From contig NW_024067939.1 of NCBI RefSeq assembly GCF_009389715.1, forward strand, positions 124,001-188,000: a stretch of DNA of 64,000 nt. The letters are read 5' to 3'. The notes under the pieces were generated by a model. That model saw only the letters and a list, made by a program, of their open reading frames with translations. It was not told where the DNA came from and did not search any database. A program made the translations under genes and the position numbers. Every line of letters starts with the position of its first letter. Position 1 is the first letter of the stretch. Positions 1 through 64,000 of this stretch are shown here, piece by piece. This stretch comes from Phoenix dactylifera (taxonomy: Eukaryota; Streptophyta; Magnoliopsida; Arecales; Arecaceae).

Positions 1-3000
1 AACCCAGATGCAAGATCCAAATGAGAGTTTTATCGTTTTGGGGAATGGGGTTAGAGTTCCTGTAACAGCTGTTGGAACCTATCGTTTGTTTTTAAATACT
101 GGTTGTCATTTAGATTTGCTTCAGACTCTTTATGTTCCTTCTATTTCTAGAAATTTAATTTCTGTTTCTAAACTTGATGTTGAAGGATATTTCTTTAAAA
201 TTGGGAATGGTAGTTTGCGTCTTTTCAAAGACAATCTCTTCATTGGTTCTGGTGTCTTGTGTGATGGTTTATATAAAGTAAATCTTGATAATCATTTTGC
301 TGAAACTCTTATGACCTTGCATCGTAATGTTGGAATTAAACGAAACATGATAAATGAAAATCTTCTAACTTGTGGCATAAAAGATTGGGTCATATATCCA
401 AAGAAAGATTAAAGAGATTAGTAAAGGATGGGATTTTGTCAAACTTAGACTTTACTGATCTCGGTATGTGTGTAGACTGCATTAAGGAAAAGCGAACCAA
501 ACACACAAAGAAAGTTGCCACAAGAAGTGAAGAACTTCTTGAAATTATCCATACAGACATTTGTGGGCCTTTTGACTCCCCATCATTTGGTGGAGAGAAG
601 TATTTTATCACCTTTATTGATGATTTTTCACGTTATGGTTATGTCTATTTGTTGCATGAAAAATCTCAGGCAGTGGATGTCCTAGAGGTATACATTACTG
701 AGGTTGAAAGACAATTAGATAGAAAGGTGAAAATTGTCAGGTCTGATAGAGGTGGTGAATATTATGGTAGGTATGATGAAACAGGACAACACCCTGGCCC
801 ATTTGCTAAACTCTTAGAAAAGCATGGCATACGTGCTCAATACACTATGCCGGGAACGCCACAGTAGAATGGAGTAGCTGAAAGGCGTAATCGTACACTT
901 ATGGATATGGTTAGGAGTATGTTAAGTAATTTTCCGTTACCCATATCGTTGTGGATGGAAGCCCTTAAGACCGCTGTATACATATTAAACCGGGTTCCTA
1001 GTAAGGCAGTTCCAAAAACTCCTTTTGAGTTATGGACAGGAAGGAAACCGAGTTTAAGACACCTGCATGTTTGGGGTTGTCCGGCGGAGGCCAGAATTTA
1101 TAATCCACATGAAAAGAAATTGGATTTTAGAACGATTAGTGGATACTTTATAGGTTATCCCAAAAAATCCAAAGGGTACAGGATTTACTGTCCTAACCAT
1201 AGTACAAGAATTATAGAGACCGGTAATGTCAAATTCATTGAGAATGGTGAAACCAGTGGGAGTGATAAACTACAAAATGTGAAAATTCAAGAAGTTAGGG
1301 TGCAAGTCCCTTTACCCATGACTTCTAAGAAAATTGTTGTTCCTACAGTTGTCACACAGTTTAATAACAATGAACAACAAATTAATGATCAAACACTCCA
1401 TAATGAAGTTATCACCACTGAACAAGTTGTAGAAGAACCACAAGGGATGACATTAAGGAGATCTCAAAGAGAAAGAAGATCTGCCATTCCAAATGATTAT
1501 ATGGTTTATCTACAAGAATTTGATTTTGATATAGGGACAAGAAAAGATCCGGTTTCTTTTAAACAAGCCATAGAAAGTGTTGATTCTACTAAATGGATTG
1601 ATGCCATGAAAGATGAGTTGAAATCAATGGATCAGAATGAAGTCTGGGATGTTGTTGATTTGCCCGAAGGTTGTAAAACAGTTGGGTGTAAGTGGGTCTT
1701 TAAGACCAAGCTCGACTCAAAGGGTAATGTTGAATGACATAAAGCCAGACTGGTGGCCAAAGGTTTCACTCAGAAAGGAGGCATTGATTATAAAGAGACC
1801 TTTTCTCCTGTATCTAAAAAGGACACATTTAGAATCATTATGGCTTTGGTTGCACATTATGATTTAGAGTTGCACCAAATGGATGTCAAAACTGCTTTTC
1901 TAAATGGGAGTTTAGATGAAGAAGTCTATATGGACCAACCCGAAGGTTTCCCATTAAAGGGAAAAGAACACATGGTTTGCAAATTAAAGAAGTCAATATA
2001 TGGTCTTAAACAAGCTTCCCGACAATGGTATCGCAAGTTCAATGATACCATCACTTCCTTCGGTTTTAAGGAAAACACTGTTGATCGGTGTATATACCTG
2101 AAGGTCAGTGGGAGCAAGTTTATCTTTTTGGTCCTATATGTTGATGATATATTGCTTGCCAGTAGTGATCTTGGCTTATTGTATGAAACTAAGGTTTTTC
2201 TCTCAAAGAACTTTGAAATGAAAGATATGAATGAGGCAACCTACGTGATAGGCATTGAAATATTTCGTGATCGATCACGTGGATTGTTAGGGTTGTCTCA
2301 AAAGGCATATATAGACAGAGTTCTAGAGAGATTTGGTATGGAGAATTGTTCAGCCAGTGTTGTTCCAATTCAGAAAGGGGATAAATTTAGTCTCATGCAA
2401 TGCCCACAGAATGAATTGGAACGTAAGCAGATGGAAAATATACCTTATGCTTCTGTAGTTGGTAGCTTGATGTACGCTCAGACCTGTACCAGACCGGACA
2501 TCAGTTTTGCAGTTGGAATGCTAGGCAGATACCAAAGTAATCCAGGGATGGATCACTGGAAAGCTGCAAAGAAGGTGATGAGATACTTGCAAGGAACAAA
2601 GAATTACATGCTTACATATAGAAAGTCAGATAGCCTTGAGGTGATTGGCTATTCGGATTCAGACTTTGCTGGATGTGTGGATAGTAGAAAGTCAACGTTT
2701 GGCTATTTGTTCCTATTAGCTGGAGGAGCAATCTCATAGAAAAGTGCCAAACAGACAAGCACTGCTTCGTCCACCATGGAAGCAGAATTTGTGGCATGCT
2801 TTGAGGCCACGGTTCATAGTTTGTGGCTGCGTAACTTTATCTCGGGACTTGGGATTGTCGACTCTATTGCCAGGCCGCTGAGAATCTTTTGTGACAATAC
2901 TGCAGCCGTCCATTTCTCCAGAAACGACAAATATTCTAATGGTGCCAAGCACATTGAGCTTAAATATTTTGTTGTCAAGGAGGAAGTTCAGAAACAAAAT

Positions 3001-3117
3001 GTGTCTATAGAAAATATGAGGACAGAGCTCATGATTGCAGATCCTTTGACGAAAGGTTTACAACCGAAGACTTTTAAAGAGCATGTTGAAAGAATGGGTC
3101 TTAGTTGTAATCCATGA
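1..3117 (+). pseudogene. Ty1/copia polyprotein, 3' part, broken
   Basis: This is the 3' part of a copia-type polyprotein, cut by the left window edge. In order the reading contains a GAG-pre-integrase segment (WHKRLGHISKERL near 375), the integrase core (HTDICGPF near 555 and VRSDRGGEY near 738), a reverse transcriptase with the YVDDILL box near 2140, and a copia RNase H ending at 3117. The integrase-before-RT order identifies Ty1/copia. The frame changes near 370-412 and is stopped at 865, 1735 and 2737, so no full polyprotein can be made. The gag part is outside the window. I infer a decayed element; the lineage within copia was not determined. Confidence 0.93.
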
Positions 3118-3495
3118 TATTAGTTGAGGATTGTATTATGTTTATTTCTTTAACACTTAGATATAATTGATTATGTTTCTGTTTTTCCTGTTCTTCAAAT
3201 ATATGTACATGTATGGGTTTGAATGTATGATTACAGGAATTGTCTCTGACAAAGACATAATGTTTGACCATTAAAGATACTTCTCATTTATGGACTATGG
3301 TTAAATAATTTGCTAGTGTTGTAGTACTTGGAAGGAACTATGTCATTATATTGATGTGGAACCGCCTTGACTCGCATTAGTAAGTTGTTTAATTATGGTA
3401 TTATGATGACCCAACTGACTGTGGATTAGAATGATGCGCGCCTAATGTTTATATCATTCTAACCAAAGTATGGTCATATGGGTCAAGTGGGAGAA

Positions 3496-3930
3496 TGTTG
3501 GGTTTTGACCCACATGACCACATCGTGGTCAGTTACGATTCCGTGAGAAGTGGAAGCATTATCCTTGATGGTAGGATAATATAACGGATCTCACCCTCTG
3601 CCTAGCAAGCGAACAGAAAATAGGACTCCATCTCCTGAGTGTTCGAACAGGGGCCAAGAGGGAGATACGAACTAAGGACCTGATCATCCAGAAAACAAAG
3701 GAAGCTTTGATCGTTCAGTCTATCATGGATCCAGGTATGCTTCCTTTCAAGATTGGTTCTATTATGATCCTATTTAAGATGGTGTTTAACACACTTTCCT
3801 CACCAAAAAAAAAAAAATCCGACTACATCCGGTTCCTATCCGTCTGCGTCTCGTGGCGACGCGCGGCAGCACCCCAGTCCCGCCCTGGCCAGTCGCGAAG
3901 GTCAGAAGAGAACTGCAACGAATGAAAGGC
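3496..3930 (+). repeat. 3' LTR of the copia element (right end approximate)
   Basis: A purine-rich tract (AAGTGGGAGAA, about 3485-3495) is followed by TGTTGGGTTTTGACC at 3496, the layout of a polypurine tract and LTR start. A TATA-like CTATTTAAG lies near 3771, which suggests that R and U5 continue beyond about 3800. The partner LTR is outside the window, so the right end cannot be fixed; it could lie anywhere from about 3793 to 3950. Positions 3118-3484 are the untranslated tail of the element. Confidence 0.5.
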
Positions 3931-4437
3931 TTCCTCAAAGATGCCGAGTCCATGAGTAGAGATTTAAGAAAGACATGATGAATCCGTTTGAGATGAGTGA
4001 CTTGGGATTGATGCCCCATCGTAAACCTTCATTTGCCCCAACCTTTTTTGATCGAAAAACTAACATGACTATGCGGTTCCTTGTGCATCCGGCATGACTA
4101 GAGGCTTATCTACATACATCATGAGCTACGCGCCTGCAAGTTCCATCAATTTCTTTTTTTTTTTTTTGGTTTGTTATATTACAAAGTTCTCCTGATTTAT
4201 TTTGCTTCAGTCCTTTGTGAGTGAAGAATTTCGCATGCTTTCAATTTATTAGCACTCATGAGACATTTTCAGAACTTCATGGGTGGAAACTAGAAGAAGA
4301 TAAGAGAACGTGAAAATAATCAAAGAAAGCATTAATGTAGCAATAATAGTAGCGATAGCATTGCTAAATTTTATTGCCTCAGTGTACTGGAGATTCAAAG
4401 CATGGCTATTCCGAACCATGCGGCAGCAAGAGCGGAA
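3931..4437. other. Non-coding spacer
   Basis: I see no gene here. The stretch lies between the copia LTR and the 3' end of the protease remnant, which runs on the minus strand, so part may be that gene's old 3' UTR. It holds a T-homopolymer near 4154-4166. Confidence 0.4.
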
Positions 4438-4804
4438 CTAACAATTTCCGTCTCCAAAACCGATCATTCTGTCTTGGAGATCGTAAACTACCTCCTTTCG
4501 AATTTGCTGGAAGGTGCCCAATATGTCTTCTCCGTTGGTGGTAGTAACCAACGGAAGGCAGTAGTAGAGTTTGTTGTTGGATTTCAGTTTCATCGTTCTC
4601 TCGGTCATCGGGACAGCAGCAACTCCTTCAAAATGTAGTTCAATGGTAGGAAGGGACGACTCCTTGACATCAGCCGAATCATAGCATATGTCGTATATGT
4701 CTTCAGGAACTTCCCTGTATTTCGACGACATTGCTGATCGATAGATGTTCGTGAAGGGCGTATATACATTTTTAGTGGCCGTGCTGTCAAAAAATATAAT
4801 TATA
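4438..4804 (-). pseudogene. Aspartic protease (nepenthesin type), severed C-terminal part
   Basis: Read on the minus strand this gives the C-terminal domain of a plant A1 aspartic protease: an FDST segment where the second catalytic D-[ST]-G region would sit, then a Cys-containing stretch, a LHFEG motif, and the family ending ILGTFQQ...VVYDLQDRMIGFG close to the stop at 4438. The reading begins exactly where the left arm of an inverted repeat ends (4804). It is the natural continuation of the N-terminal part at 7049-6241, from which it is now separated by about 1.4 kb. About 70-80 residues that normally link the two halves are missing, and the second catalytic motif is not intact. I infer the displaced 3' end of one disrupted gene. 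Confidence 0.8.
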
Positions 4805-6215
4805 TTATACACAAGCTGCTGTAAAGAAATGGTGATCGCATAATTGCTGTTATTTGGTCGCTATTGTTGTCTCTCTTTGTGCTTCCGAGTTCTGTATCCT
4901 TCCGCGTCAAAAGACGATGGCTCGACCCCAAAAGTAGATAAAAATAGGTAGAGAGGCAGGGCAGAGCCTACGATATGAGGCATCGATGATATAATTTGGA
5001 TGGTGATTTGAAGTGCTTGGTCTCCATGTCTGAATTTATAAACAGCAGGTAGCTAGTCTTTCCACAGTCAGTATCTTGTAAAGTATTGGGCAAACGTCTC
5101 CCATGATTTTTGCTTTCTACCAACATTTATCGTCTTTCGTCACCAACTTTTCATCATGCTTGATAGCTTTTACGGCTAAGAAAGAACCAATGACATACAG
5201 CTACTCAGAAAGAATAGATTAAGAGATTTGAACTTCCCGTTTCCAGTATTGCTTTGATCTTAAAATTACACTGCTTGTGCCGATTACATGAATGCATGTC
5301 ACATCAACGCTTTTTTATTTGTAGTACTGGATGATACTAAAAGGGTTTCTGGAATAAATGGTCGAAGACTTGGAATTGTGGGGATGAAATGCCCAATTCT
5401 AATCCATGGTATTTTCAAAACCAGAGGCTAGTGTATCCCAGATGTTTCTAGAAACCGGGTTGTATTTTTCAATTCTTTGCCGCAACACCAAACGCAACAT
5501 TTCTATTCTAAGGTGGAGAAAGCATCAAGGTTCTTTCTATGGAAATGGACTAGAAGGACCAGCACATGCAACTTCTTCCTCAGAGTCTACCATGGAGCAC
5601 ATGCAACCTCACGACGAGAACATGATCTCCTTCGTGACATGAGCACCCCGTCTATAAATACGGCAAACGTCTTGATCTTCATCGCCCACCGAGTTTTCTC
5701 CTCTGGAAACTCTTTGCTCTTCGTCCATCATGGCTTCCCCTCTTACCAACCTATACTTCATCTGTCTCATCGCTTTCGTTTTCCGGTATGCCCATGGCAA
5801 TGCCGTAGGGCTTCACGAGTTCGACGTCCTGGGTTCCTGGAGCAACTACAGCTGCTCTTCCGGCGGGAACATCACCCGCGGCTTGCCGATAATCCATCGG
5901 CTAAGCCCTTGTGCTCCCCAGAAGCTGCGTCTCAACTTCACCAGCGAGCTCGACCGGCATTACCTTGACGATAAGTTGACGCTTGGAACTGACTCCAGAC
6001 TTTCCCGAGAGCGCAACTACCTCGTCGTCATTGGGCTGGGCACTCCCAAAAAGGATTTTCACGTGATGTTCGACACCGGCAGCAGCCTTACTTGGGTCCA
6101 GTGCGAGCCTTGCAGGAAGTGCTACGACCAAGCAGGTCCTCCACGTACCGTGCGATACCTTTCGCCTCCCAACCTTGCCGCGACCTTCCGTACCGTAGCG
6201 GCTGGACCCGACAAG
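4804..6215 (+). repeat. Left arm of inverted duplication (protease promoter and 5' half)
   Basis: This segment is the reverse complement of 6542-8776. It includes about 900 bp of upstream sequence, a TATA box and the first part of the coding sequence. The first stretch of coding DNA that I compared base by base is identical between arms, whereas the upstream parts differ by scattered substitutions and small indels (for example near 4890 versus 8690). The arm lacks about 775 bp present in the other arm between 7304 and 8077. Confidence 0.9.
5652..5660 (+). promoter_or_regulatory. TATA box of the left protease copy
   Basis: CTATAAATA lies about 70 bp upstream of the ATG at 5730, a normal plant spacing. 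The mirror copy is at 7120-7129 on the other strand, so the two promoters point at each other. Confidence 0.7.
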
Positions 6216-6218
6216 TAG
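5730..6218 (+). pseudogene. Aspartic protease N-terminal half, inverted truncated copy
   Basis: The reading has an N-terminal hydrophobic signal peptide (about residues 1-23, ending in YAHG), a propeptide region, and the N-terminal lobe with the first catalytic motif in MFDTGSSLTWVQC (about residues 112-124). It matches the minus-strand copy to residue 135, then an 18-bp deletion and further small changes alter the frame. It ends at 6218 in junction sequence, about a third of the usual length of roughly 430-480 residues. With one catalytic Asp and no C-terminal lobe it cannot be an active protease. Its transcript would be antisense to the other copy. Confidence 0.88.
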
Positions 6219-6541
6219 CCGCGCCAAGTAGCCGCGCTACTTGATGTTCGAGGACGAGCTTCCTCTGTCACCCAGCGCCAAGTAGCCGCGCGACGTTGCC
6301 ATCGGAAGGCAGTAGGAGAAAATCCCACCGTATCTCGGTGTCTGGGACAGCAGCGATTCGGGGCCCCTTCCAAGACCCCGGATTCCAGCGTATGCATCCC
6401 AGAGAGTTCCTTCTTGATCGACCCCGCACCCAAACTGGAATCCTGGAATCACGTCCGCTGATCCGAGAGTGAGGGTCTCGCTGGAGGAGGTTCCTTCAGA
6501 AGAGTCGTCGTCGAAGTACGTGATTTTATATTTGCAGTAAC
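6216..6541. other. Spacer of the inverted duplication with templated filler
   Basis: The 326-bp spacer holds the extra part of the minus-strand protease reading. Next to the junction, copies of CAAGTAGCCGCG occur at about 6212-6223 and 6226-6237, with the parental copy inside the gene at about 6280-6292. Such short local copies are typical of template switching during break repair. Confidence 0.7.
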
Positions 6542-7049
6542 CTTGTCGGGTCCGGCCGCTACGGTACGGAAGCTCGTGGCAAGCTTGGGAGGTGAAACGT
6601 ACCCTACGGTACGTGGAGGACCGAGCCGACTCGAATTTTGGATCTGCTTGGTCGTAGCACTTCCTGCAAGGCTCGCACTGGACCCAAGTAAGGCTGCTGC
6701 CGGTGTCGAACATCACGTGAAAATCCTTTTTGGGAGTGCCCAGCCCAATGACGACGAGGTAGTTGCGCTCTCGGGAAAGTCTGGAGTCAGTTCCAAGCGT
6801 CAACTTATCGTCAAGGTAATGCCGGTCGAGCTCGCTGGTGAAGTTGAGACGCAGCTTCTGGGGAGCACAAGGGCTTAGCCGATGGATTATCGGCAAGCCG
6901 CGGGTGATGTTCCCGCCGGAAGAGCAGCTGTAGTTGCTCCAGGAACCCAGGACGTCGAACTCGTGAAGCCCTACGGCATTGCCATGGGCATACCGGAAAA
7001 CGAAAGCGATGAGACAGATGAAGTATAGGTTGGTAAGAGGGGAAGCCAT
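6237..7049 (-). pseudogene. Aspartic protease (nepenthesin type), N-terminal lobe, gene broken after SSNIK
   Basis: A 270-residue reading with a signal peptide (MASPLTNLYFICLIAFVF), a propeptide, the first catalytic site DTGSS, a Cys-rich nepenthesin-type insert (CEPCRKCYDQ...), and the flap and following region through GCGVDQEGTLWD. It carries more of the gene than the plus-strand copy but stops in sequence created at the inverted-duplication junction (about 6240). The C-terminal domain is at 4804-4438 on the same strand, so the original gene ran 7049 to 4438. Such enzymes are secreted or vacuolar proteases, some involved in defence. This copy lacks the second catalytic Asp and is most likely non-functional. 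Confidence 0.88.
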
Positions 7050-7119
7050 GATGGACGAAGAGCAAAGAGTTTCCAGAGGAGAAAACTCGGTGGGCGATGA
7101 AGATCAAGACGTTTGCCGT

Positions 7120-7129
7120 ATTTATAGAC
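7120..7129 (-). promoter_or_regulatory. TATA box of the right protease copy
   Basis: On the minus strand CTATAAATA lies about 70 bp upstream of the ATG at 7049. It mirrors the box at 5652-5660. Confidence 0.7.
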
Positions 7130-7179
7130 AGGGTGCTCATGTCACGAAGGAGATCATGTTCTCGTCGTGAGGTTGCATG

Positions 7180-7497
7180 TGCTCCATGGTAGACTCTGAG
7201 GAAGAAGTCATCTTGCGGACCCCTGTTGCATGTGCTGGTCCTTCTAGTCCATTTCCATAGAAAGAACCTTGATGCTTTCTCCACCTTAGAATAGAAATGC
7301 ATCATAGTACGAGTACTATATATACATATGCATCAAAACACACCGGTCTTCCGATTCCAGCTCGGCTTAGGAATAGAAAGGCCAAAGTCGAACCAAACAA
7401 CTAGTTTGGTCATGTTTGGATTGAGTTAAACCTATCCAAATCGCGATATTGGACGATGCAGCACGTCTTCCTAAAAATAAAAGCTCCAATAAATGTC

Positions 7498-7534
<37 letters not shown>

Positions 7535-7890
7535 TATATAGAAATCGTCCAAAAAGAAATCGTCCGTAGTTGCTCCATGGTAGACTCTGAGGAAGACGTC
7601 ATCTTGCGGACCCCTGTCGTGAGGTTTCATGTGCTGGTCCTTCCAGTCCATTTCCTTAGAAATAACCTTGATGCTTTCTCCACCTTAGAAATGCATCAAA
7701 GTACGAGTAATATATATGCATCAGAACACACCAGTCTTCCGATTCCAGCTCGGCTTAGGAATAGAAAGGCCAAAGTCGAACCAAACAACTAGTTTGGTCA
7801 ATGTTTGGATTGAGTTAAACCAATCCAAATCGCGATATTGGAGGATGCAGCACGTCTTCCTAAAAATGAAAGCTCCAATAAATATCATAT
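7180..7890. repeat. Direct tandem duplication of about 320 bp in the protease upstream region
   Basis: 7180-7500 and about 7568-7888 are direct copies: both run from GCTCCATGGTAGACTCTGAG through GATTCCAGCTCGGCTTAGG to AAAGCTCCAATAAAT, with scattered differences. A (TA)n(CA)n tract (about 7498-7540) lies between them. Only the right arm has this duplication. Confidence 0.85.
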
Positions 7891-7950
7891 ATATATATAC
7901 ACATATATATACATATATATATACATATACATATATATATATATATACAC

Positions 7951-8030
<80 letters not shown>
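7886..8030. repeat. (TA)n/(ACATAT)n microsatellite
   Basis: About 145 bp of almost pure TA dinucleotide with ACATATAT interruptions. It can form cruciforms and is expected to be length-polymorphic. It creates meaningless Ile/Tyr-rich readings in several frames. Confidence 0.95.
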
Positions 8031-8033
<3 letters not shown>

Positions 8034-8929
8034 TTTGTGTGTCCGTCACTAAAAATATTTTATCTTGGGACAATGTTGCGTTTGGTGTTGCGGTAAAAAA
8101 TTGAAAAATACAACCCGGTTTCTAGAAACATCTGGGATACACTAGCCTCTGGTTTTGAAAATACCATGGATTAGAATTGGGCATTTCATCCCCACAATTC
8201 CAAGTCTTCGACCATTTATTCCAGAAACCCTTTTAGTATCATCCAGTACTACAAATAAAAAAGCGTTGATGTGACATGCATTCATGTAATCGGCACAAGC
8301 AGTGTAATTTTAAGATCAAAGCAATACTGGAAACGGGAAGTTCAAATCTCTTAATCTATTCTTTCTGAGTAGCTGTATGTCATTGGTTCTTTCTTAGCCG
8401 TAAAAGCTATCAAGCATGATGAAAAGTTGGTGACGAAAGACGATAAATGTTGGTAGAAAGCAAAAATCATGGGAGACGTTTGCCCAATACTTTACAAGAT
8501 ACTGACTGTGGAAAGACTAGCTACCTGCTGTTTATAAATTCAGACATGGAGACCAAGCACTTCAAATCACCATCCAAATTATATCATCGATGCCTCATAT
8601 CGTAGGCTCTGCCCTGCCTCTCTACCTATTTTTATCTACTTTTGGGGTTGAGCCATCGTCTTTTGACGCGGGAGCGGCAAGGATACAGAGCTCGGAAGCA
8701 CAAAGAGAGACAACAATAGCAACCAAATAACAACAATTATGTCATCACCATTTCTGTACAGCAGCTTGTGTATAATAGGAATTTTAGTTATTATTTAATA
8801 TTTCTTGGTTGGTTTAATAAAGAAAATAATATCTTAATTCAAATTTTTTCAGTTGAAAATTTTCGATTAATACTTCAAAATATTTCATTCAAGAAAAAAT
8901 TTCTTAATAAGCAAAAACATCTTTCCCTG

Positions 8930-9175
8930 GGATTGTCCTGATACTGTTCCATTACTGACTGCAGACCTTCCTATAAGAGAAGAGCTCGAAACTGGATTTT
9001 CAAAACCTCTATTTGCAAATAGTCCATGGTATGGTAAACCTTCCGAACTTATTTTCATATCATCAGTTACTGTTTCAGTATCACTAAATCAAAAGCATTT
9101 CGATTGGGACCAACATTTTGGTGTGGAAATGGTACACCAAACCCACTAAATGAGGCTCCATCAGGATTGTTCTTT
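8930..9175 (-). pseudogene. Exon fragment of an unidentified protein gene
   Basis: On the minus strand an acceptor-like TGTGTGCAG (ending 9176) is followed by a sensible reading, NNPDGASFSGFGVPFPHQNV, to about 9075. A one-base frame change then leads to SSEGLPYHGLFANRGFENPV and on to about 8930. Composition and length look like the Ser/Pro-rich part of a nuclear protein. I do not recognise the family. It stands beside the protease inverted repeat with no matching exons nearby. I infer a stray decayed exon. Confidence 0.45.
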
Positions 9176-9178
9176 CTG

Positions 9179-9634
9179 CACACAATATAGATTACAATCA
9201 GTCACTTGTAGCAGTAGGTTCAAAAGGAATGACCACAGACTAAGCAGCGCTAAAAATAATAATTGTTGGTCAGCAAAAAGTTTAAGAAATATAAGAGTAT
9301 ATGTTATATGCAATTTTTTTTATCAAAAACCCCTGAAATAGAATTTTAAATCTTGCTATTAAAAACTGCTTCATAATAGGTATGTTAGATTGAAAAACCA
9401 TTAAGATGACTTAACCATCGGTAGAAAAGAAGATGTAGATTTCATTTCTAGTGAGCTTATAAACAAGATTTTATAACCCTTGGATAAACATGATGAACAA
9501 ACATTAACATAAAGTAGACATGGTTACCACGAAAGATTGGTTTCAGAAAAATACTCCTTTGCAAACTTGTTCCTTCTAAGAGCTTAACTTGACCACAATT
9601 AAGGCCATGCTGCCCTTTCGATCACGGCGATACC
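9179..9634. other. AT-rich non-coding DNA
   Basis: I see no gene. Similarity to the chromovirus LTR begins only near 9635, so this is probably older flanking sequence. Confidence 0.4.
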
Positions 9635-10021
9635 AAATATTTAATACTAAAATATCATAAAAACCACGTTCATAAATTCTATTATGCAGGTGTAGGTTAT
9701 GCGTATACATGCATCCATCATGATACCAATCACAAGCAAATATAATCAAAATATAATTTAATTTTAAATTATACTTTCTTCTTACTTATCTAGATCATAG
9801 CACATCATACATATATAGGTGCAAAAATATTTATATCATACAGGTCGGCGTATAAGGATCCTTACACTTTATTGAAAACTTAGACAAACTAATCACCTAC
9901 CCTCACGGCGATCTATGAACCGAGATGCGCAGGACCTCGCTCAGCGTCCTCTCGTCCAACAAATTGTTTCCCTACAGAACCAAGTCATTATTAAAATTTA
10001 TCAAAGATATATGACAATCCA
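9635..10021 (-). repeat. Chromovirus 3' LTR, outer piece
   Basis: Homologous to about 47770-48155 of the other LTR (for example CATCCATCATGATACCAATC in both). It is interrupted at 10021 by the CACTA element and resumes at 14156. The outer roughly 1.0 kb of the LTR is missing. Confidence 0.88.
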
Positions 10022-10434
10022 CACTACCGAAAAAGTCGGTTTTACCGACGCTTTTTTGCCGACGCTTTTAAATCGGCAATTTTCAGTCTAGCGTCAAAAT
10101 TTGCCAACGCTTGTAAAAAGCGTCGGCAAAAGACGACGCTAATAAGCGTCGGTGTAGTCTCGGACCTAAGACGACGCTAAAAAGCGTCGTCGGAAGCCAA
10201 CGCACCAGGCTACATCCCAACCCTCTTCTGACCACCCCCGTCGGAAGCCACCCTCACACACCAGTCTCTCTCTCTCTCTCTACCTTCGAGCCTCATCTCT
10301 CTCATCCCTCCTCCCTCCTCTCTCCAGGTTTCCGTTTTTCCGGCCACCGCCCTCCTCTCTCTATTTAACTAGTAGTATTACCCACATCTCTCTCACCCAT
10401 TCGTCGTCTTCTCTCTCTCTCTAACCCATCAAAG

Positions 10435-10797
10435 GTGCCTTCTCATCATCATCGCCCCCCCTCCCTAACCCCCTCTGGATTCAAGAAGCAGAATGGCTCC
10501 GGCGATGATGTCTTCGCCCGCCTCTTCGCCGCCTCCTTGGATCCCGACTTCGCCCCTCTCTCCCCCGAACCGCGGATCCTCAAGTCCCGCCTCGTCGTCG
10601 GCGAGACCCTCTACGGCCTCTTCCTCCTACGCTCCTCCCCGACCCTCGCCGAGATCGCCGGCCTCGCCGGCTATGACTACGTTGTCGTCGACATGGAGCA
10701 CGGCTCTGGCGGCATCGCCGAGGCCCTCGCCTGCCTCCACGCCCTCGCCGCCGCCCGCACCCCAGCCATCCTCCGCCTTCTGCAGCTCTCCGCCACC
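10435..10797 (+). pseudogene. Captured HpcH/HpaI aldolase fragment
   Basis: The reading from 10435 includes [17 protein letters not shown] and [19 protein letters not shown], the N-terminal region of plant HpcH/HpaI-type aldolases (class II, metal-dependent, cleaving 2-keto-3-deoxy acids); the [12 protein letters not shown] stretch carries the metal- and substrate-binding surroundings of the family. It covers roughly the first third of such a protein and breaks off at about 10797, where plastid L15 sequence starts in another frame. A (CT)n pyrimidine tract and possible leader lie at 10265-10430. A chimeric transcript is possible, but aldolase activity is not. Confidence 0.8.
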
Positions 10798-10889
10798 AGT
10801 CAGGAGAAGGCCCGGCGTCCGTAAGGGCTTCGAGGGTGGACAGTTGCCCCTCTACTGTCGAATCTCCAAGCTCCGTGGAATTGCTGGAG
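10798..10889 (+). pseudogene. Captured plastid ribosomal protein uL15 exon fragment
   Basis: In the frame +1 relative to the aldolase the reading is [20 protein letters not shown] then SKLRGIAGG. This is the conserved glycine-rich region of bacterial-type (plastid) ribosomal protein L15. The sequence then reads GAG|GTATCA, a possible donor, and what follows does not match L15, fitting the gene's intron. Two substitutions in otherwise invariant positions (C and S in YCRISK) suggest relaxed constraint. Confidence 0.75.
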
Positions 10890-11063
10890 GTATCATTTTC
10901 TTCTGTACCACATTTGAACCTGAATCTGCTCCCACACCTGCACTTTTGGTAAGTGAAGAGGGAATTGAATCCTAACATTTTAACCTCTCTCCCTTGGCTT
11001 CACTACTCATAGGAGTGGTCAAGAGTATTCCTAGGAACTTAACGCAAGATTTGTTACTTTTAG

Positions 11064-11299
11064 TATCGAGATTTGTGTTCGTTTAATGCTTCCTGAAGAG
11101 ATCTCGCTTGTTACTTGCCCTCCACCAGATGATGCATATGATAAGTTTACAAGGTCAATTTTTTAAACCAATTGGCTATCTTGGTTTCTGAACAAAACAC
11201 TTGAAAATACTAATGAGATTTCATGAACAGGCCTTCTAGTGTTCCTGAAGGAGCTTATGTTCAGTGGGAAATTGAGCTACTTGGCTTTGAAATGCCTAA
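11064..11299 (+). pseudogene. Captured FKBP72/PASTICCINO1-like exon pair
   Basis: One exon (11064-11152) reads ICVRLMLPEEISLVTCPPPD then AYDKF. A second (about 11231-11299, after an ACAG acceptor) reads PSSVPEGAYVQWEIELLGFE then MPK and ends at GTAATG. Together they match the third FKBP-like domain region of plant PAS1/FKBP72, a TPR-containing immunophilin. The exon order and junction are those expected of genomic, not cDNA, capture. The TPR part and the other FKBP domains are absent. Confidence 0.75.
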
Positions 11300-11987
11300 G
11301 GTAATGAAGCTTCTTAAGTGCTCCAAACATCTGGAACTCTTATGTATTGTGGTCCTTCTCTATGTTTTGCTAAAAAAAAGGGGGGATTCTTGTGAATTTT
11401 GAATTGATTGTTTTAAATTGCTTAGAACCTCTAATATGTGCCATTTTATTGTAGGTGTATACCATCCATTTATTTGGAGATCATTACCAAAACATCTGAA
11501 GGACTCCAAGTAAATGTTTTGCTTGTCTCAGTAACTGTGGTTGATGTAATAAAATACTGTGTAAATTCTAGACAATGATTCCCAAATATGTTTTCCAATC
11601 AAGCTATAGATAGTTTTTGTGTAGGGCAATTTATTTTATTCAATATGAACTCATTTTCTTATAAATTTTCTGCAAACCGGTTAAAGAGTTTTTTAGAGCT
11701 TGCTCGAATGAATGATTGGTCATATATAAATGTTACTTTTATCGGCTCATTCATTGGAAATCTGATTTAGACCATGCCAGTACAAACAACAATGATGGAA
11801 ATGTGATTGTGTTGCTAATATAATTCGGAGAAAATTATGATTGATGAATTGGACATGACCAATTGTATTTTAGTTTGCTGGCTGGCACCTCTGTCTTGAT
11901 CTGGTGTTGAGGCTCGAGAAGTAAATTATCCCATCATTTATTTATTTATAATTGCATTACATTTATTATCACTGTTTTTACTTCCAG

Positions 11988-12062
11988 ATTTGAGAGAAGA
12001 TGGTGTTTGTATGGTAAAAAAGATTATGCAGCAAGTGCCAGGTGGTATGGTGGATTCTTGAT
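11988..12062 (+). pseudogene. Captured exon of unknown origin
   Basis: After a CTTCCAG acceptor the reading DLREDGVCMVKKIMQQVPGG runs to a stop soon after. It looks like coding sequence but is too short for me to assign to a family. Confidence 0.3.
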
Positions 12063-12519
12063 TAGATTTGTAGAAGAGCTTGCAGTTTCGGATGGAATAA
12101 CATTTACATAAAAATTAGGCATGTTTGGTGGAAGAGAATGGTAAGCATATTTAGAAAACAATTACATGCTGCATCTAGGAAAACAATCCAGCATTCAGCA
12201 ATTGTTCTTCCTAATTTTTGCTTGTTTGGTTAAAGAACAAATCTCACAAGTTAATAAGCACAGAAATGGTGCAGACGTAGAGCTCCAATGTTCTGATCAG
12301 TTCTCTGCACAGAAATGGTGCTTTCCCTTCTCACTTCTTTGAGCTTTGATGAAGCTGGTAGCTTGTGTAGATGGGGCATCCGTGTGAGGATGGTTTAGTA
12401 AGAGATCCCTTTTGGGGTTGTTGACTTCTATTATCTTGTCATTTGATGTTTTTCCTAGTGGATTTGTAGTGATAGAAATGGGTTTTCTTAGTCTGCTTTG
12501 GGTTTGTTGTGAGTTTTAG

Positions 12520-13175
12520 GACAAGAAGGAAGAGCAGGTTGCAGAGGAAGCCGGGACCAATGAAATCGATGTCCATGGTGATGCTGGGAAGGAAGAAGAC
12601 GATGTGGTGGTGGAGATCCATGCAGGGTTCAAGCCGGTAGATCACCCACTCGAGCCTCCGGACGAGGACCCACCTGCGAAATGGCCAATGCCCGATTCTT
12701 CCCTTCTGAATGTAAGTGGCTAACGTGTCCTAATAGAGACCTTTTTCTTGCTATGTGTGACTGTATTTATCTATAAAATTCCCTGATTAATGGTATGATG
12801 ACATGTTGTTTGCCCGTATGCATGAGATATTGGAAGTCCTCTGATGGTTCATATTGTACATTTTGCACCAAATTTAACAGTTAGTTATTTTGTAGGTTCG
12901 AAGTCCTCTGATGGTTCTGCAAGGCAGATGAGGGAAGTTGCATGTCCCACCTGCACAGTCCATCTTCAGGTCAGGCACCTAGGGCGCTAGGTCCCCGCCC
13001 CTTTCTCTTCCCCTTCTCTTATTCTCTTGATTATTTTGCGCACTGTTTCCGCATGCTGTTTGGCCCGAATTATATGATACAAGTTGTTTTGCAGGTTCAA
13101 GTTCCAGCCTCGGGGTCTGAAACAATAGAATGTGGTGTGTGCCAGCAGCACCCATTCCTGGTTGGTGCTCATTGA
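12520..13175 (+). pseudogene. Captured exons of a plant zinc-ribbon protein of unknown function
   Basis: Three pieces bounded by good splice signals: 12520-12711 (reading includes VVVEIHAGFKPVDHPLEPPD, donor GTAAGT), 12896-12969 (EVACPTCTVHLQ, donor GTCAGG) and 13095-13175 (VQVPASGSETIECGVCQQ..., stop TGA at 13173). The pairs CPTC and CGVC make a four-Cys zinc-ribbon-like C-terminus that I recognise from conserved uncharacterised plant proteins; I cannot name the gene. The junction phase between the first two pieces is not consistent, so an exon has probably been lost. Confidence 0.65.
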
Positions 13176-13840
13176 TGTCTTCTGATTTTATCACATCGTG
13201 GTAATGCATCCGACTGAGCTTCAGGAAATTTTCTGTGTCACAGCTAATAGGCTCGGTTACCGGCTTTGTATATTCATTAATATGGTCATGTTTTACTCAT
13301 TAGACTTGGTGGTTCTTTGTATATGAATCTTCTTTGAGCAGGCATATTTGGGATCGTCAAGTGTGTTAAGTGGGTTCGGATGACTGGAAACTAATTTAAA
13401 ATGCTTGGATGGTTTTATTTGTTGATGCTTGTCTAGTCTGGCATTAGCAATTTACTCAATAAATTAGTCGGAGCTGCTTTACTTCCTTTATGTTTATAAT
13501 ATTTTCCTGAGTTTCTTCCTTTTTGTGTATGAATGAGGGTTGCATCATGTTCTTACCACTCCTTGCCCCGTGGCGATGCTTGCCACTTGTGGATCTATAA
13601 CTATCTCTGCTTGGGCTTTTCCTTGTGGACCATGTATTCTTTAGTTTTTTCTATATCTTCTTGAGTTTACGAAATGTAATCATTGCTGGCTGTCATGTCA
13701 TTTGCATGATGAGTCATTAGTTGTTCAAAACTTTTATTTGCCAGATGCTGGTTATGACTGCATGTACATGTAGATTTGCATGTGCATGTAGGTTCATATT
13801 ATAATTTACATTCGTATTTTTATTTTTTTTAAAAAAATTA
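13176..13840. other. CACTA interior without recognised coding sequence
   Basis: Probably the 3' flank or UTR of the captured zinc-ribbon gene. No further exon is recognised before the right subterminal repeats begin. Confidence 0.4.
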
Positions 13841-14155
13841 GCAATCCCGACGCTTTAAAGCGTTGGTAAATAAAAGTTGTGGCACGCCTACGCCGACGCT
13901 TTAAAAATACATTTGCCGGCGCTTTAAAGTGTCGGCGTTTTGGCCTTTCCGGACGCTTTAAAGCGTCGGCGAATGTGGTTTTTGCCGATGCTTTTATTAG
14001 CGTCAGAAAAGCCCTGTTTTTGCCGACGCTTTCTCATACGGTATCGCCGACGCTTTTGCGATGCTTCTATTTGCGTCGCAAGAACTTTAGCCGACGCTTA
14101 TAAGCGTCGATAAAAATTCTAAAAAGCGTCGGAAAAGATGAATTTTCTTGTAGTG

Positions 14156-14939
14156 CCAAGACCCTTATTTGATCCTCTAAAGGGTCCTCTAAAATGTAGC
14201 ATCCCAGGACTATCTAGAGTCCTCAAAGCAATGATCTCCTCGGATCCAAGTGTAGAGAGAGAAAACATGAAGTGGGAAAGACTAAAGAGAAGAAGGAGAG
14301 AAGAATAATAAGGGAAAAGGGAAGAAAACTCCCTTTCTCTTTCTCTCTTCTTCCTTCTTCCCGACGGAAAGAGAGAGGGTGCTTGGCACCAGGCAGCCCA
14401 TGCATGGCCGGTGATGCCCCATGGTCGTCGACCATGGTGGTGTCGGCAGCCTGGCGATAGCCGGCCGAATGGAAGGAGGAAAAAGACCGAACAGAGGTTC
14501 GATTTCCCCCATCAATCCGGTGGCTTACCGGCCGTATTCCCAAAGAAATAATGGCCCAAAGATGAAGGAGAAGGAGGAGAAAGTGCTCACCTTGCCTCCG
14601 GCGAGCTTCTCCGGCAAGCCCGATGGCGAACAACCCAAGCTTCTTACGGTTCGTCTAGAACTCCAAATCTCTTTCTCTTCTCCTTTTTTTTTGAAAGGAT
14701 CTCTCGATTGGTGCCCTAGGAAGAGGGGGAGGAGGTCTTTTATGGAAGAGGATTGGCCCAGATATAGTACGGTTTGATCACCGTAAATCTCTTCTTCTGG
14801 TGGATTCGGGAGGAGGGGAAAAGAAAATTTGAAACATGGGAGGTAGAAGACTCCAATCGGGAGTCTCCCTCCCCCTTTTTCATGGGTTGGGCTGCCCTTG
14901 CTCAAAGGCCGACCCAAACCCAACATGTGGGCCTTTACA
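14156..14939 (-). repeat. Chromovirus 3' LTR, inner piece
   Basis: Homologous to 48155-48879, sharing GATCCTCTAAAGGGTCCTCT near the start and AACATGTGGGCCTTT at the end (LTR end CA at 14939). It carries about 76 bp near 14400-14480 that the other LTR lacks. On the minus strand the purine tract AGAGGGAGAGAA (about 14940-14951) abuts it as the polypurine tract. Confidence 0.9.
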
Positions 14940-14951
14940 TTCTCTCCCTCT

Positions 14952-15430
14952 AAAAGAAAAATTTCGTCCTCGAAATTGACATACATGAGGTTTCAAATAG
15001 CTGCGGATACTTGACTTTCATCTTTTCTTCGAGCTCCCAAGTAGCCTCTCTTTCCGTATGATTATTCCATTGTACCTTAATAAAAGGAATGGTTCGATGT
15101 CGTAGTACCTGATCTTTTCTGTCCACTATTCATATCGGAAACTCCTCATAGGTCAAATCCTCATGAAGATGTAATGGCTCATATGCTACTACATGACTTG
15201 GGTCTGGAACGTATTTCTTCAACATTGACACATGAAAAATATTGTGCACACTGCATAAAGCCGGTGGTAAAGCCAATCGATATGCCACCTTCCCAACCTT
15301 GTCCAAAATCTCAAATGGACCAACATACCTAGGACTCAATTTACCACAAACTCCAAATCTCATCACACCTTTTGTGGGTGACACTCTCAAGAAAATATGA
15401 TCTCCAATTTAAAATTTCAATTTTCTTCTT
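14952..15430 (-). pseudogene. Chromovirus integrase C-terminus and chromodomain
   Basis: The minus-strand reading 15390-15130 has [20 protein letters not shown] and [20 protein letters not shown], the GPF/Y-like integrase module. After a stop at 15130 the frame continues as KVQWNNHTEREATWELEEKM, a chromodomain-like segment ending near 14952. Chromodomains of this class steer integration toward heterochromatin. The stop before it means this copy would have lost the module even if the rest were intact. Confidence 0.85.
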
Positions 15431-15436
15431 CTATTA

Positions 15437-15548
15437 TCAGCATAACTCTTTTGGTGGGCCTAATAATTTTCTCTCGCCCACATCATCCCAACAAATAGGA
15501 GATCGGCACTTCCGGCCATACAACGCCTCAAAAGGCGCCATTTGTATA
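15437..15548 (-). pseudogene. Chromovirus integrase fragment left of the hAT insertion
   Basis: Reads [20 protein letters not shown] and on, the post-core integrase region, and is cut at 15548 by the hAT element. The upstream coding part resumes at 31381. Confidence 0.85.
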
Positions 15549-16164
15549 TAGACTTGGGCACTAGGCCGGGCCGCCCACGGCCCGACACGGCCCGGCACGA
15601 AGCGGGTCGTGCCTGGCACGGCCCGCTAGCTACAGTACCGGGCCGTGCCTGGCACGGCCCATTCAAGGGGGTCGTGCTGGGTCACGGGTTTCTAGCCCGC
15701 GGGCCGAGCCCGGCACGGCCCGCTCTTGGCCCGCGGGCCAAGCACGGCACGGCCCGCGGGCCAGCCCGGCACGGCCCATAAGGGCCTGGGCCGGGCACGA
15801 CCCGCGGGCCAGGCACGGAATAAGGGCCTGAACCGGGCCTGGGCCGGGCCAGGCATGGCCCGTCTCCATTAAAATAAATGCTTCATAATTTTTTTTTAAT
15901 AAATTAATAAATATTGAAAACTAAGGATTTATTAATATAAAGTCACCTTAATGGTGGGGGGTTTGGCATAGACCCCTACCAGTTTATTAATTTAAATCAA
16001 AATGGTACATGAAGGGAGGTTTGGACTTTGGTCTGACCTCCATAATACAATAAGAAAGGAGAAAAAATAGAGATGACTCACTTTAACAATTAAAAAAATA
16101 AAAATGTACAATTATAAAAAATTAAGAAATCTTACTAATCATCAGTAATTCAGTGAATCAGTAT

Positions 16165-17411
16165 TCACTCTTCAGTAGTGTTTGTATCATCATCATCAGA
16201 GAATGTTGTATTATGTCCACCTTTATCTTGAAGTCTTGCCTCAGCATCCAACCAATCTTTGAAGCAGAGAAGCATCTCAACCGTTTCGCCCGTCATCCTA
16301 CTTCTCTTTTCGTCAAGAACACGCCGACCTGCACTAAAAGCAGATTCCGATGCTACCGTGGACATCGGCACAGCTAAAATATCGCGTGCAATTGCAGACA
16401 TAATAGGATATTGATTTTTAACACTCTTCCACCAAGATAATACATCTAGACTCTCTATTTGATTTTCATCATATGCAGACTGAAGATCATTTCGTAAATA
16501 AAATTCTAGTTCACTACTTAAAGATGAAGAAGATGAAGATAAACTTGAAGCATGTGTGTATTTTCTCTATGCAATGAATGAAAAAATAGATGACGAACGA
16601 GAACTACTAGAAGAAGAAATAGAGCTTTGTACGGAGAATTTAGATCCACGAATTTTTTCATCATATATAGCATAAATATCATAAAGAAGTTGTTTTACCT
16701 CATTTTTAGCAGGTTCAGGATCTTGAATCATATTTTCACAGTATGCATTAAGTAAAATTAGCACGCCATTCAATTTAACTCTTGAATCAAATACAGCAGC
16801 TAAGTTATGCATAGAACATATCTTGTCCCAATACTCATTCCATTTAGATTCCATTTGTTCAATAATAGGCATTAAAACATCATCATATCTATGTTCTGCA
16901 AATTTTTGACTAATTATATATGCTTGTTGTAAACATGAACATGAAGTTGGATAATAAATACCAGAAAGAACATTGGTAGCATTATAAAAACTAAGCAAAA
17001 AATCTTCCAAAATTTTTCCTTTATTCCAATCAGTTTCAGTCAATGTAAAGCCTAATCCACGATCATTAATATATGCACTTAATAAGTTTTTATATGGGTA
17101 TGCATCATGTATCATGCTATATGTTGAGTTCCAACGAGTAATTACATCAAGTTTAAATTTTTTAAAACGTTTACCATGATTTATACATAGTTCCTTAAAT
17201 TCTTGAAGTCTTGATCTTGAAGCATGAATAAAAGAAACTGCATTTCTAATTTTTGAAATCACATCTTGAATCATGCCCATGCCAGCTTGAACAGAAAGAT
17301 TTAAGATATGACATGCACATCTAATATGCAATAAATTTCCATTTAACATGGGATGCAATGAGTCTTTTAATAATGTAAAAGCAGAATTATTATTAGATGC
17401 ATTATCAAAAG
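16165..17411 (-). pseudogene. hAT transposase, C-terminal two thirds (RICESLEEPER-like)
   Basis: From the Tat insertion at 17411 the minus strand reads FDNASNNNSAF, then HIRCACHILNLSVQAGMG (catalytic-domain CxxH region), a long RNase H-like/helical domain, and after a stop at about 16567 the C-terminal dimerisation domain with PMSTVASESAFSAGRRVLDE and SRMTGETVEMLLCFKDWLDA, ending in an acidic tail at 16165. Sequence between the stop and 16401 stays in frame, so a single nonsense change plus the retrotransposon insertion break the gene. Plant hAT proteins of this type include the domesticated DAYSLEEPER and RICESLEEPER lines. Confidence 0.9.
16402..16566 (-). other. hAT transposase linker downstream of a stop
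   Basis: An in-frame continuation (Ser-rich, then ELEFYLRNDLQSAYDENQIE) between the stop near 16567 and the dimerisation domain. Confidence 0.6.
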
Positions 17412-18226
17412 TGTTGCTGGTGGTCCAAACCGAGAACGATTGACACAGCGGTGTGAACGGGGTTCCGTCTGAGTTGTCTTGGTTGGTGTTGGTTACGCTC
17501 CACCTTCCACCGGAAAACCTGCGAGCAAGCCTCGCACCACCACTGGGGTAGTGGGGGCCCTCCGACGATCAAGTCAGAGGAGATTGGAGGAGAAGGAGAG
17601 ATAATAATCGCAAGCAAGAGAGTGCTCTGGAAGATATTGCTTACCCCCCCCTTCTCCCCCCAGCCGCATATATACCTGGCTGGGGGGTCTCTGAGGGGGG
17701 TTTGTCATCGTGGGCGCGGCGGAGTGGCCACTGACATGGCCGTTACAGGGCGTCGTGGAACAGCGCTGGGTACGGCCATGACAGGGCGTAGTGGAGTTCC
17801 GCTTTGTACGGCTGATACAGGAGATCGTGGAACAGCATCGGATACAGCCGTTGCAGGGAGTAGTGGAGCAGGAGGCCTCGGCGTGCCTCTGGGAAGCAGC
17901 CTGTCGTTATCAAGAGATCTCCGACTCGGGGTCGGAGTGCTGGATCAGGGGGCAGCCGACCCGGGGTCGGGCTGCGGTGCTGAGGATATCCGACTTGGGG
18001 TCGGATTGCTAGATTAAGGGGCAGCCGACTCGGGGTCGGGCCGCGAAGCCGAAGATGTCCGACTCGGGGCCGGACTGCTGGATCGAAGGGCAGCCGACTC
18101 GAGGTCGGGCTGTGGAGCCGAAGATGTCCGACTCGGGGTCGGATTGCTGGATCAAAGGACAGCCGTAGTCTTCATGGGCGCGCGTGCCGGTCACGTGGAG
18201 CATGGCGGCTTAGTTCCCCCGTAACA
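17412..18226 (-). repeat. Tat 3' LTR
   Basis: 815 bp and almost identical to 29177-29990. On the minus strand it holds a TATA box (TATATATG, 17667-17676) and an array of hairpin-forming CCGACTCGGGGTCGG variants (17924-18165). A polypurine tract (AAGTGGGGGGCTAC on the minus strand, 18227-18240) abuts its inner side. Confidence 0.95.
17924..18165. repeat. Tandem hairpin motifs in the Tat LTR
   Basis: A unit of about 70 bp, repeated roughly 3.5 times, contains two short inverted repeats of the form CCGAC-(TCGGG)-GTCGG. The same array is at 29688-29930. Each motif could fold as a small stem-loop in the transcript. Confidence 0.75.
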
Positions 18227-18491
18227 GTAGCCCCCCACTTCCGAGCCTGGAACCAGAAGGGGAACGGGTGAAGGGAGTGATGCTTCGAGATTGCCGCCAT
18301 CCCTCGGAGAGGCGCGCGCGCTTCGAGCTCCCCACCTTCTTTATGGCGTATGGCGGTTGTTGCTGACCTGGCAGTCTGAGGATTTCGGCGGACATCCTTC
18401 CTTAATGGTGTCGATTTGCCTTTGGGGCGCGAGCGACCCTTCGGCGGCCAGGCGTCCTCTGGCGTCATCGAGGCATCACCCGCCTTTCCGC

Positions 18492-18499
18492 CTATTTAA
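18492..18499 (+). promoter_or_regulatory. TATA-like box of the antisense gene
   Basis: CTATTTAA lies about 270 bp before the antisense start codon. The leader seems to contain an intron: CTTCCG|GTGAGT at 18634 and an AG acceptor just before the ATG (18743 or 18759). Confidence 0.5.
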
Positions 18500-18761
18500 C
18501 CGGGGGCCCTCCCCCGTCCGTCTTCCTCTTTACAGACATTTTCGAGTTTTCCCTTTGCGCTGCCGTTGTTGCCGTCGGACTGTTCGACTGTTTCTCCTTT
18601 GACGCTCTCGGAGCCGTTCTTCCTTCTCTTCCGGTGAGTTACCCCATTCTTCTACTTAGGGCTCTTCGTACTTTCTCCTTTTGTACTAGTGTACCCCAGT
18701 CGTTCCGGTCTTTCCCCCCTTCTTGTCCCCGTCCTGACCGTAGGTTTATTGGCCATTAGGA

Positions 18762-21131
18762 ATGGGCGAAGTGAGAGCTGACCGCATTAAGTCGGAGCTG
18801 GTCGCCGAGGACTTAGACAAACTCGTGGCTCGGTACCACCTTCCCGAGGCCTGCAACGTTACGCTCCCGGGGCCTGAGGAGAGGATGTCCCATCCTCCTC
18901 CAGGGAAGATCGCCATCAATGAGGGCATTCTCCAGGCCGGGTTCCGCTTTCCCCCTTCGGACTTAGTCGTGCAGGTACTCCGGGGTTTAAGAGTTGCGCC
19001 GACGCAACTGGTGCCGAACTCGTGGCGTGCCCTGACGGTCTTCCAGGTTCTCTGCCGCATGCATGAGATTCCCGCCACTCTGAATGTTTTTTGGGAGTTC
19101 TACAGCCTGAGTGGCCACCCCCAGGACAAAGGGTGGTGGTGCTTTGCGGCGCGGCGAGGGTGCGGCCTCGTCAAAGAGGCTCCTTCCTCCATTCACGGCT
19201 GGAAGGAGCGTTTCTTCTTCATCGATGTAGATCCCTCTTGGGAAATCAGGGCGACCTGGGAGACGCCGATGAAGTCCCCGATCGGCCTATCGAGACTGTC
19301 GAGGGAGGAATCCGATGGCTTGGCCGCCTTGAAGGGGTTGGTTGCCGAGGGCCAGCTCCCCCCGGTGGCCCGCCTTATTTCCGAGGATACCTTGGTGAAT
19401 GTCGGTCTGAGCTCGGTCCCCACCGACCGTGAGCCCGCCACCATTTCTTTTTTGACTCTTTTCTCCTCTTTCGTCTCGTTCTTTCCTTCGGTTTCTCAGC
19501 CCTCGACCATCTCGTTCTTGTTGCAGAGATTGACGACGTCATGCGGTCGGACAAGGGACCGGCTGTTGGTAGGTCGTCCCTACTGAAAGCGGTCCGGAGG
19601 AGGAAACGAGCTCCTCCGAGCGGGGCCCCGCCGGCGAAGAAGTCCCGCAAGGAGGTGCCTCCGACGCCGACCGACGAGTCCGGGCCCACCGATCAGGGAG
19701 ACGCCGTGGGCACGGACCGGCAGCTGACGCTGTATCAGCCCTCCGGTGGTGAGACTGCCGCTATTCCGGAGGTATCATCCGAGCCCGCTCGAGACGGACG
19801 GGTCGGGCGTGATCGATCCCCGGTCCGGCCTTCGACTCAGCCGGCTCCTGATGATCCGAGGAGGGACGCGCCGAGGCCCCGGCCGAGCGGGGCCCTATCA
19901 ATTCCTGGAGTGACCCCCGCCCCGAGCACAATCAGCAGGACTCTTTTCCAGGCGATGGATAAGGGTAAGGCTGCAGAACCACCATCCGGCTCCGGGGAGA
20001 AATCGGGGTTGGCCTTCACTACCGATGGCGCCCGAAACCTCATCGAAACAGTGCTGCAGGAGAAGGACCGTCGGCGGGTCCGGGAGTTGGGGGTCTCTGA
20101 CGTCGGGGCTGCCAGCTGTGTCTGTCTCATGTCGGTGAGTGTTCTTCTGGCCGCTTTTCACCATTTATTAGCTCTGTTGTTCTCCGCCTGACGCCCTCAC
20201 TTTTCCTATCTCTTAGCTCGCCCAGTACATGATCCGTCTAGAGGAGTGCTACAAGGAACAGGCGGGGCTTCTGGCGAAGGCCGAGGACCGACTGAAAGCA
20301 GTGGAAGAGGGAGGCCAGGCCGTGGCGGGCAGGACGACCGGGGACCTCGAGGCGAGGCTCCGGGAGGCCGAAGAGCGGGCACTCGGCTTCGCCGCCCTCG
20401 AGAAGCAACTGTTGGAAGCTCGGGAGCAACTCAAAGTCGCCTCGGGCCTCGAAAGCAGGGTTAAGAAGGCGGAGGAACGAGCTGAAAAGCAGTCCCGGAA
20501 GGTCGCGGACTATCGAGAGAGGTGGAAGAAGGCTCAGCGGTCTGCCGACAGCGCCCGCAACCGAACCCGGTCTCTTGAAGCCAAACTGGGCGAATTGGAG
20601 TCAGCCTTGGAGAGGTCCCGCGCGAACGACCAAGAGCTTCGTTCGCGCCTGGAGGAAGCTGAGGCCACTCGCACTGCTGCCGAGGCGGAGCGTAAGGAGG
20701 CTCAGGCTAATCTGCTGAGGGTCTCCTCCGAGGCTGAAGACCGGATTGTGGCGAAGGTCTTGGAGGCTAAGGCTCAGATTACGGAGCGAGCAGAGGCGGC
20801 GCTGGCTGAGAAGAGTGCGGAGATCGGGCGCCAGGCGGTACAGGCTTATCGTCAGTCCGCCGAGTTCACCCGTGATATGTCGGAGGCGGTACGGGCCTAT
20901 CGTCAGTCTGACGAGTTCGTTCGTGACGCGTCGGACGCGGGGTCCGAATCCTTCATCTTAGGCTTCGAGGAGGGCCTGGCAAGGGTGTCGGCTAAGTACC
21001 CCGAAGTTGACCTGAGTGGGATTTCCCTTCTCGACTCCTCTCCGGCGCCATCGCCTGCTGATTCTCCTACCGCCTCCCTACCCCCTGCGGACGAGCCCGA
21101 CGCTCCCGACCCGGGGGTTTCTCCAAGCTGA
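18762..21131 (+). CDS. Spliced antisense gene inside the Tat element (PF04195-like protein)
   Basis: Three exons fit in frame: 18762-19428, 19527-20134 and 20217-21131, with GTGAGC...TTGCAG and GTGAGT...TCTTAG introns. Together they give 729 residues. The first exon resembles the 'putative gypsy type transposon' domain of plant antisense ORFs (PF04195), with LVARYHLPEACNV and a region rich in Trp and Phe. The second is a Pro/Arg-rich linker with a KKSRK basic patch, possibly a nuclear signal. The third is a long Ala/Glu/Arg-rich coiled coil with a Pro-rich acidic tail. It is opposite to gag-pol transcription. Function is unknown. Antisense ORFs are documented in Tat-lineage elements; an uninterrupted three-exon one supports constraint or recent activity. 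A polyadenylation-like AATGAAAATTAATACAAG follows at about 21209. Confidence 0.75.
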
Positions 21132-21308
21132 CCTCTTGTACCTTTCGTTGTCCTCTTTTTTTGTATGTCGGCATTTTGCCAAATTGTATGGGCCTTGGCC
21201 CTGAAACAATGAAAATTAATACAAGTCGAATGTTTCTTCATCTCGCTTTCGTCCTCCTCTTTTTTTCTTTTTAACTCTTGGCGGCGTCTTGCCGACTCCT
21301 GACTCTCG

Positions 21309-21775
21309 AAGTTCTTCCGGCCCTAAGCCAGGCATCCGAGGATTAGGCCTCAGGAAATTCTTCCGGCGCTAGGCCAGGCATCCGAGGGTTAGGCCTCAGA
21401 AAATTCTTCCGGCACTAAGCCAGGCATCCGAGGGTTAGGCCTCAGAAAATTCTTCCGGCGCTAAGCCAGGCATCCGAGGGTTAGGCCTCAGGAAATTCTT
21501 CCGGCGCTAAGCCAGGCATCCGAGGGTTAGGCCTCAGGAAATTCTTCCGGTACTAAGCCAGGCATCCGAGGGTCAGGCCTCAGGAAATTCTTCCGGCGCT
21601 AAGCCAGGCATCCGAGGGTTAGGCCTCAGGAAATTCTTCCGGTGCTAAGCCAGGCATCCGAGGGTTAGGCCTCAGGAAATTCTTCCGGCACTAAGCCAGG
21701 CATCCGAGGGTTAGGCCTCAGGAAATTCTTCCGACACTAAGCCAGGCATCCGAGGGTTAGGCCTCAGGAAATTCC
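21309..21775. repeat. 46-bp minisatellite, about 10 copies
   Basis: The unit contains CCAGGCATCCGAGGGTTAGG and AAATTCTTCCGG, with a few point differences between copies. It lies just beyond the antisense gene's 3' end. Confidence 0.92.
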
Positions 21776-22507
21776 GCTCGTTGGTCGGCCAAGGCTGGCG
21801 CAAGCCGAGGCGACCGGTCGGGGCTTCAGGCTAGTCTGGTCCCGGGATGGTCATCGGGTTAGCCTGGCATCCGAGGGCCGAGCCTCGGGAGATTCCGCTC
21901 GTTGGTCGGCCAAGGCTGGCGCAAGCCGAGGCAACCGGTCGGGGCTTCAGGCTAGTCTGGTCCCGGGATGGTCATCGGGTTAGCCTGGCATCCGAGGGCC
22001 GAGCCTCGGGAGATTCCGCTCGTTGGTCGGCCAAGGCTGGCGCAAGCCAAGGCGACCGGTCGGGGCTTCAGGCTAGTCTGCTCCCGGGATGATCATCGGG
22101 TTAGCCTGGCATCCGAGGGCCGAGCCTCGGGAGATTCCGCTCGTTGGTCGGCCAAGGCTGGCGCAAGCCAAGGCGACCGGTCGGGGCTTCAGGCTAGTCT
22201 GGTCCCGGGATGGTCATCGGGTTAGCCTGGCATCCGAGGGCCGAGCCTCGGGAGATTCCGCTCGTTGGTCGGCCAAGGCTGGCGCAAGCCAAGGCGACCG
22301 GTCGGGGCTTCAGGCTAGTCTGCTCCCGGGATGATCATCGGGTTAGCCTGGCATCCGAGGGCCGTGCCTCGGGAAATTCCGCTCGTTGGTCGGCCAAGGC
22401 TGGCGCAAGCCGAGGCGACCGGTCGGGGCTTCAGGCTAGTCTGGTCCCGGGATGGTCATCGGGTTAGCCTGGCATCCGAGGGCCGTGCCTCGGGAAATTC
22501 CGCTCGT
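21776..22507. repeat. 121-bp tandem repeat, about 6 copies
   Basis: The unit includes CGCTCGTTGGTCGGCCAAGG and CATCGGGTTAGCCTGGCATC. Copies alternate between two variants (CTGGTCCCGGGATGGTC and CTGCTCCCGGGATGATC), so a higher-order 242-bp unit is forming. Part of the unit (GCCTGGCATCCGAGGG) is shared with the 46-bp array, so the two arrays are related. The open frames in it are period artefacts. Confidence 0.92.
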
Positions 22508-23666
22508 TGGCCATGCGCCTGTCGCTTGCAGCCCGACGGGGTTTCTCCGTGGCCAGCTGCGATCGTGTTTCTCCTCTTCTCCAAGCGTTGCCTGGGGAAG
22601 ACCAGAAGGGCATTAAACGCTAATTGATGCGTTACCTGGGAAATCGGATCGCCAGTTGCTGCTTGCGAGGAGTGTCAGTTAAGCGGCCGCGATGCGCGCG
22701 TTCTTCGAGGCGGATGCGACCTGGGCGCGGGCGGAGATACGTGGACCTAGGGGTACAGGGCACCCGGAGTGTCCTGCACAAAAAATGCGATTAAGGAGAA
22801 TGACGCTTAGAAAATCGCGGGAAGATACGCCTTGAGAGCCGGATTGGCTCCGGATTCAATGCGCCCGCATTTATTGGAGCCACCCGTATCGGAACGACCG
22901 GGGGGCCGCAGTTTGGCTATAAATATAGGTGCAGGTGCGATGGAGCCTGCCAAGCCGGAGCTGTTCAAGTTGCCATGGATCGTGGACCTTCTCTCTGGCG
23001 CATGGCTGAGAGACTCCTGCCGAAGGAACGGGAGGCGCGCCCCTCGCGACTTCAACCAACTAGCCGTTTCATCTGGGATCAGCAAGGAGGGTCTCCCCGG
23101 CGGAACTCCGCTCTAGGCGTTTCATCCGGGATCACATCTCCCCTCCTTGAAGTTCAGCCTCCCGATTGAGCTCTGCACCAAACGCCTGATCCGGGACCGC
23201 GCCTCCATATGCTCTTCCCCCTCGTATTCCTTCTCTCCCCTAACACTGGGGAGGACCGGAATATCCCTTGGAGGTGGCGTTCCTCTGGAGGCAGCGGGAG
23301 CTTCGTCGGCGGCGGCTCCTCATCCTCTTCGTGGGGCGTGGATGGCGCCTCCGGTTGGAGGCAGTGTGGACTTCTCCTTCGTCCACTTCTTCTTCATCCG
23401 CGCCGGCTCTTCGTCTCTTTCGTGAGACGCCGATGGCGCCTCCGGTTGGAAGCACCCACTTCCGACGGGATTGCAACCGCTTCAGATGGAGGTTTCGGGA
23501 TCCCAGATCTTCAGCTCCTCGGAGTCTCCACCTCTTCTTTACTTTCTTTACACCCTAATTCCCCCCTGGGAATTCCTTGTAATCACACGAGCACGCCGTT
23601 GTAACCAGAAATTATTGAAATACAAAGCGTTATACATTTTTGAACTGTCTTTCTGGCATCGTCGTT
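22508..23666 (+). other. Tat 3' region; possible second antisense transcript
   Basis: No credible protein is seen. On the plus strand a strong TATA box (CTATAAATATAG, about 22918-22929) is followed by GC-rich sequence and, after about 700 bp, an AT-rich end (GAAATTATTGAAATACAAAG near 23608) resembling a plant polyadenylation region. A transcript here would be antisense to the element. Confidence 0.4.
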
Positions 23667-24305
23667 CTACTGGTAATACATCCGCAGGTTAGCGGAATTC
23701 CAGCTCCTTAGAATTTCTCGACCATCTAGGGCCTCCAGCTGGTAGGAGCCAGGTCGGTTTACCCAGCGAACCTTATATGGGCCTTCCCAATTTGGCGCTA
23801 GCTTCCCACCTTCCGCAGGTCGAGATGCTTTAGCTCGCCTTAGCACCAGATCTCCAATTCTGAAAAGCTTCGGTCGGACCTTGGAGTTGTAATATCGGGC
23901 CACCCTCCGCTGATACATCGCCATCCGAACCTGCGCCATTTCCCTCGCTTCTTCCAAGAGATCCAGGTTCCCTCGGAGTTGTTCCGAATTTGCCTCGGGT
24001 CGGTGCGCGGCCACCCGAGGTGAGGGGAGTCCGAGCTCCACGGGGACAACGGCTTCCGTGCCATAGGTTAGGCTGAAAGGCGTCTCCCCGGTAGGGGTCC
24101 GATGCGTGGTCCGATACGCCCAAAGGACATTCTCGAGTTCTTCGACCCAAGCTTGCCCCGTCCGACCGATTCGCGCTTTGATTCCTTGGAGGATTGTCCG
24201 ATTTGTGACCTCGGCCTCGCCGTTGGTTTGGGGATGCGACACAGATGTGAACCGATGCTCGATCCCGAACTCCTCGCAGAAGTCACGGAAATGCTTGTTG
24301 TCGAA
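23667..24305 (-). pseudogene. Tat integrase, distal half after a premature stop
   Basis: Continues in the same frame as the main polyprotein after a TAG at 24306-24308. It contains SHPQTNGEAEVTNR, the end of the integrase core with its catalytic Glu, and a C-terminal domain with GDLVLRRAK and PNWEGPYKV. Natural end at 23667. Only the stop separates it from the 1609-residue part. The affected codon is consistent with a C-to-T change in a CAG (CHG methylation) context. Confidence 0.9.
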
Positions 24306-27300
24306 CTATCGCCCATTATCCGAGATGAGGACCCGAGGTACCCCAAATCGGACAATGATGTTCTTCTTCACGAACTTCCGGACTTGCACCTCCGTGATAG
24401 TGGCCAGCGGCTCTGCCTCCACCCACTTGGTGAAGTAGTCGATTGCAACAATCAAAAATTTCCGCTGAGCTGAAGCGACGGGGAATGGTCCGAGGATATC
24501 CATTCCCCACTGGGCGAAGGGCCAGGGTGCAGTGATTGGTGCCAAGGGGACAGAAGGGACTCTCTGGACGTTGGCGTGGCGCTGGCAGGCGTCACATTTC
24601 CGCACATGATCCTTTGAGTCCTCCAACAAGGTAGGCCAATAATAGCCTTGCCTCATGATCTTATGCGCCAAGGACCTAGCCCCCAGGTGCGATCCGCAGA
24701 TGCCTTCGTGGACTTCGCTGAGGGCGTAGGCCGCTTCCGAGGGGCGGAGGCACCTTAAGAGGGGGGCGGTGAACGAGGTCCGATACAGCCTCCCTTCATA
24801 GAGTACGTAGTGGGCGGACTTCATGACGAGTCGCCGAGCTTGATCTTCGTCCTCTGGAAGAATTCCTTCGGCGAGGTAGGCGACGAGCGGGTCCATCCAA
24901 GATGGCTCCGGATCAATCGCCATCACCGCTCCGGCCTCGCCGATGCTCGGGGCATCCAGGGTCTCCAGGTAGATCGCCCTCGACAAGTTGTGCGCGTCTG
25001 CGCCCACCAAGCGGGACAGCCTGTCGGCCCTGGCATTTTCGCTTCTTGGGACCTGCTGAATGTCAACACTGCCGAGGTCGGGAATGAGTGCTTGCACCTT
25101 CCAGACATAGCTCTGCATGGTCGGGCTCCGAGCCTCGAACTCCCCTCGGACCTGCCCGACCACCAGCTGGGAGTCGGTGAAGACCTTCAAACGCCGGATG
25201 CCGAGCTCCTTGGTGAGTTTGAGTCCTGTGACTAGGGCCTCGTATTCCGCCTCGTTGTTGGTCACTGGAAATCCGAACCTCAAGGCATACTCGGCTATCA
25301 CTCCATCGGGACTGGTAAGGACCAGCCCGGCCCCTCCACCTTCGGGGTTCGACGACCCATCAATGTGAAGCGTCCAGATTGGGAGGTCGAGGCTGGGTGT
25401 TTCCGGCGGCCTAGGTTCTGCCTCCTGCACAGTGCACTCAGCGAGAAAGTCCGCGAGCACCTGGGCCTTGATGGCGGGTCGGGGCTGGTAGCGGATGTCG
25501 AACTCACCAAGTTCTACTGCCCACTTCACCAGCCGTCCCGCATTCTCAGGATTGCTGAGGATCTGCCGCAGTGGTTGATCGGTCAAGAGGGTGACAGGAT
25601 GAGCCTGGAAATAGGGGCGAAGCCTCCTGGCCGCAGTGAGCAGCGCGAAGGCGATCTTTTCCGCCTTCGCATACCGCGTCTCGGCATCCCGTAGGACCCG
25701 GCTGATGTAGTACACAGGCTTCTGGAGCTTTGCCTCTTCCCGAACCAGTACTGCGCTGACTGCGGTTGGGGAGACCGCCAGATAGAGGTAGAGCATCTCC
25801 CCCTCTTGCGGCTTGGACAGCAGGGGAGGAGACGCCAAGTACTCCTTGAGTTGGTCGAATGCCACTTGACATTCGGCCGTCCAAAGGAAGTCTTTCGGAC
25901 GCTTCAACACCTTGAAGAACGGTTGGCAGCGTTCGGCCGATTTTGCCACAAATCGTCCGAGCGCGGCGACCCTTCCAGCGAGCTCCTGAACCTCCTTCAC
26001 TTTGGTCGGAGGGGACATATCTTGGATGGCCTTGATTTTGTCCGGGTTGGCCTCGATCCCCCGCTGGTTGACAATGAAACCGAGGAACCTCCCGGCCGAA
26101 GCACCAAAGGCGCACTTCGCTGGGTTCAGCTTCACGCGAAACTTCCGCAAGGTGGCGAAAGTCTCCTCCAGATCCGCAATGTGCTGGTCTGCATGGCGAC
26201 TCTTCACCAGCATATCGTCCACGTACACCTCCATGTTCCGGCCAATCTGCTCCTTGAAGATTTTATTGACGAGGCGCTGGTAAGTGGTGCCAGCATTCTT
26301 CAGACCAAAGGGCATTACCTTGTAACAGTACAGCCCCCGGTCTGTTATAAAGGCAGTTTTCTCCTCGTCCTGTGGAGCCATCATTATTTGGTTGTAGCCG
26401 GAGAAGGCGTCCATGAAAGACAGCAGCTGATAGCCGGAAGTCGCGTCGACCAGTTGGTCTATCCGTGGAAGCGGAAAGCTATCCTTGGGGCACGCCTTGT
26501 TCAGGTCGGTGTAGTCGACGCACATCCTCCACTTCCCGCTCGCCTTCCGGACAAGTACGACGTTTGCCAGCCACTCGGGGTAGCTCACCTCCCTTATGAA
26601 GCCTGCATCCAAGAGTTTGTCTACCTCCTGGTCGACCACCCGGATCCGATCCGGGGCACAGTGTCTCTTCTTCTGCTTTACTGGTCGGTGGGTCGGGTCG
26701 ACGTTGAGGGCGTGAGAAATGACCTCCGGGTCGATCCCAGGTACATCGGCCGCCGACCAGGCAAATACATCAGCATTGGCTCGGAGGAATTCCACTAACC
26801 TGAGCCGAGCTTCCGAGTCGAGGTTGGCACCGACCCGGACCGTACGGTCCGGGCGACCCTCCTCAAGGGGAACTTCGATCACACCCTCGGCCGGCTCCCC
26901 GTGCCGCAAAGCCACCTCGTCTCTGGCGTCAAGGGACTCGACGCTTAGGGCCTCCACGGGCTTCTTCCCTTTGAGAGTTGCTAGGAAACATTGCCGTGCG
27001 GTCGGTTGGTCACCTCGGACCTCTCCAATCCCGGCCGCCGTGGGGAACCGCATTAGCAAATGGTATGTAGAGACTACCGCGCGAAGGGCGTTCAGTCCGG
27101 GTCGTCCGAGGATAGCGTTGTAGGCCGAGGGAACACGGACGACCAAGAACCCGAGCCACACCGTGGCTTCTGCGGGTGCAACGCCCGCACTCACAGGCAG
27201 CTCAACGACACCTTCGGCCGAGATAGCGTCTCCAGTGAATCCTATGAGGGGGGTGGATGTTTTGTGCAACACTTGTCGGGACAAGCTCATCTTTTGGAAG

Positions 27301-29135
27301 GCCTCGTAAAACAAAATATCAGCTGAGCTTCCACTATCCACAAGAACACGCCTTACATCATAGTTCGCCATAGTGAGGGAGATCACCATAGCATCATCAT
27401 GGGGGGTCTGAACCCCCTTTACATCCTCATCACAAAAAGTGATTACATTTCCGACCCGCTGCCTCTTCGCGACGGCCACCCCTGATGCTTCCACCGAGCC
27501 CCCTGCGTTCCTCACAGGCCGAGAGCAGCCCCCAGTGATGGTGTGGATCACGCCCGCGACGGGTCGATTCTGCTCCCGAGGCTCCTGAGGGGCCGAGTCG
27601 GCCGGGCGCGGGTCTGCGGGGGGACGTCGGTCGTTTACATATCGACCGAGACGCCCTCGGCGGATGAGAGCCTCGATCTCGTCCCGAAGCTGGAAGCAGT
27701 CTTCGGTGTCGTGGCCGTGGTCTCGGTGGTACTCACAGTACGCTCGAGAGGGCCTCCTCCCAGGGATTTTCTTCATCTGCCTCGGGACCGGGAGGTTCTC
27801 CCGCCCCTTGACCTCCATAAGGATCTGGGCCCGGGGGGCCAGGAGTGGGGTGTACCGGTTGAAGCGTCGGTGCGGAGAACGAGGGCGTGGGGCGCCGTGG
27901 TTCCTCGCCGGTGACGGGCTTCTGCGCCGATGTTGAGGCATCGGGCTCCTCCTCTGGGGTGCCTCTTTTCGCCTTTTCTTCCCGAGCTTTAGAGGGGCCT
28001 CGGCGGCCTCCTTGTTCCGGTGGGCGGCTGCCTCCTCGGCGTCTGCATACTGGTTCGCCCGAGACAACAGCTCCGGGAAGCTCCGCGGCAGGCGTTTGTC
28101 CAGGAAGAAGGTGAGTCTGCCCTTCCGAAAGCCACGCTTCAGGGCTGAGAGAGCCACCTCCTGGCTCAGGTTCCGGACCTCCAATGTAGCCTTGTTGAAG
28201 CAGGTAAGGTAATCCCGCAGGCTTTCTCCCTCGTTTTGCCGGACATCAAAGAGGGAGTCGGAAACCAATCGCCGCCGGCTACTGACGGCGAAATGGCTGA
28301 TGAAGAGGCGAGTGAACTGGTCAAAGGACTGGATAGAGTCAGCCTCCAGGCCGGCGAACCACGCCCTGGCTGGGCCACGGAGGGTCGCCGGGAAGGCCTT
28401 GCAGAGGAGGGGATCTGATGCTCCATGGAGGAGCATAAGAGTCCTGAAACTCTCCACGTGATCCCGCGGGTCCGCCGCCCCGTCATAGGGCTCGATCGCC
28501 GGCATTTTGAATCCCGGCGGATTTGGGGTCCGCAGGATCCTCGAGGCAAGCGCCGGTTGGGAGGAGATCTCCAAGTCGGCGAAGAGATCTTTGGAGTGGC
28601 CCTTCAGGACCTGGAGTTGTCTGTGGAGATCGTCCACCCGCCGGTCCAGGGAGCGCGACCGGTGGGTGGGAGACAAGGAGCGGCGCGAGGGGGACCGACT
28701 GGAGTGCGGGCCCCTCGAGGACTGGGGGGTCGGAGAACGCGCCCGGGTCCGCCTCTCGTACCCCGCGCAGCTTCGATGAGAAGGTCCTGGCAGAATGGAC
28801 CGTGCTCGAGAACCTTCCTCGCGCCGGCGCTCCTCCCCATGGGAGAGGAAGGAGCGCGGGTTGAGGAAGACAGGTGAGCGCTCGGGGGGCAGCGGCTCCT
28901 GGGCCCGCTGTGGCGCTCGAGACATCACACCCTGCAGGTTCTGCACTACCTCCGCGAGGGTGCGAACCTGCTGGGCTAACTGGTCGAACTGAGCGGCTTC
29001 GACCATCTGAATGGGGGGTGGAATGGTGGAGTGTTGCTGAGAATGTGTTGGAGACGCAGCGGCCTCCCGGCCGGAGGCGCGAGAGGCCCCGCGACCGGAG
29101 GCATTGGAAGCTCCACGACCACCTCGCCGTGCCAT
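24306..29135 (-). CDS. Tat gag-pol polyprotein, truncated by a stop within integrase
   Basis: A 1609-residue open frame. Residues about 215-370 are a retrotransposon gag domain (RDHVESFRTLML...ARAWF); about 465-500 hold a Cys/His segment CEYHRDHGHDTEDC; about 595-690 the aspartic protease with VLVDSGSSADILF; about 830-1010 the RT with YVDDMLVKS; about 1090-1220 the first RNase H; about 1270-1400 a second RNase H (HIDGSSNPEGGGAGL... TDSQLVVGQV); about 1440-1609 integrase HHCC and the start of the core (DILGPFPV). Dual RNase H is a Tat feature. The frame ends at SDNGR where integrase normally continues, so this copy needs readthrough or helper integrase to insert. A start at 29135 is chosen because it lies about 40 bp after the 5' LTR. 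Confidence 0.95.
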   Translation of the reverse strand: MARRGGRGASNASGRGASRASGREAAASPTHSQQHSTIPPPIQMVEAAQFDQLAQQVRTLAEVVQNLQGVMSRAPQRAQEPLPPERSPVFLNPRSFLSHGEERRREEGSRARSILPGPSHRSCAGYERRTRARSPTPQSSRGPHSSRSPSRRSLSPTHRSRSLDRRVDDLHRQLQVLKGHSKDLFADLEISSQPALASRILRTPNPPGFKMPAIEPYDGAADPRDHVESFRTLMLLHGASDPLLCKAFPATLRGPARAWFAGLEADSIQSFDQFTRLFISHFAVSSRRRLVSDSLFDVRQNEGESLRDYLTCFNKATLEVRNLSQEVALSALKRGFRKGRLTFFLDKRLPRSFPELLSRANQYADAEEAAAHRNKEAAEAPLKLGKKRRKEAPQRRSPMPQHRRRSPSPARNHGAPRPRSPHRRFNRYTPLLAPRAQILMEVKGRENLPVPRQMKKIPGRRPSRAYCEYHRDHGHDTEDCFQLRDEIEALIRRGRLGRYVNDRRPPADPRPADSAPQEPREQNRPVAGVIHTITGGCSRPVRNAGGSVEASGVAVAKRQRVGNVITFCDEDVKGVQTPHDDAMVISLTMANYDVRRVLVDSGSSADILFYEAFQKMSLSRQVLHKTSTPLIGFTGDAISAEGVVELPVSAGVAPAEATVWLGFLVVRVPSAYNAILGRPGLNALRAVVSTYHLLMRFPTAAGIGEVRGDQPTARQCFLATLKGKKPVEALSVESLDARDEVALRHGEPAEGVIEVPLEEGRPDRTVRVGANLDSEARLRLVEFLRANADVFAWSAADVPGIDPEVISHALNVDPTHRPVKQKKRHCAPDRIRVVDQEVDKLLDAGFIREVSYPEWLANVVLVRKASGKWRMCVDYTDLNKACPKDSFPLPRIDQLVDATSGYQLLSFMDAFSGYNQIMMAPQDEEKTAFITDRGLYCYKVMPFGLKNAGTTYQRLVNKIFKEQIGRNMEVYVDDMLVKSRHADQHIADLEETFATLRKFRVKLNPAKCAFGASAGRFLGFIVNQRGIEANPDKIKAIQDMSPPTKVKEVQELAGRVAALGRFVAKSAERCQPFFKVLKRPKDFLWTAECQVAFDQLKEYLASPPLLSKPQEGEMLYLYLAVSPTAVSAVLVREEAKLQKPVYYISRVLRDAETRYAKAEKIAFALLTAARRLRPYFQAHPVTLLTDQPLRQILSNPENAGRLVKWAVELGEFDIRYQPRPAIKAQVLADFLAECTVQEAEPRPPETPSLDLPIWTLHIDGSSNPEGGGAGLVLTSPDGVIAEYALRFGFPVTNNEAEYEALVTGLKLTKELGIRRLKVFTDSQLVVGQVRGEFEARSPTMQSYVWKVQALIPDLGSVDIQQVPRSENARADRLSRLVGADAHNLSRAIYLETLDAPSIGEAGAVMAIDPEPSWMDPLVAYLAEGILPEDEDQARRLVMKSAHYVLYEGRLYRTSFTAPLLRCLRPSEAAYALSEVHEGICGSHLGARSLAHKIMRQGYYWPTLLEDSKDHVRKCDACQRHANVQRVPSVPLAPITAPWPFAQWGMDILGPFPVASAQRKFLIVAIDYFTKWVEAEPLATITEVQVRKFVKKNIIVRFGVPRVLISDNGR

Positions 29136-29157
29136 TACGATCGCTCTGAGATCAGGG

Positions 29158-29176
29158 CCCTTCCTCTAGCGCCAAC
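29158..29176 (-). other. Tat primer-binding site
   Basis: Directly inside the 5' LTR the minus strand reads GTTGGCGCTAGAGGAAGGG, the position and style of a Tat-lineage primer-binding site. I did not assign the tRNA. Confidence 0.7.
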
Positions 29177-29990
29177 TGTTGCTGGTGGTCCAAACCGAGA
29201 ACGATTGACACAGCGGTGTGAACGGGGTTCCGTCTGAGTTGTCTTGGTTGGTGTTGGTTACGCTCCACCTTCCACCGGGAAACCTGCGAGCAAGCCTCGC
29301 ACCACCACTGGGGTAGTGGGGGCCCTCCGACGATCAAGTCAGAGGAGATTGGAGGAGAAGGAGAGATAATAATCGCAAGCAAGAGAGTGCTCTGGAAGAT
29401 ATTGCTTACCCCCCCTTCTCCCCCCAGCCGCATATATACCTGGCTGGGGGGTCTCTGAGGGGGGTTTGTCATCGTGGGCGCGGCGGAGTGGCCACTGACA
29501 TGGCCGTTACAGGGCGTCGTGGAACAGCGCTGGGTACGGCCATGACAGGGCGTAGTGGAGTTCCGCTTTGTACGGCTGATACAGGAGATCGTGGAACAGC
29601 ATCGGATACAGCCGTTGCAGGGAGTAGTGGAGCAGGAGGCCTCGGCGTGCCTCTGGGAAGCAGCCTGTCGTTATCAAGAGATCTCCGACTCGGGGTCGGA
29701 GTGCTGGATCAGGGGGCAGCCGACCCGGGGTCGGGCTGCGGTGCTGAGGATATCCGACTTGGGGTCGGATTGCTAGATTAAGGGGCAGCCGACTCGGGGT
29801 CGGGCCGCGAAGCCGAAGATGTCCGACTCGGGGCCGGACTGCTGGATCGAAGGGCAGCCGACTCGAGGTCGGGCTGTGGAGCCGAAGATGTCCGACTCGG
29901 GGTCGGATTGCTGGATCAAAGGACAGCCGTAGTCTTCATGGGCGCGCGTGCCGGTCACGTGGAGCATGGCGGCTTAGTTCCCCCGTAACA
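29177..29990 (-). repeat. Tat 5' LTR
   Basis: 814 bp. The minus-strand TATA box is at 29431-29440 and would drive gag-pol. The hairpin array (29688-29930) lies upstream of it, in U3. Apart from one base (near 29280) and a C-tract, it equals the 3' LTR. Confidence 0.95.
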
Positions 29991-30776
29991 AAAAGTAATA
30001 GACATAATTTTATCATTAATATTATATGAACATGCAGTTTGATAAATGACATTTGAAATTTGTTGCCCAGAATGTGGAAAATCAAAAGCACGAAAAGCAA
30101 GAATACGTTTATTTAATTGCCAATCATTATCAATATAATGCGCAGTAATGGCAATAAAACAATTACTACCTACAGATGCTGACCAAATATCAGAAGTTAA
30201 TGAAATTTTTACATTTAAAGTAGAAAGTGTTTCAATTAAACTTTGTCTCATTGCTAAAAAGTTAGTCATAGCTACTCTTCTAAATGTACGCCTACTAGTT
30301 CTTTTGTAAGCAGGTTGTAGGTTTAATTGAACATATTCTTCAAAATTAAAAGATTCACATAAACTAAAAGATAATTCATCCTTAACTATCCATTTTACAA
30401 GTACTTTTTTTTGATTTTCTTGATTATATGCAAAATTACCTACAAGTAATCCCCCTTGTATATTAAGGGTACTTTGAGTTTGAGCATGAGAATCATGCAT
30501 CCTATGACTCTCTTGATGTCTTTTTAAATGGCATGTTCCCCCACTACTACTACAACTATAAAGTTTGGCACATTTTTTACATTTTGCTTTCCAGACTCCA
30601 TCAACCATAACTCTATCAAATTCATTCCATACAGCACTAGTCCTCTTACGAGAAGAGGTTTGATCTTCACTCGGTTCACTAGTTCTAGAGGAACTATGAA
30701 CATGGGGTTGGGGATTAGTTTCTTCTCCCTCAGAAACAGGAGGAATGCCAAAATGACTTTCCTCAAAAGATGACAT
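29991..30776 (-). pseudogene. hAT transposase, N-terminal part with BED zinc finger
   Basis: The start at 30776 opens MSSFEESHFGIPPVSEGEE. A BED zinc finger follows (VWNEFDRVMVDGVWKAKCKK, then CAKLYSC...GTCHLKRHQESH), then the N-terminal part of the catalytic region with SLTSDIWSASVGSNCFIAIT (a catalytic-Asp-like SDIW) to MSITF. The Tat insertion lies immediately after. The reading rejoins 17411 in frame when one TSD copy is discounted. The open frame itself is free of stops. Confidence 0.92.
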
Positions 30777-31190
30777 ATCTAAATTGATGAATTCAAAAAA
30801 TAAAAACTAACCACAAGGAGGAATTGAGTAGAGAGTCGGAGGGCAGAGGCAGAGCCGAGATTCTGAGCTTCCTCTTGTGCTCTCAACAGGAGTGACCTTC
30901 TCTTCTCAACAGGAACCTCCTCTTGTGTAGCACTTGAACACTTGCTAAATGCAAACTAAAAATTAAATTGCTAGAAGAGCACTTTAGAAGAGAGAAATAA
31001 TAGTAGTAGAGAAGGAGAGAATAGTTGGTTTGGTGTGGTGAGAATGAGGAAGAAAAGGGGTATTTATAGGAGTCCAAAAAAAATTTTCCCAAAATACCCC
31101 TCAATTTAGCCTTTTTGAACTGTTGGGAGGGGCATTTTTGAAAAAATCCCAAAATAGCTGTTGGAAACGGCTATTTTCTCCCCCCCTCTC
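30777..31190 (-). other. hAT 5' leader region
   Basis: A non-coding AT-rich leader between the BED-finger start codon and the GC-rich subterminal repeats. On the minus strand a TATTTATAGG-like sequence lies near 31061 (plus strand CCTATAAATA read in reverse), and may not be functional. Confidence 0.4.
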
Positions 31191-31380
31191 CAGACGGGCC
31201 GTGCCAGGCACGGCCCGTCTCGTGCCGTGCCGGGCCCGGCCCGCCAATCGACGGGCCTGGGGCCGGGCCGGGCTTCGGTTCTCTGCTGAGCGGGCCGTGC
31301 CGGGCACGGCCCGTTTAGACCCCTGGCCCGGGGGGCCTGGGCCGTCCCGGCACGGCCCGATGCCCAAGTCTATTTGTATA

Positions 31381-31766
31381 CTTGCTTGATAGCTATTATT
31401 GTAAGCAAACTCTATTAGTGACAAATGACTATCCCACGCTTTTTCTAGATCCATGACATAGGCTCTCAGCATGTCTTCCAAAATTTGGATAGTTCTTTCT
31501 GACTGTCTATCGGTTTGGGTGTGGAAAGCTGTGCTGAAGCTCAATTTGGTTCCAAGAGCTTTATGAAGACTCTTCCAAAACTGTGATACAAATCTATTGT
31601 CTCTGTCTGACACAATAGTAATTGGGACCCATGCAACCTCACAATCTGCTCTACATATAAACCTGCCAATCTCTCTAAGGAGAAACCGACTCTAAACGGC
31701 AAAAAGTGTACTGACTTAGTTAGCCGGTCAACAATTACCCACACGGCATCATTACCTCGTAGGGTT
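31381..31766 (-). pseudogene. Chromovirus integrase core fragment
   Basis: Reads [20 protein letters not shown] and, after a frame change, [20 protein letters not shown] and [20 protein letters not shown]: a Ty3/gypsy integrase core with two of its catalytic acidic positions. It is bounded by the hAT TSD on the left and the SIRE TSD on the right. Confidence 0.88.
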
Positions 31767-33448
31767 TGATGACCCAAAAATTGATTTAAAGATTAATTTT
31801 GATGATCACAAAACCTTGAAGTATAATTACTAATGCTTGTGTTGCAAGAAGAAAGATAATTTGTTTTGCAAGGAACATATCAAGTTGGAAAAATACAAGA
31901 AGGCTTCAAAAGCTCTCAAGAAAAGTTGGAAGAAAGCTACACTTCATTGGCCCAAGTTTCAAGTTCAAAGGATTCAAGTTAGAGGAGCAAATTCAAAGAA
32001 AAATTCAAAAGAATAGTCCTCGAGTCGACTCCTGGAAGTTTCGAGTCGACTCTGGCACTCTAGAGTTTCAAGGAACAGTGCTCGAGTCGACTCCGGGACT
32101 CTACGAGTCGACTCCGACTGAGAACAAACAAAAAGATAGAGAGTTGATTTTCAGCGCTACAGTGATCTCGAGTCGACTCCAACTTCAGCGGAGTCGACTC
32201 CCAGCTACAGTGCCGGCAGACTACTATTCACGAGTCGACTCCTATTTCAGCCGAGTTGACTCCTGCTTCAGCCGAGTCGACTCCTGCTTCAGCCGAGTCG
32301 ACTCGAGCACGCTGGGAGGCATAACGGCTAGTTTTTTCTTGATCCCAACGGCTCTATTTTTGTCTCTAACGGCTAGATTTTTGTTTCCACTCCCTCTAAA
32401 GCTATAAAATCAAGAGGAGAGCTAGGGAAGAGGGCATGGAAGTGGGAGAAAATATTTAGGGAAGAGATTTGAAAGAGATTACAAGAAAAATCTCCCACAA
32501 GCACAAAAGGGCCATTCAAAGTAAAATAGAGAGAAGAAGAGCATCCAAGTGAATCCCAAAGCTTTCTCTCCATCCGTGTGCTGCCTCGGAGATCCTCTAC
32601 TTCGTGCAAAATCAGAAGAGGGGCAAGTGAAGAAGAAGCCGAGTTCCTCCATCTACAAATTAGTTTGAGGGCTTCTTCTCTTTTCTTTACTTATTTACAT
32701 TTGCTATATTTGCTTAGTTAAGAAGCTTGTATTTGCTTAAAATTCTTAGTCTAATATCTTGTAACTTGATTCAATCAAGGGATTGAATCAAGAGGTTAAG
32801 GTTTGTTGGTGAGCCAAAGGAAAACCAACGGTGTTTAGGTTTGTTGGTGAGCCTAGGGTAAAACCAACGTGTAAGGGTTCGATTGTGATCCCGGAAAAAC
32901 AATCGGGGTGGTTCTAGTCGGTGAGCCAGGGAAAACCGACCGAGTTCGTTGTGAGCTCGTAAAACAACAAGTTTGGTTGTGAGCTTGTAAAACAACCGAC
33001 TGTAATCTAAGAGATTATAGTGAAATTCCCAAGAGGTCTTGGGGAGTGGATGTAGGTGCTGGGGTGCACCGAACCACTATACATCTTTGTGTTTGTGATG
33101 TCTTATCTCTTCTATTTCATGCCTTACATTCATGCTTGATTGTGTAATATCTCTAGCTTTGTTTTCTATAGAGTTATAAGTGATTTGCTTAGCTTCCACT
33201 CCATTCTTACCATACACATAGATTAAAATTGATCATACAACTATAAGTTAATTTTGGATCAATTGCACCCTAAAGCCATAGTATAATTGCTCTAGCTTAA
33301 TTTTCCACTGCTTTACTTGTAATTGCCTAGAGCTTAAGTAAATAACATCTTATTATTCCGCTGCACTCTATTCAAAGTAAAAATTAGGGAACATAATTTT
33401 TAGAAAACCCAATTCACCCCCCCTCTTGGGTTGTCACCTTGGGCAACA
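31767..33448 (+). repeat. SIRE-like 5' LTR
   Basis: 1682 bp, TGATGACCC...GGGCAACA. It contains about ten GAGTCGACTC palindromes (32020-32310), a TATA-like CTATAAAATC near 32400 and a second set of GTTGGTGAGCC-type short repeats (32800-32990). Confidence 0.95.
32020..32310. repeat. GAGTCGACTC palindrome array in the 5' LTR
   Basis: About ten copies of the perfect 10-bp palindrome (one is GAGTTGACTC), the last four in 21-bp tandem units with CCTGCTTCAGCC. It precedes the TATA-like box, so it lies in U3. Confidence 0.92.
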
Positions 33449-33450
33449 AG

Positions 33451-33462
33451 TGGTATCAGAGC
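33451..33462 (+). other. Primer-binding site (initiator tRNA-Met)
   Basis: TGGTATCAGAGC, the standard plant copia primer-binding sequence, starts 2 bp after the 5' LTR. Confidence 0.92.
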
Positions 33463-33509
33463 AGGTGCTCAAGATTAATTATTGATCTCACGATCAAGAG
33501 CCAAAGATC

Positions 33510-34469
33510 ATGACAACTCAAATAGATAGTTTTCTAGGAGAGGGACAGTTAATTGATAGGCCTCCACTGTTTAATGGCATAGACTACACATATTGGAAAG
33601 CACGCATGCGCATTTTTATTCAATCACAAAACTATTATTTATGGAAAATCATAATAAATGACCTTCATACACTCTCTCAAACTATTAATGAAAAGGACTT
33701 AGCACAATTGAATGCTAATGCTATGAACATATTATATTGTGCTATTCATGAAACGAAGTTTAATGAAATTTCTGCATGCTTATCTGCTAAGGAGATCTGG
33801 GATACTTTAGAAAATATTTATGATAAATCTCAGATTAGCTCACATGTGCTTCAATTGCGTACTAACAATGAGATTGCAGAATCCTCCACAGTAGCCGAGT
33901 CGACTCCCAGTTTGTCTGAGTCGACTCCTAGAGAAGAACAGTCTGAAAGGCAGAGACACAGTTTTGAAGACCCTGTGAACGAGTTGACTCCAAGTAGTTC
34001 CGAGTCAACTCCCAAGTTAGCCGAGTCGACTCCGACAAGGCCCGAGTCGACTCCGAGGCAGAACAATTCAAAAGACAGAGAATCATCTTTTAGGCCTCTG
34101 AGAACGAGACGTCTCCCGAAGATCTCGAGTCGACTCTCAAGTCAGTCGAGTCGACTCCAAGTAAACTCGAGTCGACTCGAGGAAGAAACAACAGTAAGAA
34201 AATTCAAAAGCTTCCTAAAGTCAAAGAAGAAGAGGAAGCAAGAAGAAAGGAAGAAAGAGATCAAAAGCAAGAAAGCTAGAAGCAACAATGAACTACAAGA
34301 GGTAACTAACTTATGTTTTATGGCACTAGAAAATAAAGTAGAATCTGAATCTAGTGAATTTCATGAAGAATTTTCTTATGATGAACTTTTAAATGCTTTC
34401 CATGATTTGTATGGTGAATGTAGAAAATTAGCTATGAAAAATAAAAATCTTAAAAAGTTAAATTTGTAA
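33510..34469 (+). CDS. SIRE-like gag, N-terminal part, with ESTP repeats
   Basis: 319 residues. Residues 1-130 are a copia gag (UBN2-type) domain with LFNGIDYTYWKARMRIFIQS and EIWDTLENIYDKS. Residues about 130-210 are a low-complexity insert in which the GAGTCGACTC motif encodes SESTP and then SSRL; these replace what is normally a modest linker. A Lys-rich helix follows, then a second gag-like segment (NLCFMALENK). A stop at 34467 ends the frame early, and related sequence continues to 34957 in another frame. Gag assembles the particle and packages the RNA. Confidence 0.85.
   Translation: MTTQIDSFLGEGQLIDRPPLFNGIDYTYWKARMRIFIQSQNYYLWKIIINDLHTLSQTINEKDLAQLNANAMNILYCAIHETKFNEISACLSAKEIWDTLENIYDKSQISSHVLQLRTNNEIAESSTVAESTPSLSESTPREEQSERQRHSFEDPVNELTPSSSESTPKLAESTPTRPESTPRQNNSKDRESSFRPLRTRRLPKISSRLSSQSSRLQVNSSRLEEETTVRKFKSFLKSKKKRKQEERKKEIKSKKARSNNELQEVTNLCFMALENKVESESSEFHEEFSYDELLNAFHDLYGECRKLAMKNKNLKKLNL
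33890..34180. repeat. GAGTCGACTC palindromes inside gag
   Basis: Nine copies (two degenerate: GAGTTGACTC and GAGTCAACTC). The first six read ESTP or ELTP; the last three are in another phase and read SSRL. Confidence 0.9.
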
Positions 34470-34960
34470 ATTTCAAAAGAAAGAAATTCTATTGCTGAAA
34501 TACAAGACAAACTAAATTCTGAAAATAAAAGCTTAAGGTTAATTCAGAAGAATTGATTCAGAAAAATCATAGCTTAATCAAAACAAACCAAAACTTGAGT
34601 AAAGAAGTTGACCAACTGAAATCTCTTATTAACAAGTTCACTGTAAGTTCAGAAAGATTAAAAATGATGTTTGAAAGCCAACATGCTGATTTTGATAAAT
34701 CAAAATTTGGCTTGATTCCTTCACTTAGCAATGAATCCCTAAAGAAAAATGTTTTGAATTTATCAAGCAAATCATCAAAAAGGATAACGTATTTCAAACA
34801 TCAAAAGAATGGACATAACAACCTTACCTATAGTTCTAGTACAATTAAATCAAATGGTAAAGTTATTACTATTAAACAGATTTGGATTCCAAAAGGAACC
34901 ATATGTCCTAACTCTCAAGGACCCAAGCAAGCTTGGGTACCCAAAATGAAAATATGAGGA
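34470..34960 (+). pseudogene. SIRE-like gag, C-terminal part, out of frame
   Basis: A coiled-coil-like reading (34553 on) ends with IKQIWIPKGTICPNSQGPKQ and AWVPKMKI, the characteristic SIRE-type gag/pol linker WVPKG...GPKQAWVPK. A zinc-knuckle is not recognisable (only FKHQKNGHNN remains where a CCHC would be), so RNA packaging by its own gag is doubtful. Confidence 0.7.
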
Positions 34961-35479
34961 TGTAGACATAGGTGTGCCAAGATACCCATGGAACAAATAG
35001 AACTTTCATACAAATGGGTGTTCTAGACACACATCAAAAAATGAAACTTAAAACATACTTATGAAAAGTAATTTTAAATAATAAAAAAATAATAATAATA
35101 ATGAAATCAGTAAACCTTGCATTTCATCATTATTTTTGCTTTAGTATTTGATTGAAATATGAATTGCAAGTATTGACCAATTTTGTGATATAAAAAATAC
35201 TTTTGAAAATATAATCAAATCACTTCATTTTATAGTATACTTTACTCACTATTGGATAAGTTGCTAAAAGATTAATCAATTTATTAAGAATAACTCTATG
35301 AATTCTCTATATGCTTGATTGAGAGTTTTTATCCATGGCATTATTATTTATTGATCATAGATATGATAATGTGTACTTGGTATGCTTTTGAATATATGCA
35401 CTATGAATACCAAGATTAAAGAAACCATCTTTGGCATATAAAATCAACTCATGCTAGTATGTACTTAATCTCAAAAGAC

Positions 35480-37650
35480 CTTGCCATTGCCTTACTTAGA
35501 TTATCTTCTGAAAGGTCAAAGTTTGCTATGCATGTTAACTAAGGAAACAAACAAGAATCAATTTCTAAATCTAAAGATGTTGTTTCCATCACTAAGTTTT
35601 CAAAAGCTTACATTGGATTTGTTCTTGGCAAATAAAATTGAAATATTTTCTGTATTTGCTAAATCTTGTAAAAGTGTTTCAAATGATAAAGGTTTCCAAA
35701 CTGTGAAGGTATCATGGCACAGTGTTGAAAACCAAAATCCTGATAAAGTTTATACAGAAATTAATTATTTCAGCACCAAGGACACCTTAAGTAAAATAGG
35801 GTTAATAGAATTCTTGAAGAAATAAAAAAGACAATTGTGTATGATAGTCATCTACTTAAATAATTTTTAAAAGCTATCATCACTGCTTGTCATACATATG
35901 ATTTCTATTAGATCTATTTTTTGATGAAAACTCCTTTTGATCTTCTGAAAAATGGAAAATGAACCATTGCATATCTTTCATATTTTTCAGTCATACACGT
36001 TATGCTTGATATGTTCTTTTGAAAATAATGCCAAATCTAATAAAGATACTTCTATCTTTGGATATCATTCATCAAGCAATGCATATAGAATATTCAATGA
36101 AAAGATCCTCATTGTAGAAATATCAATTCATTTTATTCTCTATGAGACTAATGATCTTTCATCAAGTCACTAAAATCAGATTATATGTGTATATGTTAAT
36201 CTTTTTGCTTGCATATAACAATCTAAAACTAAAACACCTTAAGAAGAATGAGCAAGACTATAATTGGTCAAGTTAAACTAAATCATTTTTTAAAAGAGAG
36301 AGAATTTGAAATCTTGCCGATAAAATCGGAAAACTTGTTAATAATTAGAACCAAATTGAGTTTTCAGAAATGCACTTAATGAAGAAAAATTGGTGACTAC
36401 TAAAAGATTCAATCAAGAAAAGATGAATTAGATCTTGATGAAATCCTTGCATGATTAGAAGTAAAGATCACCATTATCATTTGCTTGCTTCATGAGCTTT
36501 ATATTCTGTCAAATGAATGTGTAGAATGCACTCCTATGTGGTTATTTCATTAAAAAGGAGATCTATGTTAAATAACCACCATATTTGAAAACACTCATTA
36601 CAAATATGTTAAAGCAATATATAATTTGGAACAAGCATCAAAAGCAGGATATAAAAGCTTAAGTAACCTCTTTTTTTATAAAAATAATAGTGATAAATCT
36701 ATACATCAAAAAGAAGAATTTGTGATATCTTATTTGCTCAAGGTATGCATTGATGACATCATTTTTGGTTCTACTAATGAAGAGTTTTATGAAGATTTTA
36801 CTAAGCTCATGCAAGGTGAGTTTGAAATATGTATGATGAATGAATTAACATCTTCTCTCAAACTCCAAATTAAGACAAACAAGAAAGGGGATCTTCATTG
36901 ACCAAAGTTAGTCCACGAGAAAACTCTTAATAGAAGATTGGCATGAAGAAGGTATGTCTGTGACCCCATCTTGTAGAATTTGAAAAGGATGAGCAAAGTA
37001 GATCTATTGTTTTAAAGCTGTATTGAAGCATGATAGAATAACTATTTTATCATATAGCTAGTAGACCAGATTGTATGCTCATTATGTGCCCTTGTGCAAG
37101 ACTTCAATCTAACTTTAATGAATCATATTTTATTGATAACAAATAAATCATAATCTGAATTTTGATAGAAACAACCGTTTAAGATAAGTTGATTAAAACT
37201 TAGCTAACATGTCTTATTGATAATTATCTTAAGCAAATAGAATCTAAGCTAAATTGATTCTGAAAATAAAAAAAATTGATAAATCTTTCTATTGCCTCAC
37301 ATGCTTGTCCTTGAACCATCTTGGTTAATGAAACTATCTCTTTAGTTCAAGTGATATGTGCTTGCTTATATTTAGGCAATCTCTTGAGTAAAGCGACTCA
37401 ACATGCAACTATTGTCATATCTTATATTGAGTCATCTAGTTAAAAAAAACATGTTGGATGAATGTTTTTGTAGAAACTAATGACTTTCTTTCAAGAAAGA
37501 AAAGGAGTGTGTTAATAATGCAGGATCCTTGAGCAAGAAAATGAGAGATCTCAACTTGAAGGATATCTCCATGTAAGATACAATAAACATTCACATGCAA
37601 ACAAGAGAGAGGACCTTCTTCAGCCAAAAGTTCATACATAAGAAATCTAG
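35480..37650 (+). pseudogene. SIRE-like pol remnants (integrase, RT, RNase H)
   Basis: Pieces can be followed in order: an integrase-like LDLF...FAKSCKSVSNDKGF at 35600-35700; RT with VCIDDIIFGSTNEEFYEDFT (36743-36805), a changed YVDD box; ASRPD-like sequence near 37065 and a weak RNase H tail around 37500-37640. Stops occur every few tens of codons and long parts are deleted, so no activity remains. The decay is far deeper than the LTR divergence. Confidence 0.75.
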
Positions 37651-40600
37651 TACGTATTTGACTGAAGAATGTAGAATGAATTGGTAATTCTAGATACTTC
37701 TCTCATAAATTTATTGAGCAAATTCAATAACTTAAATCTTATTATGGCATGATTAAGGTCTTTAATTATTAATTTTTGATATCATGTCTATATATACATA
37801 TATTGATTGACTTATACTTTTAGAAATTGTTTCATGGTTTGCCCAAACTATAATATATCTTTGCCTATATCATAACCATGAAATACACAAGTTTATGCTT
37901 AAAGTTTTGATTTAAAATAACTTGTGAGAAATTATGAATCCTTGAGCACAATAAAAATGTTGTTTGCATGATATACATCTATATGATACATAAGATTATT
38001 TCTTTATTCTACTCTTTCATGTAAATTACTTGAGAATAACAAAAAGAGAGAGAGATAAAGAAAAGAAAATGGATATTATTCAAGAGATGTAAAATCTAAG
38101 CAAAGGCAAATACTCCAATCTTAAGGAAAAGCAAAACAAGCATAATATATTCGGCATATTTGGAAGGGATAAAATCCATAATTAATTACACTTAAACATG
38201 GAGAGTTTGAAGTGAACATTTTAACCTTTCTATATTGCTCATCATAGGGATGGTGCCAATGGGGAGGCTAGTGGTAGTACCCGGCACTATTTGACCCAAC
38301 TATTCGGTGTAGGGTATATTAGGGACGGCACAAGAGGAAGGCTAGTGGTAGTACCTCGTGCCCCTTCTAACTCCACCGGATAGGGAGCAAATAGAGTATA
38401 GAGCATAAGAAAGTAAAAATGAAAGACAAAGTAAATGAAAGTATATAAGAAGAATCAAGTCAAATTTTTTAATCACTTGAAAACACACTTTAAGGATGAA
38501 ATCAATGCAAGATTATATTTAAATAGGGGGAGTTTATTTGAAAATAATTGATTTTGATCCTTGACATGCTTGTTCTTAATATTTTAATACATGACTTAAC
38601 ACATAATATATTTTGCATATGGCATGATGTTTTGAATTATGGGTTCTCAATATTTTGTAATGCTCCATGCTTAGGATAATTTGATTGAATGTCTGGAATA
38701 CTTCATAAAATTCTTTTTGGGTATTATTGAAAAGAAATTTCAGATTTGTCATTCACAATCATCTTTAAGATTTGAAAGTTGAATAAATTTGTAAAAAGGA
38801 GAAGAGAAAGATATCTCTATTTAGGCAAAATGAATTGATCTTGATCTATCTTTCTACTTGCCTAACTTTGATACATAATATCCTAATACTTCTTAAAATA
38901 TCCTCCATTTTGTATCGAAACTCAATATTAAATACAAAGATTCTGAAAATGCTCTAATGTTATTGAAATATGTGTTTTCAATCTTAGTAATTTAAGATGA
39001 GCTACAATGTAGAAGATACATATCTCAAATTATAATTTTGAAAGCCTTCTTGGAAATTCTTATGAAAATTCAGAATCTGATTTTGTATAAAAGCTTAAAC
39101 TTAACTTAAAAATGCTTATATCGTTACATTTTTGTAACCTTAGTCATATGTTTCAATGATCGCAATATTCAGAAGAATAACTCAATATGCTTCCTAAATA
39201 AAAAAAAAATCTTAACTTAAGAAAAATAGAATTAATTTTGATGCCTTGGTTGATTGCTCCGATACGCATCCGAAACATATCATTTCTTATCTTTAAAATG
39301 TACTAATATGGGTCTAAATGATGTGTCTTTCAATGATCTTGATTGCAAACAAATATTTTTAAATATATGATTTTATTTTGATATTAAAAAGATTTATTGT
39401 GCTTCATGTATACATTGCTGAAAAACTTTGATTAAGAAATTGAGTTCTATAAATATATATACTTCAATGATCATCTATATTTTTTTTCTCCTACATTATT
39501 AAAGACTTCCATCAATATATATATATTATTAAAAGAGTGAATGATCTTAAGTCTAGAAACATTTCAGCTCACTCAAATGATTCTTAAAAGAAAGAAAATG
39601 TAAATGCTTTTGAAAGAATCGATCTGAGCTTCAAATGAATCATTTTCTGATTAACATTTCAGTACATTTTCTCAAAGATTAAGAGGAAGCATAACTTGTT
39701 CTTGAAAGATTAAAAAGAGTGATTGCTATAAATTTTGAATAATTCTAGAACACTCTACATTCTTAATATTATAGAATAATTAAAGAAGAATGCATCTTTT
39801 GAGGGGGAGCTTTAGATATTCAATCTAAATGCATTCTGTATCTTATCCAAAATGTCACGTCCATTTTGATGGATATTTTGAATGCGTTATGGATTGATTT
39901 TTGATGAACCTCATTGTGTTGCATGACTTCATGAATACATAATAAGCTGGTACCTTGAGATGAGTTGTATAACGGCTGTTTTATCTCAAAATTTGAGCTT
40001 TATGGAAATAGAATATATTGAACATATATTTTCGAGTTTGACAATTTTATTGGACACTATCTTCCAATTTTAAACTTTTATATGGAATGAATAATTAAGG
40101 GGGAGAAAGAAAATTTTAGAGGAAGAGATCATATGGAACTTAATCGCATAAATCCACAACTAAAGGAGAGAGAAAGAACACTGAATGAGAAGAGATCCTA
40201 ATACTCTCCAATAAGTATCATTTGAAATTTAAATATACAAATCTTTATGATACACCTTGAGGCTTGTTATTTGGTTAATATATCTTATGCATAAATCATG
40301 AACCAAATTGCAATTCAAACAGTTGATCTTAAGAGCCTCTAACTTAATGAAAAAGGGGGAGAATAATGTGTTGAATTTTCTTGAGTATCTCTCAGAAAAT
40401 CTATTTTGGAATTCACTAATGAGTTCTTATTGGCTTGTTCTTTAGAACTTCAATTTAGTGCCAATTCATTATTATATGTACCAAAATGTGCTTCTTTTTA
40501 AAGGAATAAAGTCTTTAAAAGAACCTTCAAAGCTTTCAATTTTATGTGTGCTCTAAGATATATCATAAATTGCATGAATTCATGTTTTGGTATTTATGCC

Positions 40601-41209
40601 ACAATATTTTTACACCATAAAAAAAAAAAAAAAACTTTGCAATCATACTTAATATATTGCTCTTATACTCTGAAAATTAGTTAAATTGCTCTCATGTTGC
40701 TAAAATACTTAATATATTGGGCAAAAGATCTTAAATGAACAAGCTTTCATACTTATTATTGAAGAGAGGTTAAATTTCCATTCGTGCTTTCCTTGAATAT
40801 CATTTGTGGTACTTCTTGAATTAACTTAAGAAAGATTTCACTTACACTTGAGTTGAAAACTATCCTTGGAATCACATTCGATGTGCTCTCATCATAATTG
40901 GCTCTGAAATTATCCTAATTGGCTCTGATCTATGCTCATTAATCTTTTTCTAACATTATTGCCTTGAGTTATATGATTCATATTCTTGCAATAATTATCT
41001 TTTTGATGTTGTCAAAAAGGGGGAGAAGTATCTAAGTATATGCTCATAATGCTTTATGTGTTGATTATGTTAAGTTGATTAAATCTAAAGCATTATCATG
41101 AAGTATAATTTAAAGATACATATTTTCTACTTCATACAACTTAGCTATGCATTACTTCTAAAACACAATATATTTTATATTGCCTATACTCCAAGTTTTG
41201 TCATCATCA
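37651..41209 (+). other. SIRE-like 3' non-coding region
   Basis: About 3.5 kb, AT-rich, without coding sequence. At 38240-38395 a degenerate repeat of GGCTAGTGGTAGTACC occurs twice. Purine tracts of the form AAGGGGGAGA recur near 39800, 40098, 40354 and 41020, resembling extra polypurine tracts. Confidence 0.6.
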
Positions 41210-41222
41210 AAAAGGGGGAGAT
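41210..41222 (+). other. Polypurine tract of the SIRE-like element
   Basis: AAAAAGGGGGAGAT directly precedes the 3' LTR start TGATGACCC. Confidence 0.9.
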
Positions 41223-42929
41223 TGATGACCCAAAAATTGATTTAAAGATTAATTTTGATGATCACAAAACCTTGAAGTATAATTACTAATGCTTGTGTTG
41301 CAAGAAGAAAGATAATTTGTTTTGCAAGGAACATATCAAGTTGGAAAAATACAAGAAGGCTTCAAAAGCTCTCAAGAAAAGTTGGAAGAAAGCTACAAGT
41401 CATTGGCCCAAGTTTCAAGTTCAAAGGATTCAAGTTAGAGGAGCAAATTCAAAGAAAAATTCAAAAGAATAGTCCTCGAGTCGACTCCTGGAAGTTTCGA
41501 GTCGACTCTGGCACTCTAGAGTTTTAAGGAACAGTGCTCGAGTCGACTCCGGGACTCTACGAGTCGACTCCGACTGAGAACAAACAAAAAGACAGAGAGT
41601 TGATTTTCAGCGCTACAGTGATCTCGAGTCGACTCCAACTTCAGCGGAGTCGACTCCCAGCTACAGTGCCGGCAGACTACTATTCACGAGTCGACTCCTA
41701 TTTCAGCCGAGTTGACTCCTGCTTCAGTCGAGTCGACTCCTGCTTCAGCCGAGTCGACTCCTGCTTCAGCCGAGTCGACTCGAGCACGCTGGGAGGCATA
41801 ACGGCTAGTTTTTTCTTGATCCCAACGGCTCTATTTTTGTCTCTAACGGCTAGATTTTTGTTTTCACTCCCTCTAAAGCTATAAAATCAAGAGGAGAGCT
41901 AGGGAAGAGGGCATGGAAGTGGGAGAAAACATTTAGGGAAGAGATTTGAAAGAGATTACAAGAAAAATCTTCCACAAGCACAAAAGGGCCATTCAAAGTA
42001 AAATAGAGAGAAGAAGAGCATCCAAGTGAATTCCAAAGCTTTCTCTCCATCCGTGTGCTGCCTCGGAGATCCTCTACTTCGTGCAAAATCAGAAGAGGGG
42101 CAAGTGAAGAAGAAGCCGAGTTCCTCCATCTACAAATTAGTTTGAGGGCTTCTTCTCTTTTCTTTACTTATTTACATTTGCTATATTTGCTTAGTTAAGA
42201 AGCTTGTATTTGCTTTAAATTCTTAGTCTAATATCTTGTAACTTGATTCAATCAAGGGATTGAATCAAGAGGTTAAGGTTTGTTGGTGAGCCAAAGGAAA
42301 ACCAACGGTGTTTAGGTTTGTTGGTGAGCCTAGGGTAAAACCAACGTGTAAGGGTTCGATTGTGATCCCGGAAAAACAATCGGGGTGGTTCTAGTCGGTG
42401 AGCCAGGGAAAACCGACCGAGTTCGTTGTGAGCTCGTAAAACAACAAGTTTGGTTGTGAGCTTGTAAAACAACCGACTGTAATCTAAGAGATTATAGTGA
42501 AATTCCCAAGAGGTCTTGGGGAGTGGATGTAGGTGCTGGGGTGCACCGAACCACTATACATCTTTGTGTTTGTGATGTCTTATCTCTTCTATTTCATGCC
42601 TTACATTCATGCTTGATTGTGTAATATCTCTAGCTTTGTTTTCTATAGAGTTATAAGTGATTTGCTTAGCTTCCACTCCATTCTTACCATACACATAGAT
42701 TAAAATTGATCATACAACTATAAGTTAATTTTGGATCAATTGCACCCTAAAGCCATAGTATAATTGCTCTAGCTTAATTTTCCACTGCTTTACTTGTAAT
42801 TGCCTAGAGCTTAAGTAAATAACATCTTATTATTCCGCTGCACTCTATTCAAAGTAAAAATTAGGGAACATAATTTTTAGAAAACCCAATTCACCCCCCC
42901 CCCCTCTTGGGTTGTCACCTTGGGCAACA
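41223..42929 (+). repeat. SIRE-like 3' LTR
   Basis: 1707 bp. It carries one more 21-bp palindrome unit than the 5' LTR (array 41473-41785) and a longer C-run near its end. Confidence 0.95.
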
Positions 42930-42934
42930 GGGTT

Positions 42935-43342
42935 TTTGGCAAACCAATCACAAAGTCCATGGTGACATGCTCCCACTTCTATTGAGGAATAAGTAGAGAC
43001 TGTAATGGTTCCGCAGGTCTCTGATGTTCTGTTTTTACCTGCTGATATGGTAGACACTGAGCTACAAATTGAGCAATATCCTTTTTCATACCACTCCACC
43101 AAAAATGTTTCTTTAAATTCTTATACATCTTAGTGCCTCCTGGATGCATCGTATAAGCCGAGCTATGAGTCTCCTCTAAACTTTCATTCCTTAGTTCTGG
43201 AACTTTAGGAACGCACAATCTGCTACCGAATCTTAAGGAACCATCCTCATGCACATGAAATTCACTTTGAACACCAGACTCTACTGCTCTCCTTAGCCTA
43301 TGTAATTTTGAATCCTCTATCTGAGATGACTTAATCCTTCAA
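42935..43342 (-). pseudogene. Chromovirus integrase N-terminal (HHCC) part
   Basis: The minus-strand reading has ETHSSAYTMHPGGTKMYKNL and FWWSGMKKDIAQFVAQCLPY, the HHCC zinc-binding module, in which a Cys position reads L. It continues across the SIRE insertion into 31766. Confidence 0.88.
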
Positions 43343-43827
43343 TCAGGGTAGGTTGCCCATAAGATTAGCAAGTCGAACTTGAGGATCATGTAGTCGTACT
43401 TCAATTTTATATTTCTCTGAGTCCAACAAAATGTTTCTTTGTGTAGTGATCAGAACCATTAATTTGCTTAGAAATTTTCTGCTTAGAGCATCAGCCACAA
43501 CATTTGCTTTTCCCGAATGATAATTGATAGTTAGGTCATAATCCTTTAATAGCTCTAACCATCTCCTTTGCCTCAAATTCAGCTCCTTTTGAGTATAGAT
43601 ATACTTCAGACTTTTGTGGTCCGTAAAAATTTCACAATGTTTACCATATAAATAGTGCCTCTATATTTTTAAAGCAAAGATCAAAGCTGCTAACTCCAAA
43701 TCATCAGTAGGGTAATTCAGCTCATATGGTTTTAGCTGTCTGGAAGCATAGGCTATCACTTTCTCATTTTGCATAAGAACACAACTAAGGCCCTTCCGTG
43801 ATGCATCACTCTAGATGATGTCCTGTC
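43343..43827 (-). pseudogene. Chromovirus RNase H
   Basis: [20 protein letters not shown] and [13 protein letters not shown] mark the RNase H/connection region. The upstream part (to 43827) is readable only with stops. Confidence 0.85.
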
Positions 43828-44560
43828 CTAAAAACTCTGCTGACAATTCTCCTTCCATTCAAACTTTACTTGCTTTTGAGTTAGATGAGATAGAGGCATG
43901 GCAATACGAGAGAATCCCTCAACGAATCTCCGATAGTATCCCGCTATTCCCAAAAAGCTGCACATTTCGGACACATTAGTAGATCTACTCCAAGCAACTA
44001 CTGCTTCCACTTTCTTTGGATCCACAGAAATGCCATCCTTGGAGATCACATGCCCGAGAAAGGTGACACTATTTAACAGCTTGTTTTCTCTAACAGCTTG
44101 CAATACTATCCTCAAATATTCCTCATGCTCTTGTGGGCTTTTTGAATAGACTAGAATGTCATCAATAAATACTACTACAAATCAATCTAGTTAGGGCATG
44201 AACACCCGGTTCATAAGATCCATAAAGACTGCCGGTGCATTTGTCAACCCGAAGGGCATAACCAAAAACTCATAGTATCCATATCTAGTTCTGAATGTTG
44301 TCTTCGGTATGTCTTCAGCCTTTATTTTCAACTGATGATATCCGGAGCATAGATCAATTTTTGAAAAGACTTGTGCCCCTTGCAACTGATCGAACAAATC
44401 ATCAATTCTCAGTAAAGGGTATTTGTTCTGCACTGTTACTTCATTCATTTCTCGATAATCTATGCAAAGCCAAAAACTGTCATCTTTCTTTTTACGAATA
44501 GTACAGGAGAACCCAAGGAGAAACACTAGGCCTGATGAAACCCTTATCCCATAGCTCCTA
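43828..44560 (-). pseudogene. Chromovirus reverse transcriptase
   Basis: [40 protein letters not shown] and [20 protein letters not shown] are RT motifs. The YVDD-type region around 44165 is broken (stop near 44187), and the thumb continues at 44115 with [20 protein letters not shown]. Non-functional. Confidence 0.9.
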
Positions 44561-44699
44561 TAGTTGTTCCTTTAGCACTTTTAATTCAGTTGGAGCCATC
44601 CGGTATGGGGCCTTGGAAATTAGTCCAGTGCCAGGAATCAAATCAATGAAGAATTCAACCTCCCTATTAGGAGGTAATCCTGACAAATCCTCTGGGAAG

Positions 44700-45180
44700 A
44701 CATTAGGGAATTCCCTCACAATAGGAATGAATGTCTTCTAGCTTGAGTTCTTTCGGCTGAGTGCCCATTACCATGGCTAAGAATCCTTCACCATCTTTCC
44801 GAAGAAGTCGCTTGGCCTGTATGGCTGAGATTACTTTTGGCGGAGGTAACATTCTGTTACTATTAAAACTAAACTCTGGCTGACCAGAGATTTGAAATTT
44901 TACTGTTTTCTCGAAGCAGTCAACAGTGGCATGATACGCTGCCACCCAGTCTATCCCAAAGATCAAGTTGAAATCCTTCATCTCTATGACCATTAAATCT
45001 ACTTTCATTTCCCTACCTCCAATATTCAAGATACAATCTTTGCAGATAGGGTTAACTAAGTTTACATCTCCATTAGAGATGGAAACACGCAGTTCAGTCT
45101 CAATGGCAAAGAAATCAATGTACTATTTCTTCTAACAAAATCCACAGATACAAAAAAAATGAGTAGCTCCAGGATCAATC
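44700..45180 (-). pseudogene. Chromovirus aspartic protease region
   Basis: Reads LMVIEMKDFNLIFGIDWVAA and on, the retropepsin-like domain with its ILG-type segment changed to IFG. Stops separate it from gag. Confidence 0.8.
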
Positions 45181-46588
45181 AAAACATAGGCATTGGTGGA
45201 TGACACTTCAATCGTACTTGTCACCACAGTGTTAGAGGTGTTGGCATCGTATTGTGTAAGAGCATAGACTTGCCCCTAAGTTCTGAACTCTGTTGTCCTC
45301 CTCGTTATTGTTCATTAGGAGGTGCTTGGTTGGTTGGAGTTCTCCGAATAGGCTGAGATGCTGGTCGAGTCTGTTGCTCTCTGTGATTAGGATAGGTGTT
45401 TGCCCTTTGGCCCTATTGGCCACACGAAAAGCAATTCCCATTGAACCAGTGACAGTTTCTTCAATAGTGGGGACCGCCACATCTATAGCATTTTATAATA
45501 TCCTTGTGCTAAGTTTTATCATTCACAATAGTTTGTTTCTTGGGCCTCGATTCAGTATCTTTGCCATGCTTATTTTGTAACTTAGCTTGTTTGTTCCTCT
45601 TTTTGAAAATTCTTTCCCTCTCTTCTTGAGTGTCATTCAAGCCCCTTTCAATTACTAAAGCTTTGTTAATCACATCCTTATAAGAAGATAGCTCGAAGGT
45701 AGACACATGTTGTCTGATTGGGCTCTAAATCCACTTTCAAACTTCTCAGCTCATTCTTTTTAATTCTCCACCTGTCCTGGAGCATACCTGGTCAGTTCCT
45801 CAAACTTTGCAGCATACTCCGCGACCGTCATGTTCCCCTGCTCTAACCGGGTAAATTCTCAAAATTTCTACCGTCTCACACTTTGGGGAACATACTTGTC
45901 GCAGAAAATCTCCTTAAATCCTTCCCAAGTCAAAGATGCAACGTTCTATCCCATCTTTCCTCTTTCCACATTCCACCAAATATCTGCTTCTCCCAGCAGC
46001 ATAAATGTAGCGAAAGTGACCCTATCCTCATTTGGGCATCTTAGGGCATTAAAACTTTTTCCATTTCGTTCAGCCAAGTCTCGGCCTCTAAAGGGTCAGA
46101 AGTGCCTTTAAAAGCTGAAGGTGCAAACTTTTTGAATTCTGCCAAACTAACATGATGCTCCTGCCGAATTGCAGCCCCTTGTAGATGCTGAGGAGACACC
46201 TGCGACTAGTGTTGTAACTGTTGCTGTTGCAACTGCTGCTGCATAAATTGTTGCTGTTGTTCCATGAAGCGTTGTTGCATCTCCATCATTCTCATCATGT
46301 CTGATCGGGAAGCAGCTTGTTGTTGCATCATTGCTTGCATCATCTAAGAAGCACTCAATGGTTCATTAGGCTGAATTCCAAGCTCATCAGGGATTCCTGT
46401 CCTTGGAGTTTCCGGGGTTTCCATCTCCGGAGCACTCCCAATTGGGTTGACGTGGTGTTCCTGCTAGTGCGTACTCCTAACCGGCGAGGGTGGAGCACCT
46501 TCTTATTTTTCAGAGGGTGTCCAAGTAGTGGAGCCATCGGCAAAGCGAGTCGGCCTCCTACTACGCCCACGTCCACTTCCTCGTGCCA
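45181..46588 (-). pseudogene. Chromovirus gag
   Basis: A start codon at 46588 is followed by an Arg/Pro-rich N-terminus, then a Gln-rich run (about 46190-46280) and the gag core (SLAEFKKFAPSAFKGTSDPL, EAETWLNEMEKV). At least seven stops or frame changes break it. No CCHC knuckle could be read with confidence. Confidence 0.82.
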
Positions 46589-46729
46589 TATCAACCTACA
46601 CAAGTTACTTTTAACATCTTAAGATTGCAAAGAAAAATATATCTAGAGTGTACTATAATAAGTCATTAGATATATATATATCCCACTCATACTCACTCGA
46701 GCCTAAATCCTAGGATACTTAAATCTTAA

Positions 46730-46741
46730 GCTCTGATACTA
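46730..46741 (-). other. Chromovirus primer-binding site
   Basis: The minus strand reads TAGTATCAGAGC just inside the 5' LTR, one base from the initiator tRNA-Met site. Confidence 0.75.
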
Positions 46742-46744
46742 CTC

Positions 46745-48879
46745 TGTCACGCCCTGAACCCAGCACCCAGGTCCGGTACGCAACCAGCCGTATGAGCCCT
46801 ACAGTAGTGCCCTAAAGATCATGCATGGCTTAAGATAAACAAAAATCCAATAAACCACAACTAATTAATTAATTCAAATTGACAAATCCAACATATCCAG
46901 ATAATCAATTTAGTTCAATTACAAGATCTTCAAATGTTCATCGACATCAAAGAAAGATAAACTAACTAACTAGCTAATAACTTTAATACTCGCGCTCCAC
47001 GCTCAACCCTTCCATGCTTATGCGTCCTGCAACTCTGAAAGAGAAAGAAGAAGGAGGGTGAGCTTTACAGCCCTGTAAGAACCCTTACATATCCATACCA
47101 ACACAAATAGTAATATGAATTTGAAAAACTATGACAAATCGATGCACATTTTATGAAATCATAAACGGCTTCCAAAAGGCTCAAATAATCAATATAAGTA
47201 TGTACATCAAACATCAATGAAAGTCCAGCCACACAGGAATGATATAGCATATGATAGCTCATAAATCTTCATTACTGTTTTCAATGCTTTTTCTTTCCAT
47301 TCTATATTAACTTGATCCGGATCAATTATCTTTCCGACTTTGGGCCAAATCTCGGTCACATTTTCGGCTTGTGATGGGGCAATCGATAATATCACATTTC
47401 CAGCCTATGATGGGACAATTAATAATATCACATTTCCAGCCTGTGACGGGGCAATCGATAATATTACATTTCTATCTTGTGATGGGGCAATTGATAGTAT
47501 CACATTTTTAGCCTGTGATGAGGCAATCGATAGTAACGAGATAAGCCCAAAGTCCCTATTCATTTAATCAATTCACATACACACATCAATTCCTTTTCCA
47601 CTTTATATCCAGCTTAGACTAACCATGGTCACGTTTTCAGCCAGTGACAGGGCAATCAATATAGCATGGTTAGTCCATGCACCATATCCATTAGTCCAAT
47701 TATGTAAGTGTAAGTTATGCTCAGGAATGTATATATCATACTATCAATTACAAACAAACATGATCAAAATATGATTTAATACCAAAATATCATAAAAACC
47801 ACATTCATAAATTAAATTATGTAGGTGTAGGTTATGCGCATGCATGCATCCATCATGATACCAATCACAAGCAAATACAATCAAAATATAATTTAATATA
47901 AAACTATTCTTTCTTCTTACTTATATGGAACATAACACATCATACATATATAGGTGCAAAAATATTTATATCATGCAAGTCGGCGTACAAGGATTCTTAC
48001 ACTTTGTTAAAAACTCAGACAAACTAATCACCCACCCTCACGGTGATTTATGAACCGGGATGCGCAGGACCCCGCTCAGTATCCTCTCGTCCAACAGATT
48101 GTTCCTCTACAGAACCAAGTCATCATTAAAATTTATCAAAGATATATGACAATCCAGGACCCCTGTTTGATCCTCTAAAGGGTCCTCTAAAATCTAGCAT
48201 TCCATGACTATCTATAGTTTTCAAAGCAATGATCTCCCTAGATCCAAGTGTAGAGAGAGAAAACATGAAGTGGGAAAGACTAGAGAGAAGAGAGAGAAAC
48301 ATAATAAAGGAAAGGGGAAGAAAACTCCCTTTCTCTTTCTCTCTTCTTCCTTCTTTCCAATGAAAAGGGAGAGGGTGCTCGGCACCAGGCGGCCCACAGA
48401 GGAAAAAGACCAAACGGAGGTTCGGTTTCCCCCATCAATCCGGTGGCTTACCGGCCGTATTCCCAAAGAAAAAATAGCCCAAAGACAAAGGAGAAGGAGG
48501 AGAGGATGCTCACCTTGCCTCTGGCGAGCTTCTCCAGCAAGCCCGACGGCGAACAACCCAAGTTTCTCATGGTTCGCCTAGAACTCCAAATCTCTATCTC
48601 TCTTCTTTTTCTTTTTCTTTTTTTTTTTTGAAAGAATCTCTCAGTTGGTGCTCTAGGAAGAGAGGGAGGAGGTCTTTTATGAAAGAAGATTGGCCCAAAT
48701 ATAGTAGGGTGTGATCACCCTTGATCTCTCCTTCTAGTGGATTCGGGAGGAGGGGAAAAAAAAAATTGAAACCGGGGAGGGAGAAAGACTCCGATCGGAA
48801 GTCTCCCTCCTCTTTTTTTTCATGTGTTGGGCCGTCCTTGCTTAGAGGCCGGCCCAAACCCAACATGTGGGCCTTTGCA
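46745..48879 (-). repeat. Chromovirus 5' LTR, complete
   Basis: 2135 bp, TGTCACGCCC...TTTGCA on the plus strand, a typical Tekay/Del LTR end. The inner half shares similarity with 9635-10021 and 14156-14939. Confidence 0.88.
47354..47540. repeat. 36-bp tandem repeat in the chromovirus LTR, 5 copies
   Basis: The unit has CTGTGATGGGGCAATCGATA and ATATCACATTTCC. A further divergent copy is near 47628-47655. The truncated left LTR has lost this part. Confidence 0.88.
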
Positions 48880-49573
48880 AAAGCCGTAAATGCAAGACAA
48901 CTGGGAGAAAAGTTGACTGCAAAATGCTGAGGTTTTCGGCACTATTTTGCTTTTTGAAACGTTTGCGGATAGGCAGATAAAAAATAAACCACCTGCTACC
49001 GAAAAAAAAAAACGAAAAGATAAACCAACCATCAATACCATTATGATGGTTAAAGAAGGAAGCCCCCGTCGAGCAGAAGAAGACACAAACAAGAGTAGAT
49101 CAGATGAACGTTCATTTCACCCTCTCATAACAGATTTGCAATTAATGAGTACAAATATCCATATATATATATATATCAGCTATTTATCTTCTCATCAAGC
49201 TTTGTTATTTTCACGGTATCAGCTAGGATACTTTCTACTCCAAGTTGCTACAGAAATTCTAATAATTACCGGCAAAGTTGACATGTTGTCTGCTGATCTT
49301 GCTTGACATTATGATGATGCAACTCCATCTGGCTGCCTACTTGCTCGCTCCAAGACACCATCCCACCCATATAAATAAAAACTTCAGTAATAATTAATAG
49401 AAGCCTGTTTCCAACCTTACAAAACCACAGCCATAACCCTAACTAAAAGGTGTAATTGCATTTAAATATGATAGAAAGAAATAAAAGGTGAATAAAGAAT
49501 CACAATTAAATGTAAGAAATGTTGCCCCCATCCACATACACATGCATGCACGCAAGCACATACGCGCGCGCGC

Positions 49574-49623
<50 letters not shown>

Positions 49624-50077
49624 AAGTTATATATTTGGTACTTTGATCAAGCTTAGGTACAGCTACAGCTTCTTTTACATTGGTTGCATTCTGAATGCCG
49701 TATGAATCTTTGCCGCCCGAGGGTCACTCCCTCTGCAAACAGCTTGCTGCTGAGTTAAATCATTCTGGAAGAAACTTGTGCACCATCGCAGACAGCCCAA
49801 CCAGCTTCCATCCAACCAAATTAGACAAAACCCCAGTAGGTCTCTGGTTCTCAACCAGGCAACCTTTCTATTCTGTCAGTGCTGTCAGTTGAACACTTCA
49901 AGCATATGTACACAGGCAGCAACGGCAATAACACTGAAATCATCTCTTTTTTCTGGGTTATAACTATGAGAATCATGACTCATGAGGCAGAGTGGGAGCC
50001 GATACAAATTATCAAAGGCTGCCACCACACAAGCCCTGCAGGAATGAAACTTTGGTTGCAGTAAATTAACAGCGCCA
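48880..50077. other. Flank, microsatellite and probable MBD9 3' UTR
   Basis: Beyond the LTR I see no gene. A compound (CG)n(AG)n microsatellite lies at 49563-49618. The segment from roughly 49640 to 50077 is directly downstream of the MBD9 stop and is probably its 3' UTR. Confidence 0.5.
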
Positions 50078-50329
50078 TTAAGATCCTACTTCGACATCCT
50101 TTCTCTTCTTCCCTAGCTTGCTTGTCATCTTCAAACTATCTGTTGGGTCTGGACTGGGAAGCAGCTCCTTGGTGTAGATGACAGAATCATCAAGAGTGTA
50201 TATTCTGAGAGCAAGGGATGAAATTGTTGGTGTCTTTGCTGCAGCTGTGAGGGAGGACCAGAACCACCAACTGTTTTTCAGATACTGTGTCTTGATCATG
50301 CCCTCAAATAAGATTGTTGCCTGAACCAT
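50078..50329 (-). CDS. MBD9: MBD9-like, last exon
   Basis: 83 codons and a TAA stop at 50078-50080. Reads MVQATILFEGMIKTQYLKNS, WWFWSSLTAAAKTPTISSLA and LRIYTLDDSVIY, the conserved C-terminal helical block of plant MBD9, then a short Lys-rich tail. The acceptor is ...CATGTAG|ATGG at 50330-50331. In exon phase it follows directly on ...SAESIFE of the preceding exon. Confidence 0.9.
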   Translation of the reverse strand: MVQATILFEGMIKTQYLKNSWWFWSSLTAAAKTPTISSLALRIYTLDDSVIYTKELLPSPDPTDSLKMTSKLGKKRKDVEVGS

Positions 50330-51512
50330 CTACATGTAGTACGATAAAGACAGTCAGACCTAGTTTCTGGGTGGTGATCTCATTTCATAACTGCTTATTC
50401 CTACTAGACCAATTTTGCAACCCTTTAGCTAATATTGGTCGAGAAAAAATTCAGAAAATTTTGAGTACCAAAAAGTTACAACTAACTTTATGAAAAATCT
50501 TCATGTAATAAGCTCCTAAGCTTACTACTTTGGATAAGATTAGCCTTACCTATGCCAAGAAAAGATATTTTTATTTTTAGCGAAACCCCTCAGGTATAGG
50601 ATCTCTGGACTAGATTAGCTAAATTAGTCGTTTGGTGCCAAACCTGATGAAACCAAGCTAAACAGGGAAAGCTTGTTGCAGCGTTAAAACTTTCCATCAC
50701 CTAATGACCAAATTTACTTCTTTTCTTATAGCCACTAGCAATCCGTGCAATGCATGTTTATAAAAGAACTAATAAAAATAAAAATGACTATATATTATTA
50801 AATTATATTAAATCTAAATAGATATAAAATAAAAAACAAAATATAAGAATAATAAAATAAAAAATTAGGGCACATGAAATACACATCTCCAAAAAAAATT
50901 GAAAATAAATAAGGATAATATTTCGAGTGCTTGAATTTATTAAAAAATAAATAAAAATTAGATGAATTGAATACACAAGAGAGGGTAGAATGGTAGAGGT
51001 GGAGAATGGACGAGTAAGAGGTTGGTACATACATAGATATGCGCATATATGCATGCATGCATGCATACCTTTTAACACCAATATGGAAAAGAGCGTGAGG
51101 GGATAGAGAAGGTGAGCGAGAGTTTTTTTTTTGAGACCTACCAATTTGTCTCTAATCTGACAAACAGTGTTAAGGAATTCAAAATTAATTTTAGTTTTTC
51201 AAATGTACATTAAAAAAGATATTTTAGAACCTGTCATATTTTCCCTCGATGATTACTAAGGGTATTTTAGTGACAGAATTTGATAGATGGAATCTATCAG
51301 AAATTATACCAAAATTTGAAACTCCCCTTTTTATATATAGTATAGACAAGATAGAACATTCTATAGGTAAAATGTAATTAAATTTCTTCATAACATTCCT
51401 CACATAGCAAACACAAGTCTATAATAAGTCTTCTTGCTCATTGATGCTTAAAGTTTAATGCTTACTTCTGGTTCGAATCTTGAACTGCAAAATGTATTAG
51501 CATGGCCATGAG

Positions 51513-51700
51513 CAAGGAATGTTGTACCGGTTAGTATCCGTGCATACCGACTGTACCGTACCATACCAGTACCAAACTAATATGCGGTACAGACAGCGTG
51601 CTGAGTGTCGCGGTACGCCCAACTGACCCTCGTACTGGATGTTCCAATTCAGTAATAGATAGGTACCGGTACGGGCTTCGGCATCGAGTTGGCGTACCTT
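51513..51700. mobile_element. MULE-like GTACCGG-rich insertion
   Basis: Starts CAAGGAATGTTGTACCGG and ends GGCGTACCTTG, the same termini as the 60397 element, with degenerate 9-bp flanks (GGCCATGAG and GGTCATAAG). The interior is made of short GTACC/GGTAC palindromes. Confidence 0.55.
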
Positions 51701-52186
51701 GGTCATAAGTGACATCCATGACATTTTGTTCATACAAGTTCTTGGCCCAAATGCAAGCAGCACTCCTGATTGCCATGGAAGCTTTATAGTGAATGTTTTT
51801 TCTTATGAGGGAAGAAGTTTTGGAGCGAGTTGAGGAACTGGGCTTTGATAATATCTGATTTAGGGGTGACCTTGCCTTCGCTACCTTAAACAAGTAAAGC
51901 TGCTCGACTAAATGCTTATTGATCTTACTACTGACTGACTATTTTGTCCTTCATCAACTAGCTAACTATAAGGTCATGCTTACTCTACAAGTCAAAAACA
52001 TAACAACATGATGCAGAGGATAATTTCCATAAAAGTTTTTGATACAAAAATGGAAACACAATTACCATAAACTCTCCATTTAGGTTTTAATTAAGGCCTC
52101 ATGCCTTTCTAACCAAATGAAACAAAAAAAATAGGCATTGAGGTGCAGGTAAGAGAAGGGAAAGCCTCCAGCTCATTTTAACATAT

Positions 52187-52284
52187 CAGAGAAGAGGATG
52201 GGGCCTCACAAAATTAGAAATCACGTTGCAAAAATTATCAGAGAAGAGGATGGGGCCTCACAAATTAGAAATCACGTTGCAAAA
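52187..52284. repeat. 49-bp direct duplication
   Basis: ATCAGAGAAGAGGATGGGGC and AATCACGTTGCAAAAATTA occur twice in tandem, directly before the SINE. Confidence 0.85.
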
Positions 52285-52455
52285 ATTAGAGGACAGGCCT
52301 TGGTGCAATCGTAGGGTTGCCCTCTTGTGACATGGGTGTGGTGGGTTCGAAACACGATAATAGCCTCTCCACACATGAAGGTAAGGTTGTGTGCATCTGA
52401 CCCTTCCCATACCCTATAGTAGCAAGAGCCTTGTGCATTGGGATGCCCTTCTAAA
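52280..52455 (+). mobile_element. Au-like tRNA-derived SINE
   Basis: A-box-like GGCCTTGGTGCAATCG, B-box-like GTGGGTTCGAAACAC, AGCCTCTCCACACATGAAGG and the 3' sequence CATTGGGATGCCCTT match the Au SINE family of angiosperms. It is an RNA polymerase III-type retroposon, oriented opposite to MBD9 and therefore not spliced into it in sense. Confidence 0.8.
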
Positions 52456-52965
52456 GATACTCAAGTTAGCAGGTCATGATGGGAAGAAGAGGCAGTACAT
52501 TGCATAAATCCAAAATTATATGTATGGTTAGTAATTGATACGTTATATCCTAATAAAACCTCGGCGAACCTTGGTTTAAAGTGTTTTGCTATTCAGAGTT
52601 ATAATCCCCAGCTCATATATATTTATTAGGATACATCAATGCGCATCTTCTGGGAATCATAATACTTTGGTTCTCTAACATTATTTCATATACACATATT
52701 TACAAACTATGTGCCTCATTAGTGACCTCTAGGATTCACCCCAGCCAGCAATTAATCCCGTCAGCAGTTTTTACGCATCCAACTTTTTGATGTTATCTTA
52801 CTTGCTGCACTTCATCTAATACAAGTGTTAGAGAAGTGCTAAACATTAATCTTGTACCTGGTAAACTAACAGCAATCTGACTGGAAAAAATCAAATCAAT
52901 GTCCAACCACAAGACAGCTGCAATGTAAGATGCAATAGAAAGAGTAACACAGGGGGACAACTTGC

Positions 52966-55302
52966 CTCAAATATTGACTCTGCAGACTTGACAAATGCAC
53001 GCCAAGCACATCTTTTCATCAAGTGAGACTTAGAAGGTCTCAGTGCTTCCTCAGGCAGGGCTGCGTCCATATCAAGTAAGTTAATCTTGAGCTGCTTTAA
53101 TATCTGAGAAATTTTCCCCACAAGAGGCCTCAAAGATGACTCCGGAATTGTGCAGCTGCAAGGAACTTCCAGTCCATGTGTATTAGTAGTTAGGGAGGGT
53201 GTGCATTCCCCATCACCTGTATAATCTGATGCGGACCCCTTTGATTTTGCCAACTGGTCATCAGAACCATTGCCAACACAATTTTGAGCTGACTTAGTGG
53301 CTCGTTCAGTGCCATTTCTTATGTCATCTTGGGATGCATTTGCGCCAGCTTCTTCCCTTTGTATGGACATCGGCAACCATTCTTCAGACAAGGCTAAGCC
53401 AGTATCAGATTTTTTACTTTGGTTCAGCACTAATACAGGATCAAGAAAAAAAACAGGTGAAGGGACAAAAGATGGGACCCCATTTGAACCAAGAAGCCCT
53501 ACTTCCTTCACCACCTCCTTATTAGAATTTTTGGTGATGAATTTCTTACTTATCTCATCAAGGTCGTAAGGGCATACTTTCCTTGGAAATTTAACCAACC
53601 TTGAGCAGATGTCTAACTTTTGTTTCTTTGATGTCTCAACAATATCTACATCATCAGAGTTCTCCTTTTCTTTGATGCTCTCAGACCTTGCTCCCTTTCC
53701 TTTTAATTGATCATCACCTTCTTTGCTTTCATCAGAAGCCGGATTGCTTGGAGTGCACTTTCCATCACTATGCCCTTCAATTTCAGTTACAGCGCAAAAC
53801 GTCTGGTGACAAGAAAGACAGTGGTGTCGAGAAGACCATACAGGTTCTAAGCACTCGCATCTATACATTCTCTCCTCATGATTTATTTTTGCCTTCCTCC
53901 CTCGTTTTTTCGGGATTTCACTTACTTCTGGCTCTAAGAAAGGACCATACCTGCTCCCAAGAATCATTTCAGCCTTTGTACTTAAACAGTGTGGAGCTGC
54001 AGAATTTTCACAGATGGATGACTTTGATATTTGTTGAAAATCATCAGGTGCATGGTTCATGTCCTGGTACATAAGAAGTCTTAGCCACTGCAAGATGCAT
54101 TCCTTCAACTCTCTTTCTCTAGGATCAGTATCTCTCAACCAGCAAACAAGTTCTTGAATTTCATGATCGGATTCAAATAAATCCCAGCATTTATGTAGAT
54201 TAGAATCAGAAGGGCTACAAGAATGAGACCCACTAGGATACATATCTCTTCTTTCATGTGGCACAGGCATGCTTCCATCAGCCACCAGCAATGGATGTTT
54301 ACCAGGCCTACCTAGAACCCAGTACAATCGACCAGATGAATCCCTACCCAGATATTCCCTTCTTATAGATGTCATCATAAGTTGTGACTCCAAACTGGCA
54401 ATTGAATCCTGCATATCTGAAATTTCATTTTTTAAAGAGTCCATCTCAAGGTTAATGCATTCAGGCTCAGTTACATTGGCATGAATGTTGTCATGACTTC
54501 CTTGGAGTGTTCTATCTTGATTGGAAGCAGGCAGTTCTCCAGCTAGGATATTGACTACAGAACCCATCAGCACTGAATGAGTATTCTCTTCGATATCAGT
54601 TCTCCCACTATCAGAAAACTGATGAGATCCATGAGTAGTATCTGTTTTTGATGGCACAAGGGTATGCCTTTCAATATTTACAATGTTCGTTGCCACTTCT
54701 CTCCCAGCTTCATCACTCTCTCTTTGTGAAGAAAATATGACTGATTTTTCATCTTGTCCATTGAATGGATCTCCTTTACTGACATTCATGCTAGAGGATG
54801 AATTTCCCGGAACTGATGTTGTATTCAAAGCAGGGCCATCACTGGTAAGCTTTTGGGTTTTCTTAGCATGTGCATTTGTATCCGTTATGCTCCTCAGAAA
54901 GTGGTCTGTATTCTTGCTGACAGCACCTTGTCCATTCTCCTCAAGGCAGTCCTCCATGGTTATAGAAGCCCCCTTCAAAGGATTTGATGAACCTGTTGCA
55001 ATATAGTTCATTTTGTTGCTGAAATTTTGTTGCTGTCCCATCAAGCTACCATGGCTAGCACACAGAGCAGTTGTATCTTCTTCCATTGGAACATCACCAA
55101 TCGCACTAAATTTGCTCGTACTTTCCTTTACAGCTCTCATTGCCAGCAATTCTTCTCTGGATTTCAAGTTTCTCAACTCTACACCTAGATTACGCAATTT
55201 CTGCTGTAGATCATTTGATTTATCAGCACACTGTTCTAGGTGTTCTCGAATAAATGCAGTGTTCAGCACTTCATCACATAGAAATTTCAGCAAAAATATC
55301 CT
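52966..55302 (-). CDS. MBD9: MBD9-like, large penultimate exon
   Basis: 779 codons. Begins RIFLLKFLCDEVLNTAFIRE directly after the WEFNIEE of the previous exon, as in other plant MBD9 proteins. A coiled coil follows (EHLEQCADKSNDLQQKLRNL), then a low-complexity linker, the conserved RDSSGRLYWVLGRPGKHPLL block (WHIM-like), a helical RDTDPRERELKECILQWLRL segment, and a Cys/His cluster CLEPVWSSRHHCLSCHQTFC (about residues 500-520) that looks like a zinc-binding motif. The exon ends at ESIFE. MBD9 in Arabidopsis works with SWR1/ISWI remodellers and affects H2A.Z deposition and flowering; a similar role here is inferred. Confidence 0.93.
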
Positions 55303-58300
55303 CTGCAATCAACAGATTTTAGCAGAAAATATGAGAGTAATGCAGATGGCAAGTAAAATTTTCTGTAGCAGGAAAGCCAAGCAAGCAAAGTGCTTGGGAA
55401 AACATTTCAATAATCACATTCACAATATAATGAGAGGACCACATACTAAGAAATAAAACAGGTACAATTTAAGATTTCATATAATTTATTAGCTCAAATT
55501 CAAGATAGAAGTTCACAAAAAGCATCCACAAGCATGTTATAATGCAAGCACAAAATCCCCATGCTTGCAAATTCAAGGGCATGCACACAAAAATGTACTT
55601 TCTGTTTCCATCATTAAGTCTAAGTTACTGCCAAAAAAACACTAGAAGAACAATTGACAAAATTAAACCTGGAATGGTAAACTCTGTAACTTGATAATCA
55701 CTAAATGGGTTGGACCATCAGCCAACAAGAAATACATAAACCATTTTATAAAATTTTAAAGAAACAACGGATCATATACAACACTGTAGCACAAGAGACA
55801 GAATGGAGAGAATGATATTATTTGGCATGCAAAACAAGGACTGAGACTATCTTAGATTGTTAGCCTCCCTGCCATTTTTAAAAATCACATTCCAATATGA
55901 AGATGGAACAGGCCCATGCATCAGAGATTTCATGGGTTTCATGACTGGCGCCCAGTAATTTATGAACCAAACATCACTGGATCATATGGTTACAGGAAGG
56001 CCAGACATCCTCGAGTTTTATGACTGTTAATCCATATGATGTAACCCGTGTTGTGCAATTCAAACAAGTCAGACTGCATATTGCATACTACATAAGGATT
56101 GAACACATATCATCCTGTTCATTACTTTTTCCTTTGTCTAGCCAAATTTAAACAAAGCCAGATAGCATCAACATACCTATTACCTAGTGGTTGTAATAAT
56201 AAGACAACAGCTGATCTACAACTTAGTCATTACTAATATTACAACGACAAGCATGACACTGTCAACAGACGAATTGGTCTTGAAAGAACCCAAAAAGTTA
56301 AATCCATCTAAATGTGTCAGCCTACTTAACTCTTCACATATCACACAATTTTGTTGCAACCTACTGTTCTTTCATAATTGTATTGCATGTTCATTGATAT
56401 CTAGCTAACTGAGAGAGAGAAAATTGATATCATGGTGTAAAAAAGAAAAATGATTGATGCAATGCTAAAAGAGTGGGCATAGTGGCCAATATGACAAGAG
56501 GTAATGGCAAGCAAGATAAAACACGAAGCTGTCAAGGCTTCAAGCATGAATAAAAAGAATGGCACATTTCCACAAAGTTAACTGACCAAAGCTAAGCAAC
56601 CAGAGGAAGCATTTCCAACTGTATAGTTCAACAAAACAAAGAGACTAAACAAGGTGAAAAATGCAATAAATTACTTCTATAAAAATTTCAATATGCCCTA
56701 ACCTGAATTAAGTATAATACAAGATTACTTGAAAAGGTCTAGTCCTCATGTTAGAAAATGAATGTTATGCCACACAACTAACAGGGTCATTTGGTATAGT
56801 ATGCCATACTGATTGAACTAGACGGTACGGGGCATATTGTACCATACCAGTTTCGTATTAGTATACGGTACAGGGGGTGTGCCATGTAACGGTTTGATAT
56901 CAGCATACAGTATAGGAAGTGTACCGACACTCCGTATGCTGAACCGACCCCAGTACCAGGCATACCGACATAGTATAAAGTGGCACTAGTACGGAGTCCA
57001 ATACCAAGAAAGCATATTTGGTCATATGTATTGATGGAACGGACAAAAACAGAATCATCTAACTGACTTAATATAGAAATAAACGTGCCCCGGATTCTGG
57101 TCCGTTGATCAAAAGAAAACATATTATTGGAGAAAGACCACTATTACACAAAAAAGTGAAGAAAAAAAAAATTTCTTCGAACATGAAGACCACAGTTACA
57201 GATTTTACATCCATTATATGCCATTTGTTTATGTTTTGATATAGCTGCAGCCATGGCCTTGAAAGACTCTGCCACAAACTGCACTATTCTGGATATAAAA
57301 TTTCCGCAGCATGTCTCACGTGCATCACGAACAGGGATTATGACTTGAAACTGGGACCCATGGACTGTGAAGGCAAACATTTTCTTTTGGAGGCAGCATT
57401 ACTATCCTGTCATTTGCATACACATTAAACTAAAGCTAAACAAATAATTTTTTGATAAGAAATCAATCAATCTATCAGCTACAAGCTCTTTTGCAACAAC
57501 ATCCTCAACCTATAGACAATATACAAGGGATATGATTTGAATAACATGCAACTACAGGCCGCTTTAGAAGCAATGAAAGGCCGCTGCACAAGGAGCATGT
57601 TATAACCTTGCAAGCTCACTTGATAAAATGCACAATTGAAGGCATGGAGATAGTAAGAGTAAAATACTGTTGGATGATGGGAAGAATAGGTTCCCAGGCA
57701 TGTGCCAAACACTAACAAGCAAATGAACTAAACTAAGTTGCTTATAATACAAAGAAATGCATATTAGCTTCCCCAATATGGAAAAAGCAAGGTACTTAAT
57801 TTCAAGATATTTGCCAAGATGCAAAAGTCACATGGTTTGGCAGATTTACCTAGAGTAATTATGATCACACAGCATGCATCTATTGCATTTACCAAATCTA
57901 AGACTTCAAGAAACTGATCTCTCTTAGAGAGATCAAGAGCAGGAAGTCTCAAATTTATTATTCACTTCACAAAGCAAAATTATACCTCGAATTTGGAGGT
58001 CTATAATGGAAAAGCCCATGAAGGAGGAGCACAAGGGTCTAATCACAAAGCTGATTGTATAAGATAGAACCTTAGTAATAGAGTTGCTCTACATTTAGTA
58101 GAGAAGATAATTAGGAAAACAGTAAAGGTAAGTATGGCTTTAATAGACAAAAGAATATCATGTCCTAGAATGCTTCAAAGCCTTGAACTAAACCTAAAAT
58201 AAGATTCTCAATAACCAAGAATGTTTAAAGCCACAATCCATATTCCAAATGATGCCTCAATATTTTACAATGTTGTATTTTGGACCCATACATACTTGAA

Positions 58301-58976
58301 TATGACATATTAGGAACAGAACAAAACCTTGAACTATATATAAGACTGAATTCTCCATGACCAAGAATATTAAGGTCACAGTCCATATTCTGAATGTTGC
58401 CTCTATATCAGGAATGTTGTATTTTGGCCCCATAAAAAATTTGATTATTACATAAGTAGGAAGCAAATTTTAATCCAATGGGAAACAACTTGTTTAGATT
58501 TGCAGACTTTGTATTTTTTTTTTTTTTGCTCATAACACAAAAAAAAATCAATTATGAAGTTTTTTTTCTCTTTTTTGAGGAAAAGTTAGAACGAAGTGTC
58601 TAACAAGTTCTCACTAAGGTAATGAAAAACAAAATACAAACTCCAAGGCTCTACTGCTAAGTACCAGATCTGGGCTCTACATTAAAGCAAAGGACAGAAG
58701 TTTCTGTTCCCCCTCTTAAAAAACTGTTGGGAATGTGAGTCATATAGTCATTTTTTGTGGGACCATGTAACTGCAAAGTTCATAAAATTCAATTCTTGAA
58801 ATGATATTCAACAAACAAATGCATAATGTAAGTGATCACATAAAAATTGTGAGGTGCTAGACATTAGTGAGACTAATGACACAGGATCACAGAATAAAAG
58901 GAAGCATAGCATAGTCATGCATTGTTTGCAGACCAAAAAGGAAAAAAAAAAAGGGAGGGAGGGGGGGGATGCAAAC
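55303..58976 (-). other. MBD9: MBD9-like intron
   Basis: 3.7 kb, GT (GAG|GTTTGC) to AG (TTGCAG). No coding sequence is seen. It includes the GGTAC-rich insertion described at 56780-57020. Confidence 0.8.
56780..57020. mobile_element. Third, diverged GTACC-rich MULE-like insertion
   Basis: Contains TACGGTACAGG, GCATATTGTACCATACCAG and GTATGCTGAACCGACC, like the two other copies in this gene. The ends are too decayed to call a TSD. Confidence 0.4.
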
Positions 58977-59408
58977 CTCTTCTATGTTGAACTCCCAGTA
59001 TTCTCTTTCTTCTATTGTGATTGCTAACTGATTTAGAGCATCTTGGAAAGCACGAGATTCCTCTCCCAGATGTCTCCTCGGATGGCGTTTAATAAAATGA
59101 GAATGTGTCCGTGAATCTTGCATCTTAGACTGACTGTGAACACAAGATGGACAGTACCAATTCCCTTCTGGAATTCGAGCTAGTGGAGGGTTCAAACAGT
59201 ACATATGATATTCAGAATCACACTTATCACAGAGTAGAACGATGTCATCATCTTTATCAATGCCACAGACTTTGCAGACTCCTTCTTCCCAAGGAGCTTT
59301 AGGGAGTTCATTTGCTGTAAGAAGAACATCATGCAGCTCCTTCCATGTTTCAGAGTCAAAATGCTCAGCTCCAGCATGATCTAAAAACTTCTGAGCCAGG
59401 TTTAGCAC
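58977..59408 (-). CDS. MBD9: MBD9-like, PHD-finger exon
   Basis: 144 codons. A PHD finger spans KAPWEEGVCKVCGIDKDDDI, VLLCDKCDSEYHMYCLNPPL and IPEGNWYCPSCV, with the full C4HC3 set. It is preceded by a helical segment VLNLAQKFLDHAGAEHFDSE and followed by ITIEEREYWEFNIEE. The acidic patch before VLLCDKCD and the Trp after the eighth ligand are those of histone H3 tail readers. Boundaries: AG|GTGCTAAAC at 59408 and GAG|GTTTGC at 58977. Confidence 0.95.
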
Positions 59409-59694
59409 CTGTATTCAAAGAAAAAGTTTTTAGTGAAGTATAAAAGAAGTGGTCACGTGTGTAGACATGCACACACTAGACATACATATACACATGTGAG
59501 GAGCAAAAGAAAATAAATTGAAAATTTTCTGCAGAATGATCAAGTATGTGTTAATAACATATTATCTGCATATGATTATGTTCTTATACATCATTTCTTT
59601 CCCCCTACCAAGGAATTATAGGAGTGAAATACTAGACAAAAAAAAATTTCAGACTAATGAAACATTAGACATGTACCTCCACTTAATTTCAATT

Positions 59695-60966
59695 AGACCT
59701 GTTTACGGGCCGAACAGCCCGCCCGGCTTTTGGATGGACCTGGACCAAAATTTTTAAGTCCGGTAGGCAGGGCCAGGCCTACAAAATAAGCCCATATGTT
59801 AAATGGTCCGGACTTGGGTTTAGACATTAAAGTCCGCCCTGAGCTCGGTCCAACCCAATTCACTCATTCATTCAGTCAATCAACCAACCAACCAATCAAT
59901 ATCTATCTCTGTCCCTCTATATATAAACCTAGGTTAACTTAGATCCAGCTCACTTGGCCTATTCACCTATTGCCACTTATTACATATTGGAAAGGAGAGT
60001 GCCGGTTCTCTCCGCCTCAAGAAGAACTTGTCCTCTTCCTCTTCTCCAATTGTAGCTGCCGGTTCCCCCTCTCCTCTTCTTCACTCGTCATAGCCGTGGG
60101 GGCCACCCTTCTCTTCTTCGTCTCCCGTTCGACCCCTCTCCCTTATCCAACCCTAACTCCAGCAGATTAGTTGCCACCATGATCACAGCACCACCGCTCC
60201 TCAATGCAGCAAAGATCTCCTACCAAACCCCATTCGATGGCAGTTTTTGTACCTGTTTCATCATCTAAAGCAGATGGAGAAGTGGAATACTGCCACAAGG
60301 CCTCCTTCTCTCCCCCTCAACCACAGCATGGCCTTCCTCTCCTCCAATCATTGTCAGCAGCTTCCCTCCAATGGTGAGACCCCCTCAATCGCAGCCATGG
60401 AATGCCGTACCGGCCGGTACGGGCCGGTACGTACTGGTCCGGTCCTAGACCGGTATCGGAACGAATAAAAAACCAGTATTTCCCGGTTTTTTATCCGAAC
60501 CGGCCGGTACGGGTGCGTACCGGCCGGTTCGGGCCCGTACCGGCCGGTTCGGAGCCCGTACCGGCCGGTTCGCACCGGTACGATTTTTTTTTTTTTTTAT
60601 AGAACCACAGCGCCACGCGCTGTGGTTTTTGAAACCACCGCATACCGGCCGGTACGGACCGGACCGGACCGGTACCGTACCGGTCCGGCCGGCCACCGGT
60701 ACGCCGACCGGTACCGGTACGGCGGACCTTGATCGCAGCCCTACCAATCCCTATCAAATATTTAATTTGTTAACATTTTTTTAAACTAGAGAAAAAGGTC
60801 CAGGAAGCCCGAGGCCCAACCCAAAGCCTCGAAACTCAGAGCCCGAGAAAGAAGCGAGCTTCAGCTTGGGAAGTAGACCCAACGTCAGGCCAAGCTCAAG
60901 TTTGACTAAATTAAGTGACACCTTAGGATAAACCTAGCCACCCTGCCTGTCCTTTAAATAGGTCTA
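59695..60966. mobile_element. Non-autonomous hAT element in the MBD9-like intron
   Basis: Terminal inverted repeats TAGACCTGTTTACGGGC and TAGACCTATTTAAAGGAC (right end inverted), flanked by a perfect 8-bp TSD, ATTTCAAT (59687-59694 and 60967-60974). No transposase. The interior includes GCCCGGC-type repeats and is broken by a MULE-like insertion. Confidence 0.9.
60397..60730. mobile_element. 334-bp MULE-like element nested in the hAT element
   Basis: Flanked by a perfect 9-bp TSD, ATCGCAGCC (60388-60396 and 60731-60739), the size typical of Mutator-like elements. The ends are ATGGAATGCCGTACCGG and, inverted, CAAGGTCCGCCGTACCGG. The body is made of many CCGGCCGGTACGG palindromes around a poly-T run (60586-60600). 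Confidence 0.8.
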
Positions 60967-61111
60967 ATTTCAATGTTGATATCAAAATTTGATTATAAAA
61001 TATGCGTTTTAGTTGAAAATTGTTTCATAACATGACAAAGAAAGAGATATTGCATTGCCAATTATGCATAACAAGAGAATAAAAATTTAGATTTGACTTC
61101 CTTGATTTAAA

Positions 61112-61245
61112 GAGGACTAGCCTTGGCGTAGTGGTAAGGTTGCTCCATTGTGATCTGGGTGTCATGAGAGCAAAACAAGGAAATAGTCTCTCCGCACGCA
61201 GGGTAAGGCTGCATTCCCAGACCCCATAGTGGTTAGACTAGGTTG
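61112..61245 (+). mobile_element. Au-like SINE fragment
   Basis: CTAGCCTTGGCGTAGTGGTA, GTGATCTGGGTGTCATGAGA and CAGGGTAAGGCTGCATTCCC match the 5' part of the same family as 52280. The B-box is degraded. Confidence 0.7.
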
Positions 61246-61429
61246 ACTTTTTTTATCCTTCCCTAAATTAACAATCCACACACTCCAACCTTATCTTTGT
61301 TCATCATACTCTATTATGTACCCAATGCAGTAACAATTATAAAAGACTACCATAGACTTCATTAGCAGGTAATATGGCAACTGCAAATATAAGATAAGAA
61401 ATTATGAAGTTAGAAGATTACATACAGAC

Positions 61430-61528
61430 CTCCTTCTCATACAATGACTCAAATTTCTGTGACAATGTTTTAGCTAATTGCATCAGATCAGGTCGATCCC
61501 CATATGCTGTGCATATATTATGCCAAAC
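61430..61528 (-). CDS. MBD9: MBD9-like, bromodomain-end exon
   Basis: 33 codons: VWHNICTAYGDRPDLMQLAK and TLSQKFESLYEKE. This segment precedes the PHD exon in MBD9 and lies at the end of its bromodomain-like region. Boundaries: GGCAG|GTTTGG and GAG|GTCTGT. Earlier exons (MBD, first PHD, FYR and the main bromodomain region) are not in the window and should be to the right. Confidence 0.88.
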
Positions 61529-62679
61529 CTGCCATCAAAAGCAAGATTTAGTAGTGCCATAAGGTTGAACACTTGTATTTTGACTTAATTACCCCTTTAT
61601 TTACATGGAAACATGAAAGTGTACATACATGCATATATGTGCATATGTATATGTCCAGATGTAAATTGCAGACCGTCTTAAAAAAACCAATTCTACAAAC
61701 CAATAATTTCTCATATTAAAACATGCAGGTGACATGGTTAGTTCTAATGTGTAGTAATTAATAGTAGTCACACTTGTAGACTCACTCCGAAGAATGTGAA
61801 AGATCATTTAAGTAAGGGTCCATGTCCAATTAATTGCAAATATAATCAGCTAACAAACACAGAATGAACAGATGAATCCATGAACATAGAAACAATAAAA
61901 TGTGCATATATGGTACACCATGATAGGCCACTACACTTCCCCAAGAATAAAATCCTAGAATTCAAATTATGTAGTATCCCAAACCTTCTCTCTTGTTTTG
62001 GCTACCTCTGCTTATTGAATTACTAAGACATGTTTATGACTAAACATACCTAAGAAGCAATAAGAACATGGATATATAACATAGGCGCTCGTAACTCTCA
62101 TCCACAAAATAAAATTCTAGATGAGATTCAAGAATATATCAGCACTTAATTATCTTGGAAAATGCATATAAATTGGGTAGTTCAAATTTCCTATGCACAG
62201 GCATATCCACACTGTTAGAAGCAAGGAAATCCAAGAAAGTTTGAAATAGAAAAAAAGGAAGAAAATAAGAAGGATTTGGTAATGGCAATTGAGCTGGTTT
62301 GTGATATATAGCTTGGAGCCTTGGACTATAGGAGGATCCATTTAGAAGAGGGACAAATAGCAATAGAAGGGACAGAGAAAAAGGATATGCCCAATTGAAC
62401 TTTACGAAGGTGGTCCAGAAAGTCACAAAAAGGCTTAATCCAAGTCCCAAACCAGATTTTGATGGCAGACAAGAATCTTGAGGCCGGGCCTTGGATAATT
62501 GCAAGAGTGAATTGGATGGCCTTCTAGTTGTTTAAGTTCAGATCCAAGTTAAACTGCAATAGATATCAAAATTTGTTTTATTTGCAACATGTTATGGTGT
62601 GCTGGATGCCTTCTGTGTCCTAGAGGTTTTCACTAAAACTCATGTTAAAAGCAATCAACCAAGAAATTAATGATAGAGA
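61529..62679 (-). other. Intron or upstream sequence of the MBD9-like gene
   Basis: No exon recognised. AT-rich with a few unremarkable open frames. Confidence 0.5.
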
Positions 62680-63970
62680 ATGTAACGACCATAGACCTTA
62701 CTCGAAAAAGCTATCCAAAAAAAATTATTTGGACTCCTTGGTTGGTCCTGTATAAGTATCCAAGATCTCCCCAGTGCACAACTAATGTGGAACTAAATGC
62801 ACACCTACTCAAGCTCTTGCATACTCTCCCCATTTAATTCTTGGTGTCCTCGCCAGGCTAAGGGTTCAAATTTAATCATAAACACCACGATTGGTTTGTG
62901 GTCGGGACTAAAAGAGCTCGTGTTGCAATATCTTGAGTCTCATATCAACTGTGCATTAGGGAGATCTTGAGTGCTAATATAGAGCAATGCAAGAATTGCT
63001 GTGCCGGAACCGGGGCTCGAACCAGTTGCTCAGCGGCATGAGTCAGTACAACCCCATGTTGTTCCATGTCGGGCTCGTACCAACACAGTAGAGAGGGCAT
63101 GAGGGAGGGAGAACAGGACAGGAAAAGAGAGAGAAGGGGAGAGAGGGAGAGAGGAGGGTGGCGGAGGCCGACGGAGGGCTGACGAGCCGCGCAGAGGCGC
63201 GGAGGAGAGGCTCCGCCTCCAGTTCTCCTATTCCATTCGAAACAAGGGTCCCAGATTTTAAAAAAAAAAATTAAGTAAAATCAGCAAGGAGTTTGCCGGC
63301 TTCACTTAAACATCGCAAAAATAAAAAGAACCTCCTTCGAGACCCTTGTTTCAAATAAAACAGAGGAACCGAAGGCAAGCCCCTCCGCCTCCTCCGCACA
63401 ACTTTCCGACCCTCCATCAGCCGAACTCCACCTCCCTCTCTCTTCCTTCCTCTCCCTCTCCCTCCCCCGCTCTCTCTCTCTCTCTCTCTCTTTTCCTCTT
63501 TTTCCTTCTCCTTTTCCCCCTCCGTCGCTAATTTCTCATTTTGGTTGCCAGAACCGTCCCAGTCTGCTGCCGGTACACTCGGTATGCCCCGAACCAGGAG
63601 GTTCGGGACAGTTCCGGCAACCATGGGGCAAGGAGTTTAAAAATACTTTCTAGTTCGCCTTTTTAGGCAACGTCTTACATTGTTATAAATAATATCAAAT
63701 CGAACTTAGCCGACAACCCATGTAGACTAAGAGATACTATAACACGGGTCAATTGTAGTGTTTGTGGCTGATTGTGGATCCTTGGCCTAGCGAGATTGGC
63801 ATGACTTAAACAGGAAGGAGTATGTAAGAGCCAATGTGGGCTTGTATTTAGTCCCACATCAGTTGTGCACTGATGAAATCTTGGATACTTATACAAGATT
63901 AAGAAATCCAAATAATATCTTCTAGCTTAGCTTTTTGGGCAAGGCCTAGATTGTTACAGAGAACATTGGG
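62680..63970. repeat. Large palindromic repeat cluster
   Basis: 62680-62960 (minus orientation) and 63690-63970 (plus) are copies of one repeat, sharing TTAGTYCCACATYAGTTGTG, GAGATCTTGGATACTTATAC and the AAGGCCTA...GTTACA end (Y = C or T). Between them, 63000-63625 begins TGTGCCGGAACCG and ends GGGACAGTTCCGGCAACC, with an inner inverted repeat GAAACAAGGGTC (about 63239 and 63345). The family was not identified; it may be a MITE or a miniature retroelement. Confidence 0.55.
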
Positions 63971-64000
63971 ATGAGAAAAAAAAAAGCAAAAGCTTTGTGA

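Follow-up and report, generated by a model that had tools for sequence, protein, structure and literature searches.

An inverted self-copy of promoter and 5′ half splits an aspartyl protease gene of Phoenix dactylifera

Introduction

How can the promoter and 5′ half of a plant gene come to be copied backwards into the gene itself, splitting it, and what could such a palindrome do if it were transcribed? Related inverted-repeat loci include snapdragon SULF, monkeyflower YUP, rice Lgc1, and the soybean CHS repeats, and miR163 is reportedly an example of microRNA birth by inverted duplication. We address these questions for a locus found within 64,000 nucleotides of Phoenix dactylifera (GCF_009389715.1, contig NW_024067939.1, positions 124,001 to 188,000), hereafter the window; all coordinates refer to this stretch (Table 1).

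Results

Anatomy of the broken protease gene

Judging by its sequence, the gene is a plant A1 aspartyl protease of the At5g10770/nepenthesin type that runs on the minus strand. Both of its domains, TAXi_N and TAXi_C, are present but on different fragments, which flank the inverted copy in the correct order and on one strand. The 5′ part terminates in a stop codon created at the inner junction. The 3′ remnant carries the Pfam TAXi_C match (E = 7e-14 on 4438-4800) and is where the tblastn matches of 7 of 8 homologues terminate (~4773-4441), and at its upstream end (~4790) it meets the inserted copy, forming the outer joint. Because the 3′ end of a gene of the same type lies on the minus strand outside the left arm, the preliminary description is correct: what interrupts the gene is its promoter and 5′ half, copied in inverted orientation.

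The break cost the gene ~45-50 codons in the region of the second catalytic Asp. No open frame with both catalytic Asp motifs was found, and the region of the second motif (DSG in homologues) is missing by spacing. The left-arm frame leaves the frame of the family after a 22-nt loss at 6135, and the coding product of the protease is dead. Immediately ahead of the 3′ remnant there is a DST triplet, ~5 residues out of place.

The closest protein found besides the window's own shows 61% identity over 68% of the query, and the protein search returned no near-identical relative besides the left arm's own product. Among the 120 of 420 homologues listed, those with species names come from flowering plants (best 50% over 62% of the query), and a PDB search returned distant pepsin-like proteases only. 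For a copia reverse transcriptase used as query, the best of the 120 matches listed (of 7978) reached 91% over 90% of the query, while those with organism names include a bacterial bin and beech (86% each) and melon (85%).

Table 1. Coordinates of the features of the locus within the window
Feature	Position	Strand	Description
3′ remnant of protease gene	~4790-4438	-	TAXi_C domain to stop codon; outside left arm
Left arm	4803-6215	+	1413 bp; inverted copy of promoter and 5′ half; self-BLAST, arm alignment
TATAAATA (TATA box), left arm	5653-5660	+	
Left-arm truncated frame	5730-6218	+	162 aa; only start of TAXi_N
Inner junction	6212-6237	.	17-mer and 13-nt repeats, then CAAG/CTTG into inverted copy
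Spacer	6216-6541	-	326 bp; single-copy gene part (to ~6238) and junction repeats; hairpin loop
5′ part of protease gene	6237-7049	-	270 codons; TAXi_N, first catalytic Asp motif DTGSS
Right arm	6542-8777	-	2236 bp; native promoter and 5′ half; self-BLAST
TATAAATA (TATA box), right arm	7126-7119	-	
Tandem duplication of promoter segment	7180-7538 / 7571-7929	-	right arm
AT microsatellite	7878-8030	-	right arm

Arms, spacer, and facing promoters

Self-BLAST of the window reproduces to the base the previously described arms of 1.4 kb (left) and 2.2 kb (right) around a 326-bp spacer, as three inverted pairs: 4803-5501/8777-8072 (97.7% identity), 5498-6139/7299-6640 (97.0%), and 6135-6215/6622-6542 (88.9%). 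The two arms are joined by 1137 inverted 21-mer pairs, which is far from chance; the remaining pairs of the window fall within the AT microsatellite (132) or elsewhere (36). In the arm alignment, four right-arm segments (776, 7, 18, and 22 nt) have no counterpart in the left arm; together they make up exactly the 823 nt by which the two differ in length. The 776 bp (~7296-8071) lie within the tandemly duplicated promoter segment and the AT repeat.

A shared TATA box and start codon facing each other had also been proposed and are indeed found, with start ATGs at 5730 (+) in the left arm and 7049 (-) in the right. The TATA box and ~480 bp around the start are identical between arms, and a single C/T difference is present at 5649, near the left-arm TATA box.

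Palindromes are difficult to assemble, and mixing during consensus building could yield identical blocks inside diverged ends. Nevertheless, we regard an assembly artefact as very improbable, given that the arms differ by 19 substitutions and four indels, that the spacer consists of single-copy gene sequence with the gene's 3′ end in place, and that the window contains no N. A transposon with terminal inverted repeats (e.g. a gene-capturing MULE) was rejected, as visual comparison of ~20 nt of flank on each side revealed no shared direct repeat, and the 3′ part of the gene itself forms the left flank. A known RNA gene was likewise ruled out, since Rfam gave 0 matches at gathering score across the window, microRNA genes included, and no tRNA was found.

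Origin of the inverted copy

At the inner junction, the native 17-mer at 6275-6291 recurs at 6221-6237, and its 13-nt part is found again at 6212-6224. The sequence CTTG provides a 4-nt homology at the switch into the inverted copy, CATT stands at the 776-bp skip, and the 22-nt and 18-nt arm differences are losses on the left arm. Taken at face value, the junction looks like the product of serial template switching, a type of synthesis for which the names FoSTeS and MMBIR are used. Specifically, DNA synthesis would have switched templates inside the minus-strand protease gene, recopied the 17-mer and the 13-mer, and jumped to the opposite strand at the 4-nt homology; the gene's own 5′ half and promoter would then have been copied backwards and rejoined further down the gene, breaking it at the cost of the codons noted above. 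The arrangement at the junction can be read directly, while the enzymology is what we infer from it.

Alternatively, the left arm could stem from a second, already diverged paralogue that was inverted into place, its middle being later homogenised by the resident gene. The arms differ at 8 of 26 inner-end residues, as paralogues might. However, the gene passes directly into a copy of itself at the junction, and tblastn with eight homologues (E up to 0.1) found no second protease copy in the window, with matches confined to the arms, the spacer, and the 3′ remnant. As such, we consider a paralogous origin quite unlikely.

Mosaic identity between the arms

The 19 substitutions are spread unevenly over the 1413 aligned columns: 16 fall in the first 122 and last 64 columns, and 3 in the 1227 columns between, so the ends are diverged by 6-14%. 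The two longest substitution-free runs span 550 and 502 aligned columns; their sum was reached in 0 of 200000 random placements and the longest alone in 284 of 200000. At the 8 differing inner-end residues, the left arm matches the homologue P0002 at 3 and the right arm at 2. With these 8 residues and one 61% homologue, changes solely on the left are rejected (P = 0.018) and changes solely on the right are not (P = 0.089), and the 120 listed family members show mixed preferences between arms. At the two ends, both arms seem to carry derived states.

The best fit to these data is an older inverted duplication whose arms were homogenised by gene conversion, i.e. the arm ends would have diverged after duplication, and the mosaic suggests that conversion made the two long blocks between them identical again. 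The main rival is one recent event without gene conversion, in which the left arm would be a fresh, error-prone, template-switching copy of the right that skipped 776, 7, 18, and 22 nt and picked up point errors close to the switches. The serial switches at the inner junction, the CATT at the long skip, and the left-arm losses all agree with such a copy, and no more than ~80 nt separates most substitutions from an indel or junction, a pattern expected of error-prone copying. Counting against conversion, the 18-nt indel sits within a substitution-free block and must therefore postdate it. On the other hand, a recent copy is at odds with the left arm's agreement with P0002 against the right at 3 of 8 residues, and error rates as high as those of the ends would be extreme next to the near-clean columns between. 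We therefore view the recent copy as unlikely, while keeping it ahead of the paralogous origin.

The clean block at 4925-5474 is situated upstream of the promoter, which means that arm identity is not tied to the transcript. With the homogenised stretch extending upstream past the promoter, there is no sign of selection for a hairpin.

Predicted hairpin transcript

An assumed transcript (5685-7094) is predicted to fold with a 451-bp uninterrupted helix, with an MFE of -1268.5 compared with -503.0, -511.0, and -532.4 for three mononucleotide shuffles. Between the arms, 0 AATAAA-like hexamers (four scanned) are present, the first being at 7476 (+) and 5319 (-), although the looseness of plant poly(A) signals makes this weak evidence. 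The hairpin interpretation offered in the preliminary description is thus backed by the anatomy insofar as it concerns a read-through hairpin. Near-perfect inverted gene arms close enough for joint transcription, as in siRNA-producing inverted-repeat loci (PAI/VIM/Muk), are present here. Given the uninterrupted helix of the assumed transcript, hairpin siRNAs from the locus are plausible. Either of the two convergent copies of one promoter, if active, would yield a self-complementary read-through transcript with a perfect stem, which would likely be diced into 21-24-nt siRNAs and silence first of all its own locus. Silencing of relatives in trans would be a further possibility.

Discussion

Beyond what had been described for this locus, our analysis adds the mosaic identity of the arms, the template-switch junction, and the nature of the 776 bp specific to the right arm. 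We consider it about evenly balanced whether the full account holds, i.e. a self-copy made by template switching, later conversion between arms, and a dead protease with convergent promoters that would produce an siRNA-yielding read-through hairpin if active.

Only the functional half of this account competes with a silent relic, in which the anatomy would be the same but both promoters inactive, and the locus would yield neither hairpin nor small RNA. The dead coding product agrees with a relic, and the CpG observed/expected ratio (0.66-0.74 in the upstream blocks vs 0.89-1.03 in the gene pieces) is compatible with methylation, though uninformative as a trace of it. In addition, perfect inverted-repeat transgenes silence themselves, according to passages of PMC9263138. 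Set against this is the TATA box and start region still identical in both arms, and we hold a relic to be slightly less probable than the full account.

By its structure, the locus appears to join a known class of inverted-repeat loci (PAI, VIM4-VIM2, Mu killer). According to passages of PMC13213937, siRNAs arise from closely comparable loci; at VIM4-VIM2 of Arabidopsis Cvi-0 both the siRNAs, mostly from the stems, and their targets were shown. That locus is also an inverted gene pair (VIM first exon and intron 100% identical) with a short non-palindromic centre (50 bp in VIM), and it has read-through transcription. However, VIM4-VIM2 is head-to-head and goes back to a deletion and inversion involving two paralogues, both of which keep their length, whereas here a single gene is split by its own copy and the promoters converge. 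The same passages describe Arabidopsis PAI4-PAI1 as an inverted gene duplication with pairing arms that silences relatives; it differs in being tail-to-tail and in its silencing having been shown. Maize Mu killer, in the portions of PMC3440606 cited here, is a partial inverted duplication with two copies of the promoter-bearing end (TIRA) and of the gene's 5′ part, but derives from the transposon that it silences. Silencing plants carry antisense RNA from a promoter within that locus, and non-silencing plants carry sense read-through from a flanking gene (PMC3440606).

Proto-miRNA loci, as presented in parts of PMC13128112 and PMC1820830, are likewise young inverted gene duplications and possible sources of long hairpins; the stem predicted here is far longer, is perfect over 451 bp, and has no Rfam match. 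Willow W-chromosome palindromes also have parts kept alike by arm-to-arm conversion, but span tens of kilobases with whole genes, are sex-linked, and had conversion tested with a second species (passages of PMC7023750).

Among the open-licence titles listed, none dealt with an aspartic protease or nepenthesin inverted-repeat siRNA locus.

With the promoter inside both arms, the duplication may have been transcribed from birth, and arm-to-arm conversion would keep restoring a perfect duplex. A self-driven hairpin kept perfect in this way would be a lasting siRNA source against its own protease family, with no decay towards a microRNA gene, a scenario that we rate as improbable.

Inverted gene duplications have been proposed to give birth to plant microRNAs and are proven to generate silencing alleles. 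At this locus both arms retain the founder promoter, the broken gene is still in place, and the scar of its formation can be read. If small RNAs arise here, it becomes testable whether conversion between arms holds a young hairpin in a perfect, siRNA-making state; if none do, the locus would be a clean case of a gene inactivated by its own inverted copy.

Structure of the inverted repeat and the broken protease gene

Self-comparison of the window (0 N, 43% GC) reveals three collinear inverted blocks between the two arms, and the arm and spacer sizes of the preliminary description are exact (Table). A total of 1124 of the 1393 distinct 21-mers in the whole left arm are also present in the right arm, including 431 of 511 in its transcribed portion.

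Table. Features of the inverted repeat and the protease gene
Feature	Position	Strand	Details
Inverted block 1	4803-5501 / 8777-8072	inverted	97.7% identity, self-comparison
Inverted block 2	5498-6139 / 7299-6640	inverted	97.0% identity, self-comparison
Inverted block 3	6135-6215 / 6622-6542	inverted	88.9% identity, self-comparison
Left arm	4803-6215		1413 bp
Right arm	6542-8777		2236 bp
Spacer	6216-6541		326 bp
TATA box TATAAATA, left arm	5653-5660	+	
TATA box TATAAATA, right arm	7126-7119	-	
Start codon, left arm	5730		
Start codon, right arm	7049		
5' gene piece	7049-6237	-	270 aa frame; TAXi_N, E 4e-44
3' gene piece	4800-4438	-	TAXi_C, E 7e-14
Left-arm frame	5730-6218	+	162 aa; start of TAXi_N only, E 3e-12

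The protease gene is broken by its own inverted copy, as had been proposed: its 5' and 3' parts share a strand and keep their order, with the copy in between. Among the matches listed in the protein search, the named homologues are flowering-plant aspartyl proteases, many annotated as At5g10770-like. Of all listed matches apart from P0001, the left arm's own product, the closest is P0002 (61% identity over 68% of the query). Alignment arithmetic, with the homologues P0003 and P0006 as rulers, indicates that ~45-50 residues are absent between the two minus-strand pieces, i.e. the region where homologues carry the second catalytic Asp motif. The 5' piece is unlikely to yield a functional protease, because it covers the N-terminal lobe and lacks the second Asp. 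The left-arm frame is shifted downstream of a 22-nt loss at 6135.

Origin of the inverted copy

The native 17-mer GCGCGGCTACTTGGCGC (gene strand, 6275-6291) occurs a second time at 6221-6237, and a 13-nt part of it recurs at 6212-6224. After these repeats, CTTG runs directly into the inverted copy at the inner junction, where 6205-6215 matches 6552-6542. Replication-based template switching leaves back-slips and then a strand switch at short homology, and the inverted copy likely arose in this way; synthesis would have back-slipped inside the gene, then changed strand at short homology into the gene's own sequence.

Relative to the right arm, the left arm is missing a 776-bp stretch, where the joint carries CATT, and three smaller pieces of 7, 18, and 22 nt. 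Together these equal the difference in arm length (776+7+18+22 = 823). Judging from the sequence, two of these differences are losses on the left arm: the 22-nt one because the frame is broken on the left, and the 18-nt one because the same piece is also found in the second promoter unit of the right arm. This right-arm promoter contains a tandem duplication. Compared as wholes, the two units match at 297 of 310 positions; where the left arm has a counterpart, its sequence equals unit 1 at 97/97 positions and unit 2 at 88/94.

Mosaic identity of the arms

The arms differ by 19 substitutions in 1413 aligned columns. The first 122 columns contain 7 of them and the last 64 contain 9, which leaves 3 for the 1227 columns in the middle; these borders were set after the data were seen. 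In a run test independent of these borders, 200000 random placements reach the longest substitution-free run (550 columns) 284 times and the sum of the two longest (550 + 502) never; runs count aligned columns and so pass over indels. Direct comparison of 409 coding bases gives 1 difference, which borders the 22-nt gap and is absorbed by the gapped alignment.

The arms differ at 8 of the 26 residues that make up the inner end. Compared with P0002, the left arm agrees at 3 of these, the right at 2, and neither at 3. If every change were on the left, at least 3 left agreements would have P = 0.018; if every change were on the right, at least 2 right agreements would have P = 0.089. Residue preferences are mixed among 120 homologues. 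Most substitutions are close to an indel or junction, as expected of a recent copy with errors near the switches, but this explanation is weakened in that the ends of both arms appear to have changed, with a nearly identical middle. That pattern points to an older duplication whose middle has undergone conversion, and on balance we favor homogenization of the middle by arm-to-arm gene conversion. The outer clean block lies upstream of the promoter, beyond the predicted transcript, so the homogenization gives no indication of selection on a hairpin.

Other elements in the window

Direct repeats at 17409-18226 and 29174-29990 (99.6% identical) lie on either side of a gypsy-type gag-pol frame (24306-29165), and probably form a young LTR element with it. 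This element seems to interrupt a hAT transposase gene. On one side, hAT domains are found at 16165-17568; on the other, a frame at 29955-30806 resembles the front part of the transposase gene by eye, with no Pfam match. Adjoining tandem arrays (21308-21774, 46 bp x 10.2; 21740-22510, 121 bp x 6.4) fall within the element's interval. A second pair of direct repeats (31766-33448 and 41222-42929, ~1.7 kb, 98.0% identical) encloses a copia-type gag domain close to the first repeat (33486-34469), and is probably a copia LTR element. Dispersed direct repeats (9639-10021, 14156-14936, and 47774-48876) connect the region at 9.6-14.9 kb with that at 47.8-48.9 kb (87-91% identity). The frame at 10369-10824 is exon-like and encodes an HpcH/HpaI aldolase domain (E 1.5e-9); because inspection by eye of the next 3 kb revealed no further aldolase exon, it may represent a gene fragment. 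Minus-strand frames at 52891-59414 with WHIM1, WSD, and PHD domains are probably parts of one chromatin-regulator gene.

Predicted hairpin RNA and known systems

If a transcript is taken to start at 5685, ~32 nt after the TATA box start, and to reach the mirror point 7094, its predicted fold contains one helix in which 5685-6135 pairs with 6644-7094 over 451 uninterrupted positions (MFE -1268.5 vs -503.0, -511.0, and -532.4 for three mononucleotide shuffles). This agrees with the earlier proposal that read-through would form a hairpin. As for read-through itself, a scan for four AATAAA-like hexamers has its first hit at 7476 on the plus strand (search from 6140) and at 5319 on the minus strand (search from 6640); since plant poly(A) signals are loose, these positions permit read-through without proving it. 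The two read-through RNAs would be nearly the same molecule, each self-folding and able to pair with the other, and a hairpin RNA from this locus is plausible.

Comparable loci are described in the literature. In the VIM4-VIM2 repeat of Arabidopsis Cvi-0, the first exons and introns are 100% identical and the centre measures 50 bp; the locus shows read-through transcription and siRNAs from the stems, and PAI4-PAI1 is its tail-to-tail relative (PMC13213937). Mu killer, a partial inverted duplication of mudrA, contains TIRA twice; in plants that silence, an internal promoter of the locus produces antisense RNA, and in plants that fail to silence, sense RNA reads through from a flanking gene (PMC3440606). 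Proto-miRNA loci are inverted repeats that are transcribed and then processed by several Dicer-like proteins (PMC13128112), and suppression of close family members has been proposed for inverted duplications (PMC1820830). Among poplar ARR17 fragments, only one inverted pair forms a hairpin, which the authors link to 24-nt siRNAs (PMC9636151). Perfect-repeat hairpin transgenes are self-silencing, with methylation of the repeat and adjacent promoter (PMC9263138), and conversion between palindrome arms is described in willow (PMC7023750). Each element of the protease inverted repeat is already known; what is distinctive is their combination, i.e. a self-copy inside the gene, the founder promoter present in both arms and convergent, and a mosaic of identity.
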